Positions 1 to 52,516 of a stretch of DNA of 52,516 nt are shown here, piece after piece (position 1 is the first letter of the stretch; every line of letters starts with the position of its first letter). The position numbers were made by a program, and so were the translations under genes. The notes beneath the pieces were generated by a model that was not told the DNA's origin, did not search any database, and worked only from the letters and a program-made list of their open reading frames with translations. This DNA is from an uncultured Pelagibacteraceae bacterium (lineage in GTDB: Bacteria; Pseudomonadota; Alphaproteobacteria; Pelagibacterales; Pelagibacteraceae): contig CACMNP010000006.1 in NCBI GenBank assembly GCA_902615045.1, forward strand, positions 1 through 52,516, given 5' to 3'.

Positions 1-163
1 AATCGAAGAAAATAATAGGACTACAGTAGGTCAATCAGCTGACACAGATACTTTAGTTGCATCAGCAAACGCATATTTAAATGCATTGAATAAAATGCTC
101 ATAAAACGTGAGAAAAAAGCACCATCTCAAAATATTAAACATCAAAAAGTGAAAGGAATATAA
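1..163 (+). CDS. leuA: 2-isopropylmalate synthase, C-terminal end (partial)
   Basis: Open from the left edge in the frame starting at base 2, with a TAA stop at 161-163; about 53 residues are visible. The stretch around ADTDTLVASANAYLNALNK matches the end of the LeuA regulatory domain, where alphaproteobacterial enzymes carry a GADTD-type motif followed by a helix and a basic tail. LeuA condenses acetyl-CoA with 2-oxoisovalerate, the first committed step of leucine synthesis. The call rests only on this tail. mreB starts four bases after the stop. Confidence 0.75.
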   Translation, partial: IEENNRTTVGQSADTDTLVASANAYLNALNKMLIKREKKAPSQNIKHQKVKGI

Positions 164-167
164 TTAA

Positions 168-1199
<1,032 letters not shown>

Positions 1200-1204
1200 A
1201 TATT

Positions 1205-2041
1205 ATGTCAACAGAATCGAGTAGAGACGATTTTATTATTGCTATTCGTTCCGCATTTTTAAAAAAAGGAAATAGACAAAAATTTTCTTTATTCACTCTA
1301 CTAATCATATCTATTTTAGTTTTATCATTAGAGTATTTTAAATCTGGACCTGTTAATCAATTTAGGTCTATTACAAAAGATATAATATTTAGAGGTTCAT
1401 ATGTCGTATCTAGCCCATTTAAATATGTAAAAGACAAATACTACCTCTTCCAAGATCATATGAGTATGTATGAAGAGTTTTTAGTTTTAAGAGATAAGAA
1501 CCTAGATCTTGACTCGCTGAGAAAAGAAGTTGATTTTTATAAATCAGAAAATGCTCTTTTAAAAAAATTGATAGAGGAAAGAGATCTCTTTTCTAAAGAG
1601 TATATGTTAACTAAGATTTTATTGGACAAACAAAGTCCTTATTTAAAGTCTTTAATAATTAACAAAGGTCAAAAAAATGGAGTTAAATTAGGATCAGCAG
1701 TTAAAGATCGATTATATTACATTGGAAAGGTTGTAAATGTTAACTTTTTAAGCTCTAGAGTATTACTGGCTAATGATCTTAATAGCAAAATCCCAATCAT
1801 TATTGAGCCAAGTGGTATCAATGCAATACTCTCAGGAAATGGGAATGATGAATACGCAGAACTAGAATACCTACCGAAGGAAAATGAGATAAAAGAGAAC
1901 GAAATTGTATATACTTCAGGTTCAGATGGTACAATTCCAGCATCAATTCCTGTTGGAAAAATAATAATTAAAGATAATAAAAAGTATGTGAAGTTTTTTA
2001 GCAACTTAAATCAACTAAATTATGTACAGGTAAATAAGTAA
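1205..2041 (+). CDS. mreC: Cell-shape protein MreC
   Basis: 278 residues. A short cytoplasmic N-terminus is followed by one membrane helix near residues 26-45, a coiled coil near 80-130, and the C-terminal beta-rich MreC domain; the periplasmic part contains the typical run around INKGQKNGVKLGSAV. MreC links MreB filaments to PBP2/RodA in the periplasm. It begins five bases after mreB and ends one base before mreD, so it is co-transcribed. Confidence 0.93.
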   Translation: MSTESSRDDFIIAIRSAFLKKGNRQKFSLFTLLIISILVLSLEYFKSGPVNQFRSITKDIIFRGSYVVSSPFKYVKDKYYLFQDHMSMYEEFLVLRDKNLDLDSLRKEVDFYKSENALLKKLIEERDLFSKEYMLTKILLDKQSPYLKSLIINKGQKNGVKLGSAVKDRLYYIGKVVNVNFLSSRVLLANDLNSKIPIIIEPSGINAILSGNGNDEYAELEYLPKENEIKENEIVYTSGSDGTIPASIPVGKIIIKDNKKYVKFFSNLNQLNYVQVNK

Positions 2042-2042
2042 A

Positions 2043-2564
2043 ATGGCTAGAGGAGATACAAAATTTTATCAATTTTTACTAAATGGTTTTCCAATTATTT
2101 TATTATTTTTCTTTGCTCTAACAGGTTACTCATTCTCATTTAACATATTTAAAATAAATATATCTTTCAATTTTGTTCACTTAATTGTTTTTTATTGGGT
2201 GTTGAGAAAACCTGAGATGCTAGGTTATGGGCTTATTTTTTTCGCAGGAGTAATTAACGACGTTGTACAAAACCTACCAATAGGTGTTTCATCAATAAAT
2301 TATCTTTTACTATGTGTTATTGCGTCTTTTTTTAGGACAAGGACTTTAGTTCCCAATTTAATTTACGATTGGATATTATTTTTTATCGCAATATTAATTG
2401 TAAGCTCAATTCATTTTACAGTATTAGCAATTTTCTTTGACAAAAATATTAGTTATGGGACTTTGATGTCAACAGCCTTTTTTTCATTTTTAATTTATCC
2501 AGCAGTAGCAAAAATATTTAATCAAATTTATTTACTAGGTTTAAAACAAGAACATGCTGAATAG
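2043..2564 (+). CDS. mreD: Rod-shape-determining membrane protein MreD
   Basis: 173 residues, mostly hydrophobic, with five or six predicted membrane helices, matching MreD size and topology. MreD sequences are poorly conserved, so the call leans on position between mreC and mrdA and on the helical pattern, including a loop with the family-like run GVINDVVQNLPIGVSS. Its last 11 bases overlap the start of mrdA, suggesting translational coupling. It is the integral membrane part of the elongasome. Confidence 0.85.
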   Translation: MARGDTKFYQFLLNGFPIILLFFFALTGYSFSFNIFKINISFNFVHLIVFYWVLRKPEMLGYGLIFFAGVINDVVQNLPIGVSSINYLLLCVIASFFRTRTLVPNLIYDWILFFIAILIVSSIHFTVLAIFFDKNISYGTLMSTAFFSFLIYPAVAKIFNQIYLLGLKQEHAE

Positions 2565-4503
2565 AGGAAGAAACATAGAAAAAGGTAGAGTTATAACAAG
2601 GAGAATGTTTATATTAGCTGCAGCAAAAATATTACTCTTTGCTGGTATTTCATCAAGATTATATAATTTACAAATTTCTGATAGAGAAAAATATGAAATT
2701 TTATCTGACAAAAATAGAATACGTGAATGGAAAACTCCTCCTCAGAGAGGAATAATTGTAGATAACTTTAATAAAGTACTAGCAAGCAACGATAGAGTTT
2801 TTCAGCTACACTTAATACTAGATGAAATTAATGATTTTGATGTAACAATATTTAAAATCAAAAATATAATCGGATTAGATCAGTTTGAAATTAAAAAATT
2901 ATATAAAAAGAAGGAAAGATTAAAACCTTGGGATACACTGGTAGTTTCGGACAATTTAACTTGGGAACAATTCTCAAAAATTAATTTATATTTACATGAA
3001 TTAGAAGGTGCGAAACCTGTATTATCGACATCCAGGTTCTATCCTTATGCAAATGACTTAGTACATATAGTTGGTTATGTTGGTGATGCTAGTCCAAAAG
3101 ATCTTGAAAAACCTGAGATAAAAGAAAATTTTGTTCCAGGTCTAAAAGTAGGGAAATATGGAATAGAAAATTCTCAAGAGAAAATGTTAATAGGTAACTA
3201 CGGTATTAAAAGATACGAGGTTAATGCATCTGGAAAAAGAATAAGCCAAATAGACTATATTAAAGAAAGACAGGGGAACAAAGTAAACTTAACTATAGAT
3301 ATTGAAATTCAAAAATATGCCCAGGAGTTGTTAAAAGGAAAATCAGGCTCAATATGTGCAATGGACATATATACTGGAGAAGTTGTTGCAATGGCATCAT
3401 CACCAACATACGATCCAAACAAATTTACGCATGGAATTAATCAAAAAGATTGGCAAGAAATCAGAAATAATCCTTTAAAACCTTTGATAAATAAGTCTAT
3501 TGCAGGACTTTATTCTCCTGGATCAACTTTTAAGCCATTAGTTGCCCTTGCAGCTCTAGAGTATGGAATATTAGATCCTAATAAAACAATAAGATGCAAG
3601 GGTCATAAGCATCCATATGAACTATACGGGGTAAAATATCATTGTTGGAAAAAAGAAGGTCATGGGTACATGAAGCTCAGAAATGCCATTAAACAATCTT
3701 GCGATATTTATTTTTATGAAATGGCAAGATTACTTGGCGTTGATAAGTTATCAATCATTGCAAAAAGATACGGACTTGGAACAAATGTACTCGGAGATCT
3801 TTATGATGATGAAAAGAATGGATTGGTTCCTGATACTAAATGGAAAAGACGTACATTGGAGCAAAGTTGGTATTTAGGAGAAACAGTAATTAATGGAATA
3901 GGACAAGGTTATATTCAGACTACGCCACTTCAGCTTTGTTTAATGACGGCACAAATTGCAAATGGAGGATATAAAATAAAACCCCATATCATAAAAGACG
4001 AGTCTATAAATTATAAGGACGTAATAAATAAAATTAAATTGGATCAATCCAATTTTCCTTTGCATGAGAGAAATTACTTAGATGATATAAATGTTGAATA
4101 TTATCAGAGAATGTATCACAAAAAGTCTAATATTAATTTTGTTTTAGATGCAATGTTTGGTTCTACAAATGAACAATATGGAACTTCATATAAATCTCGT
4201 TATGATGATCCCAAGTATCAATTTGCAGGAAAAACTGGAACGTCACAGGTCAGAAGAATCACTGATCTTGATAGAGAATTAGATTTAGATACCGAACAAA
4301 TTGATTACAAAAAAAGAGATCATGCATTATACGTTGCTTTTGCACCTTATAAGGATCCACGATATGCAATAAGTGTTATTATTGAACATGGGGGATCTGG
4401 GAGTAAAGCTGCAGCTCCGCTTGCGAGTAAATTAATTAAAAGAATTATAGATAGACACAAATTACGAGAACAATTTAATAATGGAAATACTAGTTTAGCA
4501 TAA
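2554..4503 (+). CDS. mrdA: Penicillin-binding protein 2 (class B transpeptidase)
   Basis: 649 residues. A membrane helix near residues 19-38 is followed by the PBP dimerisation domain (RGIIVDNFNKVLASN) and the transpeptidase domain. Active-site motifs are S324-T-F-K327, S382-C-D384 (the SxD form seen in PBP2) and K560-T-G562. It cross-links peptidoglycan during lateral growth and works with RodA, encoded next with a one-base TAATG overlap. The catalytic set is complete. Confidence 0.96.
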   Translation: MLNRGRNIEKGRVITRRMFILAAAKILLFAGISSRLYNLQISDREKYEILSDKNRIREWKTPPQRGIIVDNFNKVLASNDRVFQLHLILDEINDFDVTIFKIKNIIGLDQFEIKKLYKKKERLKPWDTLVVSDNLTWEQFSKINLYLHELEGAKPVLSTSRFYPYANDLVHIVGYVGDASPKDLEKPEIKENFVPGLKVGKYGIENSQEKMLIGNYGIKRYEVNASGKRISQIDYIKERQGNKVNLTIDIEIQKYAQELLKGKSGSICAMDIYTGEVVAMASSPTYDPNKFTHGINQKDWQEIRNNPLKPLINKSIAGLYSPGSTFKPLVALAALEYGILDPNKTIRCKGHKHPYELYGVKYHCWKKEGHGYMKLRNAIKQSCDIYFYEMARLLGVDKLSIIAKRYGLGTNVLGDLYDDEKNGLVPDTKWKRRTLEQSWYLGETVINGIGQGYIQTTPLQLCLMTAQIANGGYKIKPHIIKDESINYKDVINKIKLDQSNFPLHERNYLDDINVEYYQRMYHKKSNINFVLDAMFGSTNEQYGTSYKSRYDDPKYQFAGKTGTSQVRRITDLDRELDLDTEQIDYKKRDHALYVAFAPYKDPRYAISVIIEHGGSGSKAAAPLASKLIKRIIDRHKLREQFNNGNTSLA

Positions 4504-5633
4504 TGTTAAGAGAAAGAATACAAGCAAGCAATTATAGTTTTTTGGACAAATTAAAATCAATAGATTATTTATTAATTTTATTAATTTTAGCTATCGGATC
4601 AATCAGTGTATTTGCAATTTATTCTACCGAAGGAGGAAAATTTTCTTTTTATACAAAAAATCACATAATTAGATTATCTGTATTTTTTAGTTTATTTTTA
4701 GTTTTATCTTTTGTAAGGGTGTCAACTTGGTATAAAAATGCATATTTATTTTATTTAATAGGACTAATTTTATTACTCGTAGTTTTATTTTTTGGAATTT
4801 CAGCATCAGGAGCTACTAGGTGGATAAACTTATACTTTCTAAATTTACAACCTTCAGAATTAATGAAGATCGCAGTGATAATATGTTTTGCAAGATATTA
4901 TCATAGAATTCAAAGTTCAGATATTCAAAGCATCAAGTTTTTAATTCAACCAATTATACTTTTAATAGTTCCTTGTTATCTTGTAATACAACAACCTGAT
5001 TTAGGAACCTCTATTTTAATTGCAGGAAGTGGTATTGCGATAATCTGGCTGGCAGGATTAAATATTAAATACTTTGTTTACTCAGGATTATTGTTATTGG
5101 TCTCATTACCTTTTGCTATATCCATTTTAAAACCTTATCAAAAATCTAGAATTTTAACTTTCTTTAACCCTGATAGAGATCCTTTAGGAGCTGGATATCA
5201 AATAATTCAATCTAAAATAGCCATTGGATCTGGTGGCTTTTTTGGAAAAGGATATTTAAAAGGAACTCAAAGCTATCTAGAATTTTTACCTGAAAAACAT
5301 ACCGATTTTATATTTACACTTTTTTCAGAAGAGTTTGGATTTCTTGGTTCAATTATACTTTTATTTTTATACATATTATTAATTTATAGAATAATAAATG
5401 TTGGACTAGTCTCAAGGAGCTTCTTTGCAAAATTATACTGTTTTGGTTTTGCTACAGCAATTTTTTTATATGTATTTGTTAATATAGCAATGGTCTTAGG
5501 AATGTTACCAATTGTTGGTGCACCATTACCTATAATGTCTTATGGTGGATCATCATTATTATCTATTATGTTGGGATTAAGTATTGTTATGAGTTGTAAA
5601 ATATATAATCAGGAACAAATATCAGTTTATTAG
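4503..5633 (+). CDS. rodA: SEDS peptidoglycan glycosyltransferase RodA
   Basis: 376 residues with about ten membrane helices. SEDS-family stretches are visible: GATRWINLYFLNLQPSELMK, QPDLGTS, the large loop with EKHTDFIFTLFSEEFGF, and the C-terminal PLPIMSYGGSS. RodA polymerises lipid II into glycan strands in partnership with PBP2. Its TAG stop abuts, without a spacer, the stop of the convergent phosphatase gene at 5634, so no separate terminator is present. Confidence 0.95.
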   Translation: MLRERIQASNYSFLDKLKSIDYLLILLILAIGSISVFAIYSTEGGKFSFYTKNHIIRLSVFFSLFLVLSFVRVSTWYKNAYLFYLIGLILLLVVLFFGISASGATRWINLYFLNLQPSELMKIAVIICFARYYHRIQSSDIQSIKFLIQPIILLIVPCYLVIQQPDLGTSILIAGSGIAIIWLAGLNIKYFVYSGLLLLVSLPFAISILKPYQKSRILTFFNPDRDPLGAGYQIIQSKIAIGSGGFFGKGYLKGTQSYLEFLPEKHTDFIFTLFSEEFGFLGSIILLFLYILLIYRIINVGLVSRSFFAKLYCFGFATAIFLYVFVNIAMVLGMLPIVGAPLPIMSYGGSSLLSIMLGLSIVMSCKIYNQEQISVY

Positions 5634-6923
5634 CTATTTTCCATCTATAGCAACTATTGTTAAATCATCTTTTTGTACATGACCTGCTCCTAAAATATCA
5701 TCAATCATTGTTTTTAATCTCTCATTAATTGCAGTTGATTGATATTTTTTAATATAATTTTCAAAACCTTCTGATCCTAACATTTCTCCATTTGGATTTT
5801 TTATCTCTGTAATTCCATCTGTAAAAATGTACATTGAGCTATTTTCAAAAGGTATGGTGTGCTCAGGATATTTCGTTTTAGGCATTATGCCTAACGGAGG
5901 CCCAGCTTCTGAGAAATTACTAAAAGTTCCATCAGCTGATAAAATTAATGGAGGTTCGTGGCCAGCGCTTGAAAGCAGCAACTCTTTTTTATTTGAGTCG
6001 TATATTCCAATTAACATAGTAACAAACATACCTCTTGATATAGTTTCACATATTTCATTATTTAATTGAAACAATAAATCAGATGCAGAAAAATTTGTTT
6101 TACTTAAGCATCTATACAAACTAGATGCTTTAGACATTAAGAGCGATGACTTTATCCCTTTTCCAGACACATCTGCAACCCCAAATCCATATTTTCCATC
6201 CCCTAAATCAGAAAAATTATAAAAGTCGCCCGAAACAACTTTTGCTGGTATATTGATTCCTGAAATAGGAAAGTCTTTCTCTTTATTTTTAGATAATAAA
6301 GATCTTTGAATTTCTCCAACGATTTCTACTTCTTTTTGTATTTTATTTTTTTCGACCATTTCTTTAGCCATCTTTGCATTTCTAATAGCTAAAGCAGCTG
6401 GTGCAGAGAGAGTTTCTAAAAGCTTTCTATCATCCTCAATAAACAATTTATCATCAGTTTTTTTATTTAAACAGTGGATTACACCAATACATTCATTTGC
6501 AGCAATTAAAGGAGAACATAAAACTGAGTAGGTTGTAAAATTTGTTTTATTATCGAGGTCAAAATAAAATTCCGCTATTTCACGTACATCTTTTCTTACG
6601 TTACCAACACGGATACACTTTCTTTGTTCGACAGCTTTACCCATAACTCCATCTTTTAAATCTAGCTCATACTCATCTAAATAATCTTGATGTAGAGATG
6701 CGATACATTCAAACTTTTTCTTTTCTTCATTAATTAAAAATATATTCGCAGCTTGCGCATTAAGTCTTGCAATAATAACTCTAAGTGCATTCATTAGGGT
6801 ATCATTCAAATCTAGAGATAAAGCGAAATCCTGATTCATTTTTGTGACCAGTTCTAGATCCACATTAACTTGTGAAATTTCTTTTTCTGGCTCGATAGGT
6901 TTTTTTGACTTAAAAAAGATCAT
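5634..6923 (-). CDS. GAF-domain PP2C (SpoIIE/RsbU-like) serine phosphatase
   Basis: 429 residues, apparently cytosolic, without signal peptide or membrane helix. A GAF-type sensor domain lies near residues 30-190, a short helix links it, and a PP2C/SpoIIE phosphatase domain fills the rest. Metal-site motifs are visible: SGDFYNF (Asp near 233), ADVSGKGIKS, SAGHEPP, FTDGITE and QKDDLTIVAI. RsbU-type enzymes remove phosphate from a STAS-domain antagonist so that it can bind its kinase. The nearest candidate partners, a STAS protein and an RsbW-like kinase, are encoded about 23 kb away at 29703-30434, and two membrane-bound PP2C proteins lie further on. Domain identity is clear; the ligand of the GAF domain is unknown. 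Confidence 0.9.
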   Translation of the reverse strand: MIFFKSKKPIEPEKEISQVNVDLELVTKMNQDFALSLDLNDTLMNALRVIIARLNAQAANIFLINEEKKKFECIASLHQDYLDEYELDLKDGVMGKAVEQRKCIRVGNVRKDVREIAEFYFDLDNKTNFTTYSVLCSPLIAANECIGVIHCLNKKTDDKLFIEDDRKLLETLSAPAALAIRNAKMAKEMVEKNKIQKEVEIVGEIQRSLLSKNKEKDFPISGINIPAKVVSGDFYNFSDLGDGKYGFGVADVSGKGIKSSLLMSKASSLYRCLSKTNFSASDLLFQLNNEICETISRGMFVTMLIGIYDSNKKELLLSSAGHEPPLILSADGTFSNFSEAGPPLGIMPKTKYPEHTIPFENSSMYIFTDGITEIKNPNGEMLGSEGFENYIKKYQSTAINERLKTMIDDILGAGHVQKDDLTIVAIDGK

Positions 6924-7052
6924 TTATTTACTAGCAATTTAAACAATTTTTGATAAATTTTTCAACAATGGAGATTATCGTCTATACGCCAAATTTATAT
7001 ATTCATCTTCAAGATGCAGTGTTACTGGTACAATATGTAATCGACGGATTAA

Positions 7053-7082
7053 TTCACATTTCATCAAACATTAAATTATAAT
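7053..7082 (+). promoter_or_regulatory. Candidate sigma-70-type promoter for pilD
   Basis: TTCACA at 7053-7058 and TATAAT at 7077-7082, separated by 18 bases. The -10 match is perfect and the -35 differs from TTGACA at one base. The pilD GTG start at 7092 is only ten bases beyond the -10, so the transcript would be almost leaderless. A+T-rich DNA produces such matches by chance, so this remains a candidate. Confidence 0.5.
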
Positions 7083-7091
7083 CAAATTTAA

Positions 7092-7853
7092 GTGGACTTT
7101 ATATTCGTAATAGTTTTTGGAGGACTATGGGGTAGCTTTGCAAATGTTTGCATATATAGGTTTCCAAAAAATGAAGGTATCGTAACTGGAAGATCGTTTT
7201 GTCCGAATTGTAAAACAAAGATCAATTGGTATGATAATATTCCTCTAATTTCCTATCTTGCTCTTGGAGGAAAGTGCAGAAACTGTAAAAAAAAAATATC
7301 TATTCAATATTTTATTGTAGAAACATTAAGTATAATTCTATTTACTTCAATTTATTATAAATTTGGTGTTACACTCACCACTTTATATTTAATTATACTT
7401 TCATTATCTTTTTTAATTATTTTTTTTATAGATCTTAAACATTTTATAATTCCAAATATTTTAACCTTTTCTTTAATGATAATAGGTTTTATAAAATCTT
7501 TTGATACAAATTTAGACTCAATGTTCCCTAATTATATAAACTCTTTAATTGGAGGAATTTTTGGTTATGGAATTATATGGTTGATCATATTTATTTATAA
7601 GGCTATTAGAAAAAAAGAAGGGATGGGCTTAGGTGATGCCAAGTTATTTGGAGCAATTGGATTTTGGTTTGGATGGGTATCTATTCCTTTTATAATATTT
7701 TTGTCTTCTATAACTGCACTTATTCATGTTATTCCTAGTTTATTAAATAGATCAAAAAATATATCTTCACAAATTCCTTTTGGTCCGTATATCATTTTAG
7801 CCACATTGATATATGTTATTTTTGAAAGTAATATTAAATCTTTAATATTTTAA
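7092..7853 (+). CDS. pilD: Type IV prepilin peptidase / N-methyltransferase PilD
   Basis: 253 residues with GTG start. The N-terminus has the family pattern GLWGSFANVCIYRFP. A cytoplasmic loop carries two CxxC pairs (CPNC and CRNC), a zinc site found in many PilD proteins. The two aspartates of the GXGD-type membrane protease appear in FIDLKH and GMGLGDAKLFG. It cleaves the leader of prepilins after glycine and methylates the new N-terminal Phe. Its substrates are the pilins at 30576 and 31051 and the minor pilins at 18307-21206. No in-frame ATG fits the family start better than this GTG. Confidence 0.95.
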   Translation: MDFIFVIVFGGLWGSFANVCIYRFPKNEGIVTGRSFCPNCKTKINWYDNIPLISYLALGGKCRNCKKKISIQYFIVETLSIILFTSIYYKFGVTLTTLYLIILSLSFLIIFFIDLKHFIIPNILTFSLMIIGFIKSFDTNLDSMFPNYINSLIGGIFGYGIIWLIIFIYKAIRKKEGMGLGDAKLFGAIGFWFGWVSIPFIIFLSSITALIHVIPSLLNRSKNISSQIPFGPYIILATLIYVIFESNIKSLIF

Positions 7854-7865
7854 GGTAATATCAAA

Positions 7866-8753
7866 ATGATATTTAATGAAATAATAGCTAACACATCAAA
7901 AATTATAATTTCTAATGTAGATAAAGTTAAATTGACATTGGCTGCAATAGTTTCTGAAGGAAGTATTTTAATTGAAGACTATCCAGGATCAGGTAAAACT
8001 ACATTTGCAAAAGCTATTACTCAAAATCTTGGTCTTAACTTTAAAAGGATACAGTTTACATCTGATTTATTACCCAGTGATATTCTTGGATTTAATATTC
8101 TTTCAGATGGGAAGTTAAATTTTCAACAAGGTCCAATTTTTACAAATATAGTTTTAGCTGATGAACTTAATCGCGGAAGTCCAAAATCACAAAGTGCCTT
8201 CCTAGAGGCAATGGAAGAAAAAAATGTTTCTATAGATGGTGAAAGTTATAAACTGCCAGAACCATTTTTTGTTATTGCTACTCAAAATCCTATGGATTCT
8301 TCAGGCACAAGTTCTTTACCAGATTCACAGCTTGATAGATTTATGATTTCATTTTCTTTATCTGATCTAAATGAAAACGATAAAATTTTGATGTTAAAAA
8401 ATACAAGTAAATTAAATGGTGCTTCATCAAAAGCTGTTGATTGGGAGACAATTAAACAAAAAAAAGATCAGCTAACCATAAAAGATGAAATTTATAAATA
8501 TGTTGTTGAAATAGAGCAGGTAATTCAAACGCTTGATCAAAAAATTTATATTTCTGCAAGATGTTTAAAGCAAATCTTAGATTTAGCTAAGGGTTGGGCA
8601 ATTATTCATGAAAAAGATTATGTAACTCATCAAGATATCAAGGAAACTCTGCCTTACATATTAAGACATAGAATTAAATATCTTAACCAGGAAGATAAGA
8701 TCAGCTTCATTAATGAGGAAATACTTCAAAAAATAAAAATAACTAATGGTTAA
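7866..8753 (+). CDS. MoxR-family AAA+ ATPase
   Basis: 295 residues. Walker A is EDYPGSGKTTFAK near residues 38-50, Walker B is VLADELNRGSPKSQSAFLEAMEE near 97-119, and sensor 1 is ATQNP. MoxR ATPases are chaperone-like and typically sit next to DUF58 and transglutaminase genes, as here. The substrate is unknown. It follows pilD by 12 bases and overlaps the DUF58 gene by 8 bases, so the four genes probably form one transcript. Confidence 0.92.
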   Translation: MIFNEIIANTSKIIISNVDKVKLTLAAIVSEGSILIEDYPGSGKTTFAKAITQNLGLNFKRIQFTSDLLPSDILGFNILSDGKLNFQQGPIFTNIVLADELNRGSPKSQSAFLEAMEEKNVSIDGESYKLPEPFFVIATQNPMDSSGTSSLPDSQLDRFMISFSLSDLNENDKILMLKNTSKLNGASSKAVDWETIKQKKDQLTIKDEIYKYVVEIEQVIQTLDQKIYISARCLKQILDLAKGWAIIHEKDYVTHQDIKETLPYILRHRIKYLNQEDKISFINEEILQKIKITNG

Positions 8754-9666
8754 TCAGCTAGTACAGAGGTTAACGAACTTAGACTTTAAGCATTTAATTA
8801 ATCTAAATAAAAAACTTAAAGTTTACATATATCCCAATCTTCAAGGACTATTATTAGGACTGTTTGTATTTTTTTGCTTTTTAATATCTGTATTTTATGA
8901 AAATAACTCAGGACTTCTTATTTCAATTGTTATTTTCTTTATTTTTTTTATTTCAATTTTTATCTCACATCAAAATATTAACAATTTAAGAATAAATTTT
9001 CTAACAGAATACTTAGTTGAAGCAAATAAAACAGAACATATAAACTTTAAGATAATTAATGATGCAAAAGAGAAAAAATTAAATATCGATTTAGAGATCA
9101 ATAAATCAATATTACAAAATTTTAATATATTAGATAAAATAAAAGAATTTAATATAAAATATAATTATGACAAAAGGGGCGTCTATTCTTTAAATAAAAT
9201 AATTTTAAAATCAATATATCCATTTGGAATAATCAGGACTAAAATAAATTATCAACCTTTTAGTAAAGTATATGTATTTCCACAGAAATTAATTCCTAAT
9301 CAAGAATTATTACAAGAATTTAAAATTCACCAAAATAATAATTCTGACGAATTTGACGGTATAGATGAGTACAAAAAAGGAGATAGTTACTCAAAAATCG
9401 CTTGGAAAAAATCAACTATTGGAGATAAAAAATTTGTAAAAGAATTTAAGTCTTTTAAAAGCTCAAAAAAATCAATCCTAGATTTAAACAAATACAGTCA
9501 TATAGAATTTGAGAAATTATTAAGTTATTCAGTATTTATTTTAGATTATTATTTCACAAAAAGTCTAAATTTAACCTTTAAACACAAAGATAATGTGTTC
9601 CATTTAAACGAAAATAAAAACTCTCTAAATAAAATTTTAAAGTATATTTCAAATGTTAAAAATTAA
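8746..9666 (+). CDS. DUF58-domain membrane protein
   Basis: 306 residues. Two membrane helices lie near residues 30-65, and a cytoplasmic DUF58 domain carries the signature DGIDEYKKGDSYSKIAWKKS near residues 204-223. DUF58 proteins accompany MoxR ATPases and transglutaminases, but their biochemical role is not established. The gene overlaps its neighbours by 8 and 14 bases. The C-terminal half is rich in Lys and Asn, in keeping with local base composition. Confidence 0.88.
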   Translation: MVNQLVQRLTNLDFKHLINLNKKLKVYIYPNLQGLLLGLFVFFCFLISVFYENNSGLLISIVIFFIFFISIFISHQNINNLRINFLTEYLVEANKTEHINFKIINDAKEKKLNIDLEINKSILQNFNILDKIKEFNIKYNYDKRGVYSLNKIILKSIYPFGIIRTKINYQPFSKVYVFPQKLIPNQELLQEFKIHQNNNSDEFDGIDEYKKGDSYSKIAWKKSTIGDKKFVKEFKSFKSSKKSILDLNKYSHIEFEKLLSYSVFILDYYFTKSLNLTFKHKDNVFHLNENKNSLNKILKYISNVKN

Positions 9667-11548
9667 ATCGCAAAATATTAGTCTTCTTACTTATATTATA
9701 TTATTCTTTTGCCTAGTTTCGTTGTCTACAGATTTAATATTAACTAATAAAATATTTTGGGGCACTTTATTTATTTTAAGTTTCATTTTTTCAAAAATAC
9801 ACTTTAAGTTTAAGTCCATAGCCGTTGGGGTGTTTGCTTTGGGATCTCTATATATTCAATTGATTCTCAATCAGTATGTTTTGTCCGAAGATTTTTTTCT
9901 AAACTGCCTTGGAGTTTTGCTAATCATAAAGTTCTCAGAACTTAACAATAAAAATAATCTTTTGTCATTTAATTTAATCTCTATGATTATTGCCGTAGCA
10001 AGTTTAATTAAGGGTCAAGATATAATAAGTACATTAAACTCATTTCTAATCTTAATACTTTTAGTTGTTAACATGTATCTTATTCAACAAAAGGAAATTC
10101 TAGACTTCAGTTTAAAAAATATTTTAAAATATTTAGGCTTTGGTCTTAGTATATTTCCAATAATTATTATTTTTTATCTTGTATTTCCAAGGGCAGAGGT
10201 AAATTTCAGATTATTTGATACATCTGCAAGTTCAGTAGGTATTCCAGATAGCATAGATCTTGGTTCATTTAGCCAGTTTTCGAACTCAGACGAAGAAGTT
10301 TTTACTTTAATAAATAACAATTTTAAGAAGGAGGATCTTTATTTTAGGGTCAAAATCTTTGATTATATGGAAAAAGATCAATCTTGGAGACCTTCCTCAA
10401 GTTACTATCTTTTTAGTGAATTTAAAAATTCTTTGAGAATAAATGGTAATGAAGATTTAAATAAAAATTATCAGATTATTTTAGAACCATATAAAAAAAA
10501 ATGGATACCAAGTTTAAAAAACTCAAAATTAGTCACTAATGATATTCAAATTACAAAAGATTATTTTAACCAGTCTTTTGTAAGTAGGGAACTAATTGAC
10601 AGAAAGAAGAAATTAATTTTTAAAATGAATAAATCTGATTATTCTTTGGATAACCCACTAAAAAATTATTATACTTTGTTACCAGAAAATGTATCCCCAA
10701 AAATAAAAGAATGGGTAAATAAAAATAATGTAAGTACTAAAGAAGAATTTATCGAAAAAATTTATAAAAGATTTTCTGATGGATCATATTTTTACAACCT
10801 TAGTCCTCAGATAAACTCAAATAATAAATATGAAAACTTTTTCTTTAATTCTAAAGAAGGATACTGCGAATATTATGCAGGAATGTTTGTATTACTTACA
10901 AGATTAGCACAAATTCCAAGTCGGATAGTGACAGGTTACTATGGTGGAGATTTAAATGAGATCGGGAATTTTTTCCAATTTAAACAAAAAGATACGCATG
11001 CTTGGGCAGAAGTTTGGTTTGATGAAAGAGGGTGGGTTAGAATTGATCCAACTAGGGCAATACCTAATTCTAATATTAGAAACTCATTAAATAATTATTT
11101 CGTAAACAATGATAAATCTTCAAGCACGATATTTTCTAATAATTTTTTCAAAATAATGAATTTTTATTTTAACTATGTTGATTTTGTATGGACACAACAT
11201 TTACTATCATATGATGATAACGAAAGAAAAAATTTTATAAAAGAATTACTAAATTTAAATTTTTCAAAAATCATTGTTTGGATATTCGTACCAATATTAT
11301 TATTTGTGAGTATAAAATTATTATATAATTTCAATTCAACTAATTTGATGAGGCTAAAATTAGCTTTCATTCTTCTAGGAAAGAAAAGAAAACTTCAAAT
11401 AAAAAATTCGGATACTATCCAAGAGATTTATCTTAAACTTATGGAAAAAGATAAAACAAAATACCAAAATTTTTTTAAATTTTACGAGAAGCAGATCTAC
11501 TCAAATAACCAAATAAGTTTTATAAAAGTTTTAAAGTTAGTTTTTTAA
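9653..11548 (+). CDS. Transmembrane transglutaminase-like protein (TgpA/DUF3488 type)
   Basis: 631 residues. About six N-terminal membrane helices (residues 10-180) are followed by a periplasmic region, a transglutaminase-core domain with the triad C405 (in GYCEYYAG), H449 (in THAWAEVW) and D465 (in RIDPT), another membrane helix near 540-560, and a cytoplasmic tail. Proteins of this layout are linked to MoxR-DUF58 genes in many bacteria; the natural substrate is unclear and may be a cell-wall or surface protein. Its end overlaps the convergent autotransporter-like gene by 12 bases. Confidence 0.9.
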   Translation: MLKIKSQNISLLTYIILFFCLVSLSTDLILTNKIFWGTLFILSFIFSKIHFKFKSIAVGVFALGSLYIQLILNQYVLSEDFFLNCLGVLLIIKFSELNNKNNLLSFNLISMIIAVASLIKGQDIISTLNSFLILILLVVNMYLIQQKEILDFSLKNILKYLGFGLSIFPIIIIFYLVFPRAEVNFRLFDTSASSVGIPDSIDLGSFSQFSNSDEEVFTLINNNFKKEDLYFRVKIFDYMEKDQSWRPSSSYYLFSEFKNSLRINGNEDLNKNYQIILEPYKKKWIPSLKNSKLVTNDIQITKDYFNQSFVSRELIDRKKKLIFKMNKSDYSLDNPLKNYYTLLPENVSPKIKEWVNKNNVSTKEEFIEKIYKRFSDGSYFYNLSPQINSNNKYENFFFNSKEGYCEYYAGMFVLLTRLAQIPSRIVTGYYGGDLNEIGNFFQFKQKDTHAWAEVWFDERGWVRIDPTRAIPNSNIRNSLNNYFVNNDKSSSTIFSNNFFKIMNFYFNYVDFVWTQHLLSYDDNERKNFIKELLNLNFSKIIVWIFVPILLFVSIKLLYNFNSTNLMRLKLAFILLGKKRKLQIKNSDTIQEIYLKLMEKDKTKYQNFFKFYEKQIYSNNQISFIKVLKLVF

Positions 11549-13555
11549 CAAAAGATTTCTTTCAGTCTTGAGTTTATTATTTTCTTTGATCAACTGAATA
11601 ATCATGTCTTTCATTATTCTATTCTCTTCAACTGCTCTACCACTTATCTCAGCCAATCTTTCATTTTCTTTAGCTAGCTGCAATTGATCAAATAATTTTT
11701 CTAGTTCTGGATCAATAGGTAGACCCTCTATTTTTTTGCTAATATTATTTTGAATTACTTTCGTTAATGAAATACTTACTTGGCTGTCTTTAAGTCCATT
11801 TTGTTCATTAAACTCTAGATTAAAGTTTAGACCAAAATTATCAGTATTTTTGCTGATATTTAAACCAGCTTTTACTGCTAAATCATCATCCATATAATGG
11901 GCCATGTCTTTCCTTTCACCGTCTGCAACAATGTCAATTTTTTCACTCAAAGTTTGATTTAAAGATAGGCCTGTATATGGCTTAAGAACGAAGCCATTTT
12001 CAAAAGATTTTGAATACTCAACGTTAAATCCACCTGACAATACTTGATCCACAGCATCATCAACAGAAAGATCCCCATCTGTAAAAGATGTTAGATAAGT
12101 TGGAAGTCTTCTAAGACCATATTTACCATCCACTTCAATATTTAAACTTTGACTATCATCAATTTTGATTTCTTTAGATGCTTTATAATTTACAGCAGCA
12201 AACTGACCTAGATTTTCTTTTGAAATAGTTTGTTGTGTTTCAGTTTCAAGATCTAAATATTTATTTTGAGTTAACCCAAAAATTGAAACTACAGAAAATT
12301 TAAATTTCTCGTAATCAATATCTTTTTTTAAACCGATAGCTAAATTTTCACTATCTAAAGCTTCTCCATTATTAAATTTAGCTTGCTGACTCGAATAACT
12401 TAAGAACGGTGTAAAATTATCATTTTCAATTTCAAAGTCCCCCGTTACACCACTTGTTTCACTTTTATAAATATTATCTCTTTTTTTAACAGAGTAATAT
12501 CCACTAGATTTTTTTTCTTCTGAAACCGAATTGAAAATATTATTTAAATTAGATAAAAATATTTCAGATCGATATTTTTTATTATGGCTATCAATATCTA
12601 AATCTTCACCATAAATTCTTAAATATCCATTTGTTTCAGAATTATCTGCATCCGGATTTAAATTTGAGTCTAGAATTTCATAAGTATCATTCCCACATAA
12701 ATTGTTGATTACCCTCATATTTTGTTTCTCATGAATTTCTATGGTCTGATCTCTTGAAATACTACAATCTAACGTAAAGTCGAAAAATGTTACACCGGTT
12801 GTTCCGTTTTGATCACTAAGTAGAATTTTACCATCATAATGACCTTCTCCTTTTGTTATTAAATTAAATCCCGAAGTTACATTGTCATCATCGCTTACAT
12901 ATATTGAATTTCTATTATTATGAGTTGTGCCAGCAATTAAACCAGAATTAATAATTGTAGCATTATTGAATGAACCATGAGATTTACCAAGTCTAATCCC
13001 ATGTCTTAAACTTGTAATAGTTCCAGTGTTTGTTATTGTTGCATCTGTTCCATTGGTAAGGTAAATGGCAGGAGAAGTATTCAAATTTGCAGAAATAGTA
13101 CCACTGTTTGTAATGGTTATATCGTCAGTTGTTAGACCTTGTATAGCAGTATTTCCACCATGAATAGTTCCACTATTAACAATCTCAGTGTTATCTGTTT
13201 TCTGAACTAAAACAGCAATACCACTGCTAGCATTTTCATTTTGAGCTGTATTTATTGTACCTGAATTAGTAATTTTATTTGTACCAGGGGCGTTTTTCAT
13301 ATTTATGGTATCACCCGTTGCACTTATCAAACCATGGTTTATTACGGTTGTATTTGATGCACCAACACCATTATTTGCTCTTACTGCTTTAGATCCACTA
13401 AATACTATTGAACCAGTTGACTTAACAGTCAAGGTTTCACTTGCTCCACAAGTTTGCACATCAGTTAGCGCAGTAGTTACAGTTTTAAGACAAGTAGCAT
13501 GACCTAAAGAGCTAAATAAAAAGAATAAAATTAAGCTGAGGTATATTTTTTTCAT
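11537..13555 (-). CDS. Autotransporter-like outer-membrane protein with a C-terminal coiled coil
   Basis: 672 residues. A signal peptide (to about GHA, residue 20) precedes a passenger of repeated beta-helix turns (many TITNSGTI-like repeats, residues 40-240), a linker, and a beta-barrel-like region of alternating strands near residues 360-615. Strands such as GFVLKPYTGLSLNQ and SQVSISLTKVI resemble an autotransporter barrel. Unusually the protein does not end with the last strand: about 55 residues of charged heptad-like helix follow. It is the last gene of the minor-pilin operon, 12 bases after pilY1, suggesting a surface or adhesion role. The barrel call is by pattern only. Confidence 0.7.
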   Translation of the reverse strand: MKKIYLSLILFFLFSSLGHATCLKTVTTALTDVQTCGASETLTVKSTGSIVFSGSKAVRANNGVGASNTTVINHGLISATGDTINMKNAPGTNKITNSGTINTAQNENASSGIAVLVQKTDNTEIVNSGTIHGGNTAIQGLTTDDITITNSGTISANLNTSPAIYLTNGTDATITNTGTITSLRHGIRLGKSHGSFNNATIINSGLIAGTTHNNRNSIYVSDDDNVTSGFNLITKGEGHYDGKILLSDQNGTTGVTFFDFTLDCSISRDQTIEIHEKQNMRVINNLCGNDTYEILDSNLNPDADNSETNGYLRIYGEDLDIDSHNKKYRSEIFLSNLNNIFNSVSEEKKSSGYYSVKKRDNIYKSETSGVTGDFEIENDNFTPFLSYSSQQAKFNNGEALDSENLAIGLKKDIDYEKFKFSVVSIFGLTQNKYLDLETETQQTISKENLGQFAAVNYKASKEIKIDDSQSLNIEVDGKYGLRRLPTYLTSFTDGDLSVDDAVDQVLSGGFNVEYSKSFENGFVLKPYTGLSLNQTLSEKIDIVADGERKDMAHYMDDDLAVKAGLNISKNTDNFGLNFNLEFNEQNGLKDSQVSISLTKVIQNNISKKIEGLPIDPELEKLFDQLQLAKENERLAEISGRAVEENRIMKDMIIQLIKENNKLKTERNLLLKN

Positions 13556-13567
13556 TGCACCTTTTTA

Positions 13568-16500
13568 TTAATTTTCTCTCCAAGACTTTCTGTAAGTTTG
13601 AACCTCACCAGTAGCAGCCTCTAAAGTAACGAGGTCAGCAACTGCTCCTAACGATTTACCTGATATATTTGCAAAAATTTTGCCAGCGAAAAGTACAATT
13701 TCTGATAAGACCCCTTTACCAACAAATCTACATAAAGTTTTTTGTTGTTCTGTTCTTTTAGATTCTAATCCAATAAACGAGTCATGTGTTCCGCATTCAT
13801 CATCAGTTACACAAATTAATGCATCTCCCAAGTCACATTTGTTTTGAGATACAGATGGTCTATAAACTGGGAAGTAAACCATACCATTGTTTACTTTTGG
13901 TTGAGCAGTAACTTTAGCAAAATCTTTTAATACAACATACCAACCTCTGTCTTTGTCTGTCACTCTACAAGAAGTTCCGCTTCTATCATTTGATGTATTT
14001 TGACATTTTGTAATATCATCTGCATTTTTTGGAGTTGCGATAGATTTATAGAATGGATAATCTGGATCTTTTATTCCAATCATTAAGTTATTTGTTCCTT
14101 TTACTCTTGCATTCAATCTTTGAGCATCTCCAGTTCCAGCGTACAACCATAAATTATTTGTTGTTCCACCAATTGAAGCATCTAATGGTTTATACATATA
14201 TCTACCATTTGATTTAGTTGCTCCTGCCTTAAATAATGTTGTTATGTCATACATTTTTATAGGTACATTTTGAGGATCTGTACTCATATTTGTTAAATTT
14301 AATTTACTAATTTTACCTTCTAAATCAGACAAGTATACAAGTGCTCCCGCAAAGTCAGCACCCCTTGCTTTATCTGGAGTAATAACTGTTAATGATGCGG
14401 GAACAGAATTATCAATATCGCTTGCAGTAGTATCTTCTACCGTAATTGTCTTTATTAATTGTCCAAACTTATCTTTTGATTGCAGATCAATAACAAATAC
14501 ATTACTACCAGCTCCTGAGAATTGAGCACCAAAACCTCCACCCATTACAGCGACTGATATATCGTCATCTCTGACATTGTCTCCAGCACCAGCATTAGGT
14601 AGTCTAAATATTCTTGGATCTGACCATGTTTCTCCAAGAGTACTGTAGTCCCATTCAGGGTCTGTTACAACTCCAGTACCAACTGCTCCTTGTTTTATAT
14701 TCACTCCTATCGGTGAGTTGTCTCTTTGAGTTTTGGACTCGTCAGCATCAAATTTCATTTTTTTGTTGAAATTAATTTGAGTGTTTCCAGATGTATCATA
14801 GCTAATTGTAATGCTATTTGTTATATCAACTCCATCTTCAAGAACTGATAGCATACTTTTAGTTAGACTTTTTACTGGTAAAGTCCATTTTGTGCTTTCG
14901 TAACAATATTTTGTTTGTGTATCATCACAAGTTTGCTTACTGGCAACTTCATTATCTTTATCTGGAGCATAAACGTTACCTACTTCTTGTGCTTCTAGAA
15001 ATTCACTTAGAGGATAAGATGTACCTATATAATCATATACAAAAACATTATTTGCATGATCCATTCTGTACACCTGATTATTAATCATATCATTATATAT
15101 TGAGACTAAATGCTCTGGTTTTGCAGGATCAGTCACATCTAATACAGAGAAACCACTACCTCCTCTTCCATAAGGTACAAACAATACGGTATGCCAATTT
15201 GCAGATGTATCATGTGGACTTTGAAAGAAAATATCATGTTGAACGGGAGATCCATCAACACCATAAATTGCATTTGAACCTCCTTTGTTTGGATTAATTT
15301 CATTTAAGTTAGTATTCATTATTGTAGGTAATCTTGATGCTATAAATGGTGGCACAAATCCCCACAATTCTACTCCTGAGCCTGCATCTAAAGCATGCAA
15401 AACTCCACTATTTGATCCAGCATAAATTACAGGTTTTCTCAATCTTTGTGATTCTGCCCAACTATCATATCCCTTAGTTGATCTCCAATAAGCTTCTTGA
15501 TTTTCACTTGTAAAAGCTGTTTCTGCAGTTGGTGGTCCTACAACAACTAATTGTGAATGGTAAACATCTCCCATTGGCTTAGCTCTTGCTTCTGTCAGAT
15601 TACAATCTGCATCATAATCAAAATAATCTGTTCCTCTAATAAAATTAATTAAGCCTTTTAAATCATCATCTGTTCCATCAGCCACACCACTTGTGTTTGC
15701 ACATCTTTTATTATTTATAGAATTATCAGTATTTTTAGTTTTTCTGTGATAGTCCTGAATATCAAACCCTTTTAGAGTTAAGATACTTTCAATCGCTGAA
15801 GAATTACTTTCTACCCAGTTGTTATAATTTGTCGAATAATCCGTTCCAGGAATTGGACTCCATATCTTTCTATTCCCTGGTTTAGGCAGTACATCAACAG
15901 CTGACCAGTTACCTTTATCTTTTGTATCAAGATTTCCTTTTTTATCTATTTTTGTTCTCTTAATAGTTCCAGTCCATTCTTTATTTTGAGCATAATCAAA
16001 CTGCGCTTGATACAATGATCCATCAGAGTTTAATGTTGCAGTAATAGCAGGCGCTGTGAAAGATAACTTAGATGCAATTATTTGAGAAACAGCAGCAGCT
16101 AGTTGAGTTTTGAGTGACTCTGCTGTTGGAGCAACAATAGCTTTTGTTGTTCCTCCTGCTACAGCTAGTTCATTAAAATACCTCATTCCTCTATTGCTAA
16201 TTCCTGTTCCAAAAGCAATAGCGAATGTGGGTATCTTATAATTATTAAATAAGTTTTTTGCCATAGCCACAGCTTTTGAGTGATTGTACCAATCACCATC
16301 TCCAATAACGAGGACATAACTTTTTTGACAAGGTGAATTTTTATCAATTGGGCTTAAACTCCCATGAAGATAATAGTCTTGAGCTATTTTCATAAATGTA
16401 TACGCATCAGTACCACCCCTCGCATTTACTGATGAAATAATTTTATTAATTTGTGCAGCTCCATCATTATGAACTCTTACTTTTAAACAGTTTTGAGTAT

Positions 16501-17710
16501 CACAAGGTTTTGCTCTACCTGTAGTGATGTCACCTGACCATGAACTAAAACCTGGCGGCCATGCTTTCGATGACCATGAACTTGACCAATAACCAAAGCC
16601 AAAATTTACACCAGATGTTAAATTTGAGTCTGTAACCACTGCTTTTATGGCTTTATGTGCTGCTGCCATTCTTGTAGTTGCAGCATATCCACCAATAGAC
16701 TTTATATATGTTCCATTTTCATCAAAGACCTGAACTTTTTTTGCATTATATCCATAGGTAATAATCCTATCATTGCTATGATCATAACTAATTCCAAAAG
16801 GATAATAAAAAAATGTATTACTTGCAGTTGAAACACCCATGTACCGGTATCTGCCTTTGTCCCAATTTAATGTGTATCCAGTTCTAGACGAGTTAACAGT
16901 TATTTTACGCATCTTATTATAGCTACGAGACATAATATAAAGTACATCATTTGTGTTAGGGTCTGCTTCCATTCCATAAACATAGCCTGAAGCTCTATCT
17001 CTAAAATTTTTATTTGTGCTTCCAGTAGGACATAAAGTGCCTCCAACACTAGTTAAAGGAGCACTATAAAGTCGACCAGCATAGTGACTGTAAAGAGTAT
17101 TGTTATTTGCTGCAATTGCATATGAATATCTCCAAGCGTTATTTGAAAAACTACAATTTCTTCCACTATTAGTGTTCAGGTTCATTGAATACAAACGACT
17201 GTTGGAAGTGGTAAATAAATAATTTTGATAAACTGTTACACCTCTAGGATAAGTGCCAGTAGCTAAACTTCCTAAACAAGCACCATCTGAAAGTCTAATC
17301 TTTCTAATTCTATGGTCATAATAACTTGCCACGTACATGACCCCGTTATAAACATCTGCACTGTAAGGATAGTAAGTTCGACATGACCCACTCATACCAA
17401 CTCTTCCATTTGAACCCCAAGAAGTATCAGTTTTACCAGTAGTATAATCTATTTTTCTAACCCCATATCTTGAAAATTGTGCAATATAAATATTTCCTGA
17501 ACTATCTGTAACACCATCAAACATTCTATTGATTGATTGTGCGTTACTCATTCTCCACCCCATACTTCCAGATTTATCTAAAAGAATTAATAAGTTGGAA
17601 GGAACATCAGCTTGTGTTCCAGTGCCTGGCGGTAATAATTTTGCATGTAAGTTTGATGCAAAAAAAGAAAAGAACAGTATTAGGCTGGATATAAAAATTT
17701 TAAATTTCAT
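13568..17710 (-). CDS. pilY1: PilY1-like pilus tip / adhesion protein
   Basis: 1380 residues. A signal peptide is followed by a vWA start with the metal-site motif LLDKSGSMG near residues 43-51. About 270 residues of propeller-like repeats come next (SGNIYIAQFSRYGVRKI, MYVASYYDHRIRKI and others), and the vWA fold resumes near residue 340 (RMAAAHKAIKAVV; later VLVIGDGDWYNHSKA). The C-terminal half holds the PilY1 beta-propeller signature (RGTDYFDYDAD, GDVYHSQLVVVGPP, VIYAGSNSGVLHALDAGSG). PilY1 sits at the pilus tip with minor pilins and promotes extension and adhesion. It overlaps the upstream gene by one base (TAATG) inside the minor-pilin operon. Confidence 0.92.
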   Translation of the reverse strand: MKFKIFISSLILFFSFFASNLHAKLLPPGTGTQADVPSNLLILLDKSGSMGWRMSNAQSINRMFDGVTDSSGNIYIAQFSRYGVRKIDYTTGKTDTSWGSNGRVGMSGSCRTYYPYSADVYNGVMYVASYYDHRIRKIRLSDGACLGSLATGTYPRGVTVYQNYLFTTSNSRLYSMNLNTNSGRNCSFSNNAWRYSYAIAANNNTLYSHYAGRLYSAPLTSVGGTLCPTGSTNKNFRDRASGYVYGMEADPNTNDVLYIMSRSYNKMRKITVNSSRTGYTLNWDKGRYRYMGVSTASNTFFYYPFGISYDHSNDRIITYGYNAKKVQVFDENGTYIKSIGGYAATTRMAAAHKAIKAVVTDSNLTSGVNFGFGYWSSSWSSKAWPPGFSSWSGDITTGRAKPCDTQNCLKVRVHNDGAAQINKIISSVNARGGTDAYTFMKIAQDYYLHGSLSPIDKNSPCQKSYVLVIGDGDWYNHSKAVAMAKNLFNNYKIPTFAIAFGTGISNRGMRYFNELAVAGGTTKAIVAPTAESLKTQLAAAVSQIIASKLSFTAPAITATLNSDGSLYQAQFDYAQNKEWTGTIKRTKIDKKGNLDTKDKGNWSAVDVLPKPGNRKIWSPIPGTDYSTNYNNWVESNSSAIESILTLKGFDIQDYHRKTKNTDNSINNKRCANTSGVADGTDDDLKGLINFIRGTDYFDYDADCNLTEARAKPMGDVYHSQLVVVGPPTAETAFTSENQEAYWRSTKGYDSWAESQRLRKPVIYAGSNSGVLHALDAGSGVELWGFVPPFIASRLPTIMNTNLNEINPNKGGSNAIYGVDGSPVQHDIFFQSPHDTSANWHTVLFVPYGRGGSGFSVLDVTDPAKPEHLVSIYNDMINNQVYRMDHANNVFVYDYIGTSYPLSEFLEAQEVGNVYAPDKDNEVASKQTCDDTQTKYCYESTKWTLPVKSLTKSMLSVLEDGVDITNSITISYDTSGNTQINFNKKMKFDADESKTQRDNSPIGVNIKQGAVGTGVVTDPEWDYSTLGETWSDPRIFRLPNAGAGDNVRDDDISVAVMGGGFGAQFSGAGSNVFVIDLQSKDKFGQLIKTITVEDTTASDIDNSVPASLTVITPDKARGADFAGALVYLSDLEGKISKLNLTNMSTDPQNVPIKMYDITTLFKAGATKSNGRYMYKPLDASIGGTTNNLWLYAGTGDAQRLNARVKGTNNLMIGIKDPDYPFYKSIATPKNADDITKCQNTSNDRSGTSCRVTDKDRGWYVVLKDFAKVTAQPKVNNGMVYFPVYRPSVSQNKCDLGDALICVTDDECGTHDSFIGLESKRTEQQKTLCRFVGKGVLSEIVLFAGKIFANISGKSLGAVADLVTLEAATGEVQTYRKSWREN

Positions 17711-18258
17711 TAATTTTGAGACTCACTTTTCGCCATCTCTTCTTCAAGTTGATTATAGAAAATTCCAAGTAACTCATCATATTTTTTGTTAGAAAGATAC
17801 ATTTGCTCTTCAATAAATCCAAGATCATCCAAAATTCTTTGGTAAACTATAAACTGCTTTGTTTTTTCAAATACTTCATATCCAAGATATGAGGTTGGAG
17901 TTTGACCTGTATCAAAGTCACCATAATTTCTTTTTACATATTTCATTATAGTTAATTTTTCAGATTTTTTTGTGTCGCTTTCAGTATTTAAACTAATTAA
18001 ATTAACCGCAGCTAGTTTGTCGTTTAAAAATCTATACTCAATAGCAACATCTTTTAACCTGTGGTTTGGGCAGACTTCATCAGCAACAGCAATGACCATG
18101 CTCAATTCATCTTCTCCAAAATTTTCTAGTGGCATTGCTGGGCCATATTTATCCTGTATTTTTGAGATATCCTCACCAAAGTCCAAATCAAATTTACAAG
18201 CTGCGTTTGCATGAATTGAGAAAAGGAATATGAAGCTTATTAAAATAATTTTTTTCAT
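17710..18258 (-). CDS. Uncharacterised secreted protein in the minor-pilin operon
   Basis: 182 residues; not recognised as a named family. An N-terminal signal peptide ends near HANA (residue 19), leaving a soluble, acidic, mixed alpha/beta mature part with two cysteines (near residues 21 and 63) that could form a disulfide. The C-terminus is helical and Glu-rich. It lies between pilX and pilY1 and shares a TAATG overlap with pilY1, so it is very likely translated with it and may help export or assemble the tip complex. That role comes from context only. Confidence 0.75.
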   Translation of the reverse strand: MKKIILISFIFLFSIHANAACKFDLDFGEDISKIQDKYGPAMPLENFGEDELSMVIAVADEVCPNHRLKDVAIEYRFLNDKLAAVNLISLNTESDTKKSEKLTIMKYVKRNYGDFDTGQTPTSYLGYEVFEKTKQFIVYQRILDDLGFIEEQMYLSNKKYDELLGIFYNQLEEEMAKSESQN

Positions 18259-18306
18259 AAACGTATATATTATCTTATTTTATTCATATTTTATTAGTTA
18301 AAAACC

Positions 18307-19065
18307 TTAATTTTTAGGTAAAACTACCACACTTTCTAACGAAACTATCATTCTATCTTTTTCTTTTTCGGCTCCATAAATACCACAACCATAAACTCTG
18401 TAAGCAATACCATTCTTTGATGCATCAGATGCCGTTAATTTAATGCTGGATCCGATTGCTTGTGTGCTCGCGGCACCAATTCTTTCAATAAAGTACTCAT
18501 AATAATAACTTTTCATTCTAACTGCTTCCTCTTTTTCAAAATCTTTACCTTTATTTCTAAAGGTATTTTCAAGAATTACTCCAAGATTAAAACTGTGAGC
18601 CACTTCTTTTTTCGTGGTTTCATTCTTTATAACTCTCATCCTTTTTTTGTCGTCTGGATTATCTCTATCAATATCTCTATAGCTTTTAAAACAAGATGTA
18701 CCTGTATTTATAAATTTTCGATCAATTGTTGATGTAAATTTATATTTAGCACCTGGATTATAGTTTTGCGCACTCATAGTTCCTAAAAAAGGAGAGGTAT
18801 GATCTTCTGGTAAATTTGCTTTCGAAGTATCTCTAGTGCTTTTTCCGTCCCATGGTCCACTTTTCTCATTTAAAATATATTTTTCTCCTTGTACAAGCGC
18901 CATCTCTGCAGCATAAAATGTTTGTTGATATTGATCACTGTTATTATTACTTTGATGGTCACCTGATGAAATTAATATCAATGCTCCACCCATCAATGAC
19001 ATTGCCAATAGCAAAACTAAAGACAAAACCATTGCAAATCCTTTTTCTGATTTTCTAATTATCAT
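18307..19065 (-). CDS. pilX: PilX-like minor pilin / assembly protein
   Basis: 252 residues. The N-terminus has the PilX pattern: a short leader ending EKG, then FAMVLSLVLLLAMSLMG, then a helix with YQQTFYAAEMAL. PilX proteins lack the Glu5 typical of pilins, as here. The C-terminal domain holds cysteines that may form a disulfide. With PilV, PilW, FimT and PilY1 it would form the priming tip complex of the pilus. Its start overlaps the end of pilW by four bases. Confidence 0.87.
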   Translation of the reverse strand: MIIRKSEKGFAMVLSLVLLLAMSLMGGALILISSGDHQSNNNSDQYQQTFYAAEMALVQGEKYILNEKSGPWDGKSTRDTSKANLPEDHTSPFLGTMSAQNYNPGAKYKFTSTIDRKFINTGTSCFKSYRDIDRDNPDDKKRMRVIKNETTKKEVAHSFNLGVILENTFRNKGKDFEKEEAVRMKSYYYEYFIERIGAASTQAIGSSIKLTASDASKNGIAYRVYGCGIYGAEKEKDRMIVSLESVVVLPKN

Positions 19066-19859
19066 AGTCCCATATTTCTTGTGTGTGCTGATACGACTAA
19101 AGCTTCTCTTAAAAACTTATCTGTGAATTTCTTATTAGATTTTTGACCTAAAAGTCTAAATGGTCTTTCATTCTCTTTTCTAAAAAACTCGCCCTGAGAT
19201 CTTAAAGATACCATTATATCAACAACTTTAATCTTGTTGCTATCGCTAAGTGTTTTAGGAATTGGATTCATCACTTTACCCTTACTATCAATTGGAATAA
19301 AAATTAATTCTTGAACGTAATCAACCACCAATTCATCTTTATAAAGCAAGTCATCAGTTGATTGTGTTGGTGCCGTCCAGCTAGATCCATTCCATTCATA
19401 TTTTGATTTATAAATGGCATATGCATTAATTTTTTTGTTAGTTTTCTTGTCTACAATATTTGATGCTTTACACTCGTAAACGACTTTGTATGTTTTATAT
19501 AAAAAAACTGGTGGTTTAGCGTTAAGATTTTTAGGATCTCTAATTCTATCACCGTAAGTTATTTCAATTTTATCACAACCACTACCTGGAGCTTTTGTAA
19601 TTAAAATTGGAACGTAATTTGTTGGGGTTTTACTGACATCATCAAAATATCTAAAACCTGCAATTCTTATATCTCTCACTAACATTCCAATCATATCTCT
19701 TCCTGTCTGACTAATCTTTGCTCGATCAATTACTTGGGAATAACTATTATTAACTGCGTTGTAAGATGTAAACATAGCAGCCATCATTATCATTGAAATC
19801 ACAACCCCAATAAGAATTTCAATTAGCGTTACTCCAGTTTCTGAATTAAATTTTTTCAT
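19062..19859 (-). CDS. pilW: PilW-like minor pilin
   Basis: 265 residues. A type IV prepilin leader is cleaved after ETG, giving VTLIEILIGVVISMIMMAAMF with Glu5 present. The long C-terminal domain and the position between pilV and pilX match PilW. It is probably part of the tip-priming complex. It starts at the last base of pilV, so the genes are translationally linked. Confidence 0.87.
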   Translation of the reverse strand: MKKFNSETGVTLIEILIGVVISMIMMAAMFTSYNAVNNSYSQVIDRAKISQTGRDMIGMLVRDIRIAGFRYFDDVSKTPTNYVPILITKAPGSGCDKIEITYGDRIRDPKNLNAKPPVFLYKTYKVVYECKASNIVDKKTNKKINAYAIYKSKYEWNGSSWTAPTQSTDDLLYKDELVVDYVQELIFIPIDSKGKVMNPIPKTLSDSNKIKVVDIMVSLRSQGEFFRKENERPFRLLGQKSNKKFTDKFLREALVVSAHTRNMGL

Positions 19860-20500
19860 CAGTTCATTTGAAAATATAAATATTTTTTCTTTTGAACAGT
19901 TTCACCTTTAGTATCTGTCCCTGTAGTTGGCATTAATATTTCCATTCTGCCGATATAAGTTTTGTCCCAAATATCATCATTACGATAATCACAGTTTGGT
20001 CTACTCTTACCATTTTCTTTTACGTTATTTCTACAAATCTCATAAACTTTTAATTTTTTTGTATCTTTGGTTGTTGTTGAGTTAACACTTGTGGGTTTGC
20101 ATTTAATTCTGTCGCTTGATACTCTCAAATTCCATTTTTGTGTTTTATTATCAATTGCAATATCTTTACCTTTATAAGGATTGCCTGTTATATTTTTTTT
20201 CGGTTTACATTCTGCATTTTGCCAAGCGTAATCATTCTTATCCGTTAAGTTAGCTAGATGTTCATAAAGTTTATCATCACCTTTTTTTGAATTTGCATCT
20301 CCAATTAAATCTTCTGCTATCATAGCAGTGATATAATTAGATTTTGTTCTTTCCCCAGAAACATCAATTGATCTAACTGAATAATTGACCATCTGAAAAA
20401 CCGCTATAAAACCTATTCCAACAATAGCCGTTGCAACTAAAGCTTCTAAAAGCGTTAAACCCTTTTCTTTTAATTTACTGTCTATTCCAATCACTTCCAT
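19859..20500 (-). CDS. pilV: PilV-like minor pilin
   Basis: 213 residues. Leader to KEKG, then LTLLEALVATAIVGIGFIAVF, a standard PilV N-terminus with Glu5. The C-terminal domain contains four or five cysteines. The start lies 26 bases inside the upstream FimT-like gene; an alternative, slightly later non-ATG start cannot be excluded, but the leader is complete from this ATG. Part of the pilT-to-pilY1 operon. Confidence 0.87.
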   Translation of the reverse strand: MEVIGIDSKLKEKGLTLLEALVATAIVGIGFIAVFQMVNYSVRSIDVSGERTKSNYITAMIAEDLIGDANSKKGDDKLYEHLANLTDKNDYAWQNAECKPKKNITGNPYKGKDIAIDNKTQKWNLRVSSDRIKCKPTSVNSTTTKDTKKLKVYEICRNNVKENGKSRPNCDYRNDDIWDKTYIGRMEILMPTTGTDTKGETVQKKKYLYFQMN

Positions 20501-21206
20501 TCCATTTAAATTTACTTACATTACCAAATCTTGACCATTTTACTAAATAGGCTGGTTTTTTAAGAGCCTTTCCTTTTGTAGGACATTTGTTTCCATTTTT
20601 TTTTGCGTTCTCATAAGTGCAAATAACAATGTAATTAGGAGTAGCGCTACCTTCAACAATGATGTTAACGTTACTTCCTTTTGAAAGAGCATTGGTTGCT
20701 TTATAATAATTTCCTCCTTTACCAAAACATATTGCTGATGTTAATAGAAAATGAACTGCAATTTTAGACTCGCCAATTACATTTTCCTCAGGATTGAAAA
20801 TTTCGTAATACTCACTAAATTTTGTTCCTTCAATATTTTTACGTGGTTTACCAAAATCATCCCAATAACCTGATGAGGATACTGGACAATTAATTTGTCC
20901 ATTCTGCAATTTTTGTTTGAAATTTTTATCTCCCATTCCCTTTGATACAAAAATTGAGCTTTCTTGGTTTTTAGAGCCTGTAAATGTTTGTACCATTAAT
21001 TGGCTATAAGCTAAGTTTCCTCTTTGAGTTTGTGTTGCAATATTAGAAATCATGCTTGCAACTTTTTCTGTTGCAGCTCTTACTTTTCGTTCTGTGCTCC
21101 ATTTTGAAAAACTTGGATATGCAACTCCAGATATGATTGCTACAATTGCAATAACAACTAGCAATTCTAAAATTGTGAAACCTTTAATGTCCTGATCTTG
21201 CTGCAC
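20475..21206 (-). CDS. fimT: FimT/GspH-like minor pseudopilin
   Basis: 243 residues. Leader to DIKG, then FTILELLVVIAIVAIISGVAYPSFSKW, as in FimT/GspH proteins. The start overlaps the end of pilT by 23 bases and the end overlaps pilV. FimT-like proteins help prime pili, and some bind DNA during natural transformation; nothing in this sequence decides that function. The symbol is assigned by operon position and N-terminus. Confidence 0.83.
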   Translation of the reverse strand: MQQDQDIKGFTILELLVVIAIVAIISGVAYPSFSKWSTERKVRAATEKVASMISNIATQTQRGNLAYSQLMVQTFTGSKNQESSIFVSKGMGDKNFKQKLQNGQINCPVSSSGYWDDFGKPRKNIEGTKFSEYYEIFNPEENVIGESKIAVHFLLTSAICFGKGGNYYKATNALSKGSNVNIIVEGSATPNYIVICTYENAKKNGNKCPTKGKALKKPAYLVKWSRFGNVSKFKWNGSDWNRQ

Positions 21207-22200
21207 CTGGATCTATCTTACCCGACTTTACTAATTCCTCCAGTGATTTTTCCATAGTGATCATTCCATCACGTACAGCAGTTTGCATAATACTTGGTAT
21301 TTGGTGAATTTTTGCTTCTCTTATTAAGTTCTGAATTGGCGCAGTGCACTTCATGATTTCAAATGCACCAACTCTACCAGCACCATCTCTTGTTTTTAAC
21401 AATCTCTGCGTAACTACCATTTTTAGTGATGTAGAAATTTGAGCTCTAATTTGTTCTTGTTGCTCTGGAGGAAAAACATCAATTATTCTATTTATTGTAC
21501 TTGGGGCACCACTTGTATGCAAAGTTCCGAAAACTAAGTGACCAGTTTCTGCAGCAGTAAGCGCTAAACTAATTGTTTCAAGATCTCTCATCTCACCAAC
21601 AAGAATTACATCTGGATCTTCTCTTAACGCAGCTTTAAGCGCTGCTGCAAAAGATTGAGTTTGTTTTCCAACTTCTCGATGAGAAACAATGCTTTTATTA
21701 TCTTTGTGAATAAATTCTACTGGATCTTCAACAGTTATAATATTTGATGTTCTTGTTTTATTAATTTCATTTACGATTGCTGCAAGTGTTGTTGATTTAC
21801 CTGAACCAGTTGGTCCAGTTACAAGTACCAGTCCTTTATGGAAATCTACTATGTCATAAAGAGCTTGCGGTAGACTAAATTGATCCATATCTGGAATTTT
21901 ACTTTCAACTCTTCTTAATACTGCAGCTGGTCCACTAATCGTTTTATAAAAATTTGCTCTAAATCTTAATCCGCTTAACATGACTGCAGAGTCTAACTCA
22001 TGAGTTTTTTCAAATTTTTCAGCTTCGTGTTCGTTACAATTCATTGAGATTAAATCTTTTAGATCTTGAGCTGTAACATTTGTACCTTCAACTTTTACGA
22101 TTTCTCCAGTTTGTCGATATGCTAGGGGAGATCCCGCTCTAATATGAAAATCAGAAATTTTCTTATTATCTTTTGCTAACTGCTCTAATTTTTCAAACAT
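21184..22200 (-). CDS. pilT: Pilus retraction ATPase PilT
   Basis: 338 residues, normal PilT size. Visible are Walker A GPTGSGKSTTL near residues 127-137, the Asp-box region, Walker B ILVGEMRDLET, the His-box stretch HLVFGTLHTSGA, and the AIRNLIRE-like helix as APIQNLIREAKIHQI. PilT powers pilus retraction for twitching or DNA uptake. It heads the minus-strand operon, divergent from pilMN, so the retraction motor and minor pilins are co-transcribed. Confidence 0.93.
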   Translation of the reverse strand: MFEKLEQLAKDNKKISDFHIRAGSPLAYRQTGEIVKVEGTNVTAQDLKDLISMNCNEHEAEKFEKTHELDSAVMLSGLRFRANFYKTISGPAAVLRRVESKIPDMDQFSLPQALYDIVDFHKGLVLVTGPTGSGKSTTLAAIVNEINKTRTSNIITVEDPVEFIHKDNKSIVSHREVGKQTQSFAAALKAALREDPDVILVGEMRDLETISLALTAAETGHLVFGTLHTSGAPSTINRIIDVFPPEQQEQIRAQISTSLKMVVTQRLLKTRDGAGRVGAFEIMKCTAPIQNLIREAKIHQIPSIMQTAVRDGMITMEKSLEELVKSGKIDPGAARSGH

Positions 22201-22282
22201 TTTAATAGTTTATACTTTAGTACAATAAATTGTCATTAAATTACTATTAAATATTTACAAAAACCCATTTCAGACACTTTAC

Positions 22283-22311
22283 TTGAAAGTTCGAGTATTA
22301 GTTGATTTAAT
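22283..22311 (+). promoter_or_regulatory. Candidate promoter for the pilMN-pilC operon
   Basis: TTGAAA at 22283-22288, a 17-base spacer, then TTTAAT at 22306-22311 in the 154-base divergent region between pilT and pilMN. The -35 has one change from consensus and the -10 is weak. A promoter is required here because the operon begins here, but the exact site is uncertain. Confidence 0.3.
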
Positions 22312-22354
22312 GTAAATATATAATATTGGTTTAATATTATTACATAATTAAAAA

Positions 22355-24070
22355 ATGAAAAACCCTTTTGCTAATTTATTTAAAAAGAAATCTAAAGAAG
22401 GCGAACAATCACCCGTTCCAAAGAAAGAGGAAAAAAAGAAAAAAGAAAGTTTTTTAGGTAAGTTTTTTAAAAATAGAATTGGAAAATCTGCAGTTCAAGG
22501 AGAAGAAATTGTAGGTGTTGAGCTTTCACCAACAGAAATTAGGTTAGCACAACTAACAACTGATAAATCCAACAAATGGGTTTTAGAAAAATTTTTTATT
22601 CACCCAATTGAAGGTTTAGATAAAAGTGCCACTGTTTTAGATAATCAAGATAAGTTTGGAGACGAACTTAAAATTGCTCTTCAAAAATCTAAAATAACAA
22701 CTACAAATGCTGCGATTGCCATTCCTGTAACTAGTGCAATTATCAGAGTTGTAACAGCACCTCTAATGACAGATGAAGAGCTGAGTAAAGCAATAGATAC
22801 AGACTCCCTTTGGGAAAACCTTGTACAATTAACAGATAACTTAAATGATTATTCAATTTTTCATCAAGTAATAAATAGAGATAAAACCGCAAATACAATG
22901 GATATTTTATTCGTTGCATCGAAACTATCAGATATCAATAGTTATACAGCAATAATAAAGAAGGGTGGTTTAAATGCAGTTATAATTGATGTTAAGTGTT
23001 TTGCTCTAAAATCTGCAGTCGACCAAATGAATCAATTAGCTGGCTCAATTGAGGATGCAAACTTAACTGCAGTTTTAGAATTTGGATTAGATGAAAACTA
23101 TGTAATGATTTTGTATGAAAATAATCCAATTATCACAGATATATTTATAAGATCTCAGGATAGAAATACTCTTCAAAATTCAGATAATCAGGAAGAGATG
23201 GATGCTTTAGTTAGAAGATATGTAACTCAAGTTAAACAAGCTGTGCAAGATTTTGAAACAAAGTATGAAAAAAGAATTAGAAACCTGAAAGTAGTATCAA
23301 ATTTAGAAAATGTAGAAACTTATCTCGGCACTTTTAGAAAAAATTTAACAAATACAGGATTTAATTTATTAGATCCAATTAAAGAAATAAAAGTTCCAGC
23401 ACAACTAGAAGAGAGCGTTAAATTAGATAATAGGTCTTATCTTTCAACTGTTATTGGATTGGCGTTTAGAAAACTTGATGTGTTTGGATATTACAAATTT
23501 GTAACTGCTGTAAAAAATATAAATCTACTTCCTAATAGAGATAGTATGATAGCACAGAAAAAAGCTAAAGTATTTTCTAATTTTGCTTTCAAAGGTGCAA
23601 TAGGAGTTATCGCAATAATTTATATAGTATTATTTGGCCTTTCTTTTTGGCAAATAAATACATTGAATAAACAATTAGTTGGATATGATGATATTCTTCA
23701 AACACATGAACTTAGAACATTAGAAAAAAATAAAGTAGAAAAAGAATTAGCTTTAATTTTAAAATCTTTAAAAATTAGTAAATCAATAAAATCAAACAAA
23801 AAAGTAAGTTTTAGAGTTCTGGCTCAAATAGCTTCAGCTGTTCCAAAAAGAGTAAAATTCAATTCAATAGAGTACAACGGATCAAATCAGATTATTATAC
23901 AAGGAACAGCATCAAGTGACCAAGATATTTTAAAGTTAATAAGTAATTTAAATAATAAAAAACTAATAATGCAAGCACAATTAGCTACAATGACTTTACC
24001 AGATGGTCAAACTGCTGGAGCCCCAACAATGAAGGGATTTAAAATAGCTTGTATTCTGGAGAACGCATAA
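22355..24070 (+). CDS. PilM-PilN fusion, inner-membrane platform of the Type IV pilus
   Basis: 571 residues. A Lys-rich cytoplasmic extension (1-45) is followed by a PilM actin-like domain (about 50-375, starting GVELSPTEIRLAQL) and then, in the same frame, PilN: the PilM-binding motif INLLPNR at 389-395, one membrane helix near 412-432, a coiled coil and a periplasmic ferredoxin-like domain. PilM normally is a separate cytoplasmic protein that grips the INLLP peptide of PilN. Here both are one polypeptide, a layout like GspL of type II secretion. There is no stop or frameshift at the junction. The gene shares a TAATG with pilO. Confidence 0.92.
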   Translation: MKNPFANLFKKKSKEGEQSPVPKKEEKKKKESFLGKFFKNRIGKSAVQGEEIVGVELSPTEIRLAQLTTDKSNKWVLEKFFIHPIEGLDKSATVLDNQDKFGDELKIALQKSKITTTNAAIAIPVTSAIIRVVTAPLMTDEELSKAIDTDSLWENLVQLTDNLNDYSIFHQVINRDKTANTMDILFVASKLSDINSYTAIIKKGGLNAVIIDVKCFALKSAVDQMNQLAGSIEDANLTAVLEFGLDENYVMILYENNPIITDIFIRSQDRNTLQNSDNQEEMDALVRRYVTQVKQAVQDFETKYEKRIRNLKVVSNLENVETYLGTFRKNLTNTGFNLLDPIKEIKVPAQLEESVKLDNRSYLSTVIGLAFRKLDVFGYYKFVTAVKNINLLPNRDSMIAQKKAKVFSNFAFKGAIGVIAIIYIVLFGLSFWQINTLNKQLVGYDDILQTHELRTLEKNKVEKELALILKSLKISKSIKSNKKVSFRVLAQIASAVPKRVKFNSIEYNGSNQIIIQGTASSDQDILKLISNLNNKKLIMQAQLATMTLPDGQTAGAPTMKGFKIACILENA

Positions 24071-24723
24071 TGGATTTGAAAAATATAGATTTAAAAAATA
24101 TAAATGTAAGTGATATAGCTGCAAAGTTAAAAACTGTTGATAAAAAAACTCTTATTAAATTTGGAGCTGGTTTTTTTGCAATTATAATTTTTTTAATTGG
24201 GTATTACTTAATCTTAAATCCAATTGTTAAAGAGAAAAAAGCGTTATACGAAGACAAGGTTTTAAAAGAGTCTGAAATTACTCAATTCGAGGATGAGATC
24301 ATTACAAACAAAAAAAGATTAAAGAAACTAAAACCTCAATTTAAAGAAAGTTCAACGTTGTTTCACTCAAAAGCTGAAGTTGAAGGATTGTATCAAAGCT
24401 TAAGTAGATTTGCAGGCATAAATGGTTTGACGATTTCAAAAATAGAAAAGAAAAAACCAAAACCTATTTTAAAACCTGGTGTTGCTCAACAAGCAGAAGA
24501 ACTGTTAAAAAAAACTGATATCTCTTATTATCAGATACCCGTCGAATATGAGATAAAAGGTAACTTTTTAGGCTACATTAAATTTAAAAGATCAATTGCA
24601 AAATCCAAGAAAATGTTAAATTTTGACAAGGAGACTATAAGTATAGTACAAAACGATTCAACTGGAGCGATAATTGCAAAAGGAGAACTTACAATAGTGG
24701 GAATACCGGATGAATTCTTTTAA
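24070..24723 (+). CDS. pilO: Type IV pilus inner-membrane protein PilO
   Basis: 217 residues from the ATG at 24070. This start overlaps the pilMN stop by one base; a start 21 bases upstream is possible but would add residues inside the previous gene. One membrane helix near residues 31-51 is followed by a coiled coil and a periplasmic ferredoxin-like domain, the PilO layout. PilO pairs with PilN and PilP to connect the platform to the secretin. It overlaps pilP by 14 bases. Confidence 0.88.
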   Translation: MDLKNIDLKNINVSDIAAKLKTVDKKTLIKFGAGFFAIIIFLIGYYLILNPIVKEKKALYEDKVLKESEITQFEDEIITNKKRLKKLKPQFKESSTLFHSKAEVEGLYQSLSRFAGINGLTISKIEKKKPKPILKPGVAQQAEELLKKTDISYYQIPVEYEIKGNFLGYIKFKRSIAKSKKMLNFDKETISIVQNDSTGAIIAKGELTIVGIPDEFF

Positions 24724-25174
24724 AAAAATATTATTCTTTATTTTGTTTTTCTGTATCCCAAACATTGGTTTTGCAGATAATCATTCTACAAATGCTGAAC
24801 TTGTCGAAAAGGCAAAAGAGATTACAAAAACTTTAGAAACAAAAGTTGAAGAAGAGGAAGAGGATGTTCCTTTGAATGATCCATTTGCTGGAAATGAAGG
24901 ATCTAATTCATCTTTAAATCCTGAAACTGGAGAAGAAAGAGATCCAATGAGTTTATATAATTTTAAATTATCAGGATTAATATCAGGAGCAAATGCGAGC
25001 TATATAAGTCTTACAGATGCATCAGGGGATGTAATGACTATAACACTTGGTCAATATCTTGGGAAAGTAAAATTAATTGACTTAAGATTAACAGAAGCAA
25101 TCTTTTTAAAAGAAGATAAATCATACATAATTATAGATTTTAATAACCAAATAAGAGAGGCAGATGAATACTAA
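24710..25174 (+). CDS. pilP: Type IV pilus periplasmic protein PilP (non-lipoprotein form)
   Basis: 154 residues. A signal peptide ends near GFADN (about residue 22) with no lipobox cysteine. An acidic disordered linker (EEEEEDVPLNDPFAG) is followed by a small beta domain of the PilP/GspC type (FKLSGLISGANASYISLTDASG, ITLGQYLGKVKLIDL). PilP normally is a lipoprotein that binds PilN/PilO and the secretin. The gene sits in the standard place before pilQ and overlaps it by 11 bases. Confidence 0.85.
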   Translation: MNSFKKILFFILFFCIPNIGFADNHSTNAELVEKAKEITKTLETKVEEEEEDVPLNDPFAGNEGSNSSLNPETGEERDPMSLYNFKLSGLISGANASYISLTDASGDVMTITLGQYLGKVKLIDLRLTEAIFLKEDKSYIIIDFNNQIREADEY

Positions 25175-26714
25175 GAAAATAATTACATCTGCATACTTAA
25201 TAATATTAGCAATAATTTTAAATAGTTGTGGTCCAAACTCTAAATTTAATCAAAAATATAATAAACCTTTTAAACACAACACACCTTTAATTAAAAATGA
25301 TATAAGACAAACAGGTCAAGCAGAAATTGCTAAAACCTTAGAAATGGGACCTAAGCCAGTTGATGGTGATGCGGTCAAATTAAAGAAAAGAAGAAAAATA
25401 ACATCTGAAACACAGAGAAATTATCTTTTAATTCCTGAAAGCTACCCATTACTTAAACAAAGAGTAACTTTGAAATTTAAAAATTTAGATTTTAAAGAAA
25501 CAATGAAAATGATGGGTAAAATTGGCGAAATTAATGTTTTAGTAGGAGATGAGGTTGCTGGTGCAATATCAGCTGAGTTAGTTGATGTGCCATGGGATAA
25601 AGCATTCCAAGCTCTTTTAGACATGAAAAATTATGCTTCTGATATAGATGTTAACAGCAATTTAATAAGAATTCACTCTCCTGAAACATTAACTGCACAA
25701 GAAAATTATAAATCTGAAAGAGCACAGGCAGTTAAAAATAAAGTAGAATTAGAAGATAGTGTTGAACCAATTATATCTGAAATATTTAGATTATATTATA
25801 TATCTCCTGAGTTAGCAAAAGCTACAATTGAAGAATTATTTCAGACTGGTTCAGGAGAAGCATCAACATCTCCTATAAAAATTACGGAAGAGACAGCCAC
25901 TAGATCAATTATAGTCAGAGGTAAGGAAAGAGATTTAGATACTGTAGATAAAGTTCTGACAGAAATAGATATTAAAACTGAGCAAGTTCTTATCGAAGCA
26001 TTTGTAGTAAAAGCTACGTCTGAATTTGAGAGACAACTTGGAACAAGACTAGGAGGATATTACCAAAGACAACAAGAACAAATTGGTGGAGTTGTTGGAA
26101 CAACAAGTTCATCAGGTACTTTAGATGATACATCTGCTGCACTTGTACAAACAGCTAAAGATAGTTTAACAAATTTACCAGCAATTGGAGCGACGAGTGG
26201 TATCGGAGTATTAAAAAGAACAGGATCGGCTGTATTAAAAGCTGAAATTACAGCTTTAGAAAAAACAGGTATAGTAGAGACAATTTCAAATCCAAAAGTA
26301 TTTACAATCAACAATCAACCAGCATCGGTTACGCAAGGTAAAGAAATTCCTTACGAAACAACATCTGAAGGTACAACATCAACATCATTTAAAGAGGCAG
26401 CATTAAAACTTCAAGTTACACCTAGCATTATTGGAGATGGAAATGTATTATTAGACATTCAGGTAAATAATGATGATGCTGATACTTCTCAGTCAGAACC
26501 TCCTATAACTAAGATGGAAATTACCACGAAATTATTGGTTGCTGATGGAGATATTGTTGTAATTGGTGGAATAAAATCAAATAATGTGACAAAAGCAAAT
26601 GAACAGGTTCCAGGTCTTGGAAATGTCCCTGTAATTGGTAATCTATTAAAATATAAAAAGAATGAAGACAATTTGGAGGAATTGCTTATATTTATAGCAC
26701 CAAGAATTTTATAA
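25164..26714 (+). CDS. pilQ: Type IV pilus secretin PilQ, likely a lipoprotein
   Basis: 516 residues. The N-terminus IILAIILNSCGPNS looks like a lipoprotein signal with Cys near residue 22. An STN/N0-type domain (VTLKFKNLDFKETMKMMG) is followed by an N1 domain and the secretin pore (QVLIEAFVVKATSEFERQLG; PITKMEITTKLLVADGDIVVIGGI; VPGLGNVPVIGNLL). It is shorter than typical PilQ because the N-terminal AMIN domains are missing. It forms the outer-membrane pore. It ends one base into pilB. Confidence 0.93.
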   Translation: MNTKKIITSAYLIILAIILNSCGPNSKFNQKYNKPFKHNTPLIKNDIRQTGQAEIAKTLEMGPKPVDGDAVKLKKRRKITSETQRNYLLIPESYPLLKQRVTLKFKNLDFKETMKMMGKIGEINVLVGDEVAGAISAELVDVPWDKAFQALLDMKNYASDIDVNSNLIRIHSPETLTAQENYKSERAQAVKNKVELEDSVEPIISEIFRLYYISPELAKATIEELFQTGSGEASTSPIKITEETATRSIIVRGKERDLDTVDKVLTEIDIKTEQVLIEAFVVKATSEFERQLGTRLGGYYQRQQEQIGGVVGTTSSSGTLDDTSAALVQTAKDSLTNLPAIGATSGIGVLKRTGSAVLKAEITALEKTGIVETISNPKVFTINNQPASVTQGKEIPYETTSEGTTSTSFKEAALKLQVTPSIIGDGNVLLDIQVNNDDADTSQSEPPITKMEITTKLLVADGDIVVIGGIKSNNVTKANEQVPGLGNVPVIGNLLKYKKNEDNLEELLIFIAPRIL

Positions 26715-28462
26715 TGCTTAAAATTAGTAGAGAGTCTGAAATAAATTTAATTAATATTCTAATTGATCAGGATATTATTTCTGGAAAGGATTTAGTTGAT
26801 ATCAAGAAAGCCTCTTCAGAGGGGGAAAAATCTCAAATAGAAGCAGTATTTGAATTAAAGTTAACTGACGAACAAAAAATTTTAGATCTTTTAGTAAATG
26901 AACAATCTCTAGATATAATCGATTTATCGACTGTAGAAATCACTGATGAAATAAAATCTATTCTTCCTTCAAATTATATAAATATGAATTTTATAGCCCC
27001 ATTCAAAATTGAGGGAAATATTTTACATATAGCAATTCCAGACAGTTCAAAATTAAGTTTGATGCGAAATTTAAAAACTATCACAAAAAAAGATATTGAA
27101 TTACACGCTGCTAAAATTTCAGATATTTCATCCTATATAGACAGATTATTAGCTGATGGTGAAACTACAATGGAGTCTATTCAAAAGGCTAATAGCGAAA
27201 AAACTAAAACTTTTGATTATGACGTTGATGAAAACGCTGAGGTATTAGAAGAAAAACCAGAGGAAGACATTGAGGCTATAGAAAATGAGTCTGATGTTAT
27301 CAAATTTAGTACTGCTGTAGTTGCAGAAGCAATTAAATCGGGTGTATCAGATATTCACATTGAACCGTACAGATTTTCATCAAGAGTTAGATATAGATTG
27401 GACGGTATCTTAACTGAACAAGAGCATTTTGCAAAATTTCTACATTCAAATTATGGGGCGGTAGTTACACGTTTTAAAATTATGGGTAAACTTGATATTG
27501 CTGAAAGAAGGTTACCACAAGATGGAGCTATACCATTTAAAATAGACGGAAAAGTAGTTGATCTTCGATTATCTATTTTACCAACTGCAAACAATGAGAG
27601 AATTGTAATGCGGGTACTTAACAAAGATGCGGGAGACATAAGTTTAGAACAATTAAATTTTGAAGAAACAGATTTATCTAATTTACGAAAAGCAATTCAT
27701 GGAACGCAGGGATTAGTACTTGTAACAGGACCAACGGGTTCAGGAAAAACAACAACACTTTATAGTATTCTTAAAGAAGTTTCTAAACCACATTTAAATA
27801 TTTTAACTGCTGAAGACCCAGTTGAATATGAATTGGATGGTGTTGGACAAGTTCAAATAAAAGATGATATTGGTTTAAATTTTGCTGCAGCACTTCGATC
27901 TTTTTTAAGACAAGACCCAGAAATTATTCTTGTTGGTGAGATGCGGGATAAAGAAACTGTTGATATTGGATTAAAGGCAGCACTAACAGGACACTTAGTA
28001 TTTAGTACTTTACACACAAATGATGCACCAAGCACAATTACTAGATTACAAAACATGGGAACCCCAGATTATTTAATAAGTGCAGCTGTTTCACTTGTGC
28101 TAGCACAAAGGCTTGCAAGAAAAACTTGCACTGAATGTAGAGAGCCAGATGAAGATATTACACCAAAAGCACTTGCTGACTTAGGATTTACTGTAGAACA
28201 AGCATCAAGAGCAAAAGTTCAAAAGGGTAAAGGATGTGCTAAATGCAAAGATAGTGGATATAAAGGACGAATGGGAATTTATGAAATATTAAATGTTACA
28301 AAACCAATTAAAGAAGCAATTTTGAGAAAAGCAACCACTCCTGAGTTAAAAGAAATTGCTGCTAATGAAGGTTTTAGAACAATGCAAGATATGGGGAGAG
28401 AGCTTATTTTAACGGGAGACTTGAATTTTAGAGAATACGATAGAGTTCTATCGATGGATTAA
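26714..28462 (+). CDS. pilB: Pilus extension ATPase PilB
   Basis: 582 residues. An N-terminal GspE/PilB domain (about 1-150) is followed by an acidic linker and the ATPase domain: SDIHIEPYRF, Walker A GPTGSGKTTTLYS, Walker B ILVGEMRDKETV, HLVFSTLHTNDA. A four-cysteine zinc loop (CTECREP and CAKCKDSG) precedes the C-terminus. PilB drives pilin polymerisation. It overlaps pilQ by one base and ends two bases before pilC. Confidence 0.95.
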   Translation: MLKISRESEINLINILIDQDIISGKDLVDIKKASSEGEKSQIEAVFELKLTDEQKILDLLVNEQSLDIIDLSTVEITDEIKSILPSNYINMNFIAPFKIEGNILHIAIPDSSKLSLMRNLKTITKKDIELHAAKISDISSYIDRLLADGETTMESIQKANSEKTKTFDYDVDENAEVLEEKPEEDIEAIENESDVIKFSTAVVAEAIKSGVSDIHIEPYRFSSRVRYRLDGILTEQEHFAKFLHSNYGAVVTRFKIMGKLDIAERRLPQDGAIPFKIDGKVVDLRLSILPTANNERIVMRVLNKDAGDISLEQLNFEETDLSNLRKAIHGTQGLVLVTGPTGSGKTTTLYSILKEVSKPHLNILTAEDPVEYELDGVGQVQIKDDIGLNFAAALRSFLRQDPEIILVGEMRDKETVDIGLKAALTGHLVFSTLHTNDAPSTITRLQNMGTPDYLISAAVSLVLAQRLARKTCTECREPDEDITPKALADLGFTVEQASRAKVQKGKGCAKCKDSGYKGRMGIYEILNVTKPIKEAILRKATTPELKEIAANEGFRTMQDMGRELILTGDLNFREYDRVLSMD

Positions 28463-28464
28463 AA

Positions 28465-29706
28465 ATGTCATCCGAAACATTTTCATATAAAGGTATATCT
28501 GCAGGTAAATATATAGAGGGTGAGATTGAGGCAATTAATCAAGAGGAAGCCTCGTTTAAACTTAAAGAACAAAAAGTAATAATCACAAATTTAACAAAAG
28601 TTAAAAAGAAAAAAGCAGAAAAAGATAAAAAAAAGGGTGGTGGATTTTCATTTGGAAAAAAGAAAGTAAAGCCAGAAGATGTAATGATTTTCTCCAAACA
28701 ATTTGCAACAATGGTAAAAGCTGGATTGCCAATATTAAATGTGTTGGGAATGTTAAGAGATCAAATTGAGCATCCCACAATGAAAGAAATTATTGAAGAT
28801 GTTAGAAAAAATCTTGAGGGTGGTATTACTTTATCAAAGTGTTTTGAAAAATACCCAAAAATATTTGATAATGTTTACATAAATCTTATCAAAGCGGGTG
28901 AAGCCAGTGGTAAATTAGATGTTTTCTTGCTTAAATTAGTCGATTCTCTTGAAAAAAGAGAAAAAGTAAAAAAGAAAATTAAAAGTGCATTAACCTATCC
29001 AGTGGTTATGTTTTCAGTCGCCATAATAGTTATGGTTTTCATGTTAATTAAAGTTGTTCCAGTATTTGCTAAAATGTACGATGGAATGGGTGTTGCATTA
29101 CCAACACCAACTGCCGTAATTATGACTGCAAGTAACTTTATGAGAGGTGCTGGTGGTTTAACTTTAGGTTTAGTTCTACTTACAATATTTATTATTTTTA
29201 AATACACAACCACTAAGATGCCAGCAGTAAGATATAAATGGCATCAACAAGTTCTTAGAATGCCAGTATTTGGTGATATGATTTTAAAGTCTTTAATAGC
29301 AAGAATTTCATTGATCATGGGAAACTTAAGTGCTGCAGGTGTTAATTTACTTGAAAGTATTGAGATTGCTAAATCAGTCAGCAACAATGATGTAGTAACA
29401 CAAGCATTAGAAAATGTTAAAAAAGGAGTATTTTCAGGAGATACATTAACTAAACTTTTTTTAAAAGAACCTGTATTTCCACCAACGTTTAGCCAATTAA
29501 TTTCTGTTGGAGAGCAAACAGGAAATTTAGATGAGATGTTTAGTTCTGTCTCTGCTTATTATGAGGAAGAATTTGATACCGCAGTTGATAACATGTCTAG
29601 TTTAATTGAACCTATAATGATTGTATTCATGGGAACAATGATTGGTGGATTAATGATTGCGATGTACTCACCAATATTCAACGTTGGTGCGATTATTGGA
29701 AGTTAA
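28465..29706 (+). CDS. pilC: Type IV pilus platform protein PilC
   Basis: 413 residues, normal for PilC/GspF. An N-terminal cytoplasmic domain (FSYKGISAGKYIEGEIEA) and a Lys-rich loop precede two T2SSF helical domains (FSKQFATMVKAGLPI; IARISLIMGNLSAAGVNLLESI) and membrane helices near 170-190, 220-245 and 375-400. PilC links the PilB and PilT motors to pilin insertion. Its stop overlaps the convergent kinase gene by four bases. Confidence 0.95.
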   Translation: MSSETFSYKGISAGKYIEGEIEAINQEEASFKLKEQKVIITNLTKVKKKKAEKDKKKGGGFSFGKKKVKPEDVMIFSKQFATMVKAGLPILNVLGMLRDQIEHPTMKEIIEDVRKNLEGGITLSKCFEKYPKIFDNVYINLIKAGEASGKLDVFLLKLVDSLEKREKVKKKIKSALTYPVVMFSVAIIVMVFMLIKVVPVFAKMYDGMGVALPTPTAVIMTASNFMRGAGGLTLGLVLLTIFIIFKYTTTKMPAVRYKWHQQVLRMPVFGDMILKSLIARISLIMGNLSAAGVNLLESIEIAKSVSNNDVVTQALENVKKGVFSGDTLTKLFLKEPVFPPTFSQLISVGEQTGNLDEMFSSVSAYYEEEFDTAVDNMSSLIEPIMIVFMGTMIGGLMIAMYSPIFNVGAIIGS

Positions 29707-30134
29707 TAATTTATTTTCTTTGTTAAAATTAAATGATTTATCCAAGGCTTTTCACCTTCTTTAAATACTACTGCGTCCATAATTTGTTGTATAAAAAAAG
29801 TTCCTAAGCCACCTGGTTTAACATCATCAATTTTTCTGTGCCGAACATTTTCTTTATCAACAGGTCTTCCCTTATCAAAAAAACCTATCTCTAATTCACC
29901 GTTCTTTAAAGAAATTTTTATCTCCATTTTATCTTCAGTGTCTTCACCTTGGTAAGCATGCTTGACAATATTTTGTGCAGCCTCAGCAATCGCTAGGACT
30001 AATTCGTCTTTTAAATCTTGTTCGATATTTACTTTTTCAAACACTTCTCTAGAAAATGATCTTACGTCCTTCAAACTTGCAGAACTAACAACAAAGTCTC
30101 GTTGTTCTGAAATTTGTCTTAGTGCAACCATCAT
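29703..30134 (-). CDS. RsbW-like anti-sigma-factor-type serine kinase (HATPase)
   Basis: 143 residues, a single GHKL ATPase domain. The N-box is ELVLAIAEAAQNIVKHAY with E51 and N55, the G1 motif is D87-K-G89, and the glycine-rich G2 lid is GGLGTFFIQQIMD (108-120). Such kinases phosphorylate a STAS antagonist and alternatively bind a target such as a sigma factor. The gene begins directly after the STAS stop codon, so the pair is co-translated. No sigma factor gene is in the window, so its target is unknown. Two adjacent ATG codons are possible starts. Confidence 0.88.
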   Translation of the reverse strand: MMVALRQISEQRDFVVSSASLKDVRSFSREVFEKVNIEQDLKDELVLAIAEAAQNIVKHAYQGEDTEDKMEIKISLKNGELEIGFFDKGRPVDKENVRHRKIDDVKPGGLGTFFIQQIMDAVVFKEGEKPWINHLILTKKINY

Positions 30135-30434
30135 TTATCCTAAATTCAATATTTGCTCGAGTTTTGCCATCATAATTACTTTTAAAACTGATTTACTTAT
30201 ATCTTTTAAAATTACTTTTTTTCCCAACTCATTCGCTTTTTGATGACTCTCAATAAGAACAGAGATGCCGGATGAGTCCATATATTGAACTTCTTTTAAA
30301 TTAAGATGAACTTCTTTCTTTGCCTCAATTAAAGGCATTATAATTTCTTTTGCTTTTTCAGTTACATCCATGTCAATTTCACCATCAAGGTGAACAATGG
30401 ATACATCTCCTTCTTCTGTAACTTTATATGACAT
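30135..30434 (-). CDS. STAS-domain anti-anti-sigma-type antagonist (RsbV-like)
   Basis: 99 residues, one STAS domain (VSIVHLDGEIDMDV ... YMDSSGISVL). The phosphorylation site is the conserved DSSG at residues 53-56; Ser54 or Ser55 would be phosphorylated by the kinase encoded next and dephosphorylated by PP2C enzymes. It is transcribed away from pilA, with a 141-base region between. Candidate phosphatases in this window are the GAF-PP2C protein and the two Amt-PP2C fusions. Confidence 0.9.
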   Translation of the reverse strand: MSYKVTEEGDVSIVHLDGEIDMDVTEKAKEIIMPLIEAKKEVHLNLKEVQYMDSSGISVLIESHQKANELGKKVILKDISKSVLKVIMMAKLEQILNLG

Positions 30435-30510
30435 AAATATTAATATTTATTAAATTTCTTAGCTAAATCAACAAAAATGACCCAATTTGATTACTTTTAG
30501 AGTGTAGATA

Positions 30511-30538
30511 TTGTCTTTTAAAATATATAAATTATATG
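30511..30538 (+). promoter_or_regulatory. Candidate pilA promoter
   Basis: TTGTCT at 30511-30516, a 16-base spacer and TATATG at 30533-30538, about 37 bases before the pilA ATG. The fit is moderate, and the -10 overlaps a 16-base palindrome. An AGGATA ribosome-binding-like stretch follows closer to the start. Confidence 0.3.
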
Positions 30539-30549
30539 TATATACATAT
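30534..30549. repeat. 16-base perfect palindrome in the pilA leader
   Basis: ATATGTATATACATAT reads the same on both strands and lies 27 bases before the pilA start, overlapping the candidate -10. It could be an operator for a dimeric regulator. Palindromes of this length made mostly of A and T can arise by chance in DNA of this composition. Confidence 0.35.
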
Positions 30550-30575
30550 TTTTATTTACGATAGGATAAACATTT

Positions 30576-31037
30576 ATGAAAAAAAATAATAAAGGTTTTA
30601 CACTTATAGAATTATTGGTCGTTGTAGCAATTATTGGTATTTTAGCAGCAGTTGGAGTTGTTGCTTATTCTGGTTACACATCAGGAGCAAAAAAATCAGC
30701 AGTTAAATCTAATCAAGCAGCTATAGTTAAATACGTTGCAGCTGAGTTAAAAAAATGTGAGCTTGGTGAGACAAATGTAATGTCAAACAACTTAAAATGT
30801 GATGACAGAAAAAATGGCGGTGTAGTTGCCACAGGAGTTTCAAACGCATTAGGCACTGAATTTAAAAATCCATATAAAACATCTAAGTCTGCAATAACTT
30901 TAACAGCTTTTTCTGATTGCAAAGCAACAGGAAATGAAGGTGAAACTTATGTAACGGATGATGGAACTACAGTTCAGGTAAAATCGTGCACTAAAAAAGA
31001 TGAAGACATCTTAACTGGTAACGTTACCATAGAATAA
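30576..31037 (+). CDS. pilA: Type IV pilin (likely major pilin PilA)
   Basis: 153 residues. A six-residue-plus-Gly leader (KNNKG) precedes FTLIELLVVVAIIGILAAVGVVAYSGY, the classic mature pilin N-terminus with Glu5. The C-terminal domain has four cysteines (near residues 56, 65, 115 and 138); the last pair may form the D-region disulfide. It is the first of two tandem pilins and has its own upstream region, as expected of the major subunit; which of the two is major is inferred. Confidence 0.9.
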   Translation: MKKNNKGFTLIELLVVVAIIGILAAVGVVAYSGYTSGAKKSAVKSNQAAIVKYVAAELKKCELGETNVMSNNLKCDDRKNGGVVATGVSNALGTEFKNPYKTSKSAITLTAFSDCKATGNEGETYVTDDGTTVQVKSCTKKDEDILTGNVTIE

Positions 31038-31050
31038 TAAGAAATTTCTT

Positions 31051-31491
31051 ATGACAGCCAAAAGCAGGGGTTTTACACTCATTGAGCTTTTGGTTGTCGT
31101 AGCAATCTTAGGAATTATAGCTGCCATTGGAATAACAAGTTATAATGGCTACGTTTCATCAACTAAGAAAAAATCAACTGAAAACGTTCTAAGACAAATA
31201 GCGTTAGCTCAAACCGAATATTATTCAGACAATCAAATATACTATTATGATAAGACCAGTGGTGACTGCACAGCTACCGTCACTACGTCTCAATCAATAG
31301 AAACTAATTTATTGGGTGGTTCGAAAACAATAATAGATCCAAAAGGTAAAAAAGCATTAAACGGATATTGGATTTGTATTTCTAATGATGCTTCAGGTTT
31401 TAAAGCAAAAGCTATAGAAGAAAATAACCGTAGTGGCTGTAAAATAGAATTATTCGCTGATACTAGAGTTGAAAGAAATAATAAGTGTTAG
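31051..31491 (+). CDS. Second type IV pilin (PilE/PilA-like)
   Basis: 146 residues, starting 13 bases after the first pilin stop. Leader to SRG, then FTLIELLVVVAILGIIAAIGITSYNGY. After the helix comes ENVLRQIALAQTEYYSDNQIYYY, a pattern shared with PilE-type pilins, and four cysteines in the globular domain. The first 25 mature residues are nearly identical to pilin 1 but the globular domains differ, so it may be an alternative or minor subunit. Confidence 0.87.
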   Translation: MTAKSRGFTLIELLVVVAILGIIAAIGITSYNGYVSSTKKKSTENVLRQIALAQTEYYSDNQIYYYDKTSGDCTATVTTSQSIETNLLGGSKTIIDPKGKKALNGYWICISNDASGFKAKAIEENNRSGCKIELFADTRVERNNKC

Positions 31492-31496
31492 TTTAA

Positions 31497-31745
31497 ATGA
31501 ATTTAGAGCCAGTAAAAAAACTAATTTCTAATTTCATAAATTCTGAAACAACAAAAAATCAAAAAATTTATTACACACTCAGTTTAGGTTGGATAATATT
31601 TATCGGTTATTTAACCTGGTGGAATGGACTAAGGAATCCGAGTTTAGATAAAAGTTTTAGGTGGGATGAGTGGATTTGGTTTGGATTAGTCCCTGCTTTA
31701 TCACCTTATTTATTCTATTTTATCTGGAAGAAAAAAGACAACTAA
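31497..31745 (+). CDS. Small two-helix membrane protein of unknown function
   Basis: 82 residues; not recognised. Two hydrophobic stretches, YTLSLGWIIFIGYLTWW (about 26-42) and WIWFGLVPALSPYLFYFIW (about 60-78), suggest two membrane helices with a Trp-rich loop. It follows the second pilin by five bases and is probably on the pilin transcript. The start lacks a clear ribosome site, but spacing and the uninterrupted frame favour a real gene. Confidence 0.6.
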   Translation: MNLEPVKKLISNFINSETTKNQKIYYTLSLGWIIFIGYLTWWNGLRNPSLDKSFRWDEWIWFGLVPALSPYLFYFIWKKKDN

Positions 31746-31753
31746 AACCTATT

Positions 31754-31782
31754 TTGAGCACCAGAATTATTTAATGTATAAT
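31754..31782 (+). promoter_or_regulatory. Promoter upstream of the first amt-PP2C gene
   Basis: TTGAGC at 31754-31759, exactly 17 bases, then a perfect TATAAT at 31777-31782. Transcription would begin near 31789. The leader then carries AAGGA (31799-31803) six bases before the ATG. No sigma-54-type GG/GC element was seen in the 64-base gap. Confidence 0.6.
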
Positions 31783-31809
31783 CTTTTAATAATAACCTAA
31801 GGAAGAAAG

Positions 31810-33960
31810 ATGGAGAACGTCGATTTGGAATCAGTAAAATCATTTGTTGATACCCTTTGGGTTATAGATTGCGCAATTTTAGTTTTCATAATGCAAGCAG
31901 GTTTTATGTGTATGGAAACTGGTCTTTCAAGACATAAAAATAGCATTAACGTTGCTCTTAAAAATGCTGCTGACTTTGGTCTTGCGGTTGTAATTTTTTG
32001 GCTATTTGGTTTTGGTTTGATGTTTGGAAAAAGTTTTAATGGCTATTTTGGAACTGATTTATTCTTTTTTAAAACTGATCAAGCTGAGTACATGACTTAC
32101 TTTGTCTTTCAAGCAATGTTTGTTGCAACTGCAGCTACAATTGTTTCAGGAGCTGTTGCTGAAAGAATGAAGTTCAACGGTTATTTAATAATTACTATTA
32201 TAGCTACAGGTATTATTTATCCAATAGTTGGTCATTGGGCCTGGTCTTCGAGTTATTTAAATAATATCGATGCTACAAGACAATTACTTGCGGTTACTGG
32301 GCAAGTTAAAACTACTGGATGGCTGACAGATATTGGATTTGTTGATTTTGCAGGAAGCACTATAGTTCATTCAGTTGGCGGATGGATAGCGCTCTCTGCT
32401 GTTTTAATTCTAGGACCAAGAATAGGAAAATATTCAGATGCAAACAAAGGAAAATTCACAGGATCAAGTTTTCCTTTAGCAGTTTTGGGAACCCTAATTT
32501 TATGGTTTGGATGGTTTGGTTTTAATGGTGGAAGTAATGGAGCTATGGATGAGGCAGTTCCTTTAATTTTAATAAATACATTTCTTGCTGCTTCTTTTGG
32601 ATTACTAACAGGTCTTGGAATTTCATTTGCATTATTTAAAAAACCAGATCCTTACTATGTAATCCTTGGACCACTCGCAGGTTTAGTTGCAATTACGGCT
32701 GGATGTAATTCAATGACATCAGTGACTTCAATCTTTGTTGGAATTATAGGAGCTGTAGTTGCAATTTTTGTAAATGAATTTTTAAATAAATTTGAAATAG
32801 ATGATGTTGTTGGAGCAGTACCTGTTCATTTGGCAGCAGGGGTTTGGGGCACTATTGCTGTAGGATTATTTAGTGATCTTGAAATACTTGGAACAGGATT
32901 AACAAGATTAGAACAAATCAAAGCACAGTTTATTGGAATTGTTTCGATCGGTGTATTCTCGTTTTTTGGTTCATATATTTTATTAAAAATTTTAAATTAT
33001 TTTTATCCATTAAGAGTAAGTCCGCTACACGAAGAGTTAGGTTTGAATATTGCTGAGCATAATGCAACCTCTGTAGAACACGATTTAATTACAATTTTAG
33101 AAAAACAGTCTGAGTCTGGTGATTTAACAATCAGAGGTCCACAAGATCCATTTACTGCTGGTGGTGTGATCGGGCTTTATTACAACAGATTGATGAGCAA
33201 ATTAGAAACTAGTGAAGCTGAAAAGAAAGTATGGAGAGATAGAATATCAAATGAAGTAAAACTTGCGGTAAAAGTTCAAGAAAATTTCCTACCAAAAAGA
33301 AACTTGGAAAATTATCCTGTACATGGAATAAATATAGCTGCTAGAGAAGTTTCAGGAGACTTCTTTAGTTTTTATCCTCACAATGATAGTGTTTATTTTA
33401 TTATTGCAGATGTTGCTGGTAAAGGAATTCATGCTGGAATGGTAATGGCAAAAGCATCAACTCTATTTGAAATAATGTCTAGAGATCAAGTAGATCCAGA
33501 TGAAATGATGTTTCATATGAATAATGATCTATTTTTAACTAAAACTGGAGGAATGTTTGTAACAAGTATATTAGGAGAATATAATATGAGGACTGATGAA
33601 TTAAGATGGGTAAATGGAGGTCATCAGCCAGCTATAATTAGATCATCTTCTGGAAATTATGAGCAATTTGAAAGTAATTCTCCACCAATGGGTGTAATAC
33701 TTCAAAAGGATAAGTCAGTCTATAAAACTCACAAAGTTAAGCTAGAAAATAAAAGGTTTTGCGCTTTCACTGATGGTTTATCCGAAAGCTTAAATAGCTC
33801 AGGTGAGGAAATAGGAATAGATGGATCAATTCAAATAATTGAGAAAAACTTCAATATGGACATAAAAAAACAACTAAATGAAATCACAAAAGAAGTAGTT
33901 AAAGTTGCAGGTGAAAATAAATTAAGTGATGATTTAACGTTAATTTCGATTGGAAAATAA
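31810..33960 (+). CDS. Ammonium transporter fused to a PP2C/SpoIIE phosphatase (copy 1)
   Basis: 716 residues. Residues 1-400 are a complete Amt channel with about 11 helices; pore histidines are H187 (IVHSVGGW) and H340 (VPVHLAAGVWG), D179 sits in VDFAG, and AERMKF and GWFGFNGGS are kept. The usual Amt tail motif (EELGLNIAEHNA) leads into a helical linker and a PP2C domain (about 470-716) with metal ligands D517 (SGDFF), D534 (ADVAGKG), D655 (TDGLSE) and D707/D708 (LSDDLTL). The phosphatase would be cytoplasmic and could respond to ammonium binding or transport. Its likely substrate is the STAS protein encoded at 30135-30434 (inference). It has its own good promoter and ribosome site. Confidence 0.94.
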   Translation: MENVDLESVKSFVDTLWVIDCAILVFIMQAGFMCMETGLSRHKNSINVALKNAADFGLAVVIFWLFGFGLMFGKSFNGYFGTDLFFFKTDQAEYMTYFVFQAMFVATAATIVSGAVAERMKFNGYLIITIIATGIIYPIVGHWAWSSSYLNNIDATRQLLAVTGQVKTTGWLTDIGFVDFAGSTIVHSVGGWIALSAVLILGPRIGKYSDANKGKFTGSSFPLAVLGTLILWFGWFGFNGGSNGAMDEAVPLILINTFLAASFGLLTGLGISFALFKKPDPYYVILGPLAGLVAITAGCNSMTSVTSIFVGIIGAVVAIFVNEFLNKFEIDDVVGAVPVHLAAGVWGTIAVGLFSDLEILGTGLTRLEQIKAQFIGIVSIGVFSFFGSYILLKILNYFYPLRVSPLHEELGLNIAEHNATSVEHDLITILEKQSESGDLTIRGPQDPFTAGGVIGLYYNRLMSKLETSEAEKKVWRDRISNEVKLAVKVQENFLPKRNLENYPVHGINIAAREVSGDFFSFYPHNDSVYFIIADVAGKGIHAGMVMAKASTLFEIMSRDQVDPDEMMFHMNNDLFLTKTGGMFVTSILGEYNMRTDELRWVNGGHQPAIIRSSSGNYEQFESNSPPMGVILQKDKSVYKTHKVKLENKRFCAFTDGLSESLNSSGEEIGIDGSIQIIEKNFNMDIKKQLNEITKEVVKVAGENKLSDDLTLISIGK

Positions 33961-33985
33961 TTTCCCCATTTTGATCTAATTTATT

Positions 33986-34014
33986 TTGTATGTTTTTTGT
34001 ATAAATGATACGAT
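33986..34014 (+). promoter_or_regulatory. Candidate promoter for the metal-binding-type protein and second amt gene
   Basis: TTGTAT at 33986-33991, 17 bases, TACGAT at 34009-34014; the start would be near 34021, just before AAGGAA (34029-34034) and the ATG at 34038. The match is reasonable for an A+T-rich genome but not unique. Confidence 0.4.
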
Positions 34015-34037
34015 TTATAAAAAACAATAAGGAAATT

Positions 34038-34367
34038 ATGTTTAAAAAAATAGTCTTAACTATAGGTTTTCTATTATTTAGCACTAACTTATTTGCAGCC
34101 CAAACGCAAATCGCACAAGTAAATGGTATGATATGTATCAAGTGTCAAAAAATGGTCACTGAAGCATTACAAAAGGCTTGTCCTGATGCTACAGTTAATG
34201 TTTCTTGGCCAGAAGGGGTTGCGGTATCTACTTTTGCAGATAAATCAAATTTATCTGAGGATGAATATAAAAATGCAATTTTAGGTACTGGATTTGAAGT
34301 AGTTAAAGTAATTAGTGTTGATGGCATAATTACAGACGCTGAAGAAGCAAGAAAACTTATAGATTAA
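34038..34367 (+). CDS. Secreted heavy-metal-associated (MerP-like) domain protein
   Basis: 109 residues from the ATG at 34038, chosen because AAGGAA lies just upstream and a clean signal peptide follows (FKKIVLTIGFLLFSTNLFAA). The mature part is one HMA-like domain with the metal-site motif GMICIKC. It would bind a soft metal ion such as copper in the periplasm; the metal is not determinable. It sits between the two Amt-PP2C genes, ten bases before the second, and so is probably co-transcribed with it. Its relation to ammonium sensing is unknown. Confidence 0.82.
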   Translation: MFKKIVLTIGFLLFSTNLFAAQTQIAQVNGMICIKCQKMVTEALQKACPDATVNVSWPEGVAVSTFADKSNLSEDEYKNAILGTGFEVVKVISVDGIITDAEEARKLID

Positions 34368-34377
34368 AAAAAATTTT

Positions 34378-36615
34378 ATGACTGTAGCTGAACTCCAAAT
34401 TTTGGTTGATAAGCTACAGTCTAAAATAAGTCAGTTAGAGCTTACAAGTAAAGGAGCAATCAAAGCAACAGAGTTTAGATTAGAAGCTGTACTACAAGCT
34501 AATTTAGATACATTTTGGTTATTAATTTGCGCTATTTTAGTTTTCTTGATGCAGGCTGGATTTATGTGTTTAGAATCTGGTTTATCAAGAAGTAAGAATA
34601 GCATTAACGTTGCTCTTAAAAATATTACAGATTTTGGAATAGCCGTAGTTACTTTTTGGGCCTTTGGTTTTGCATTAATGTATGGAACCAGTGTGATGGG
34701 CTTGTTTGGTAATAAATTTTATTTTTTTACAACCAAGGTAGCTGGTTATCAAACATATTTTGTATTTCAGGCAATGTTTGTTGCAACAGCAGCAACTATC
34801 ATATCCGGAGCTGTTGCTGAGAGGCTTAGATTTTTCTCATACGTAATAATTACTTTTATTACTTCAGGAATTTTATACCCAATAGTAGGCCATTGGGCGT
34901 GGGCTTTTGATTTTACGAATCCAACAGTAAAATTTGGTTGGCTAGGTAAGATGGGTTATTTAGATTTTGCAGGTGCATCTGTTGTTCATTCTGTTGGAGG
35001 TTGGGTGGCATTAGCAATATTACTCATTATTGGAAGTAGAACAGGTAGATTTAGAAAAGATAAAGATAAAAAATTGTTTCAAGGAAGCAACACACCAATT
35101 GCTGCTCTTGGTGCTTTAATTTTATGGTTCGGTTGGTTTGGATTTAATGGTGGTGCAAATGGAGCAATGGATTTAAAAATTCCATTGATATTAATTAATA
35201 CCTTTTTATCAGCATCATTTGGTTTAATCTTTTCAAGTGCAATGGGTATTATCGTAATGAAAAAACCAGAGCCATTATTTATGATTACAGGTCCTTTGGC
35301 TGGTTTAGTTTCGATTACAGCAAGTTGCGCTTATGTTAATCCATCAGAGGCAATATATATTGGAGCAATTGGAGGAATTTTATCAGGCTCAACAATTATT
35401 TTATTAGAGAAATTGAAAATTGATGATGTTGTTAGTGCTATACCTGTTCATCTAGTAGGAGGCATGTGGGGAACTATATCAGTTGCGATATTTGGTGATT
35501 TCGAAATGATGGGATTAGATAAAACAAGATTAGAACAATTAACAATTCAAATCATAGGAACATTTAGCATTGGTGGATTTTGCTTTTTTGCTTCATACAT
35601 AATTTTTAAATCTATAAATTATATTTATCCACTTCGAGTAGGTAAAATCCAAGAGGAGCTTGGTTTAAATATATCAGAACACAACGCATCAACAGATACT
35701 CACGAATTACTCGAAGTACTAACCAATCAAGCAAAAACCGAGGATTATTCATTAAGAGCTCCCCAAGATCCATTTACTGATAGTGGTATTATTGGTACCC
35801 AATACAATTTTTTGATGGAAAAATTAGAACAAAGTGAAAAGCAAAAAAATAAATGGAAAAACAGAGTTTCATCTGAAATTAAATTAGCAATGAATGTGCA
35901 GAAACGTTTAATGCCAAATAGAGATTTGTCTAATTATCCAATTTATGGACTAAATATTCCAGCCAGAGAAATTTCAGGAGATTTTTACGATTTTTATTTG
36001 CATGATGATCTCGTTTACTTCACATTGTCAGATGTTTCTGGAAAAGGAGTTAATGCTGGTATGGTTATGGCTAAGGCAATTACTTTATTTAAAATTTTTT
36101 CTAGATTAAAATTTAGACCTAATGAAATCCTACTTGAAATGAACAATGATTTAAATGAAACTAATCCGCCAGGCACCTTTATAACCTCAATAGTCGGTTG
36201 CTATAATATTAAAACAGACATTATTGAAATTGCAAATGCAGGTCATCAACCAGCTTTGTTGAGAAAAGGAAAGGATTTTGTTGAATATTCATCTTCCTCC
36301 ACTCCTCTTGCAATAGTCAAACATAAAAATGAAAATGTTTATAAGCTAGATACTTTTAAATTAGATGGAGGAAGAATATATTGTTTTACTGATGGTTTTT
36401 CAGAATGTATGGACGAAAATAAAAAAGAAATAGGTATTGATGGAGTTAAGAAACTTTTACTTAATCATCAAAATTCTTCTTTACAAAAAGAACTTGAAAA
36501 TTCTACAGAGGAAATAAGACTTAAAAGTCTCAAAAAAGATTACAAAGAGACTGGTATAAAAGCAAATAACGATATACTTGATGATGATTTAACTATCATT
36601 GGAATTGGGCATTGA
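34378..36615 (+). CDS. Ammonium transporter fused to a PP2C/SpoIIE phosphatase (copy 2)
   Basis: 745 residues, a diverged paralogue of the copy at 31810. It has an extra N-terminal coiled coil (about residues 1-40, AELQILVDKLQSKISQLEL). The Amt part keeps H204 (VVHSVGGW) and H358 (IPVHLVGGMWG) and the run GWFGFNGGANGAMD. After EELGLNISEHNA and a linker, the PP2C domain has D535 (SGDFYDF), D552 (SDVSGKG), D672 (TDGFSE) and DDDLTI near 735-739. A short helical insert near the C-terminus separates it from copy 1. Both channel and phosphatase look functional. Two copies may differ in ammonium affinity or output; that is inference. Confidence 0.93.
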   Translation: MTVAELQILVDKLQSKISQLELTSKGAIKATEFRLEAVLQANLDTFWLLICAILVFLMQAGFMCLESGLSRSKNSINVALKNITDFGIAVVTFWAFGFALMYGTSVMGLFGNKFYFFTTKVAGYQTYFVFQAMFVATAATIISGAVAERLRFFSYVIITFITSGILYPIVGHWAWAFDFTNPTVKFGWLGKMGYLDFAGASVVHSVGGWVALAILLIIGSRTGRFRKDKDKKLFQGSNTPIAALGALILWFGWFGFNGGANGAMDLKIPLILINTFLSASFGLIFSSAMGIIVMKKPEPLFMITGPLAGLVSITASCAYVNPSEAIYIGAIGGILSGSTIILLEKLKIDDVVSAIPVHLVGGMWGTISVAIFGDFEMMGLDKTRLEQLTIQIIGTFSIGGFCFFASYIIFKSINYIYPLRVGKIQEELGLNISEHNASTDTHELLEVLTNQAKTEDYSLRAPQDPFTDSGIIGTQYNFLMEKLEQSEKQKNKWKNRVSSEIKLAMNVQKRLMPNRDLSNYPIYGLNIPAREISGDFYDFYLHDDLVYFTLSDVSGKGVNAGMVMAKAITLFKIFSRLKFRPNEILLEMNNDLNETNPPGTFITSIVGCYNIKTDIIEIANAGHQPALLRKGKDFVEYSSSSTPLAIVKHKNENVYKLDTFKLDGGRIYCFTDGFSECMDENKKEIGIDGVKKLLLNHQNSSLQKELENSTEEIRLKSLKKDYKETGIKANNDILDDDLTIIGIGH

Positions 36616-36743
36616 AAATTATAGAGCAAAATTTTAATACAGATTCTAACAAACAACTATCAGATATATCAAATACGGTAATTAATACAGTTGTGGATAA
36701 TTAGCTAAGTGACAACCTAACCCTAATTTCTATAGGCAATTAA
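36615..36743 (+). pseudogene. Decayed C-terminal tail of a third PP2C phosphatase copy
   Basis: Read from 36615, shifted in frame relative to the second amt gene, this stretch encodes KIIEQNFNTDSNKQL, then one TAG stop, then LSDNLTLISIGN and TAA. Aligned without gaps to the last 42 residues of the first Amt-PP2C protein, 23 positions are identical, including the final LSD-LTLISIG block. It resembles copy 1 more than the adjacent copy 2. It looks like the leftover end of a deleted or recombined tandem copy. No start codon or ribosome site precedes it. Confidence 0.85.
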
Positions 36744-36815
36744 GAATTTAAGTAAAATAAACCCGCGATCAAATATCATATATAATAACTATTTCTTAGA
36801 AAATATATTATAAAC

Positions 36816-38057
36816 GTGGGTGAAAAAAATCTGAAAATTGGAATTATTGGCGCCGGTATACAAGGTGTTTGCAATGCTTTATTTCTTCAAAAAAAAGGTT
36901 TTCAGGTTACACTTTTTGATAGAGAAGAGCCCGGCAGTGCAGCATCATATGGAAATGCTGGCCACTTTTCTCCTTATGCGTCCGTTCCTTTAAACAGACC
37001 AGATGTTATAGCAGATGTTCCTTCGATGTTAATTAGTTCAAGAGGACCTCTAGCTTTAAAGTGGAACTATGTGCCAAAGATGATCCCTTGGTTTGCAAGA
37101 TTTATATTAAATTGTAGACAAGAAAAAATGATGCATACTGCTAAAAATATGCACCAAATTTTAGATCAGTCTTTGCCGGCATTCGATGAATTATTTGACG
37201 AAATTGATTTAGAAGGATTAGTTGAAAATAATGGCATTCTTTATGTTTGGACTGATCAAAATATGAAAAGTAGAGAACTAGAAATTAGAATAAGAGATCA
37301 GCTTGGTGTGAAGCAACAACTAGTAAATAAAAAAGAAATTCACGATTTAGAACCAAACTTAAAACCATTTTATCATGGTGGGGTATTTTATGATTATGCA
37401 AGACACGCAAGAAATCCAAGAAAAATTTTAATTAAATTGTTTGAGAATTTTGTAAACAAAGGTGGAAAATTTTTAAAATTAAATATTCAAGATATTGATT
37501 TTGATGAAGAAAAACCGGTTCTTAGAACTGAAACACAAAGATTTATTTTTGATAAACTTGTTGTTGCATGTGGAGCATTTTCAAAAAGATTAACTGATAA
37601 ATTACATGAAAATATTCCTTTAGATACTGAGAGAGGCTATCATGTTCACTTCAAAGATTATGACCATTTAATTTCAAGACCTATTGTTTATGCAAATAGA
37701 GGTTTTGGAATGACACCAATGGAGCAGGGTTTACGTGTTGTTGGAACTGTAGAATTTGGAGGTTTAGAAAACTCTCCATCTAAATCAAGAATAAAAAACT
37801 TGATATTAAACGCAAAGGATATGCTAGATGGTTTACCGGAACATAAAGACGAGTGGCTTGGCTTTAGACCTACATTGCCAGACTTTCTACCAGTTCTAGG
37901 GCCTTCAAAAAACTATAAAAATGTTTTTTATTCATTTGGTCATCATCATTTAGGTTGGACGCTTGGTGCAATATCAGGAAAAATTATATCTAAAATGATC
38001 TCAGGTGAGAATACTAACTTAGATCTGCAACCATACAGCTCAATAAGGTTTAGTTAA
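36816..38057 (+). CDS. FAD-dependent oxidoreductase of the D-amino-acid dehydrogenase (DadA) family
   Basis: 413 residues with GTG start. An N-terminal Rossmann motif GIIGAGIQGVCNALFL binds FAD, followed by DREEPGSAASYGNAGHFSPYA, typical of DadA-like enzymes, and a C-terminal GFRPTLPDFLPVLGP block. Such enzymes oxidise D-amino acids or N-methyl amino acids to keto acids, feeding the respiratory chain. The exact substrate cannot be read. A TATAAT at 36781-36786 may be its -10. The gene is separated from the amt block by the phosphatase remnant. Confidence 0.85.
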   Translation: MGEKNLKIGIIGAGIQGVCNALFLQKKGFQVTLFDREEPGSAASYGNAGHFSPYASVPLNRPDVIADVPSMLISSRGPLALKWNYVPKMIPWFARFILNCRQEKMMHTAKNMHQILDQSLPAFDELFDEIDLEGLVENNGILYVWTDQNMKSRELEIRIRDQLGVKQQLVNKKEIHDLEPNLKPFYHGGVFYDYARHARNPRKILIKLFENFVNKGGKFLKLNIQDIDFDEEKPVLRTETQRFIFDKLVVACGAFSKRLTDKLHENIPLDTERGYHVHFKDYDHLISRPIVYANRGFGMTPMEQGLRVVGTVEFGGLENSPSKSRIKNLILNAKDMLDGLPEHKDEWLGFRPTLPDFLPVLGPSKNYKNVFYSFGHHHLGWTLGAISGKIISKMISGENTNLDLQPYSSIRFS

Positions 38058-38084
38058 AAGTAATCTTTTATAGTACTCTATTTA

Positions 38085-38990
38085 ATGCTTGAAAATAAAA
38101 GTAATATCATAATTGCATCTATTTTGCTTTTTTTAGCAGCTCTGTTTTGGTCAGGAAATTTTATTGTTGGAAAGATAGCAGGTTTAAATGACATACCTCC
38201 AATTTCATTAAACATATTAAGGTGGTCACTGGCGTTTCTAATTTTATTACCTTTTACTTATAAAGAGATGATTGAAAAAAAGGAATTAATTTTTAAAAAT
38301 ATTTATCTCTTATGTTTTTTAGGAATAACAGCAGTCAGTATTTTTAATTCAGCACTTTTTTATTCTTTGAAAACTACACAAGTGATCACAGGTGTACTTA
38401 TGATCTCGACTGTTCCAGTTATGATAATTTTATTTTCTATTATTTTAAAAATAGAAAAAACAAATACCTTTCAAGTTTTGGGAGTTATATTTTCTTTATT
38501 AGGTGTATTATTTATAATTTCAAAAGCAGATTTTGAAGTCTTTAAAAATTTAGCTTTCGAAAAAGGAGATTTATTTGCATTATTTGCAATGATTTCCTGG
38601 TCACTTTATTCTGCTCTTTTAAAGAAAAAAAATTACGGATTATCTCCGATAACTTTACTTCAAGTTGTTATTGGTCTTGGTGTAATATTTCTTATACCAA
38701 TGTATGCAATAGATTATATTTACATTGGTAATCGAATTACAATTAATACAAATTTCATTCTCGTTTTATCTTATGTTGTTCTGTTGCCTGGCATCATTTC
38801 TTTCTTTTTCTGGATAAAAGGTGTTGCTTTAATAGGTGCTAATAGAGCAGGAATTTATTTACATTTAATGCCAATTCTTGCAGCAATTCTTGCAATGCTA
38901 ATATTTGATGAAGTATTGCTATTTTACCATTATATCGGTGGAATATTTATTATTTCAGGGATATTACTTTCAAACAAAAAAAATGCTTAA
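38085..38990 (+). CDS. EamA/DMT-family transporter
   Basis: 301 residues, ten predicted membrane helices in two EamA repeats (FWSGNFIVGKIAGL in the first, ISWSLYSALLKKKNYG in the second). These drug/metabolite transporters usually export amino acids or related metabolites; the substrate is unknown. Its final eight bases overlap the hydroxyacid dehydrogenase start, suggesting a shared transcript with genes on both sides. Confidence 0.9.
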   Translation: MLENKSNIIIASILLFLAALFWSGNFIVGKIAGLNDIPPISLNILRWSLAFLILLPFTYKEMIEKKELIFKNIYLLCFLGITAVSIFNSALFYSLKTTQVITGVLMISTVPVMIILFSIILKIEKTNTFQVLGVIFSLLGVLFIISKADFEVFKNLAFEKGDLFALFAMISWSLYSALLKKKNYGLSPITLLQVVIGLGVIFLIPMYAIDYIYIGNRITINTNFILVLSYVVLLPGIISFFFWIKGVALIGANRAGIYLHLMPILAAILAMLIFDEVLLFYHYIGGIFIISGILLSNKKNA

Positions 38991-39933
38991 AGTAGCTATA
39001 CTTGACGATTATCAAAACATTGCAAAAGATTTTATTGATCTTAAAAAATTATCTTCAAAATATGAATTTCAAATTTTTAATCAGCCTTTTGAAAACGAGG
39101 ATGATGCAATAGAACAACTAAAAGAATTTGAAGTGCTTTTTATAATGAGAGAAAGAACAAAAATAACAAAACAATTAATAGAGAGTTTAAAAAAATTAAA
39201 ACTAATTGTTACAAGTGGAATGAGAAACAAATCTATAGATTTAGATGCAGCTAAGAAAAATAAAATTTTAGTTACTGGCACTGAAATCAATAGTAACCCA
39301 ACGCCAGAGTTAACTTGGGCTTTAATTCTGGGACTTGCAAGAAATTTTAAAACAGAAATAGATAATATGTATCAAGGTTACTGGCAGTCAACTATTGGAG
39401 TGGAGCTTAAAGGTAAGATATTAGGTTTGCTTGGATTGGGTAGGGTAGGCTCTCAAGTTGCTAAAATTGGTAAAGCTTTTGGTATGCAAATTATGGCTTG
39501 GAGTGAAAATTTAAATTTAGATAAATGCAAAGAGCTTAATGTTTTGCCATGCAGCAAAGATGACTTAATTCAAAATTCAGACTTTCTGTCAATCCATGTT
39601 CAAGGAGGAGATAGATATAGAGATTGTATTACTATTAAAGAATTTGAGAAGATGAAAAAAACCTCCTATTTAATAAATACTTCAAGAGGTGAAATAGTTA
39701 ATGAAGATGATTTAATTATAGCCTTATCAACAAATATTATAGCTGGTGCAGGAATAGATGTTTACGAAAAAGAACCATTGCCTGAAAGCCATAAGCTTAG
39801 ATTCGTTCAGAATGCTCTTTTGCTTCCTCATATAGGATATGTAACTGCTGAAAATTATGCAACTTTCTACAATCAAATGATTGAAAATCTCGATAGTTTT
39901 GCATCAGGCAAACCTCAAAGAGTTATAGAATAA
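38983..39933 (+). CDS. D-2-hydroxyacid dehydrogenase family protein
   Basis: 316 residues from the ATG at 38983; a longer frame begins at 38905 but would add 26 hydrophobic residues lying inside the previous gene. The NAD motif is GLLGLGRVGSQVAKIG. The catalytic set is Arg in NTSRGEIVNE, Glu in DVYEKEPLP and His in LLPHIGYVT. The enzyme reduces a 2-keto acid or oxidises a D-2-hydroxy acid, related to phosphoglycerate dehydrogenase; the substrate is undefined. It could act after the keto-acid-producing FAD enzyme encoded upstream. Confidence 0.88.
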   Translation: MLKVAILDDYQNIAKDFIDLKKLSSKYEFQIFNQPFENEDDAIEQLKEFEVLFIMRERTKITKQLIESLKKLKLIVTSGMRNKSIDLDAAKKNKILVTGTEINSNPTPELTWALILGLARNFKTEIDNMYQGYWQSTIGVELKGKILGLLGLGRVGSQVAKIGKAFGMQIMAWSENLNLDKCKELNVLPCSKDDLIQNSDFLSIHVQGGDRYRDCITIKEFEKMKKTSYLINTSRGEIVNEDDLIIALSTNIIAGAGIDVYEKEPLPESHKLRFVQNALLLPHIGYVTAENYATFYNQMIENLDSFASGKPQRVIE

Positions 39934-39992
39934 TAGAAATCTTAGACAATTTTACCAGATAAATATTTTTATTTTTGTGTATACTATTATTG

Positions 39993-42647
39993 ATGAGCAA
40001 AGAACTTAAAGCTAATCAAAATCAAAAATTAGATAATCAAGAGTTAAATGATTGGTTAGATTCTTTAGATGCAGTAGTAGAAAATCATGGTAGAGATGGG
40101 GCTAAAATAATTTTAGAAAAACTTGAACAACGGGCAAAAGATTTAAGAGTATTATATTCACCCGTTCCTTATTCACCATATAGAAATACTATATCTCAAT
40201 ATGATCAGGGAATTTACCCTGGTGACTTAGCAATTGAAGAAAAAATAACAACAATTTTAAGATGGAATGCTTTAACAATGGTAATGAAAGCAAATAAAAA
40301 CTTTGGAGGTCTTGGAGGACATATTGCAAGTTATGCATCATTTGCTGAGGTATTTGAAACTGGATTTAATCATTTTTTTAAGGGAGGAGACGAAGCAGAT
40401 TTAATTTTTTATCAATCTCAGTGCACAACAGGAATTTATGCAAGATCATTTTTAGAAGGAAGATTAACAAAAAATCATTTAGAAAATTATAGACAAGAAC
40501 TTAATGAACAAGGGCTTTCATCTTATTGTCATCCATATTTAATGAAAGACTATTGGACATTCACTACAGCATCAATGGGAATAGGTTTGGTTAATGCAAT
40601 TTATCAAGCTCGTTTCATGAAATATTTGGAAAATAGAAACTTATTAAAAACAAATAAAAGAGTTTGGGGTTTATTTGGTGATGGTGAAATGGACGAACCC
40701 GAAAGTTTGGTTGGATTATCTATAGCCTCTAGAGAGAAATTAGACAATTTAACATTTATAATAAATTGTAATCTTCAAAGATTAGATGGACCTGTAAGAG
40801 GTAATGGACAAATAATCCAAGAACTTGAGACAATTTTTAAAGCTAATGGTTGGAATGTGATAAAAGTTCTTTGGGGTTCAGAATGGGATAAAATTTTTCA
40901 ACAAGATAAAGATCACTTGTTATTAAAAAGATTTGCTAAAACTGTTGATGGCAAATATCAAACATTGGGAGCAAGAGACGGAGAATATAATTTAAAGAAT
41001 TTTTTTGCAGAAGATCCAGAAGTATTAAAACTAGTCTCTTCATTAACGAAAGAAGAAATAGATGGTCTAAAAAGAGGTGGACACGACTTTAAAAAACTTT
41101 ATGCAGCTTTTAGTGCAGCAGTCAAAACTAAAGGGAAACCAACAGTTATACTTGCTAAAACAAAAAAAGGCTATGGCATGGGAAAAGCAGGAGAGTCAAA
41201 AATGACAAACCATCAACAAAAAGAATTAAATCTTGATGCTTTAAAGGAATTTAGAGATCGTTTCCAACTTGATATCCCAGATAATAAAATAGAAAATTTA
41301 GAATTCTACAAACCTTCAGATGACTCAGATGAGATAAAATATTTAAAAAAGAGAAGAGATCTTCTTGGGGGCCCACTACCAAAGAGAAGTTTTAAAAAGG
41401 TAGAACTGAAAACTCCAAATATAGAAAAGCATTCAAATTTTTTATTTGAAAAAAGTGATAGGGAATATTCAACCACAACAGGATTAGTGAGGTCTTTAGG
41501 AAACATAATGAGAGATAAAGAGTTTGGGAAAAGAGTTGTGCCTATAGTTGCTGATGAAGCTAGGACTTTTGGAATGGCTAATTTATTTTCACAAATCGGT
41601 ATTTATTCACCAGATGGTCAACTATATGAACCTGAAGATGCAACTTCAATTTTAAAATATCAAGAGTCTAAAACAGGGCAATTATTAGAAGAAGGAATTA
41701 ATGAAGCTGGAGCAATATCCTCATGGCTCGCAGCAGCCACTTCTTACAGTAATCATAATTTTCCAATGATGCCTTTTTATATTTTTTATTCTATGTTTGG
41801 TTTTCAAAGAATAGGAGATCTGATTTGGGCAGCAGCCGACCAAATGCCAAGAGGATTTTTAATTGGCGCTACAGCTGGGCGAACTACCTTAGCTGGAGAA
41901 GGATTACAACATCAAGACGGACAAAGCCAGATAATTGCTTCAACGTTTCCAAATTTAAAATCTTACGATCCATGTTTTGCTAGTGAACTGGCAATTATTT
42001 TTGATCAAGGGATGAAAAGAATGATGACAGAGTGTAAAGACGAATTTTATTACATTACTGTTAACAATGAAAAGTACTCTCATCCAAAAATTGATATAAA
42101 AAATAAATATGGAATAATTAAAGGTGGTTACCTTTTTAAAGATAATTCTAATGATAAAATTAATATAAATTTATTAGGATCTGGACCAATTTTTAGAGAA
42201 TGCATCGAAGCTTCTAAAATTCTTAAAGATGAATATGGAATTGGTTCAAGATTATACAGTATAACAAGCTATTCAGAGTTAGAAAAAGATGCAAAATCTA
42301 TTCTAAGACAAAACACTTTGTCTCCTGCAAATAAAAAACAAAATTATTTACAACAACTCATTTCTAATGAGGATCCTATAATTGCCACTTCAGATTATGT
42401 AAGATCATATTCACAATTAATCTCTAGTCACATAAATAATAAGTTTTTAGCAATGGGCACAGATGGCTTTGGAAGAAGTGATACAAGAAAAAGTTTAAGG
42501 GACTTTTTTGAGGTGGATAGCAAACATATAGTAGTTAGTTCTTTGTATTCACTTTATGAGGATAAAAAAGTTCCACTGGAATTATTAGAAAAGGCAATTA
42601 AAAAATATAACCTTAATAATAATAAGAACAATCCTTGGGAAATATAA
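39993..42647 (+). CDS. aceE: Pyruvate dehydrogenase E1 component, homodimeric type
   Basis: 884 residues from the ATG at 39993 (MSKELKANQ); an earlier TTG at 39975 lacks support. Length and sequence match AceE-type E1: SPYRNTISQYDQGIYPGD near the start, the thiamine-diphosphate motif GDGEMDEPESLVGL ending in NCN, and QHQDGQSQI in the second half. It decarboxylates pyruvate and transfers acetyl to E2 lipoyl. E2 and E3 genes are not adjacent. Homodimeric E1 differs from the E1-alpha/beta form common in alphaproteobacteria. Confidence 0.95.
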   Translation: MSKELKANQNQKLDNQELNDWLDSLDAVVENHGRDGAKIILEKLEQRAKDLRVLYSPVPYSPYRNTISQYDQGIYPGDLAIEEKITTILRWNALTMVMKANKNFGGLGGHIASYASFAEVFETGFNHFFKGGDEADLIFYQSQCTTGIYARSFLEGRLTKNHLENYRQELNEQGLSSYCHPYLMKDYWTFTTASMGIGLVNAIYQARFMKYLENRNLLKTNKRVWGLFGDGEMDEPESLVGLSIASREKLDNLTFIINCNLQRLDGPVRGNGQIIQELETIFKANGWNVIKVLWGSEWDKIFQQDKDHLLLKRFAKTVDGKYQTLGARDGEYNLKNFFAEDPEVLKLVSSLTKEEIDGLKRGGHDFKKLYAAFSAAVKTKGKPTVILAKTKKGYGMGKAGESKMTNHQQKELNLDALKEFRDRFQLDIPDNKIENLEFYKPSDDSDEIKYLKKRRDLLGGPLPKRSFKKVELKTPNIEKHSNFLFEKSDREYSTTTGLVRSLGNIMRDKEFGKRVVPIVADEARTFGMANLFSQIGIYSPDGQLYEPEDATSILKYQESKTGQLLEEGINEAGAISSWLAAATSYSNHNFPMMPFYIFYSMFGFQRIGDLIWAAADQMPRGFLIGATAGRTTLAGEGLQHQDGQSQIIASTFPNLKSYDPCFASELAIIFDQGMKRMMTECKDEFYYITVNNEKYSHPKIDIKNKYGIIKGGYLFKDNSNDKININLLGSGPIFRECIEASKILKDEYGIGSRLYSITSYSELEKDAKSILRQNTLSPANKKQNYLQQLISNEDPIIATSDYVRSYSQLISSHINNKFLAMGTDGFGRSDTRKSLRDFFEVDSKHIVVSSLYSLYEDKKVPLELLEKAIKKYNLNNNKNNPWEI

Positions 42648-42662
42648 TCTCTAATATTCATT

Positions 42663-43556
42663 ATGGATTTACCAGTAGTTAATCACCAAGATTATGAAGC
42701 CCAATTGAATGATGATAATAAATTCCCTATAAATAAATTCGGGGAATTAGCTAAAGCATTAATTAAAAATAAAATAGTTAAAAATTTCTATATTCCAGAG
42801 CCATGCTCAGTAGAAACTTTAAAAGAGGCACATACAGAAGATTATATAAATAAAATAAAAAACAAAACTTTAGATAAAAACGAGATTAGAAAAATTGGCT
42901 TTCCTTTGGTTGACAGTGTGGTTAGAAGGTCTTTTATTGCAACTGGAGGAACTGTCCTTGCTACAAAACTAGCTTTAAATTATGGTATAGCTTGCAATAC
43001 CGCAGGAGGCAGCCATCATGCAACATCTAATGAAGGAGCTGGATTTTGTGTTTTTAATGATGTTGCGGTAGCAGCTAAATATTTAACTACAAGAGGTCTA
43101 GCAAACAGAATTTTGATTATTGATTTAGATGTTCATCAAGGCAACGGTAATTCTGAAATATTTAAAAATGATACTCAAGTTTTTACATTTAGTATGCATG
43201 CGAAAGTTAATTATCCAGCAAAAAAATCAATAAGTGACCTAGATATTGAATTAGAGGAAAATTTAGAAGATAGAGAATATATTGATATTTTAAAAAAAAA
43301 CTTAAAATATTTGAACCAAGAAGAGTTTGATTTTGTTTTCTATATTGCTGGAGTTGATATTCACTATAATGATAGGTTGGGTAAACTAAAAATTTCTGAT
43401 AATGGTATATTTGAAAGAGATCAATTAGTAATAGATAACTTTTTCTCAAATAAAATTCCTATATGTGGAGTATTAGGAGGTGGATACAACGAGGATTTCA
43501 ATAAACTAGTAGAATTACACTCTAGTTTACATAAAACATGTGCTAAGTTTTTATGA
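42663..43556 (+). CDS. Histone-deacetylase-family amidohydrolase
   Basis: 297 residues. Zinc and catalytic motifs are intact: GGSHHATSNEGAGFC (His-His pair), LIIDLDVHQGNGN (metal-binding Asp and His), and AGVDIHYNDRLGKL. Bacterial members deacetylate acetyl-lysine, polyamines or small amides; which applies here is unclear. It starts 15 bases after aceE and overlaps msrB by four bases, so it may be co-expressed with aceE. Confidence 0.92.
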   Translation: MDLPVVNHQDYEAQLNDDNKFPINKFGELAKALIKNKIVKNFYIPEPCSVETLKEAHTEDYINKIKNKTLDKNEIRKIGFPLVDSVVRRSFIATGGTVLATKLALNYGIACNTAGGSHHATSNEGAGFCVFNDVAVAAKYLTTRGLANRILIIDLDVHQGNGNSEIFKNDTQVFTFSMHAKVNYPAKKSISDLDIELEENLEDREYIDILKKNLKYLNQEEFDFVFYIAGVDIHYNDRLGKLKISDNGIFERDQLVIDNFFSNKIPICGVLGGGYNEDFNKLVELHSSLHKTCAKFL

Positions 43557-43924
43557 TGAAAAAAAATTTGAATTTAACTACAGAGCAAAAAAATATTTTA
43601 TTTAAAGAAGCAACCGAACCTCCAGGCTCAAGTGAATTAAATAACGAAAAAAGAGAAGGCTCATATCACTGTGCTAATTGCGATACTGAACTATTTAAAT
43701 CATCAACAAAATATGAAAGTGGATCAGGATGGCCATCATTTTATAAATCTCTTCCAGATGTCTTTGAAACTAAAACAGATCACCATATCGGTTATGCTAG
43801 AACAGAATATCACTGCAAGAAATGTGGAGGACATCATGGACACATATTTGATGATGGTCCACAACCAACTGGAAAAAGATACTGTAATAATGGAGTTTGC
43901 TTAGTTTTTAAGCCACGTAATTAA
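43553..43924 (+). CDS. msrB: Peptide-methionine (R)-S-oxide reductase MsrB
   Basis: 123 residues, one SelR domain. Structural zinc is held by CANC and CKKC; the catalytic cysteine is in RYCNNGVC, and the substrate pocket has GSGWPSF and HHGHIFDDGP. It reduces methionine-R-sulfoxide with thioredoxin, protecting proteins from oxidation. No signal peptide, so it is cytosolic. It overlaps the deacetylase gene. Confidence 0.95.
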   Translation: MMKKNLNLTTEQKNILFKEATEPPGSSELNNEKREGSYHCANCDTELFKSSTKYESGSGWPSFYKSLPDVFETKTDHHIGYARTEYHCKKCGGHHGHIFDDGPQPTGKRYCNNGVCLVFKPRN

Positions 43925-43960
43925 TTGTAATTTTAGCAAAAATAAACTAAATCTGTACAC

Positions 43961-44836
43961 ATGCGTTTATCAAAAAAGCTCAGCTTTATAGTTTGCTTAA
44001 CTTTATCCACAACTTTTGCATATGCGGATAATGCTAATGATATACTGAACAGGCTTACAGAAAAAATTTCATCAATTGTTGAAAATACTTTAGGAGGAGA
44101 TACAGAATTTTCTTTAGAGTTTCCAGAGGATGATGATGTTGAATTAGAAATACTAAAATTTAAGGAATTAGATAGCTCTGATGGTCAGAATTCATTTTCT
44201 CAATTAAGTTTACATACACAAGAGGTAAACGATGATAACAGATTGATTTTAAATCTAGGTTATGGTCAAAGATATATATCTTCAGACAAATCGATGATCA
44301 CAGGTATAAACGGGTTTATTGATTACGATACAGAAGGTCATTCTAGAACAAGTTTGGGTTTTGAAGCAAAGGCTCCAATTTTAGAACTTACTGGAAACTA
44401 TTATTTAGGTCTGTCAGGAGTTGAAACTATTAATGGCGTTAAAGAAAAAGTATTAGATGGCCATGAAATAAACTTATCATCACAATTACCATACATGCCG
44501 TGGACGAGATTAAATGTGCAAAATTATGATTTTGAAAAAGATAAAGCTTCTGAGAATACAGGTGGTAATTTGGTTTCTCTTGAAATGAATTTATCTCCTA
44601 GCATTCAAATTGAGGCGTCAAAGAATTTTATAGATACTACCGGGGTTGAAGATGAGGAGAATTTCAAAATTGTGTATTATAATCCACCAAGAAATAAATC
44701 ATCACTTCAAGATGGATTTTTATCATCAACTGCATTTGAAAAAGGTGATGTAGAAGCAAAAATGAAAGATAAAGTTAGAAGAAGAAACGCTATGACAATA
44801 GAAGTTCAAGGAGCAGTAGTGTTAACTAAGCAATAA
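43961..44836 (+). CDS. Inverse-autotransporter (intimin/invasin-type) beta-barrel without passenger
   Basis: 291 residues. A signal peptide ends near TFAYA. Barrel strands match inverse autotransporters: LNLGYGQRYISSDKSMITGINGFIDYD, HSRTSLGFEAKAPILELTGNYY, LDGHEINLSSQLPYMPWTRL. The C-terminus holds the plug-like pattern DKVRRRNAMTIEV, after which intimins begin their Ig-like passenger; here the protein stops about ten residues later. The gene overlaps nothing but is three bases from the next, secreted, gene. It may export or anchor a partner protein in trans. Confidence 0.8.
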   Translation: MRLSKKLSFIVCLTLSTTFAYADNANDILNRLTEKISSIVENTLGGDTEFSLEFPEDDDVELEILKFKELDSSDGQNSFSQLSLHTQEVNDDNRLILNLGYGQRYISSDKSMITGINGFIDYDTEGHSRTSLGFEAKAPILELTGNYYLGLSGVETINGVKEKVLDGHEINLSSQLPYMPWTRLNVQNYDFEKDKASENTGGNLVSLEMNLSPSIQIEASKNFIDTTGVEDEENFKIVYYNPPRNKSSLQDGFLSSTAFEKGDVEAKMKDKVRRRNAMTIEVQGAVVLTKQ

Positions 44837-44839
44837 TTT

Positions 44840-45538
44840 ATGAGAAATTTAATCAAATCAATTTTAATTTTATTTATCTTTTTTTATTCAGTTAATACAT
44901 ATGCAGCAACAGGAGCCGCAACAGAATATAAAGTTACAATGACAAAACTTGAACTGTGCGAAACTGGAAGTACTACAGCAAATTGTTTAAATGCATTAAC
45001 TATATCACCGTCAGGAACATCAGGTGCTGTAGATATCGCATCAGTGGACGCAGGAGCCACAGCTGGATCTTATGGAAATATTGCAAAAGCAAAAATAGGA
45101 ACCTTATATACTTACATTCAAATTACTATGAGTAGACAATTTTCAATGACCGGAACAGCAGGAAGTTGCGCAACCAAAGCTGGTGAGTCAGGATCTAAAA
45201 CCACAGATGCAAAAGGACAAACTGGAGGTACTCCAGGATCTTCAACTTTATATGTTCCAGATGGAACTTCTTATGATGATCATATGAACGGTTCGGTTGA
45301 CTCTTTGGGCGCATCTGTTTCAGACGATGGTGAAATAGGAAGTAGTGATGAGTATTTTCAATATAGAAAAATTATTTCAGGAGGCGGTTTAAAAGTTAAA
45401 GCTGGTGATTTTCCAACAGTAAAGGTTGCATTTGATGTTTCAAATGCAGTTGGTGAAGCCACAGGTGGTGCAGCTGCGTGCACAGGTAATGTTATGTATG
45501 CAAATGAACCGGGAATGACAATATCGTTTGTTGATTAA
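44840..45538 (+). CDS. Secreted Gly/Thr/Ser-rich protein paired with the barrel gene
   Basis: 232 residues; not recognised. A signal peptide ends near NTYAA. The mature part is rich in Gly, Ala, Ser and Thr, has five cysteines and looks beta-rich (TEYKVTMTKLELCETGS; TLYTYIQITMSRQFSMTG; GMTISFVD). It starts three bases after the inverse-autotransporter gene, implying co-translation. A likely idea is a surface protein handled by that barrel; the sequence itself does not prove it. Confidence 0.72.
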   Translation: MRNLIKSILILFIFFYSVNTYAATGAATEYKVTMTKLELCETGSTTANCLNALTISPSGTSGAVDIASVDAGATAGSYGNIAKAKIGTLYTYIQITMSRQFSMTGTAGSCATKAGESGSKTTDAKGQTGGTPGSSTLYVPDGTSYDDHMNGSVDSLGASVSDDGEIGSSDEYFQYRKIISGGGLKVKAGDFPTVKVAFDVSNAVGEATGGAAACTGNVMYANEPGMTISFVD

Positions 45539-45542
45539 AAAA

Positions 45543-45797
45543 TTATTCTAAAGAACTAAAAAGCTTTCCAGTTTTCTCCAATTCTCTTAATTCCTGATAG
45601 CCTCCAACGTGATAGTCACCAAAAAATATTTGAGGAATAGTTCTTCGTCCATTCGCTCTCTTAGTCATTTCGTCTCTTAGGCCTTCTTTTGTTGAAATAT
45701 CTATCTCGTTATAATTAAGATTATTTCTAGATAATAATCTTTTTGCTGCATCACAAAAGTTACACATTGGACCAGAGTAAACAGTTATATTTTTCAT
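45543..45797 (-). CDS. grxC: Glutaredoxin 3
   Basis: 84 residues, a complete glutaredoxin fold. The redox site is C-N-F-C in VYSGPMCNFCDAAKRLL; RRTIPQIFFGDYHVGGYQEL supplies the cis-proline and glutathione-binding glycines. The protein reduces disulfides and glutathionylated proteins in the cytosol. It ends four bases from the convergent secreted-protein gene. Confidence 0.93.
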   Translation of the reverse strand: MKNITVYSGPMCNFCDAAKRLLSRNNLNYNEIDISTKEGLRDEMTKRANGRRTIPQIFFGDYHVGGYQELRELEKTGKLFSSLE

Positions 45798-45829
45798 AAG
45801 GCAATATATAAGTGATGTTTCATAAATTA

Positions 45830-46129
45830 CTATAGTAAGTAATCATTTTTATTTATTTTTGACTTAATCTGTTTTCTTGAATATTCAAATTTTTTTCTAT
45901 GTTTTATACTTTGAGAGCTAGCTCTTTTTCTCCACAGCCTAAATGATGAGGGTTTTAAAGATCTTCGCATAATTTTAATAACCTCACCTTCAGTCTTTCC
46001 AGTTTTTTTTTCAATTTCCTCAAAAGTAATCCGGTCAGCCCATGCTGCCCAGATGACCCAATCTGGACTATCAAGAGATGGCTCTGGATTTTTAACTCTG
46101 GTTGTGGGTCTGTGACTTTTTTTCATCAA
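45830..46129 (-). CDS. Conserved hypothetical protein, TIGR03643/DUF2805-like
   Basis: 99 residues. The block WVIWAAWADRITFEEIEKKTGKTEGEVIKIMRR followed by LKPSSFRLWRKR matches a small conserved family of unknown function with a helix-turn-helix-like middle. The C-terminus is very basic (SIKHRKKFEYSRKQIKSKINK), so nucleic-acid binding is conceivable but untested. It lies 33 bases upstream of grxC and probably shares its transcript. Confidence 0.8.
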   Translation of the reverse strand: MMKKSHRPTTRVKNPEPSLDSPDWVIWAAWADRITFEEIEKKTGKTEGEVIKIMRRSLKPSSFRLWRKRASSQSIKHRKKFEYSRKQIKSKINKNDYLL

Positions 46130-46193
46130 AATTCAACAAATTGTTAAAATTATTTTAATGCAAATATTTAAGCCTATGATATTATCAGTTTTA

Positions 46194-46240
46194 GATAGTC
46201 CTATCTAGCCATCTTTAGCTCCCGGTTTTTTAGGACTATC
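46194..46240 (+). promoter_or_regulatory. Inverted repeat overlapping the start region of the LysE-type exporter
   Basis: GATAGTCCTA (46194-46203) and its exact reverse complement TAGGACTATC (46231-46240) flank a 27-base loop containing the GC-rich run GCTCCCGG. The second arm ends six bases before the ATG at 46247, so in RNA the stem would cover the normal ribosome-site position. It could be a translational control element or an operator; no known riboswitch class was recognised. Confidence 0.45.
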
Positions 46241-46246
46241 CTTGAA

Positions 46247-46861
46247 ATGCTTCCCATAGATTTTATCCTTTTTTTACAGATCATCATTTTTATGTTTATA
46301 ACTCCAGGCACACCTAGAATTGTAATTATTTCTTATTCTATGAACTACGGCGTTCAAAAATGTGTCTGGACTGCGTTAGGAGATGTAACTGCAAATATAA
46401 TTCAGGCAACTTTAGTAATTTTTGTTATTGGATCTTTTTTGTCGGACAATCCAACAATATTAAATACTTTAAAATGGTTAGGTATCGCCTATTTAACATA
46501 TCTCGCTTATGATATTTATAAATCGAGACCTAAAGATATAAATACAAAAGATATTTTAGATAAAAGTTTTTTTTCGTTTTACAAAGATGGTTTTTTAGTT
46601 GCAGGAACAAGTCCTAAAGCATGGATGTTTTTTCCATTTATATTTCCACAATTTATTGATTTTAATTCTAATTATATTATTCAGTTTATTATTTTAATTA
46701 CAACTTATGTAGTATTAGATTTTCTGTCTTTAGTTGGTTATGCAATCTTGGCTAATAAATTAATTGTTTGGATCAAAGCTAATCCTAAAATTATAAATAC
46801 AATTTCAGCTTGTGTGATAATTTTGATAGCTATAATTATTGCATTTACTCAACAATACTAA
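46247..46861 (+). CDS. LysE/RhtB-family amino-acid exporter
   Basis: 204 residues with six predicted membrane helices. The N-terminal TPGTPRIVIISYSMNYGVQ and the following ALGDVTAN are typical of LysE/RhtB efflux proteins, as is the middle FLVAGTSPKAWMFF. They expel amino acids such as homoserine, threonine or lysine; the substrate is not determinable. The inverted repeat immediately upstream may control expression. It stands alone, between grxC on the other strand and livK. Confidence 0.85.
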   Translation: MLPIDFILFLQIIIFMFITPGTPRIVIISYSMNYGVQKCVWTALGDVTANIIQATLVIFVIGSFLSDNPTILNTLKWLGIAYLTYLAYDIYKSRPKDINTKDILDKSFFSFYKDGFLVAGTSPKAWMFFPFIFPQFIDFNSNYIIQFIILITTYVVLDFLSLVGYAILANKLIVWIKANPKIINTISACVIILIAIIIAFTQQY

Positions 46862-46949
46862 GGTATATTGCGTTACTACTCCCACTTGCAATTAAATAGT
46901 TTTTGTTATTAATTTAAGCTTTATTAATTAATAAATTAAAGGGGAATAA

Positions 46950-48188
46950 ATGAAAATAAAAAACATTTTAATTACATTTGTTTCTGCAATAGCATTATTA
47001 TTTTCAACTTCTGTTGTATCTTTTGCAAAAGTTGTTGGAGATAAAATTATTTTAGGTGCTGCAATCTCTTTAACTGGTAAGTATTCATCTAATGGTGTTC
47101 ATACTCAAAACGGCTATAACATGGCTGTTGATAGAATTAACAGCATGGGTGGAGTAAAAGTTGGGGGAAAAACTTATAAGTTTGATATCATATATTATGA
47201 TGATGAATCAAACCCTAAGAGAGCAGCTCAACTTGCAGAAAGATTAATCTCACAAGATAAAGTAGAGTTCATGCTTGGGCCATACAGTTCAGGTTTGACA
47301 AAAGCTATAGCACCAGTAACAGAAAAATATGGTGTACCAATGGTTGAGGCTAACGGTGCTTCTAGATCTTTGTTTACGAAAGGTTACAAATATCTATTTG
47401 CGGTATTAGCACCAGCAAACTTGTATCTTGATGTAGCAATAAGAACAGCTGTTGAGTTAAATGGCGGAAAAGGTGTAAGAATTGCACAAGCTTTTGAACA
47501 AGATGCATTCTCACAAGACGTACGATTAGGTATTTTAGATGCTGCTAAAGAAACTGGATCTGAAATTATAATTGACGACAAACTTCCAAAAGAACTTAAT
47601 GATATGGCTGCTACATTAGTTAAAGTAAAACAAATGAAGCCAGATGTATTGGTTGTTTCAGGTCATACAAAAGGAGCTTTAACAGCAATAAGACAAATTT
47701 CAGAGATGAAAGTTGATGTTCCTATGTTGGCAATGACACACTGTGATGCTGCAAAATTATCAAAGCAACATGGTAAAAATTCTCAATATGCACTATGTGC
47801 TTCTCAATGGCATAAAACATTAACTTACAAAGATGATTTCTTTAAAGATGGTATGACATATGCAGCAGATTTTGAAAAAGAATTTGGCTATGATCCGCCA
47901 TATCAATCTGCAGAGTCTTCAGCTGCACTGTTAGTATTTAAAGATGCTTTTGAAAGAGCTAATACTTTTGATCAGAAAAAAGTAAGAGATGCTCTTGCTG
48001 CAACTAACATGCAAACATTCTATGGAAATATTAAATTTGCACCTGGTGGTCAAAATGTTGACAAACCAATGGTACTTTTCCAAGTAATGTGTGATGATGC
48101 TGGTAAGTGTGAAAATAAAGTTGTTGCTCCATTAAAATGGGCTTCAGCTGAGTTAATACACCCAGTACCAAAGTGGTCTGAAAGATAA
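46950..48188 (+). CDS. livK: LivK-type ABC transporter substrate-binding protein
   Basis: 412 residues. A signal peptide (to about SFAK) precedes a type I periplasmic-binding fold with ILGAAISLTGKYSSNGVHTQNGYNMAV, YYDDESNPKRAAQLAERL and MLGPYSSGLTKAIAPV. The protein captures branched-chain or related amino acids for the permease encoded downstream. A strong GGGG-containing ribosome site (AAAGGGGAATAA) precedes the ATG. A terminator follows, so this subunit can be made in excess of the membrane parts. Ligand specificity is inferred from the operon. Confidence 0.9.
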   Translation: MKIKNILITFVSAIALLFSTSVVSFAKVVGDKIILGAAISLTGKYSSNGVHTQNGYNMAVDRINSMGGVKVGGKTYKFDIIYYDDESNPKRAAQLAERLISQDKVEFMLGPYSSGLTKAIAPVTEKYGVPMVEANGASRSLFTKGYKYLFAVLAPANLYLDVAIRTAVELNGGKGVRIAQAFEQDAFSQDVRLGILDAAKETGSEIIIDDKLPKELNDMAATLVKVKQMKPDVLVVSGHTKGALTAIRQISEMKVDVPMLAMTHCDAAKLSKQHGKNSQYALCASQWHKTLTYKDDFFKDGMTYAADFEKEFGYDPPYQSAESSAALLVFKDAFERANTFDQKKVRDALAATNMQTFYGNIKFAPGGQNVDKPMVLFQVMCDDAGKCENKVVAPLKWASAELIHPVPKWSER

Positions 48189-48200
48189 AAAAAAATAATT

Positions 48201-48229
48201 AAGCCCCCTAGAAATAGGGGGCTTTTTTT
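48201..48229 (+). terminator. Rho-independent terminator after livK
   Basis: A perfect 10-base-pair stem (AAGCCCCCTA / TAGGGGGCTT) closes a GAAA loop and runs into seven T residues. It lies between livK and livH and is one of the few strongly GC-rich hairpins in the window. Partial read-through would keep livH-livF expressed at a lower level than livK. Confidence 0.92.
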
Positions 48230-48249
48230 ATAGAAATCAAAATTAAATT

Positions 48250-49143
48250 ATGGATTTTTTAGTCTTCCAATATCCAATGATAACCATTCAAGCATGTCTC
48301 GATGGACTTTTGCTTGGAATATTATTTGCATTAATTGCCTATGGAATGGCACTTCAGTGGGGTGTTATGAATATAATTAATATTGCACAGGGAGACCTTG
48401 TTATATTGGGTGGATACATTGCGTACTTTATGTATCTCTACGGCATTCATCCAGCTTGGGGAGTAATTGTCTCTCCAATAATTATGTATTTTGTTGGTAT
48501 TGCAATTTACAAATTAGTTATAAATAAAGTTGTAGACAGAGATCTCTTCATTTCGATATTAGCAACCTTTGGAATTAGTATTCTGTTCATGCAGTTAATG
48601 AACTTTGCATTTGGAGCAGATGTTGTTTTAGCTAATTCCGGATACGGGACCACAATGTTGTTTGATAATAACGTTGTTTTACCGAACTCTAAAATATTTT
48701 CTGCTTTTATAAGTATTGTCTTTGCAATTTGTTTAGTAATTTATATGAAAAGATCAAAATTAGGTCGTGCAATTAGAGCAACAGCTCAAAATGCAAGAGC
48801 AGCAAAAATTTTAGGCGTTGATACAGAAAAAGTTTATGCAGCAACATTTGGAATAAACGCAGCATTATGTGGTGTAGCTGGAGCTTTAATTTCAATAACA
48901 TTTACCATTCATCCATATATGGGATTACCTTACACCATAAGATCATTTATGATTGTGATTGTTGCAGGATTAGGAAACTTACCTGGAGTAGCTATGTCAG
49001 GTATGGGACTAGGAATATTTGAGGAATTTGCAGATTATATTCTTGGTACGGAATTTAGAATTGGTTCAGTATTTTTATTATTAGTTTTAATTTTAGTTTA
49101 CAGAAGATTTAAACTTTCAAGAAAAAGAGAGTACTTGAAGTGA
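48250..49143 (+). CDS. livH: LivH-type ABC transporter permease
   Basis: 297 residues with eight or so membrane helices. LivH stretches are visible: GVMNIINIAQGDLVILGGYIAY, RAIRATAQNARAAKILGVDTEKVYAATFGINAALCG (the EAA-like coupling loop), and VAGLGNLPGVAMSG. It forms half of the branched-chain amino-acid pore with LivM. It overlaps the following small gene by four bases (GTGA). Confidence 0.93.
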   Translation: MDFLVFQYPMITIQACLDGLLLGILFALIAYGMALQWGVMNIINIAQGDLVILGGYIAYFMYLYGIHPAWGVIVSPIIMYFVGIAIYKLVINKVVDRDLFISILATFGISILFMQLMNFAFGADVVLANSGYGTTMLFDNNVVLPNSKIFSAFISIVFAICLVIYMKRSKLGRAIRATAQNARAAKILGVDTEKVYAATFGINAALCGVAGALISITFTIHPYMGLPYTIRSFMIVIVAGLGNLPGVAMSGMGLGIFEEFADYILGTEFRIGSVFLLLVLILVYRRFKLSRKREYLK

Positions 49144-49322
49144 GAAAAGCTAAAATTAAAGATGATAATGGCAAATTGATAGAAGTGGATATTGTCAAAT
49201 TTAAAAAACATTTAGATCAATATCATTCAACAGGATCTAGTCTTCATGAAGAAAATGGACACTATTTTACAGTTGATAATGATTTTAGAGATAAAATAGA
49301 GAGTTTATATGAACAAAAATAG
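49140..49322 (+). CDS. Small conserved-looking protein between livH and livM
   Basis: 60 residues with GTG start, no signal or membrane helix. The charged sequence (RKAKIKDDNGKLIEVDIVKFKKHLDQYHSTGSSLHEENGHYF in outline: acidic/basic N-half, then His-rich middle) is not recognised. It overlaps livH by four bases and livM by 14, a coupling pattern that makes a real gene likely. It may be a small cytosolic accessory of the transporter; no function is claimed. Confidence 0.7.
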   Translation: MRKAKIKDDNGKLIEVDIVKFKKHLDQYHSTGSSLHEENGHYFTVDNDFRDKIESLYEQK

Positions 49323-50361
49323 TTGGATCTTGTACATAGGAATTTTGGTATTCGGCCTAGTAGCACCGTTTATTTTTCCAGCTTTTAAAGTTCAACTATC
49401 AATTCTTTGTGTATTAATTGTTCTGGCAACTACTTGGAATATCCAAGGTGGTGAAATGGGTTATAATACATTTGGAAATATTCTTTTTTATGGTTTGGGG
49501 ATGTATCTTTGTGCCTCTGTTCAAGTTGGTATGTTCTTTCCATTAGCTGAGTGGACCGAAAGCGGTGGCGAAAAAACTTTCGTTCATACACCTTCTCAAT
49601 TTTTTCAAGGTATGGCAGTAGGACTTGTAGTTGCTGCTGTTGTCCCCACGATAGTTGCAGGATTAATTGGTTATGCAATTTTAGGATTAAGAGGTCATTA
49701 CTTTGCAATTTGTACATTAGGTTTAGGAGTTGCAGCAGGAGAAATTTCTGGAGGTATTGAAATTATTGGAGCTGGACAAGGTTTTACTACTCCTCCTTTT
49801 CCAAATATTGGAGGTCTTGAGGCAAGAGGTGAATTTTTTTATTTTCTAAGTTTTGGAGCACTCGTTTTAACTTTCATTGCTGTAAGAGCAATTTATACAA
49901 CAAGGTTTAGATTAATTCTGAACGCAATCAGAGATAATGAAGACAAAGCTGAAGCAATGGGAATTGAGACTATGAAATACAAAATAACTGGATGGATGAT
50001 TTCAGCTTTCTTTTGTGGTCTTGCTGGAGGAATAATGGGAGGTCTAGTTGGTTACATCGATTCAACAGATGTTGCATTTGATGGAAGAGAAATGGGTGTA
50101 TTCATGGTATTAATGGCAATCCTTGGAGGTAAGGGAACTTTGTGGGGGCCGATAATTGGCGCTACTTTATTTCACTTCTTTAAAGAAGGCTTTTGGACAT
50201 TCTTCCTAGGTTGGCAGTATGTTGCGTTAGGAGTTTTAATCGTAGTTATAGTAATTTATTTCCCAGAAGGATTAATGGGATGGTTGAGAGAAAAATATCC
50301 AGAAAGATTTGGTGAAGTAGTTGATGAAGCTGATCGAAAAGCACAGGTAGAATTAAAATGA
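49309..50361 (+). CDS. livM: LivM-type ABC transporter permease
   Basis: 350 residues, about nine membrane helices. The family runs GEMGYNTFGNILFYGLGMYLCA, LRGHYFAICTLGLGVA, and the coupling loop LILNAIRDNEDKAEAMGIETMKYKITGW are clear, as is GGKGTLWGPIIGA. It pairs with LivH. A roughly 20-residue loop with acidic and Gly residues (EWTESGGEKTFVHTPSQF) is inserted between early helices. It overlaps both flanking genes. Confidence 0.93.
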   Translation: MNKNSWILYIGILVFGLVAPFIFPAFKVQLSILCVLIVLATTWNIQGGEMGYNTFGNILFYGLGMYLCASVQVGMFFPLAEWTESGGEKTFVHTPSQFFQGMAVGLVVAAVVPTIVAGLIGYAILGLRGHYFAICTLGLGVAAGEISGGIEIIGAGQGFTTPPFPNIGGLEARGEFFYFLSFGALVLTFIAVRAIYTTRFRLILNAIRDNEDKAEAMGIETMKYKITGWMISAFFCGLAGGIMGGLVGYIDSTDVAFDGREMGVFMVLMAILGGKGTLWGPIIGATLFHFFKEGFWTFFLGWQYVALGVLIVVIVIYFPEGLMGWLREKYPERFGEVVDEADRKAQVELK

Positions 50362-51098
50362 GTATTCTTGAAGTTAACAATGTAAGTAAATCATTTGGGG
50401 GAGTTAAAGCCAATGTAGATATTTCAATGTCAGTTGAAAAAGGAAAGATAGTTGGTCTTATAGGACCCAATGGATCTGGAAAAACAACATTATTTAATTC
50501 GATAGTTGGTACATACCCAATAGACAATGGTTCAATTAAGTTTAATGGAAAAGAAGTATCAGAATTACCGGTACCAGTAATTGCAAAACTGGGATTATTA
50601 AGAACATTTCAGCAAACTAGAATTTATGGAAAATTAAACTGTGTAGATAACATGCTTATAAGTCACAAAGGTAGTGATGAAAGTTTGTTTAAAATTTTCT
50701 CAAAAATTCCAAAAGAGCTCACAGAAAAAGCAGAAAACTTACTTAATTTTGTTGGATTGTATCAAAAAAGAAAACTCAGGGCAGGCGACCTATCTTTTGG
50801 ACAACAAAAGTTATTAGAACTTGCAATGGCACTAATGAATGAGCCAGAAATGCTATTATTAGATGAGCCAACAGCAGGTATAAATCCTACTTTAATTAAT
50901 GGAATTATTGATAGACTAATCAAAGTTAATCAAGATTTTGGCATAACATTACTTGTTATTGAGCACAATATGAGAGTAATTATGCAATTAGCTGAAGACA
51001 TATTTTGCCTTGCACATGGAAAAATGCTCGCAAATGGCACTCCTGAAGAAATTAAAAATGATAAAAGAGTAGTTGATGCATATTTGGGGGCTCAATAA
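50358..51098 (+). CDS. livG: LivG-type ABC transporter ATPase
   Basis: 246 residues. Walker A GPNGSGKTTLFN, Q-loop in LRTFQQTRIYG, signature LSFGQQKLLELAMAL (a variant of LSGGQ, usual for LivG), Walker B MLLLDEPTAGINP and the switch His in VIEHNMRVIM. It energises uptake with LivF. It overlaps livM by four bases and livF by one. Confidence 0.95.
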   Translation: MSILEVNNVSKSFGGVKANVDISMSVEKGKIVGLIGPNGSGKTTLFNSIVGTYPIDNGSIKFNGKEVSELPVPVIAKLGLLRTFQQTRIYGKLNCVDNMLISHKGSDESLFKIFSKIPKELTEKAENLLNFVGLYQKRKLRAGDLSFGQQKLLELAMALMNEPEMLLLDEPTAGINPTLINGIIDRLIKVNQDFGITLLVIEHNMRVIMQLAEDIFCLAHGKMLANGTPEEIKNDKRVVDAYLGAQ

Positions 51099-51883
51099 TG
51101 TCTAGTCAATATGAAGTTTTAGGAAAAGCACCTGGTCCAGAAGATCTAAAAAACTTATCTTCTGAAGATATTCATTTAACAATAAAAAATTTGAATGCTG
51201 GATATGGTAAAATGGAAATTTTACATAATTTTGATTTATTTGTAAGCAAAGCACAATCATTATGTTTAATTGGTCCAAATGGAGCTGGCAAATCAACAAT
51301 ACTTCACTCAATATATGGATTTACAAATATTTTCTCAGGCAAAATAGAAATTGATGGAAAAGAGATAACAAATTTAACTCCAGCTGAAAAATTAAAGTCA
51401 GTTGGTATAGCTTATATTCTGCAAGATAATTCAGTTTTTCCAGATATGACTGTTGAGGAAAATTTGTTAATGGGCGGTTTTATCAAAGATAAAACTGAAG
51501 AGTCATATCAAGAGGCAGAAAAGATTTTAGATAAATATGAAAGATTAAGGAATAGAAGAAGTCAACCAGCAAAAGTTTTATCAGGTGGAGAAAGAAGATT
51601 GCTAGAAATATCAAGAGCTTTAGTAATGAAACCCTCAGTTCTTTTAGTTGATGAACCTTCTATTGGGTTAGAACCAAGATATATTGATATGGTTTTTGAA
51701 ATTTTGGGAGACCTACAAAAAAATGAAAAGAAAACAATTATTCTAGTTGAGCAAAATGCCAAAAAAGGTTTAGAGTTTTCTGATATCGGATATGTATTAG
51801 TATCCGGCCAAACAGCTATAGCAGGAAGAGGCGATGATTTACTCAAAAATGATGATGTTGGACGTCTATTCCTTGGGGGATGA
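51098..51883 (+). CDS. livF: LivF-type ABC transporter ATPase
   Basis: 261 residues. About 25 extra N-terminal residues precede LTIKNLNAGYGKMEILHNFDL, the normal start of LivF. Walker A GPNGAGKSTILHS, signature LSGGERRLLEIS, Walker B VLLVDEPSIGLEP and the switch region VEQNAKKGLEF (Gln-Asn form, common in LivF) are all present. It forms the ATPase dimer with LivG and overlaps the next gene by four bases. Confidence 0.95.
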   Translation: MSSQYEVLGKAPGPEDLKNLSSEDIHLTIKNLNAGYGKMEILHNFDLFVSKAQSLCLIGPNGAGKSTILHSIYGFTNIFSGKIEIDGKEITNLTPAEKLKSVGIAYILQDNSVFPDMTVEENLLMGGFIKDKTEESYQEAEKILDKYERLRNRRSQPAKVLSGGERRLLEISRALVMKPSVLLVDEPSIGLEPRYIDMVFEILGDLQKNEKKTIILVEQNAKKGLEFSDIGYVLVSGQTAIAGRGDDLLKNDDVGRLFLGG

Positions 51884-52516
51884 TTAATTCAAAATATTTT
51901 TTTAAAGGAATTCTTTGCGCAAAAGAATTCGATAGCCCTGCAATTGCTCTTGGTTTAAGCTTTTTAGCAATAGGTGCTTTATTAAAAAATTTAGGTTTTA
52001 CAATTAAAGAAAGTATTTTTTCAACTTTTTTAACTTACGCGTTACCTGGTTCACTTGTAATGGCAGAATCGATTTTGATTGGAGTTTCGTTACTTAATTT
52101 ATTTTTTGCCGTATGGTTAGTTAATGCAAGATTGTATCCGATGACAGTATCTTTAATGCCATTGTTAAAGCACCAAAGTCAACCAAGATGGAAGTATTAT
52201 CTTTCATGTCATTTTGTTGCAGTATCTTCGTGGTTAATTCTAAAAAATAATTATAAAGATATTGAAAAAAAATATAGAGTCGATTTTTGGATAGGAATTG
52301 GAACTGCAACTTGGTTGATAGCAATTTTTTCAACTATCTTAGGTTATTACTCTGCTGATTTCTTAAATAGAGAAATGATGATTGGATTAGCTATAATCAA
52401 TCCAATTTATTTTACTTGTACAATGATAGGAGTGATGAAGTCTATACAATTAAATGTTTCAATAATTTTAGGAGCTATCTTAGGACCTTTATTTTATTTT
52501 ATTAGTCCTGATTGGT
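51880..52516 (+). CDS. AzlC-like branched-chain amino-acid permease (partial)
   Basis: Starts at ATG 51880 inside the livF stop region (ATGA overlap) and remains open to the right edge, 212 residues. Several hydrophobic helices and the AzlC-type run VNARLYPMTVSLMPLL, with FDSPAIALGLSFLAIGALLKNLGF near the start, support an AzlC family protein, which usually pairs with a small AzlD to export branched-chain amino acids. An AzlD gene would be expected beyond the window. Position after livF agrees with a branched-chain amino-acid theme. Confidence 0.78.
   Translation, partial: MINSKYFFKGILCAKEFDSPAIALGLSFLAIGALLKNLGFTIKESIFSTFLTYALPGSLVMAESILIGVSLLNLFFAVWLVNARLYPMTVSLMPLLKHQSQPRWKYYLSCHFVAVSSWLILKNNYKDIEKKYRVDFWIGIGTATWLIAIFSTILGYYSADFLNREMMIGLAIINPIYFTCTMIGVMKSIQLNVSIILGAILGPLFYFISPDW

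Follow-up and report, generated by a model that had tools for sequence, protein, structure and literature searches.

Ammonium-receptor-like membrane proteins joined to a phosphatase in SAR11 bacteria: a candidate route from external ammonium to a cellular signal

The best-scoring solved relatives of the proteins described here are the Amt chains of PDB 8qj3, 8qj4 and 8qpf (E about 1e-118 and 1e-123), for which the alignment continues beyond the Amt domain into the linker. We take these entries to be Sd-Amt1, an Amt-HAMP-diguanylate cyclase protein reportedly published in Sci. Adv. in 2024; its output is reportedly a GGDEF cyclase, whereas ten SAR11 genomes gave no GGDEF match. Also among the closest solved chains is Ks-Amt5 (PDB 6eu6), the ammonium sensor histidine kinase of Kuenenia, which (PMC5764959) resembles the SAR11 fusions in joining an Amt domain to a C-terminal signalling output. 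It differs from them in that this output is a histidine kinase rather than a PP2C phosphatase; two residues of the ammonium site and two of the blocking residues also differ.

The genes around the SAR11 fusions recall the RsbU/RsbP-type PPM partner-switching systems, for which PMC12143880 and PMC8256260 describe, as here, a SpoIIE-family phosphatase, STAS and RsbW-like kinase genes, and a helical linker preceding the PPM domain; unlike those systems, SAR11 has an Amt sensor, the genes lie within a pilus cluster, and no dedicated alternative sigma factor was found in ten genomes. In the SypA/SypE system (PMC8256260) the STAS output, which is tied to surface behaviour (biofilm), likewise has a target that is not a known dedicated sigma factor, but the input is different and the STAS protein is handled by SypE, a dual kinase/phosphatase. 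No report of an Amt-SpoIIE or Amt-PP2C fusion was found in the titles and abstract openings listed, a set with most subscription journals outside it, and the architecture may have entries in curated domain databases; the words 'phosphatase', 'fused' and 'sensor' are absent from a marine Amt paper (PMC9277239).

Two Amt-phosphatase fusions and their relatives

The window, a stretch of 52,516 nucleotides from an uncultured Pelagibacteraceae bacterium, encodes two such fusions with a small gene between them:

31810..33960, plus strand: Amt-PP2C fusion 1, 716 aa; Amt of apparent sensory type at residues 17-420, SpoIIE/RsbU PP2C at 526-714
34005..34367, plus strand: small CxxC protein between the fusions, weakly HMA/MerP-like (NCBIfam matches all below cut-off, no Pfam match)
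34378..36615, plus strand: Amt-PP2C fusion 2, 745 aa; an early paralogue in the tree, with an N-terminal extension

Both reading frames are open end to end and, as the original prediction had it, pair an Amt with a PP2C phosphatase: Pfam places Ammonium_transp at residues 17-420 (E 4.6e-111) and SpoIIE at 526-714 (E 1.2e-35) of fusion 1, and the same two families at 47-438 (E 2.9e-106) and 544-741 (E 7.8e-27) of fusion 2. Membership of the SpoIIE/RsbU group is indicated by Pfam SpoIIE matches above cut-off together with the family aspartates, which had been predicted in both copies and were located at D517, D534, D655 and D707/D708 in fusion 1, and at D535, D552, D672 and D736/D737 in fusion 2; by PP2C family precedent, these presumably include the metal ligands. 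Conservation was followed across 117 fusion ORFs chosen without a Q29 motif (102 in named loci and 15 in unnamed loci, from genomes partly shared): D517, D534 and D655 are kept in every one, and D707 and D708 in 114, the other three being gapped in ORFs cut by contig ends. The pore histidines lie at the predicted positions (H187/H340 in fusion 1, H204/H358 in fusion 2) and the Phe gate is kept. The two proteins are 52% identical; the earlier claim that they differ in an N-terminal coiled coil was loosely worded, the alignment giving 30 extra N-terminal residues in fusion 2 and none in fusion 1.

The linker of fusion 1 (residues ~421-495, boundaries approximate) is HAMP-like/helical, with no Pfam HAMP match in the SAR11 fusions even at E 5; the predicted structure of the fusion was poor (mean pLDDT 57), too low for use. 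A linker profile search found this segment in common between the SAR11 fusions and Amts whose output is a kinase, GGDEF-EAL or a chemoreceptor, three of which (L161, L174 and L201) have HAMP matches below cut-off, and none of the 48 linker-sharing Amt relatives that were classified carries a PP2C domain. In the tree, 12 PP2C fusions form a single clade (0.998) nested among histidine kinase, GGDEF and MCP fusions of Amt and separate from the transporters, several inner nodes being weak. The Amt of 8qj3 is sister to the SAR11 fusions (support 0.865), and Ks-Amt5 falls in a different part of the sensory group.

Partner-switch genes within a pilus cluster

The remaining relevant features of the window are as follows:

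5634..6923, minus strand: GAF-SpoIIE phosphatase, possibly a second input to the same switch
22355..29706, plus strand: type IV pilus / Msh-like cluster, encoding a PilM-PilN protein and a secretin, separated by two ORFs outside the scan, an MshE-type ATPase and a T2SSF protein
29703..30134, minus strand: HATPase_c_2 protein from the domain scan (RsbW-like serine kinase/switch, 143 aa), with E51/N55 conserved
30135..30434, minus strand: stand-alone STAS protein from the domain scan (RsbV/SpoIIAA-like, 99 aa), with D53-S54-S55-G56
30576..31491, plus strand: pair of pilin-like genes preceding the fusions, with prepilin-type N-termini by eye; position of the first from the locus comparison
31497..31745, plus strand: 82-aa protein of no assigned family, at a conserved position after the pilin genes and before fusion 1

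The STAS protein to which the original prediction alluded is real, is adjoined by an RsbW-like HATPase, and lies with it beside the fusions inside the Msh-like cluster; a PP2C phosphatase, a STAS protein with a DSSG serine motif and an RsbW-like kinase (the RsbUVW set) occur together. In named SAR11 loci, STAS and HATPase genes are both near the fusion in 54/80; they were not found near it in the other 26, in some through contig ends. The predicted partner-switch setting also agrees with occurrence across the genus: the RsbW-like kinase is present in 56 of 151 genomes and only in those with SpoIIE phosphatases (56/56; Fisher 1.6e-28). It occurs in all nine fusion genomes that are at least 90% complete; six of 45 fusion genomes do not have it, these being 55-87% complete, and 17 of the 56 kinase-bearing genomes have no Amt fusion. 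PII (glnB/glnK), whose possible absence had been raised, was found in 0/151 genomes of the genus and not in the genome of the window (74% complete); the Amt-PII/GlnK pairing typical of assimilatory AmtB-type channels was accordingly not found.

Taken together, we propose that the fusion acts as a membrane ammonium receptor, trimeric if it follows its family. External NH4+ would bind at the intramembrane site for which Ks-Amt5 is the original example, and the C-terminal HAMP-like/coiled-coil linker would relay the change such that the PP2C domains pair and, on the sign of response assumed here, become active; control of PPM dimerization by the linker, with sensors exchangeable among PPM, histidine kinase and GGDEF proteins, is described in PMC12143880. 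The active phosphatase would then dephosphorylate the neighbouring STAS protein, its likely substrate, in the DSSG motif. Dephosphorylated STAS would bind the RsbW-like kinase, and the kinase's other partner, thus freed, would probably alter the activity of the surrounding Msh-like type IV pilus. Judging from the sequences, we give the chain from ammonium receptor through PP2C to STAS partner switch a probability of roughly 0.6; that the switch governs the pilus is the probable reading, for which the gene neighbourhood is indirect evidence.

The same receptor and switch could instead act on transcription, an explanation that departs from the favoured one in the last step only: the kinase's partner would be one of two sigma factors, and ammonium would set a transcription programme. 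RsbW-like proteins are classically anti-sigma factors, and the kinase has matches, none reaching the cut-off, to models of RsbW and anti-sigma F. In Chlamydia an Rsb network is reported to control primary sigma factor availability (PMC4552016). Against this, sigma-70 region-2 proteins (RpoD- or RpoH-sized) number two per genome in 10/10 genomes, in which no third sigma factor was found, and a genome that lacks both SpoIIE and the RsbW-like kinase (G004) carries this same pair, so that presence or absence of the switch is not matched by gain or loss of a sigma factor; the fetched kinase genes are mostly within pilus clusters. We regard a sigma factor target as rather unlikely. Diguanylate cyclases are partner-switch targets in Hsb/Sia-like systems. 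Since each of the ten genomes has two sigma factors and none a GGDEF protein (0/10), neither a dedicated alternative sigma factor nor a diguanylate cyclase target was found; both this gene content and the pilus-cluster setting are facts beyond the original prediction. With them, the likely output shifts away from nitrogen metabolism and closer to the pilus. The most specific form of the pilus proposal, in which the receptor-phosphatase of PII-less SAR11 drives a sigma-free, c-di-GMP-free partner switch directly on the type IV pilus, is offered tentatively, at somewhat less than even odds.

Receptor or transporter

Five of the seven Ks-Amt5 ammonium-site residues (Q24, E31, N47, D50, T51, T109 and T112) are identical in the fusions (Q, E, N, D and T109); T51 is replaced by F and T112 by S, changes also present in most Amts with other fused outputs. 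The positions of Q24, D50 and T109 are Q, D and T in 117/117 fusion ORFs, and in 45/45, 44/45 and 45/46, respectively, of the Amts with other outputs that cover the sites, in contrast to 0/17 plain Amts, many of which are near-identical; E36 and N52 are seen in plain Amts too and do not tell the two kinds apart. By these residues, the Amt domain of the fusions appears to be of the sensory type, unlike the SAR11 transporter type. An ordinary SAR11 transporter that had captured a phosphatase is rejected on the residues and the tree.

Whether the fusions also transport bears on another alternative, a true transceptor, in which a working transporter would drive the phosphatase through its transport cycle rather than a static site, with either output. 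The fusions retain the Phe gate along with the pair of pore histidines, and two of the three Ks-Amt5 blocking residues are replaced (Y30 by M/L and F34 by L); as the ammonium site is also not identical to that of Ks-Amt5, transport by the fusion is possible. The sensory-type Q/D/T residues, the position of the fusions in a clade of receptor-type fusions, and two further Amt genes without fusion in the same genome all weigh against a transceptor, as does Ks-Amt5 itself, which keeps the pore residues yet does not translocate ammonium efficiently (PMC5764959). We therefore consider a transceptor unlikely; the original reading of intact pore histidines as a working channel or transceptor is not supported in that form, and 'receptor' is the better word.

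The fusion was found in 80/80 kept loci, every one from SAR11, in the named-genome scan among the matches listed; these are separately named assemblies, each with a long open frame and Amt and PP2C motifs. The loci were located by peptide patterns that contain the Q29 motif and are thus biased towards it. Searches covered Pseudomonadota, with any other phyla entering through the listed named-genome matches and the plasmid set. Neither the 124 pattern-matching stretches in the scanned viral contigs (none encoding a relative) nor the 157 matching plasmid records (none with a single place covering at least 80% of the query) contained a fusion relative by these measures. Across seven comparisons, dN/dS was 0.012-0.057 for the Amt domain and 0.043-0.146 for PP2C, values that show strong purifying selection on each domain. 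It is very unlikely that the protein is an ordinary transporter with a constitutively active or inactive PP2C domain as passenger, given the kept aspartates, the low dN/dS and the co-occurrence with the kinase. An assembly artefact or pseudogene is ruled out for practical purposes by its recurrence in the 80 separate assemblies and by the selection on both domains.

Possible ammonium signalling in SAR11

Many SAR11 ocean bacteria possess an ammonium-receptor-like membrane protein joined to a phosphatase, often with protein-switch and pilus genes nearby, which suggests that these minimal cells derive a signal from external ammonium with no part played by the usual nitrogen regulator. As to how streamlined SAR11 senses nitrogen without PII, the present analysis puts forward a candidate receptor together with its likely substrate and an output that can be tested. 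To the kinase, GGDEF-EAL and chemoreceptor outputs known on this ammonium-sensing module it adds a phosphatase, in keeping with the exchangeable-linker idea put forward for PPM, kinase and cyclase proteins in PMC12143880. If the proposed action on the pilus is correct, cells that are among the ocean's most abundant would tune attachment or pilus use to patches of ammonium with no transcription-factor cascade.

Reality and spread of the Amt–SpoIIE fusions

ORF reading and a domain scan place two Amt–SpoIIE fusion genes, and a small gene between them, in the window, which is the entire contig (source assembly 1.1 Mb, 42 contigs, 74% complete):

31810-33960, + strand: fusion 1, Amt–SpoIIE
34005-34367, + strand: small CxxC protein, weakly MerP/CopZ-like
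34378-36615, + strand: fusion 2, Amt–SpoIIE

Peptide patterns drawn from the fusion alignment were used to search 84,980 species genomes, giving 329 relatives, of which the best 80 were kept as named loci. These best 80 of 329 are all titled Pelagibacteraceae or Pelagibacterales (80/80) and share 80 to 100% identity with fusion 1 over 655 to 716 of its residues. The named loci contain 102 open frames with Amt and PP2C motifs, picked without use of the motif from the scan patterns and numbering at least one per locus; three of the 102 are short and reach contig ends. NG86 dN/dS between the fusion and seven relatives (an eighth was left out for length) is 0.012-0.057 for the Amt part and 0.043-0.146 for PP2C, values which are approximate as synonymous sites are heavily changed. 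The original prediction of Amt–phosphatase fusions is borne out by these frames and low ratios: the genes are real and maintained.

The small CxxC protein occurs in 23/80 named loci, 22 of which also carry the second fusion. In ten loci (L111, L113, L114, L117, L119-L122, L125, L126) the fusion adjoins a relative of a 426-aa ORF of locus L043, which we take to be polY; no pilus or switch gene was found within locus reach in these ten.

The probable Amt receptor and the outputs of its relatives

The best solved relatives of the fusion Amt domain are 8qj3/8qj4/8qpf and Ks-Amt5, an ammonium sensor histidine kinase. Excerpts of PMC5764959 describe a Ks-Amt5 site holding two ammonium ions (Q24, E31, N47, D50, T51, T109, T112) and a pore obstructed despite retaining known motifs. 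By alignment, these positions in fusion 1 are Q29, E36, N52, D55, F56, T110 and S113. Q29, D55 and T110 are each present in 117/117 fusion ORFs (102 from the named loci and 15 from 13 similarity-fetched loci, the genomes partly overlapping), and their equivalents in 45/45, 44/45 and 45/46 of the other-output Amts covering the site (of 48 relatives). In 17 plain Amts (genus and order, many near-identical) the same positions hold A, L or K, and S, respectively; E36 and N52 are common to plain and output-fused Amts. Where Ks-Amt5 has T51 and T112, fusion 1 instead has F56 and S113, in agreement with most other output-fused Amts.

A 92-residue linker profile (five rows, one from 8qj3) matches 21/398 genomes across the phylum and 30/385 across the class, the source genome being counted in each. 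Of 51 distinct matches, 48 were classed by output, weak ones being omitted (G500 and the second matches in G679 and G602): 28 are histidine kinases, 16 GGDEF-EAL proteins, three chemoreceptors and one PAS only, and none of the 48 from the phylum and class searches (source genome excluded) has a PP2C output. The pore histidines are retained wherever covered (H340 48/48, H187 46/46). Sub-cut-off HAMP hits occur in three of these relatives; the SAR11 fusion linkers gave no HAMP hit. Within the genus the linker is found in 45/151 genomes, with a SpoIIE match in 45/45 of those. In three Pseudomonadota loci (L175, L177, L205) an Amt with this type of linker is fused to a chemoreceptor signalling domain; the encoded proteins are candidate ammonium chemoreceptors.

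An Amt-domain tree rooted on plain Amts unites its 12 PP2C fusions in a single clade (support 0.998), with 8qj3 as sister (0.865) and GGDEF-EAL proteins nearby; support at several of the tree's inner nodes is weak. Since the PP2C rows group together and the fusion paralogues part at the base of their clade, the receptor was probably fused once and duplicated early.

The partner switch and its pilus neighbourhood

Next to the fusions are genes for an RsbW-like HATPase and for a stand-alone STAS protein that carries DSSG; both are on the minus strand, flanked by T2SSF/MshE genes and pilins. A further SpoIIE phosphatase lies elsewhere in the window:

5634-6923, − strand: GAF-SpoIIE phosphatase (domain scan)
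26714-28462, + strand: MshE-type ATPase with MshEN domain (domain scan)
29703-30134, − strand: RsbW-like HATPase/kinase
30135-30434, − strand: STAS protein
31497-31745, + strand: 82-aa protein, no Pfam match, beside pilins and fusion

Across 100 loci, the HATPase E51, N55 and glycines are retained in 74/74 matches and DSSG in 70/72 STAS matches, the remaining two not covering the motif. Above 50 bits, where every match lies in an open frame 104-166 residues long, the kinase is present in 56/151 genus genomes. Looser tallies are 81 genomes (E 0.001) and 58 (over the cut-off), the extras being weaker and mostly in longer frames. All 56 are among the 70/151 genomes with SpoIIE (Fisher 1.6e-28, which overstates independence, the genomes being related and of uneven completeness). 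The kinase accompanies the fusion in 39/45 genomes, the other six being 55-87% complete, and in 9/9 of those at least 90% complete. In G009 and G063, whose completeness is 92% or above, SpoIIE occurs but the kinase does not, so SpoIIE proteins do not necessarily all serve the RsbW-like/STAS switch.

The GAF-SpoIIE protein, which has rod-shape/cell-wall genes (MreB, transpeptidase, FtsW/RodA family) on one side and a prepilin peptidase on the other, may give the switch a second input. Another such phosphatase is found by Pfam a few kb from an Amt-PP2C gene in locus L045:

L045 5697-7748, + strand: CHASE2-SpoIIE phosphatase

An ORF at 12843-14894 (+) in locus L047 matches it in size, with similar start and place, and an autotransporter-domain protein follows both.

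Near the fusion in the 80 named loci, STAS and HATPase occur together in 54, MshE in 53 and MshG in 54; the pair was not seen in 26/80, some through contig ends. The 82-aa protein is found by tblastn in 56/80. Of 57 HATPase matches above 50 bits, 20 loci from 19 genomes were fetched, 11 of the 19 genomes being without the fusion; in 17/20 loci STAS accompanies the HATPase, together with one or more Msh or pilin genes. The exceptions (G012, G106, G121) have divergent HATPases (31-40% identity) and no STAS match in their 17-kb loci, two of which hold MshE and secretin relatives.

Ten chosen SAR11 genomes each encode two sigma-70 region 2 proteins, of RpoD and RpoH size (10/10); G004, without the switch, has the same two. 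GGDEF was found in 0/10 (controls 8/14). As neither of two textbook kinds of target, a dedicated sigma factor or a diguanylate cyclase, was found in these genomes, the neighbourhood suggests the pilus machinery as the most parsimonious switch target. The MshEN domain, usually a c-di-GMP site, is present in the window though GGDEF was found in none of the ten genomes; the RLG motif is absent by eye from this ATPase.

Nitrogen context and proposed mechanism

PII was found in 0/151 genus genomes, including 0/22 of those at least 90% complete, with 13/14 control genomes positive; the suggestion that the lineage may lack PII, for which a glnB/glnK check had been proposed, is upheld. Smith et al. 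2013 reportedly concerns, by its title, a PII-independent response, in agreement with this count. An excerpt of PMC6018831 states that the same PII system is present in other SAR11, which is at odds with it.

According to excerpts of PMC12143880, RsbU is activated when its helical linker pairs the phosphatase domains; in the authors' proposal, PPM, HK and GGDEF outputs can exchange sensors. This scheme suits an Amt receptor for which a single type of linker already leads to HK, GGDEF and MCP outputs. Phosphorylation of the Ks-Amt5 kinase increases at low ammonium concentrations and declines again at higher ones (excerpts of PMC5764959). By analogy with this response, we lean towards ammonium switching the fusion phosphatase on. 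No description of a sensory Amt-PP2C system was found among the literature matches listed. We read these proteins as probable sensory Amts with a new output, PP2C, associated with an orphan partner switch within a pilus cluster and belonging to a lineage whose genomes gave no PII match.
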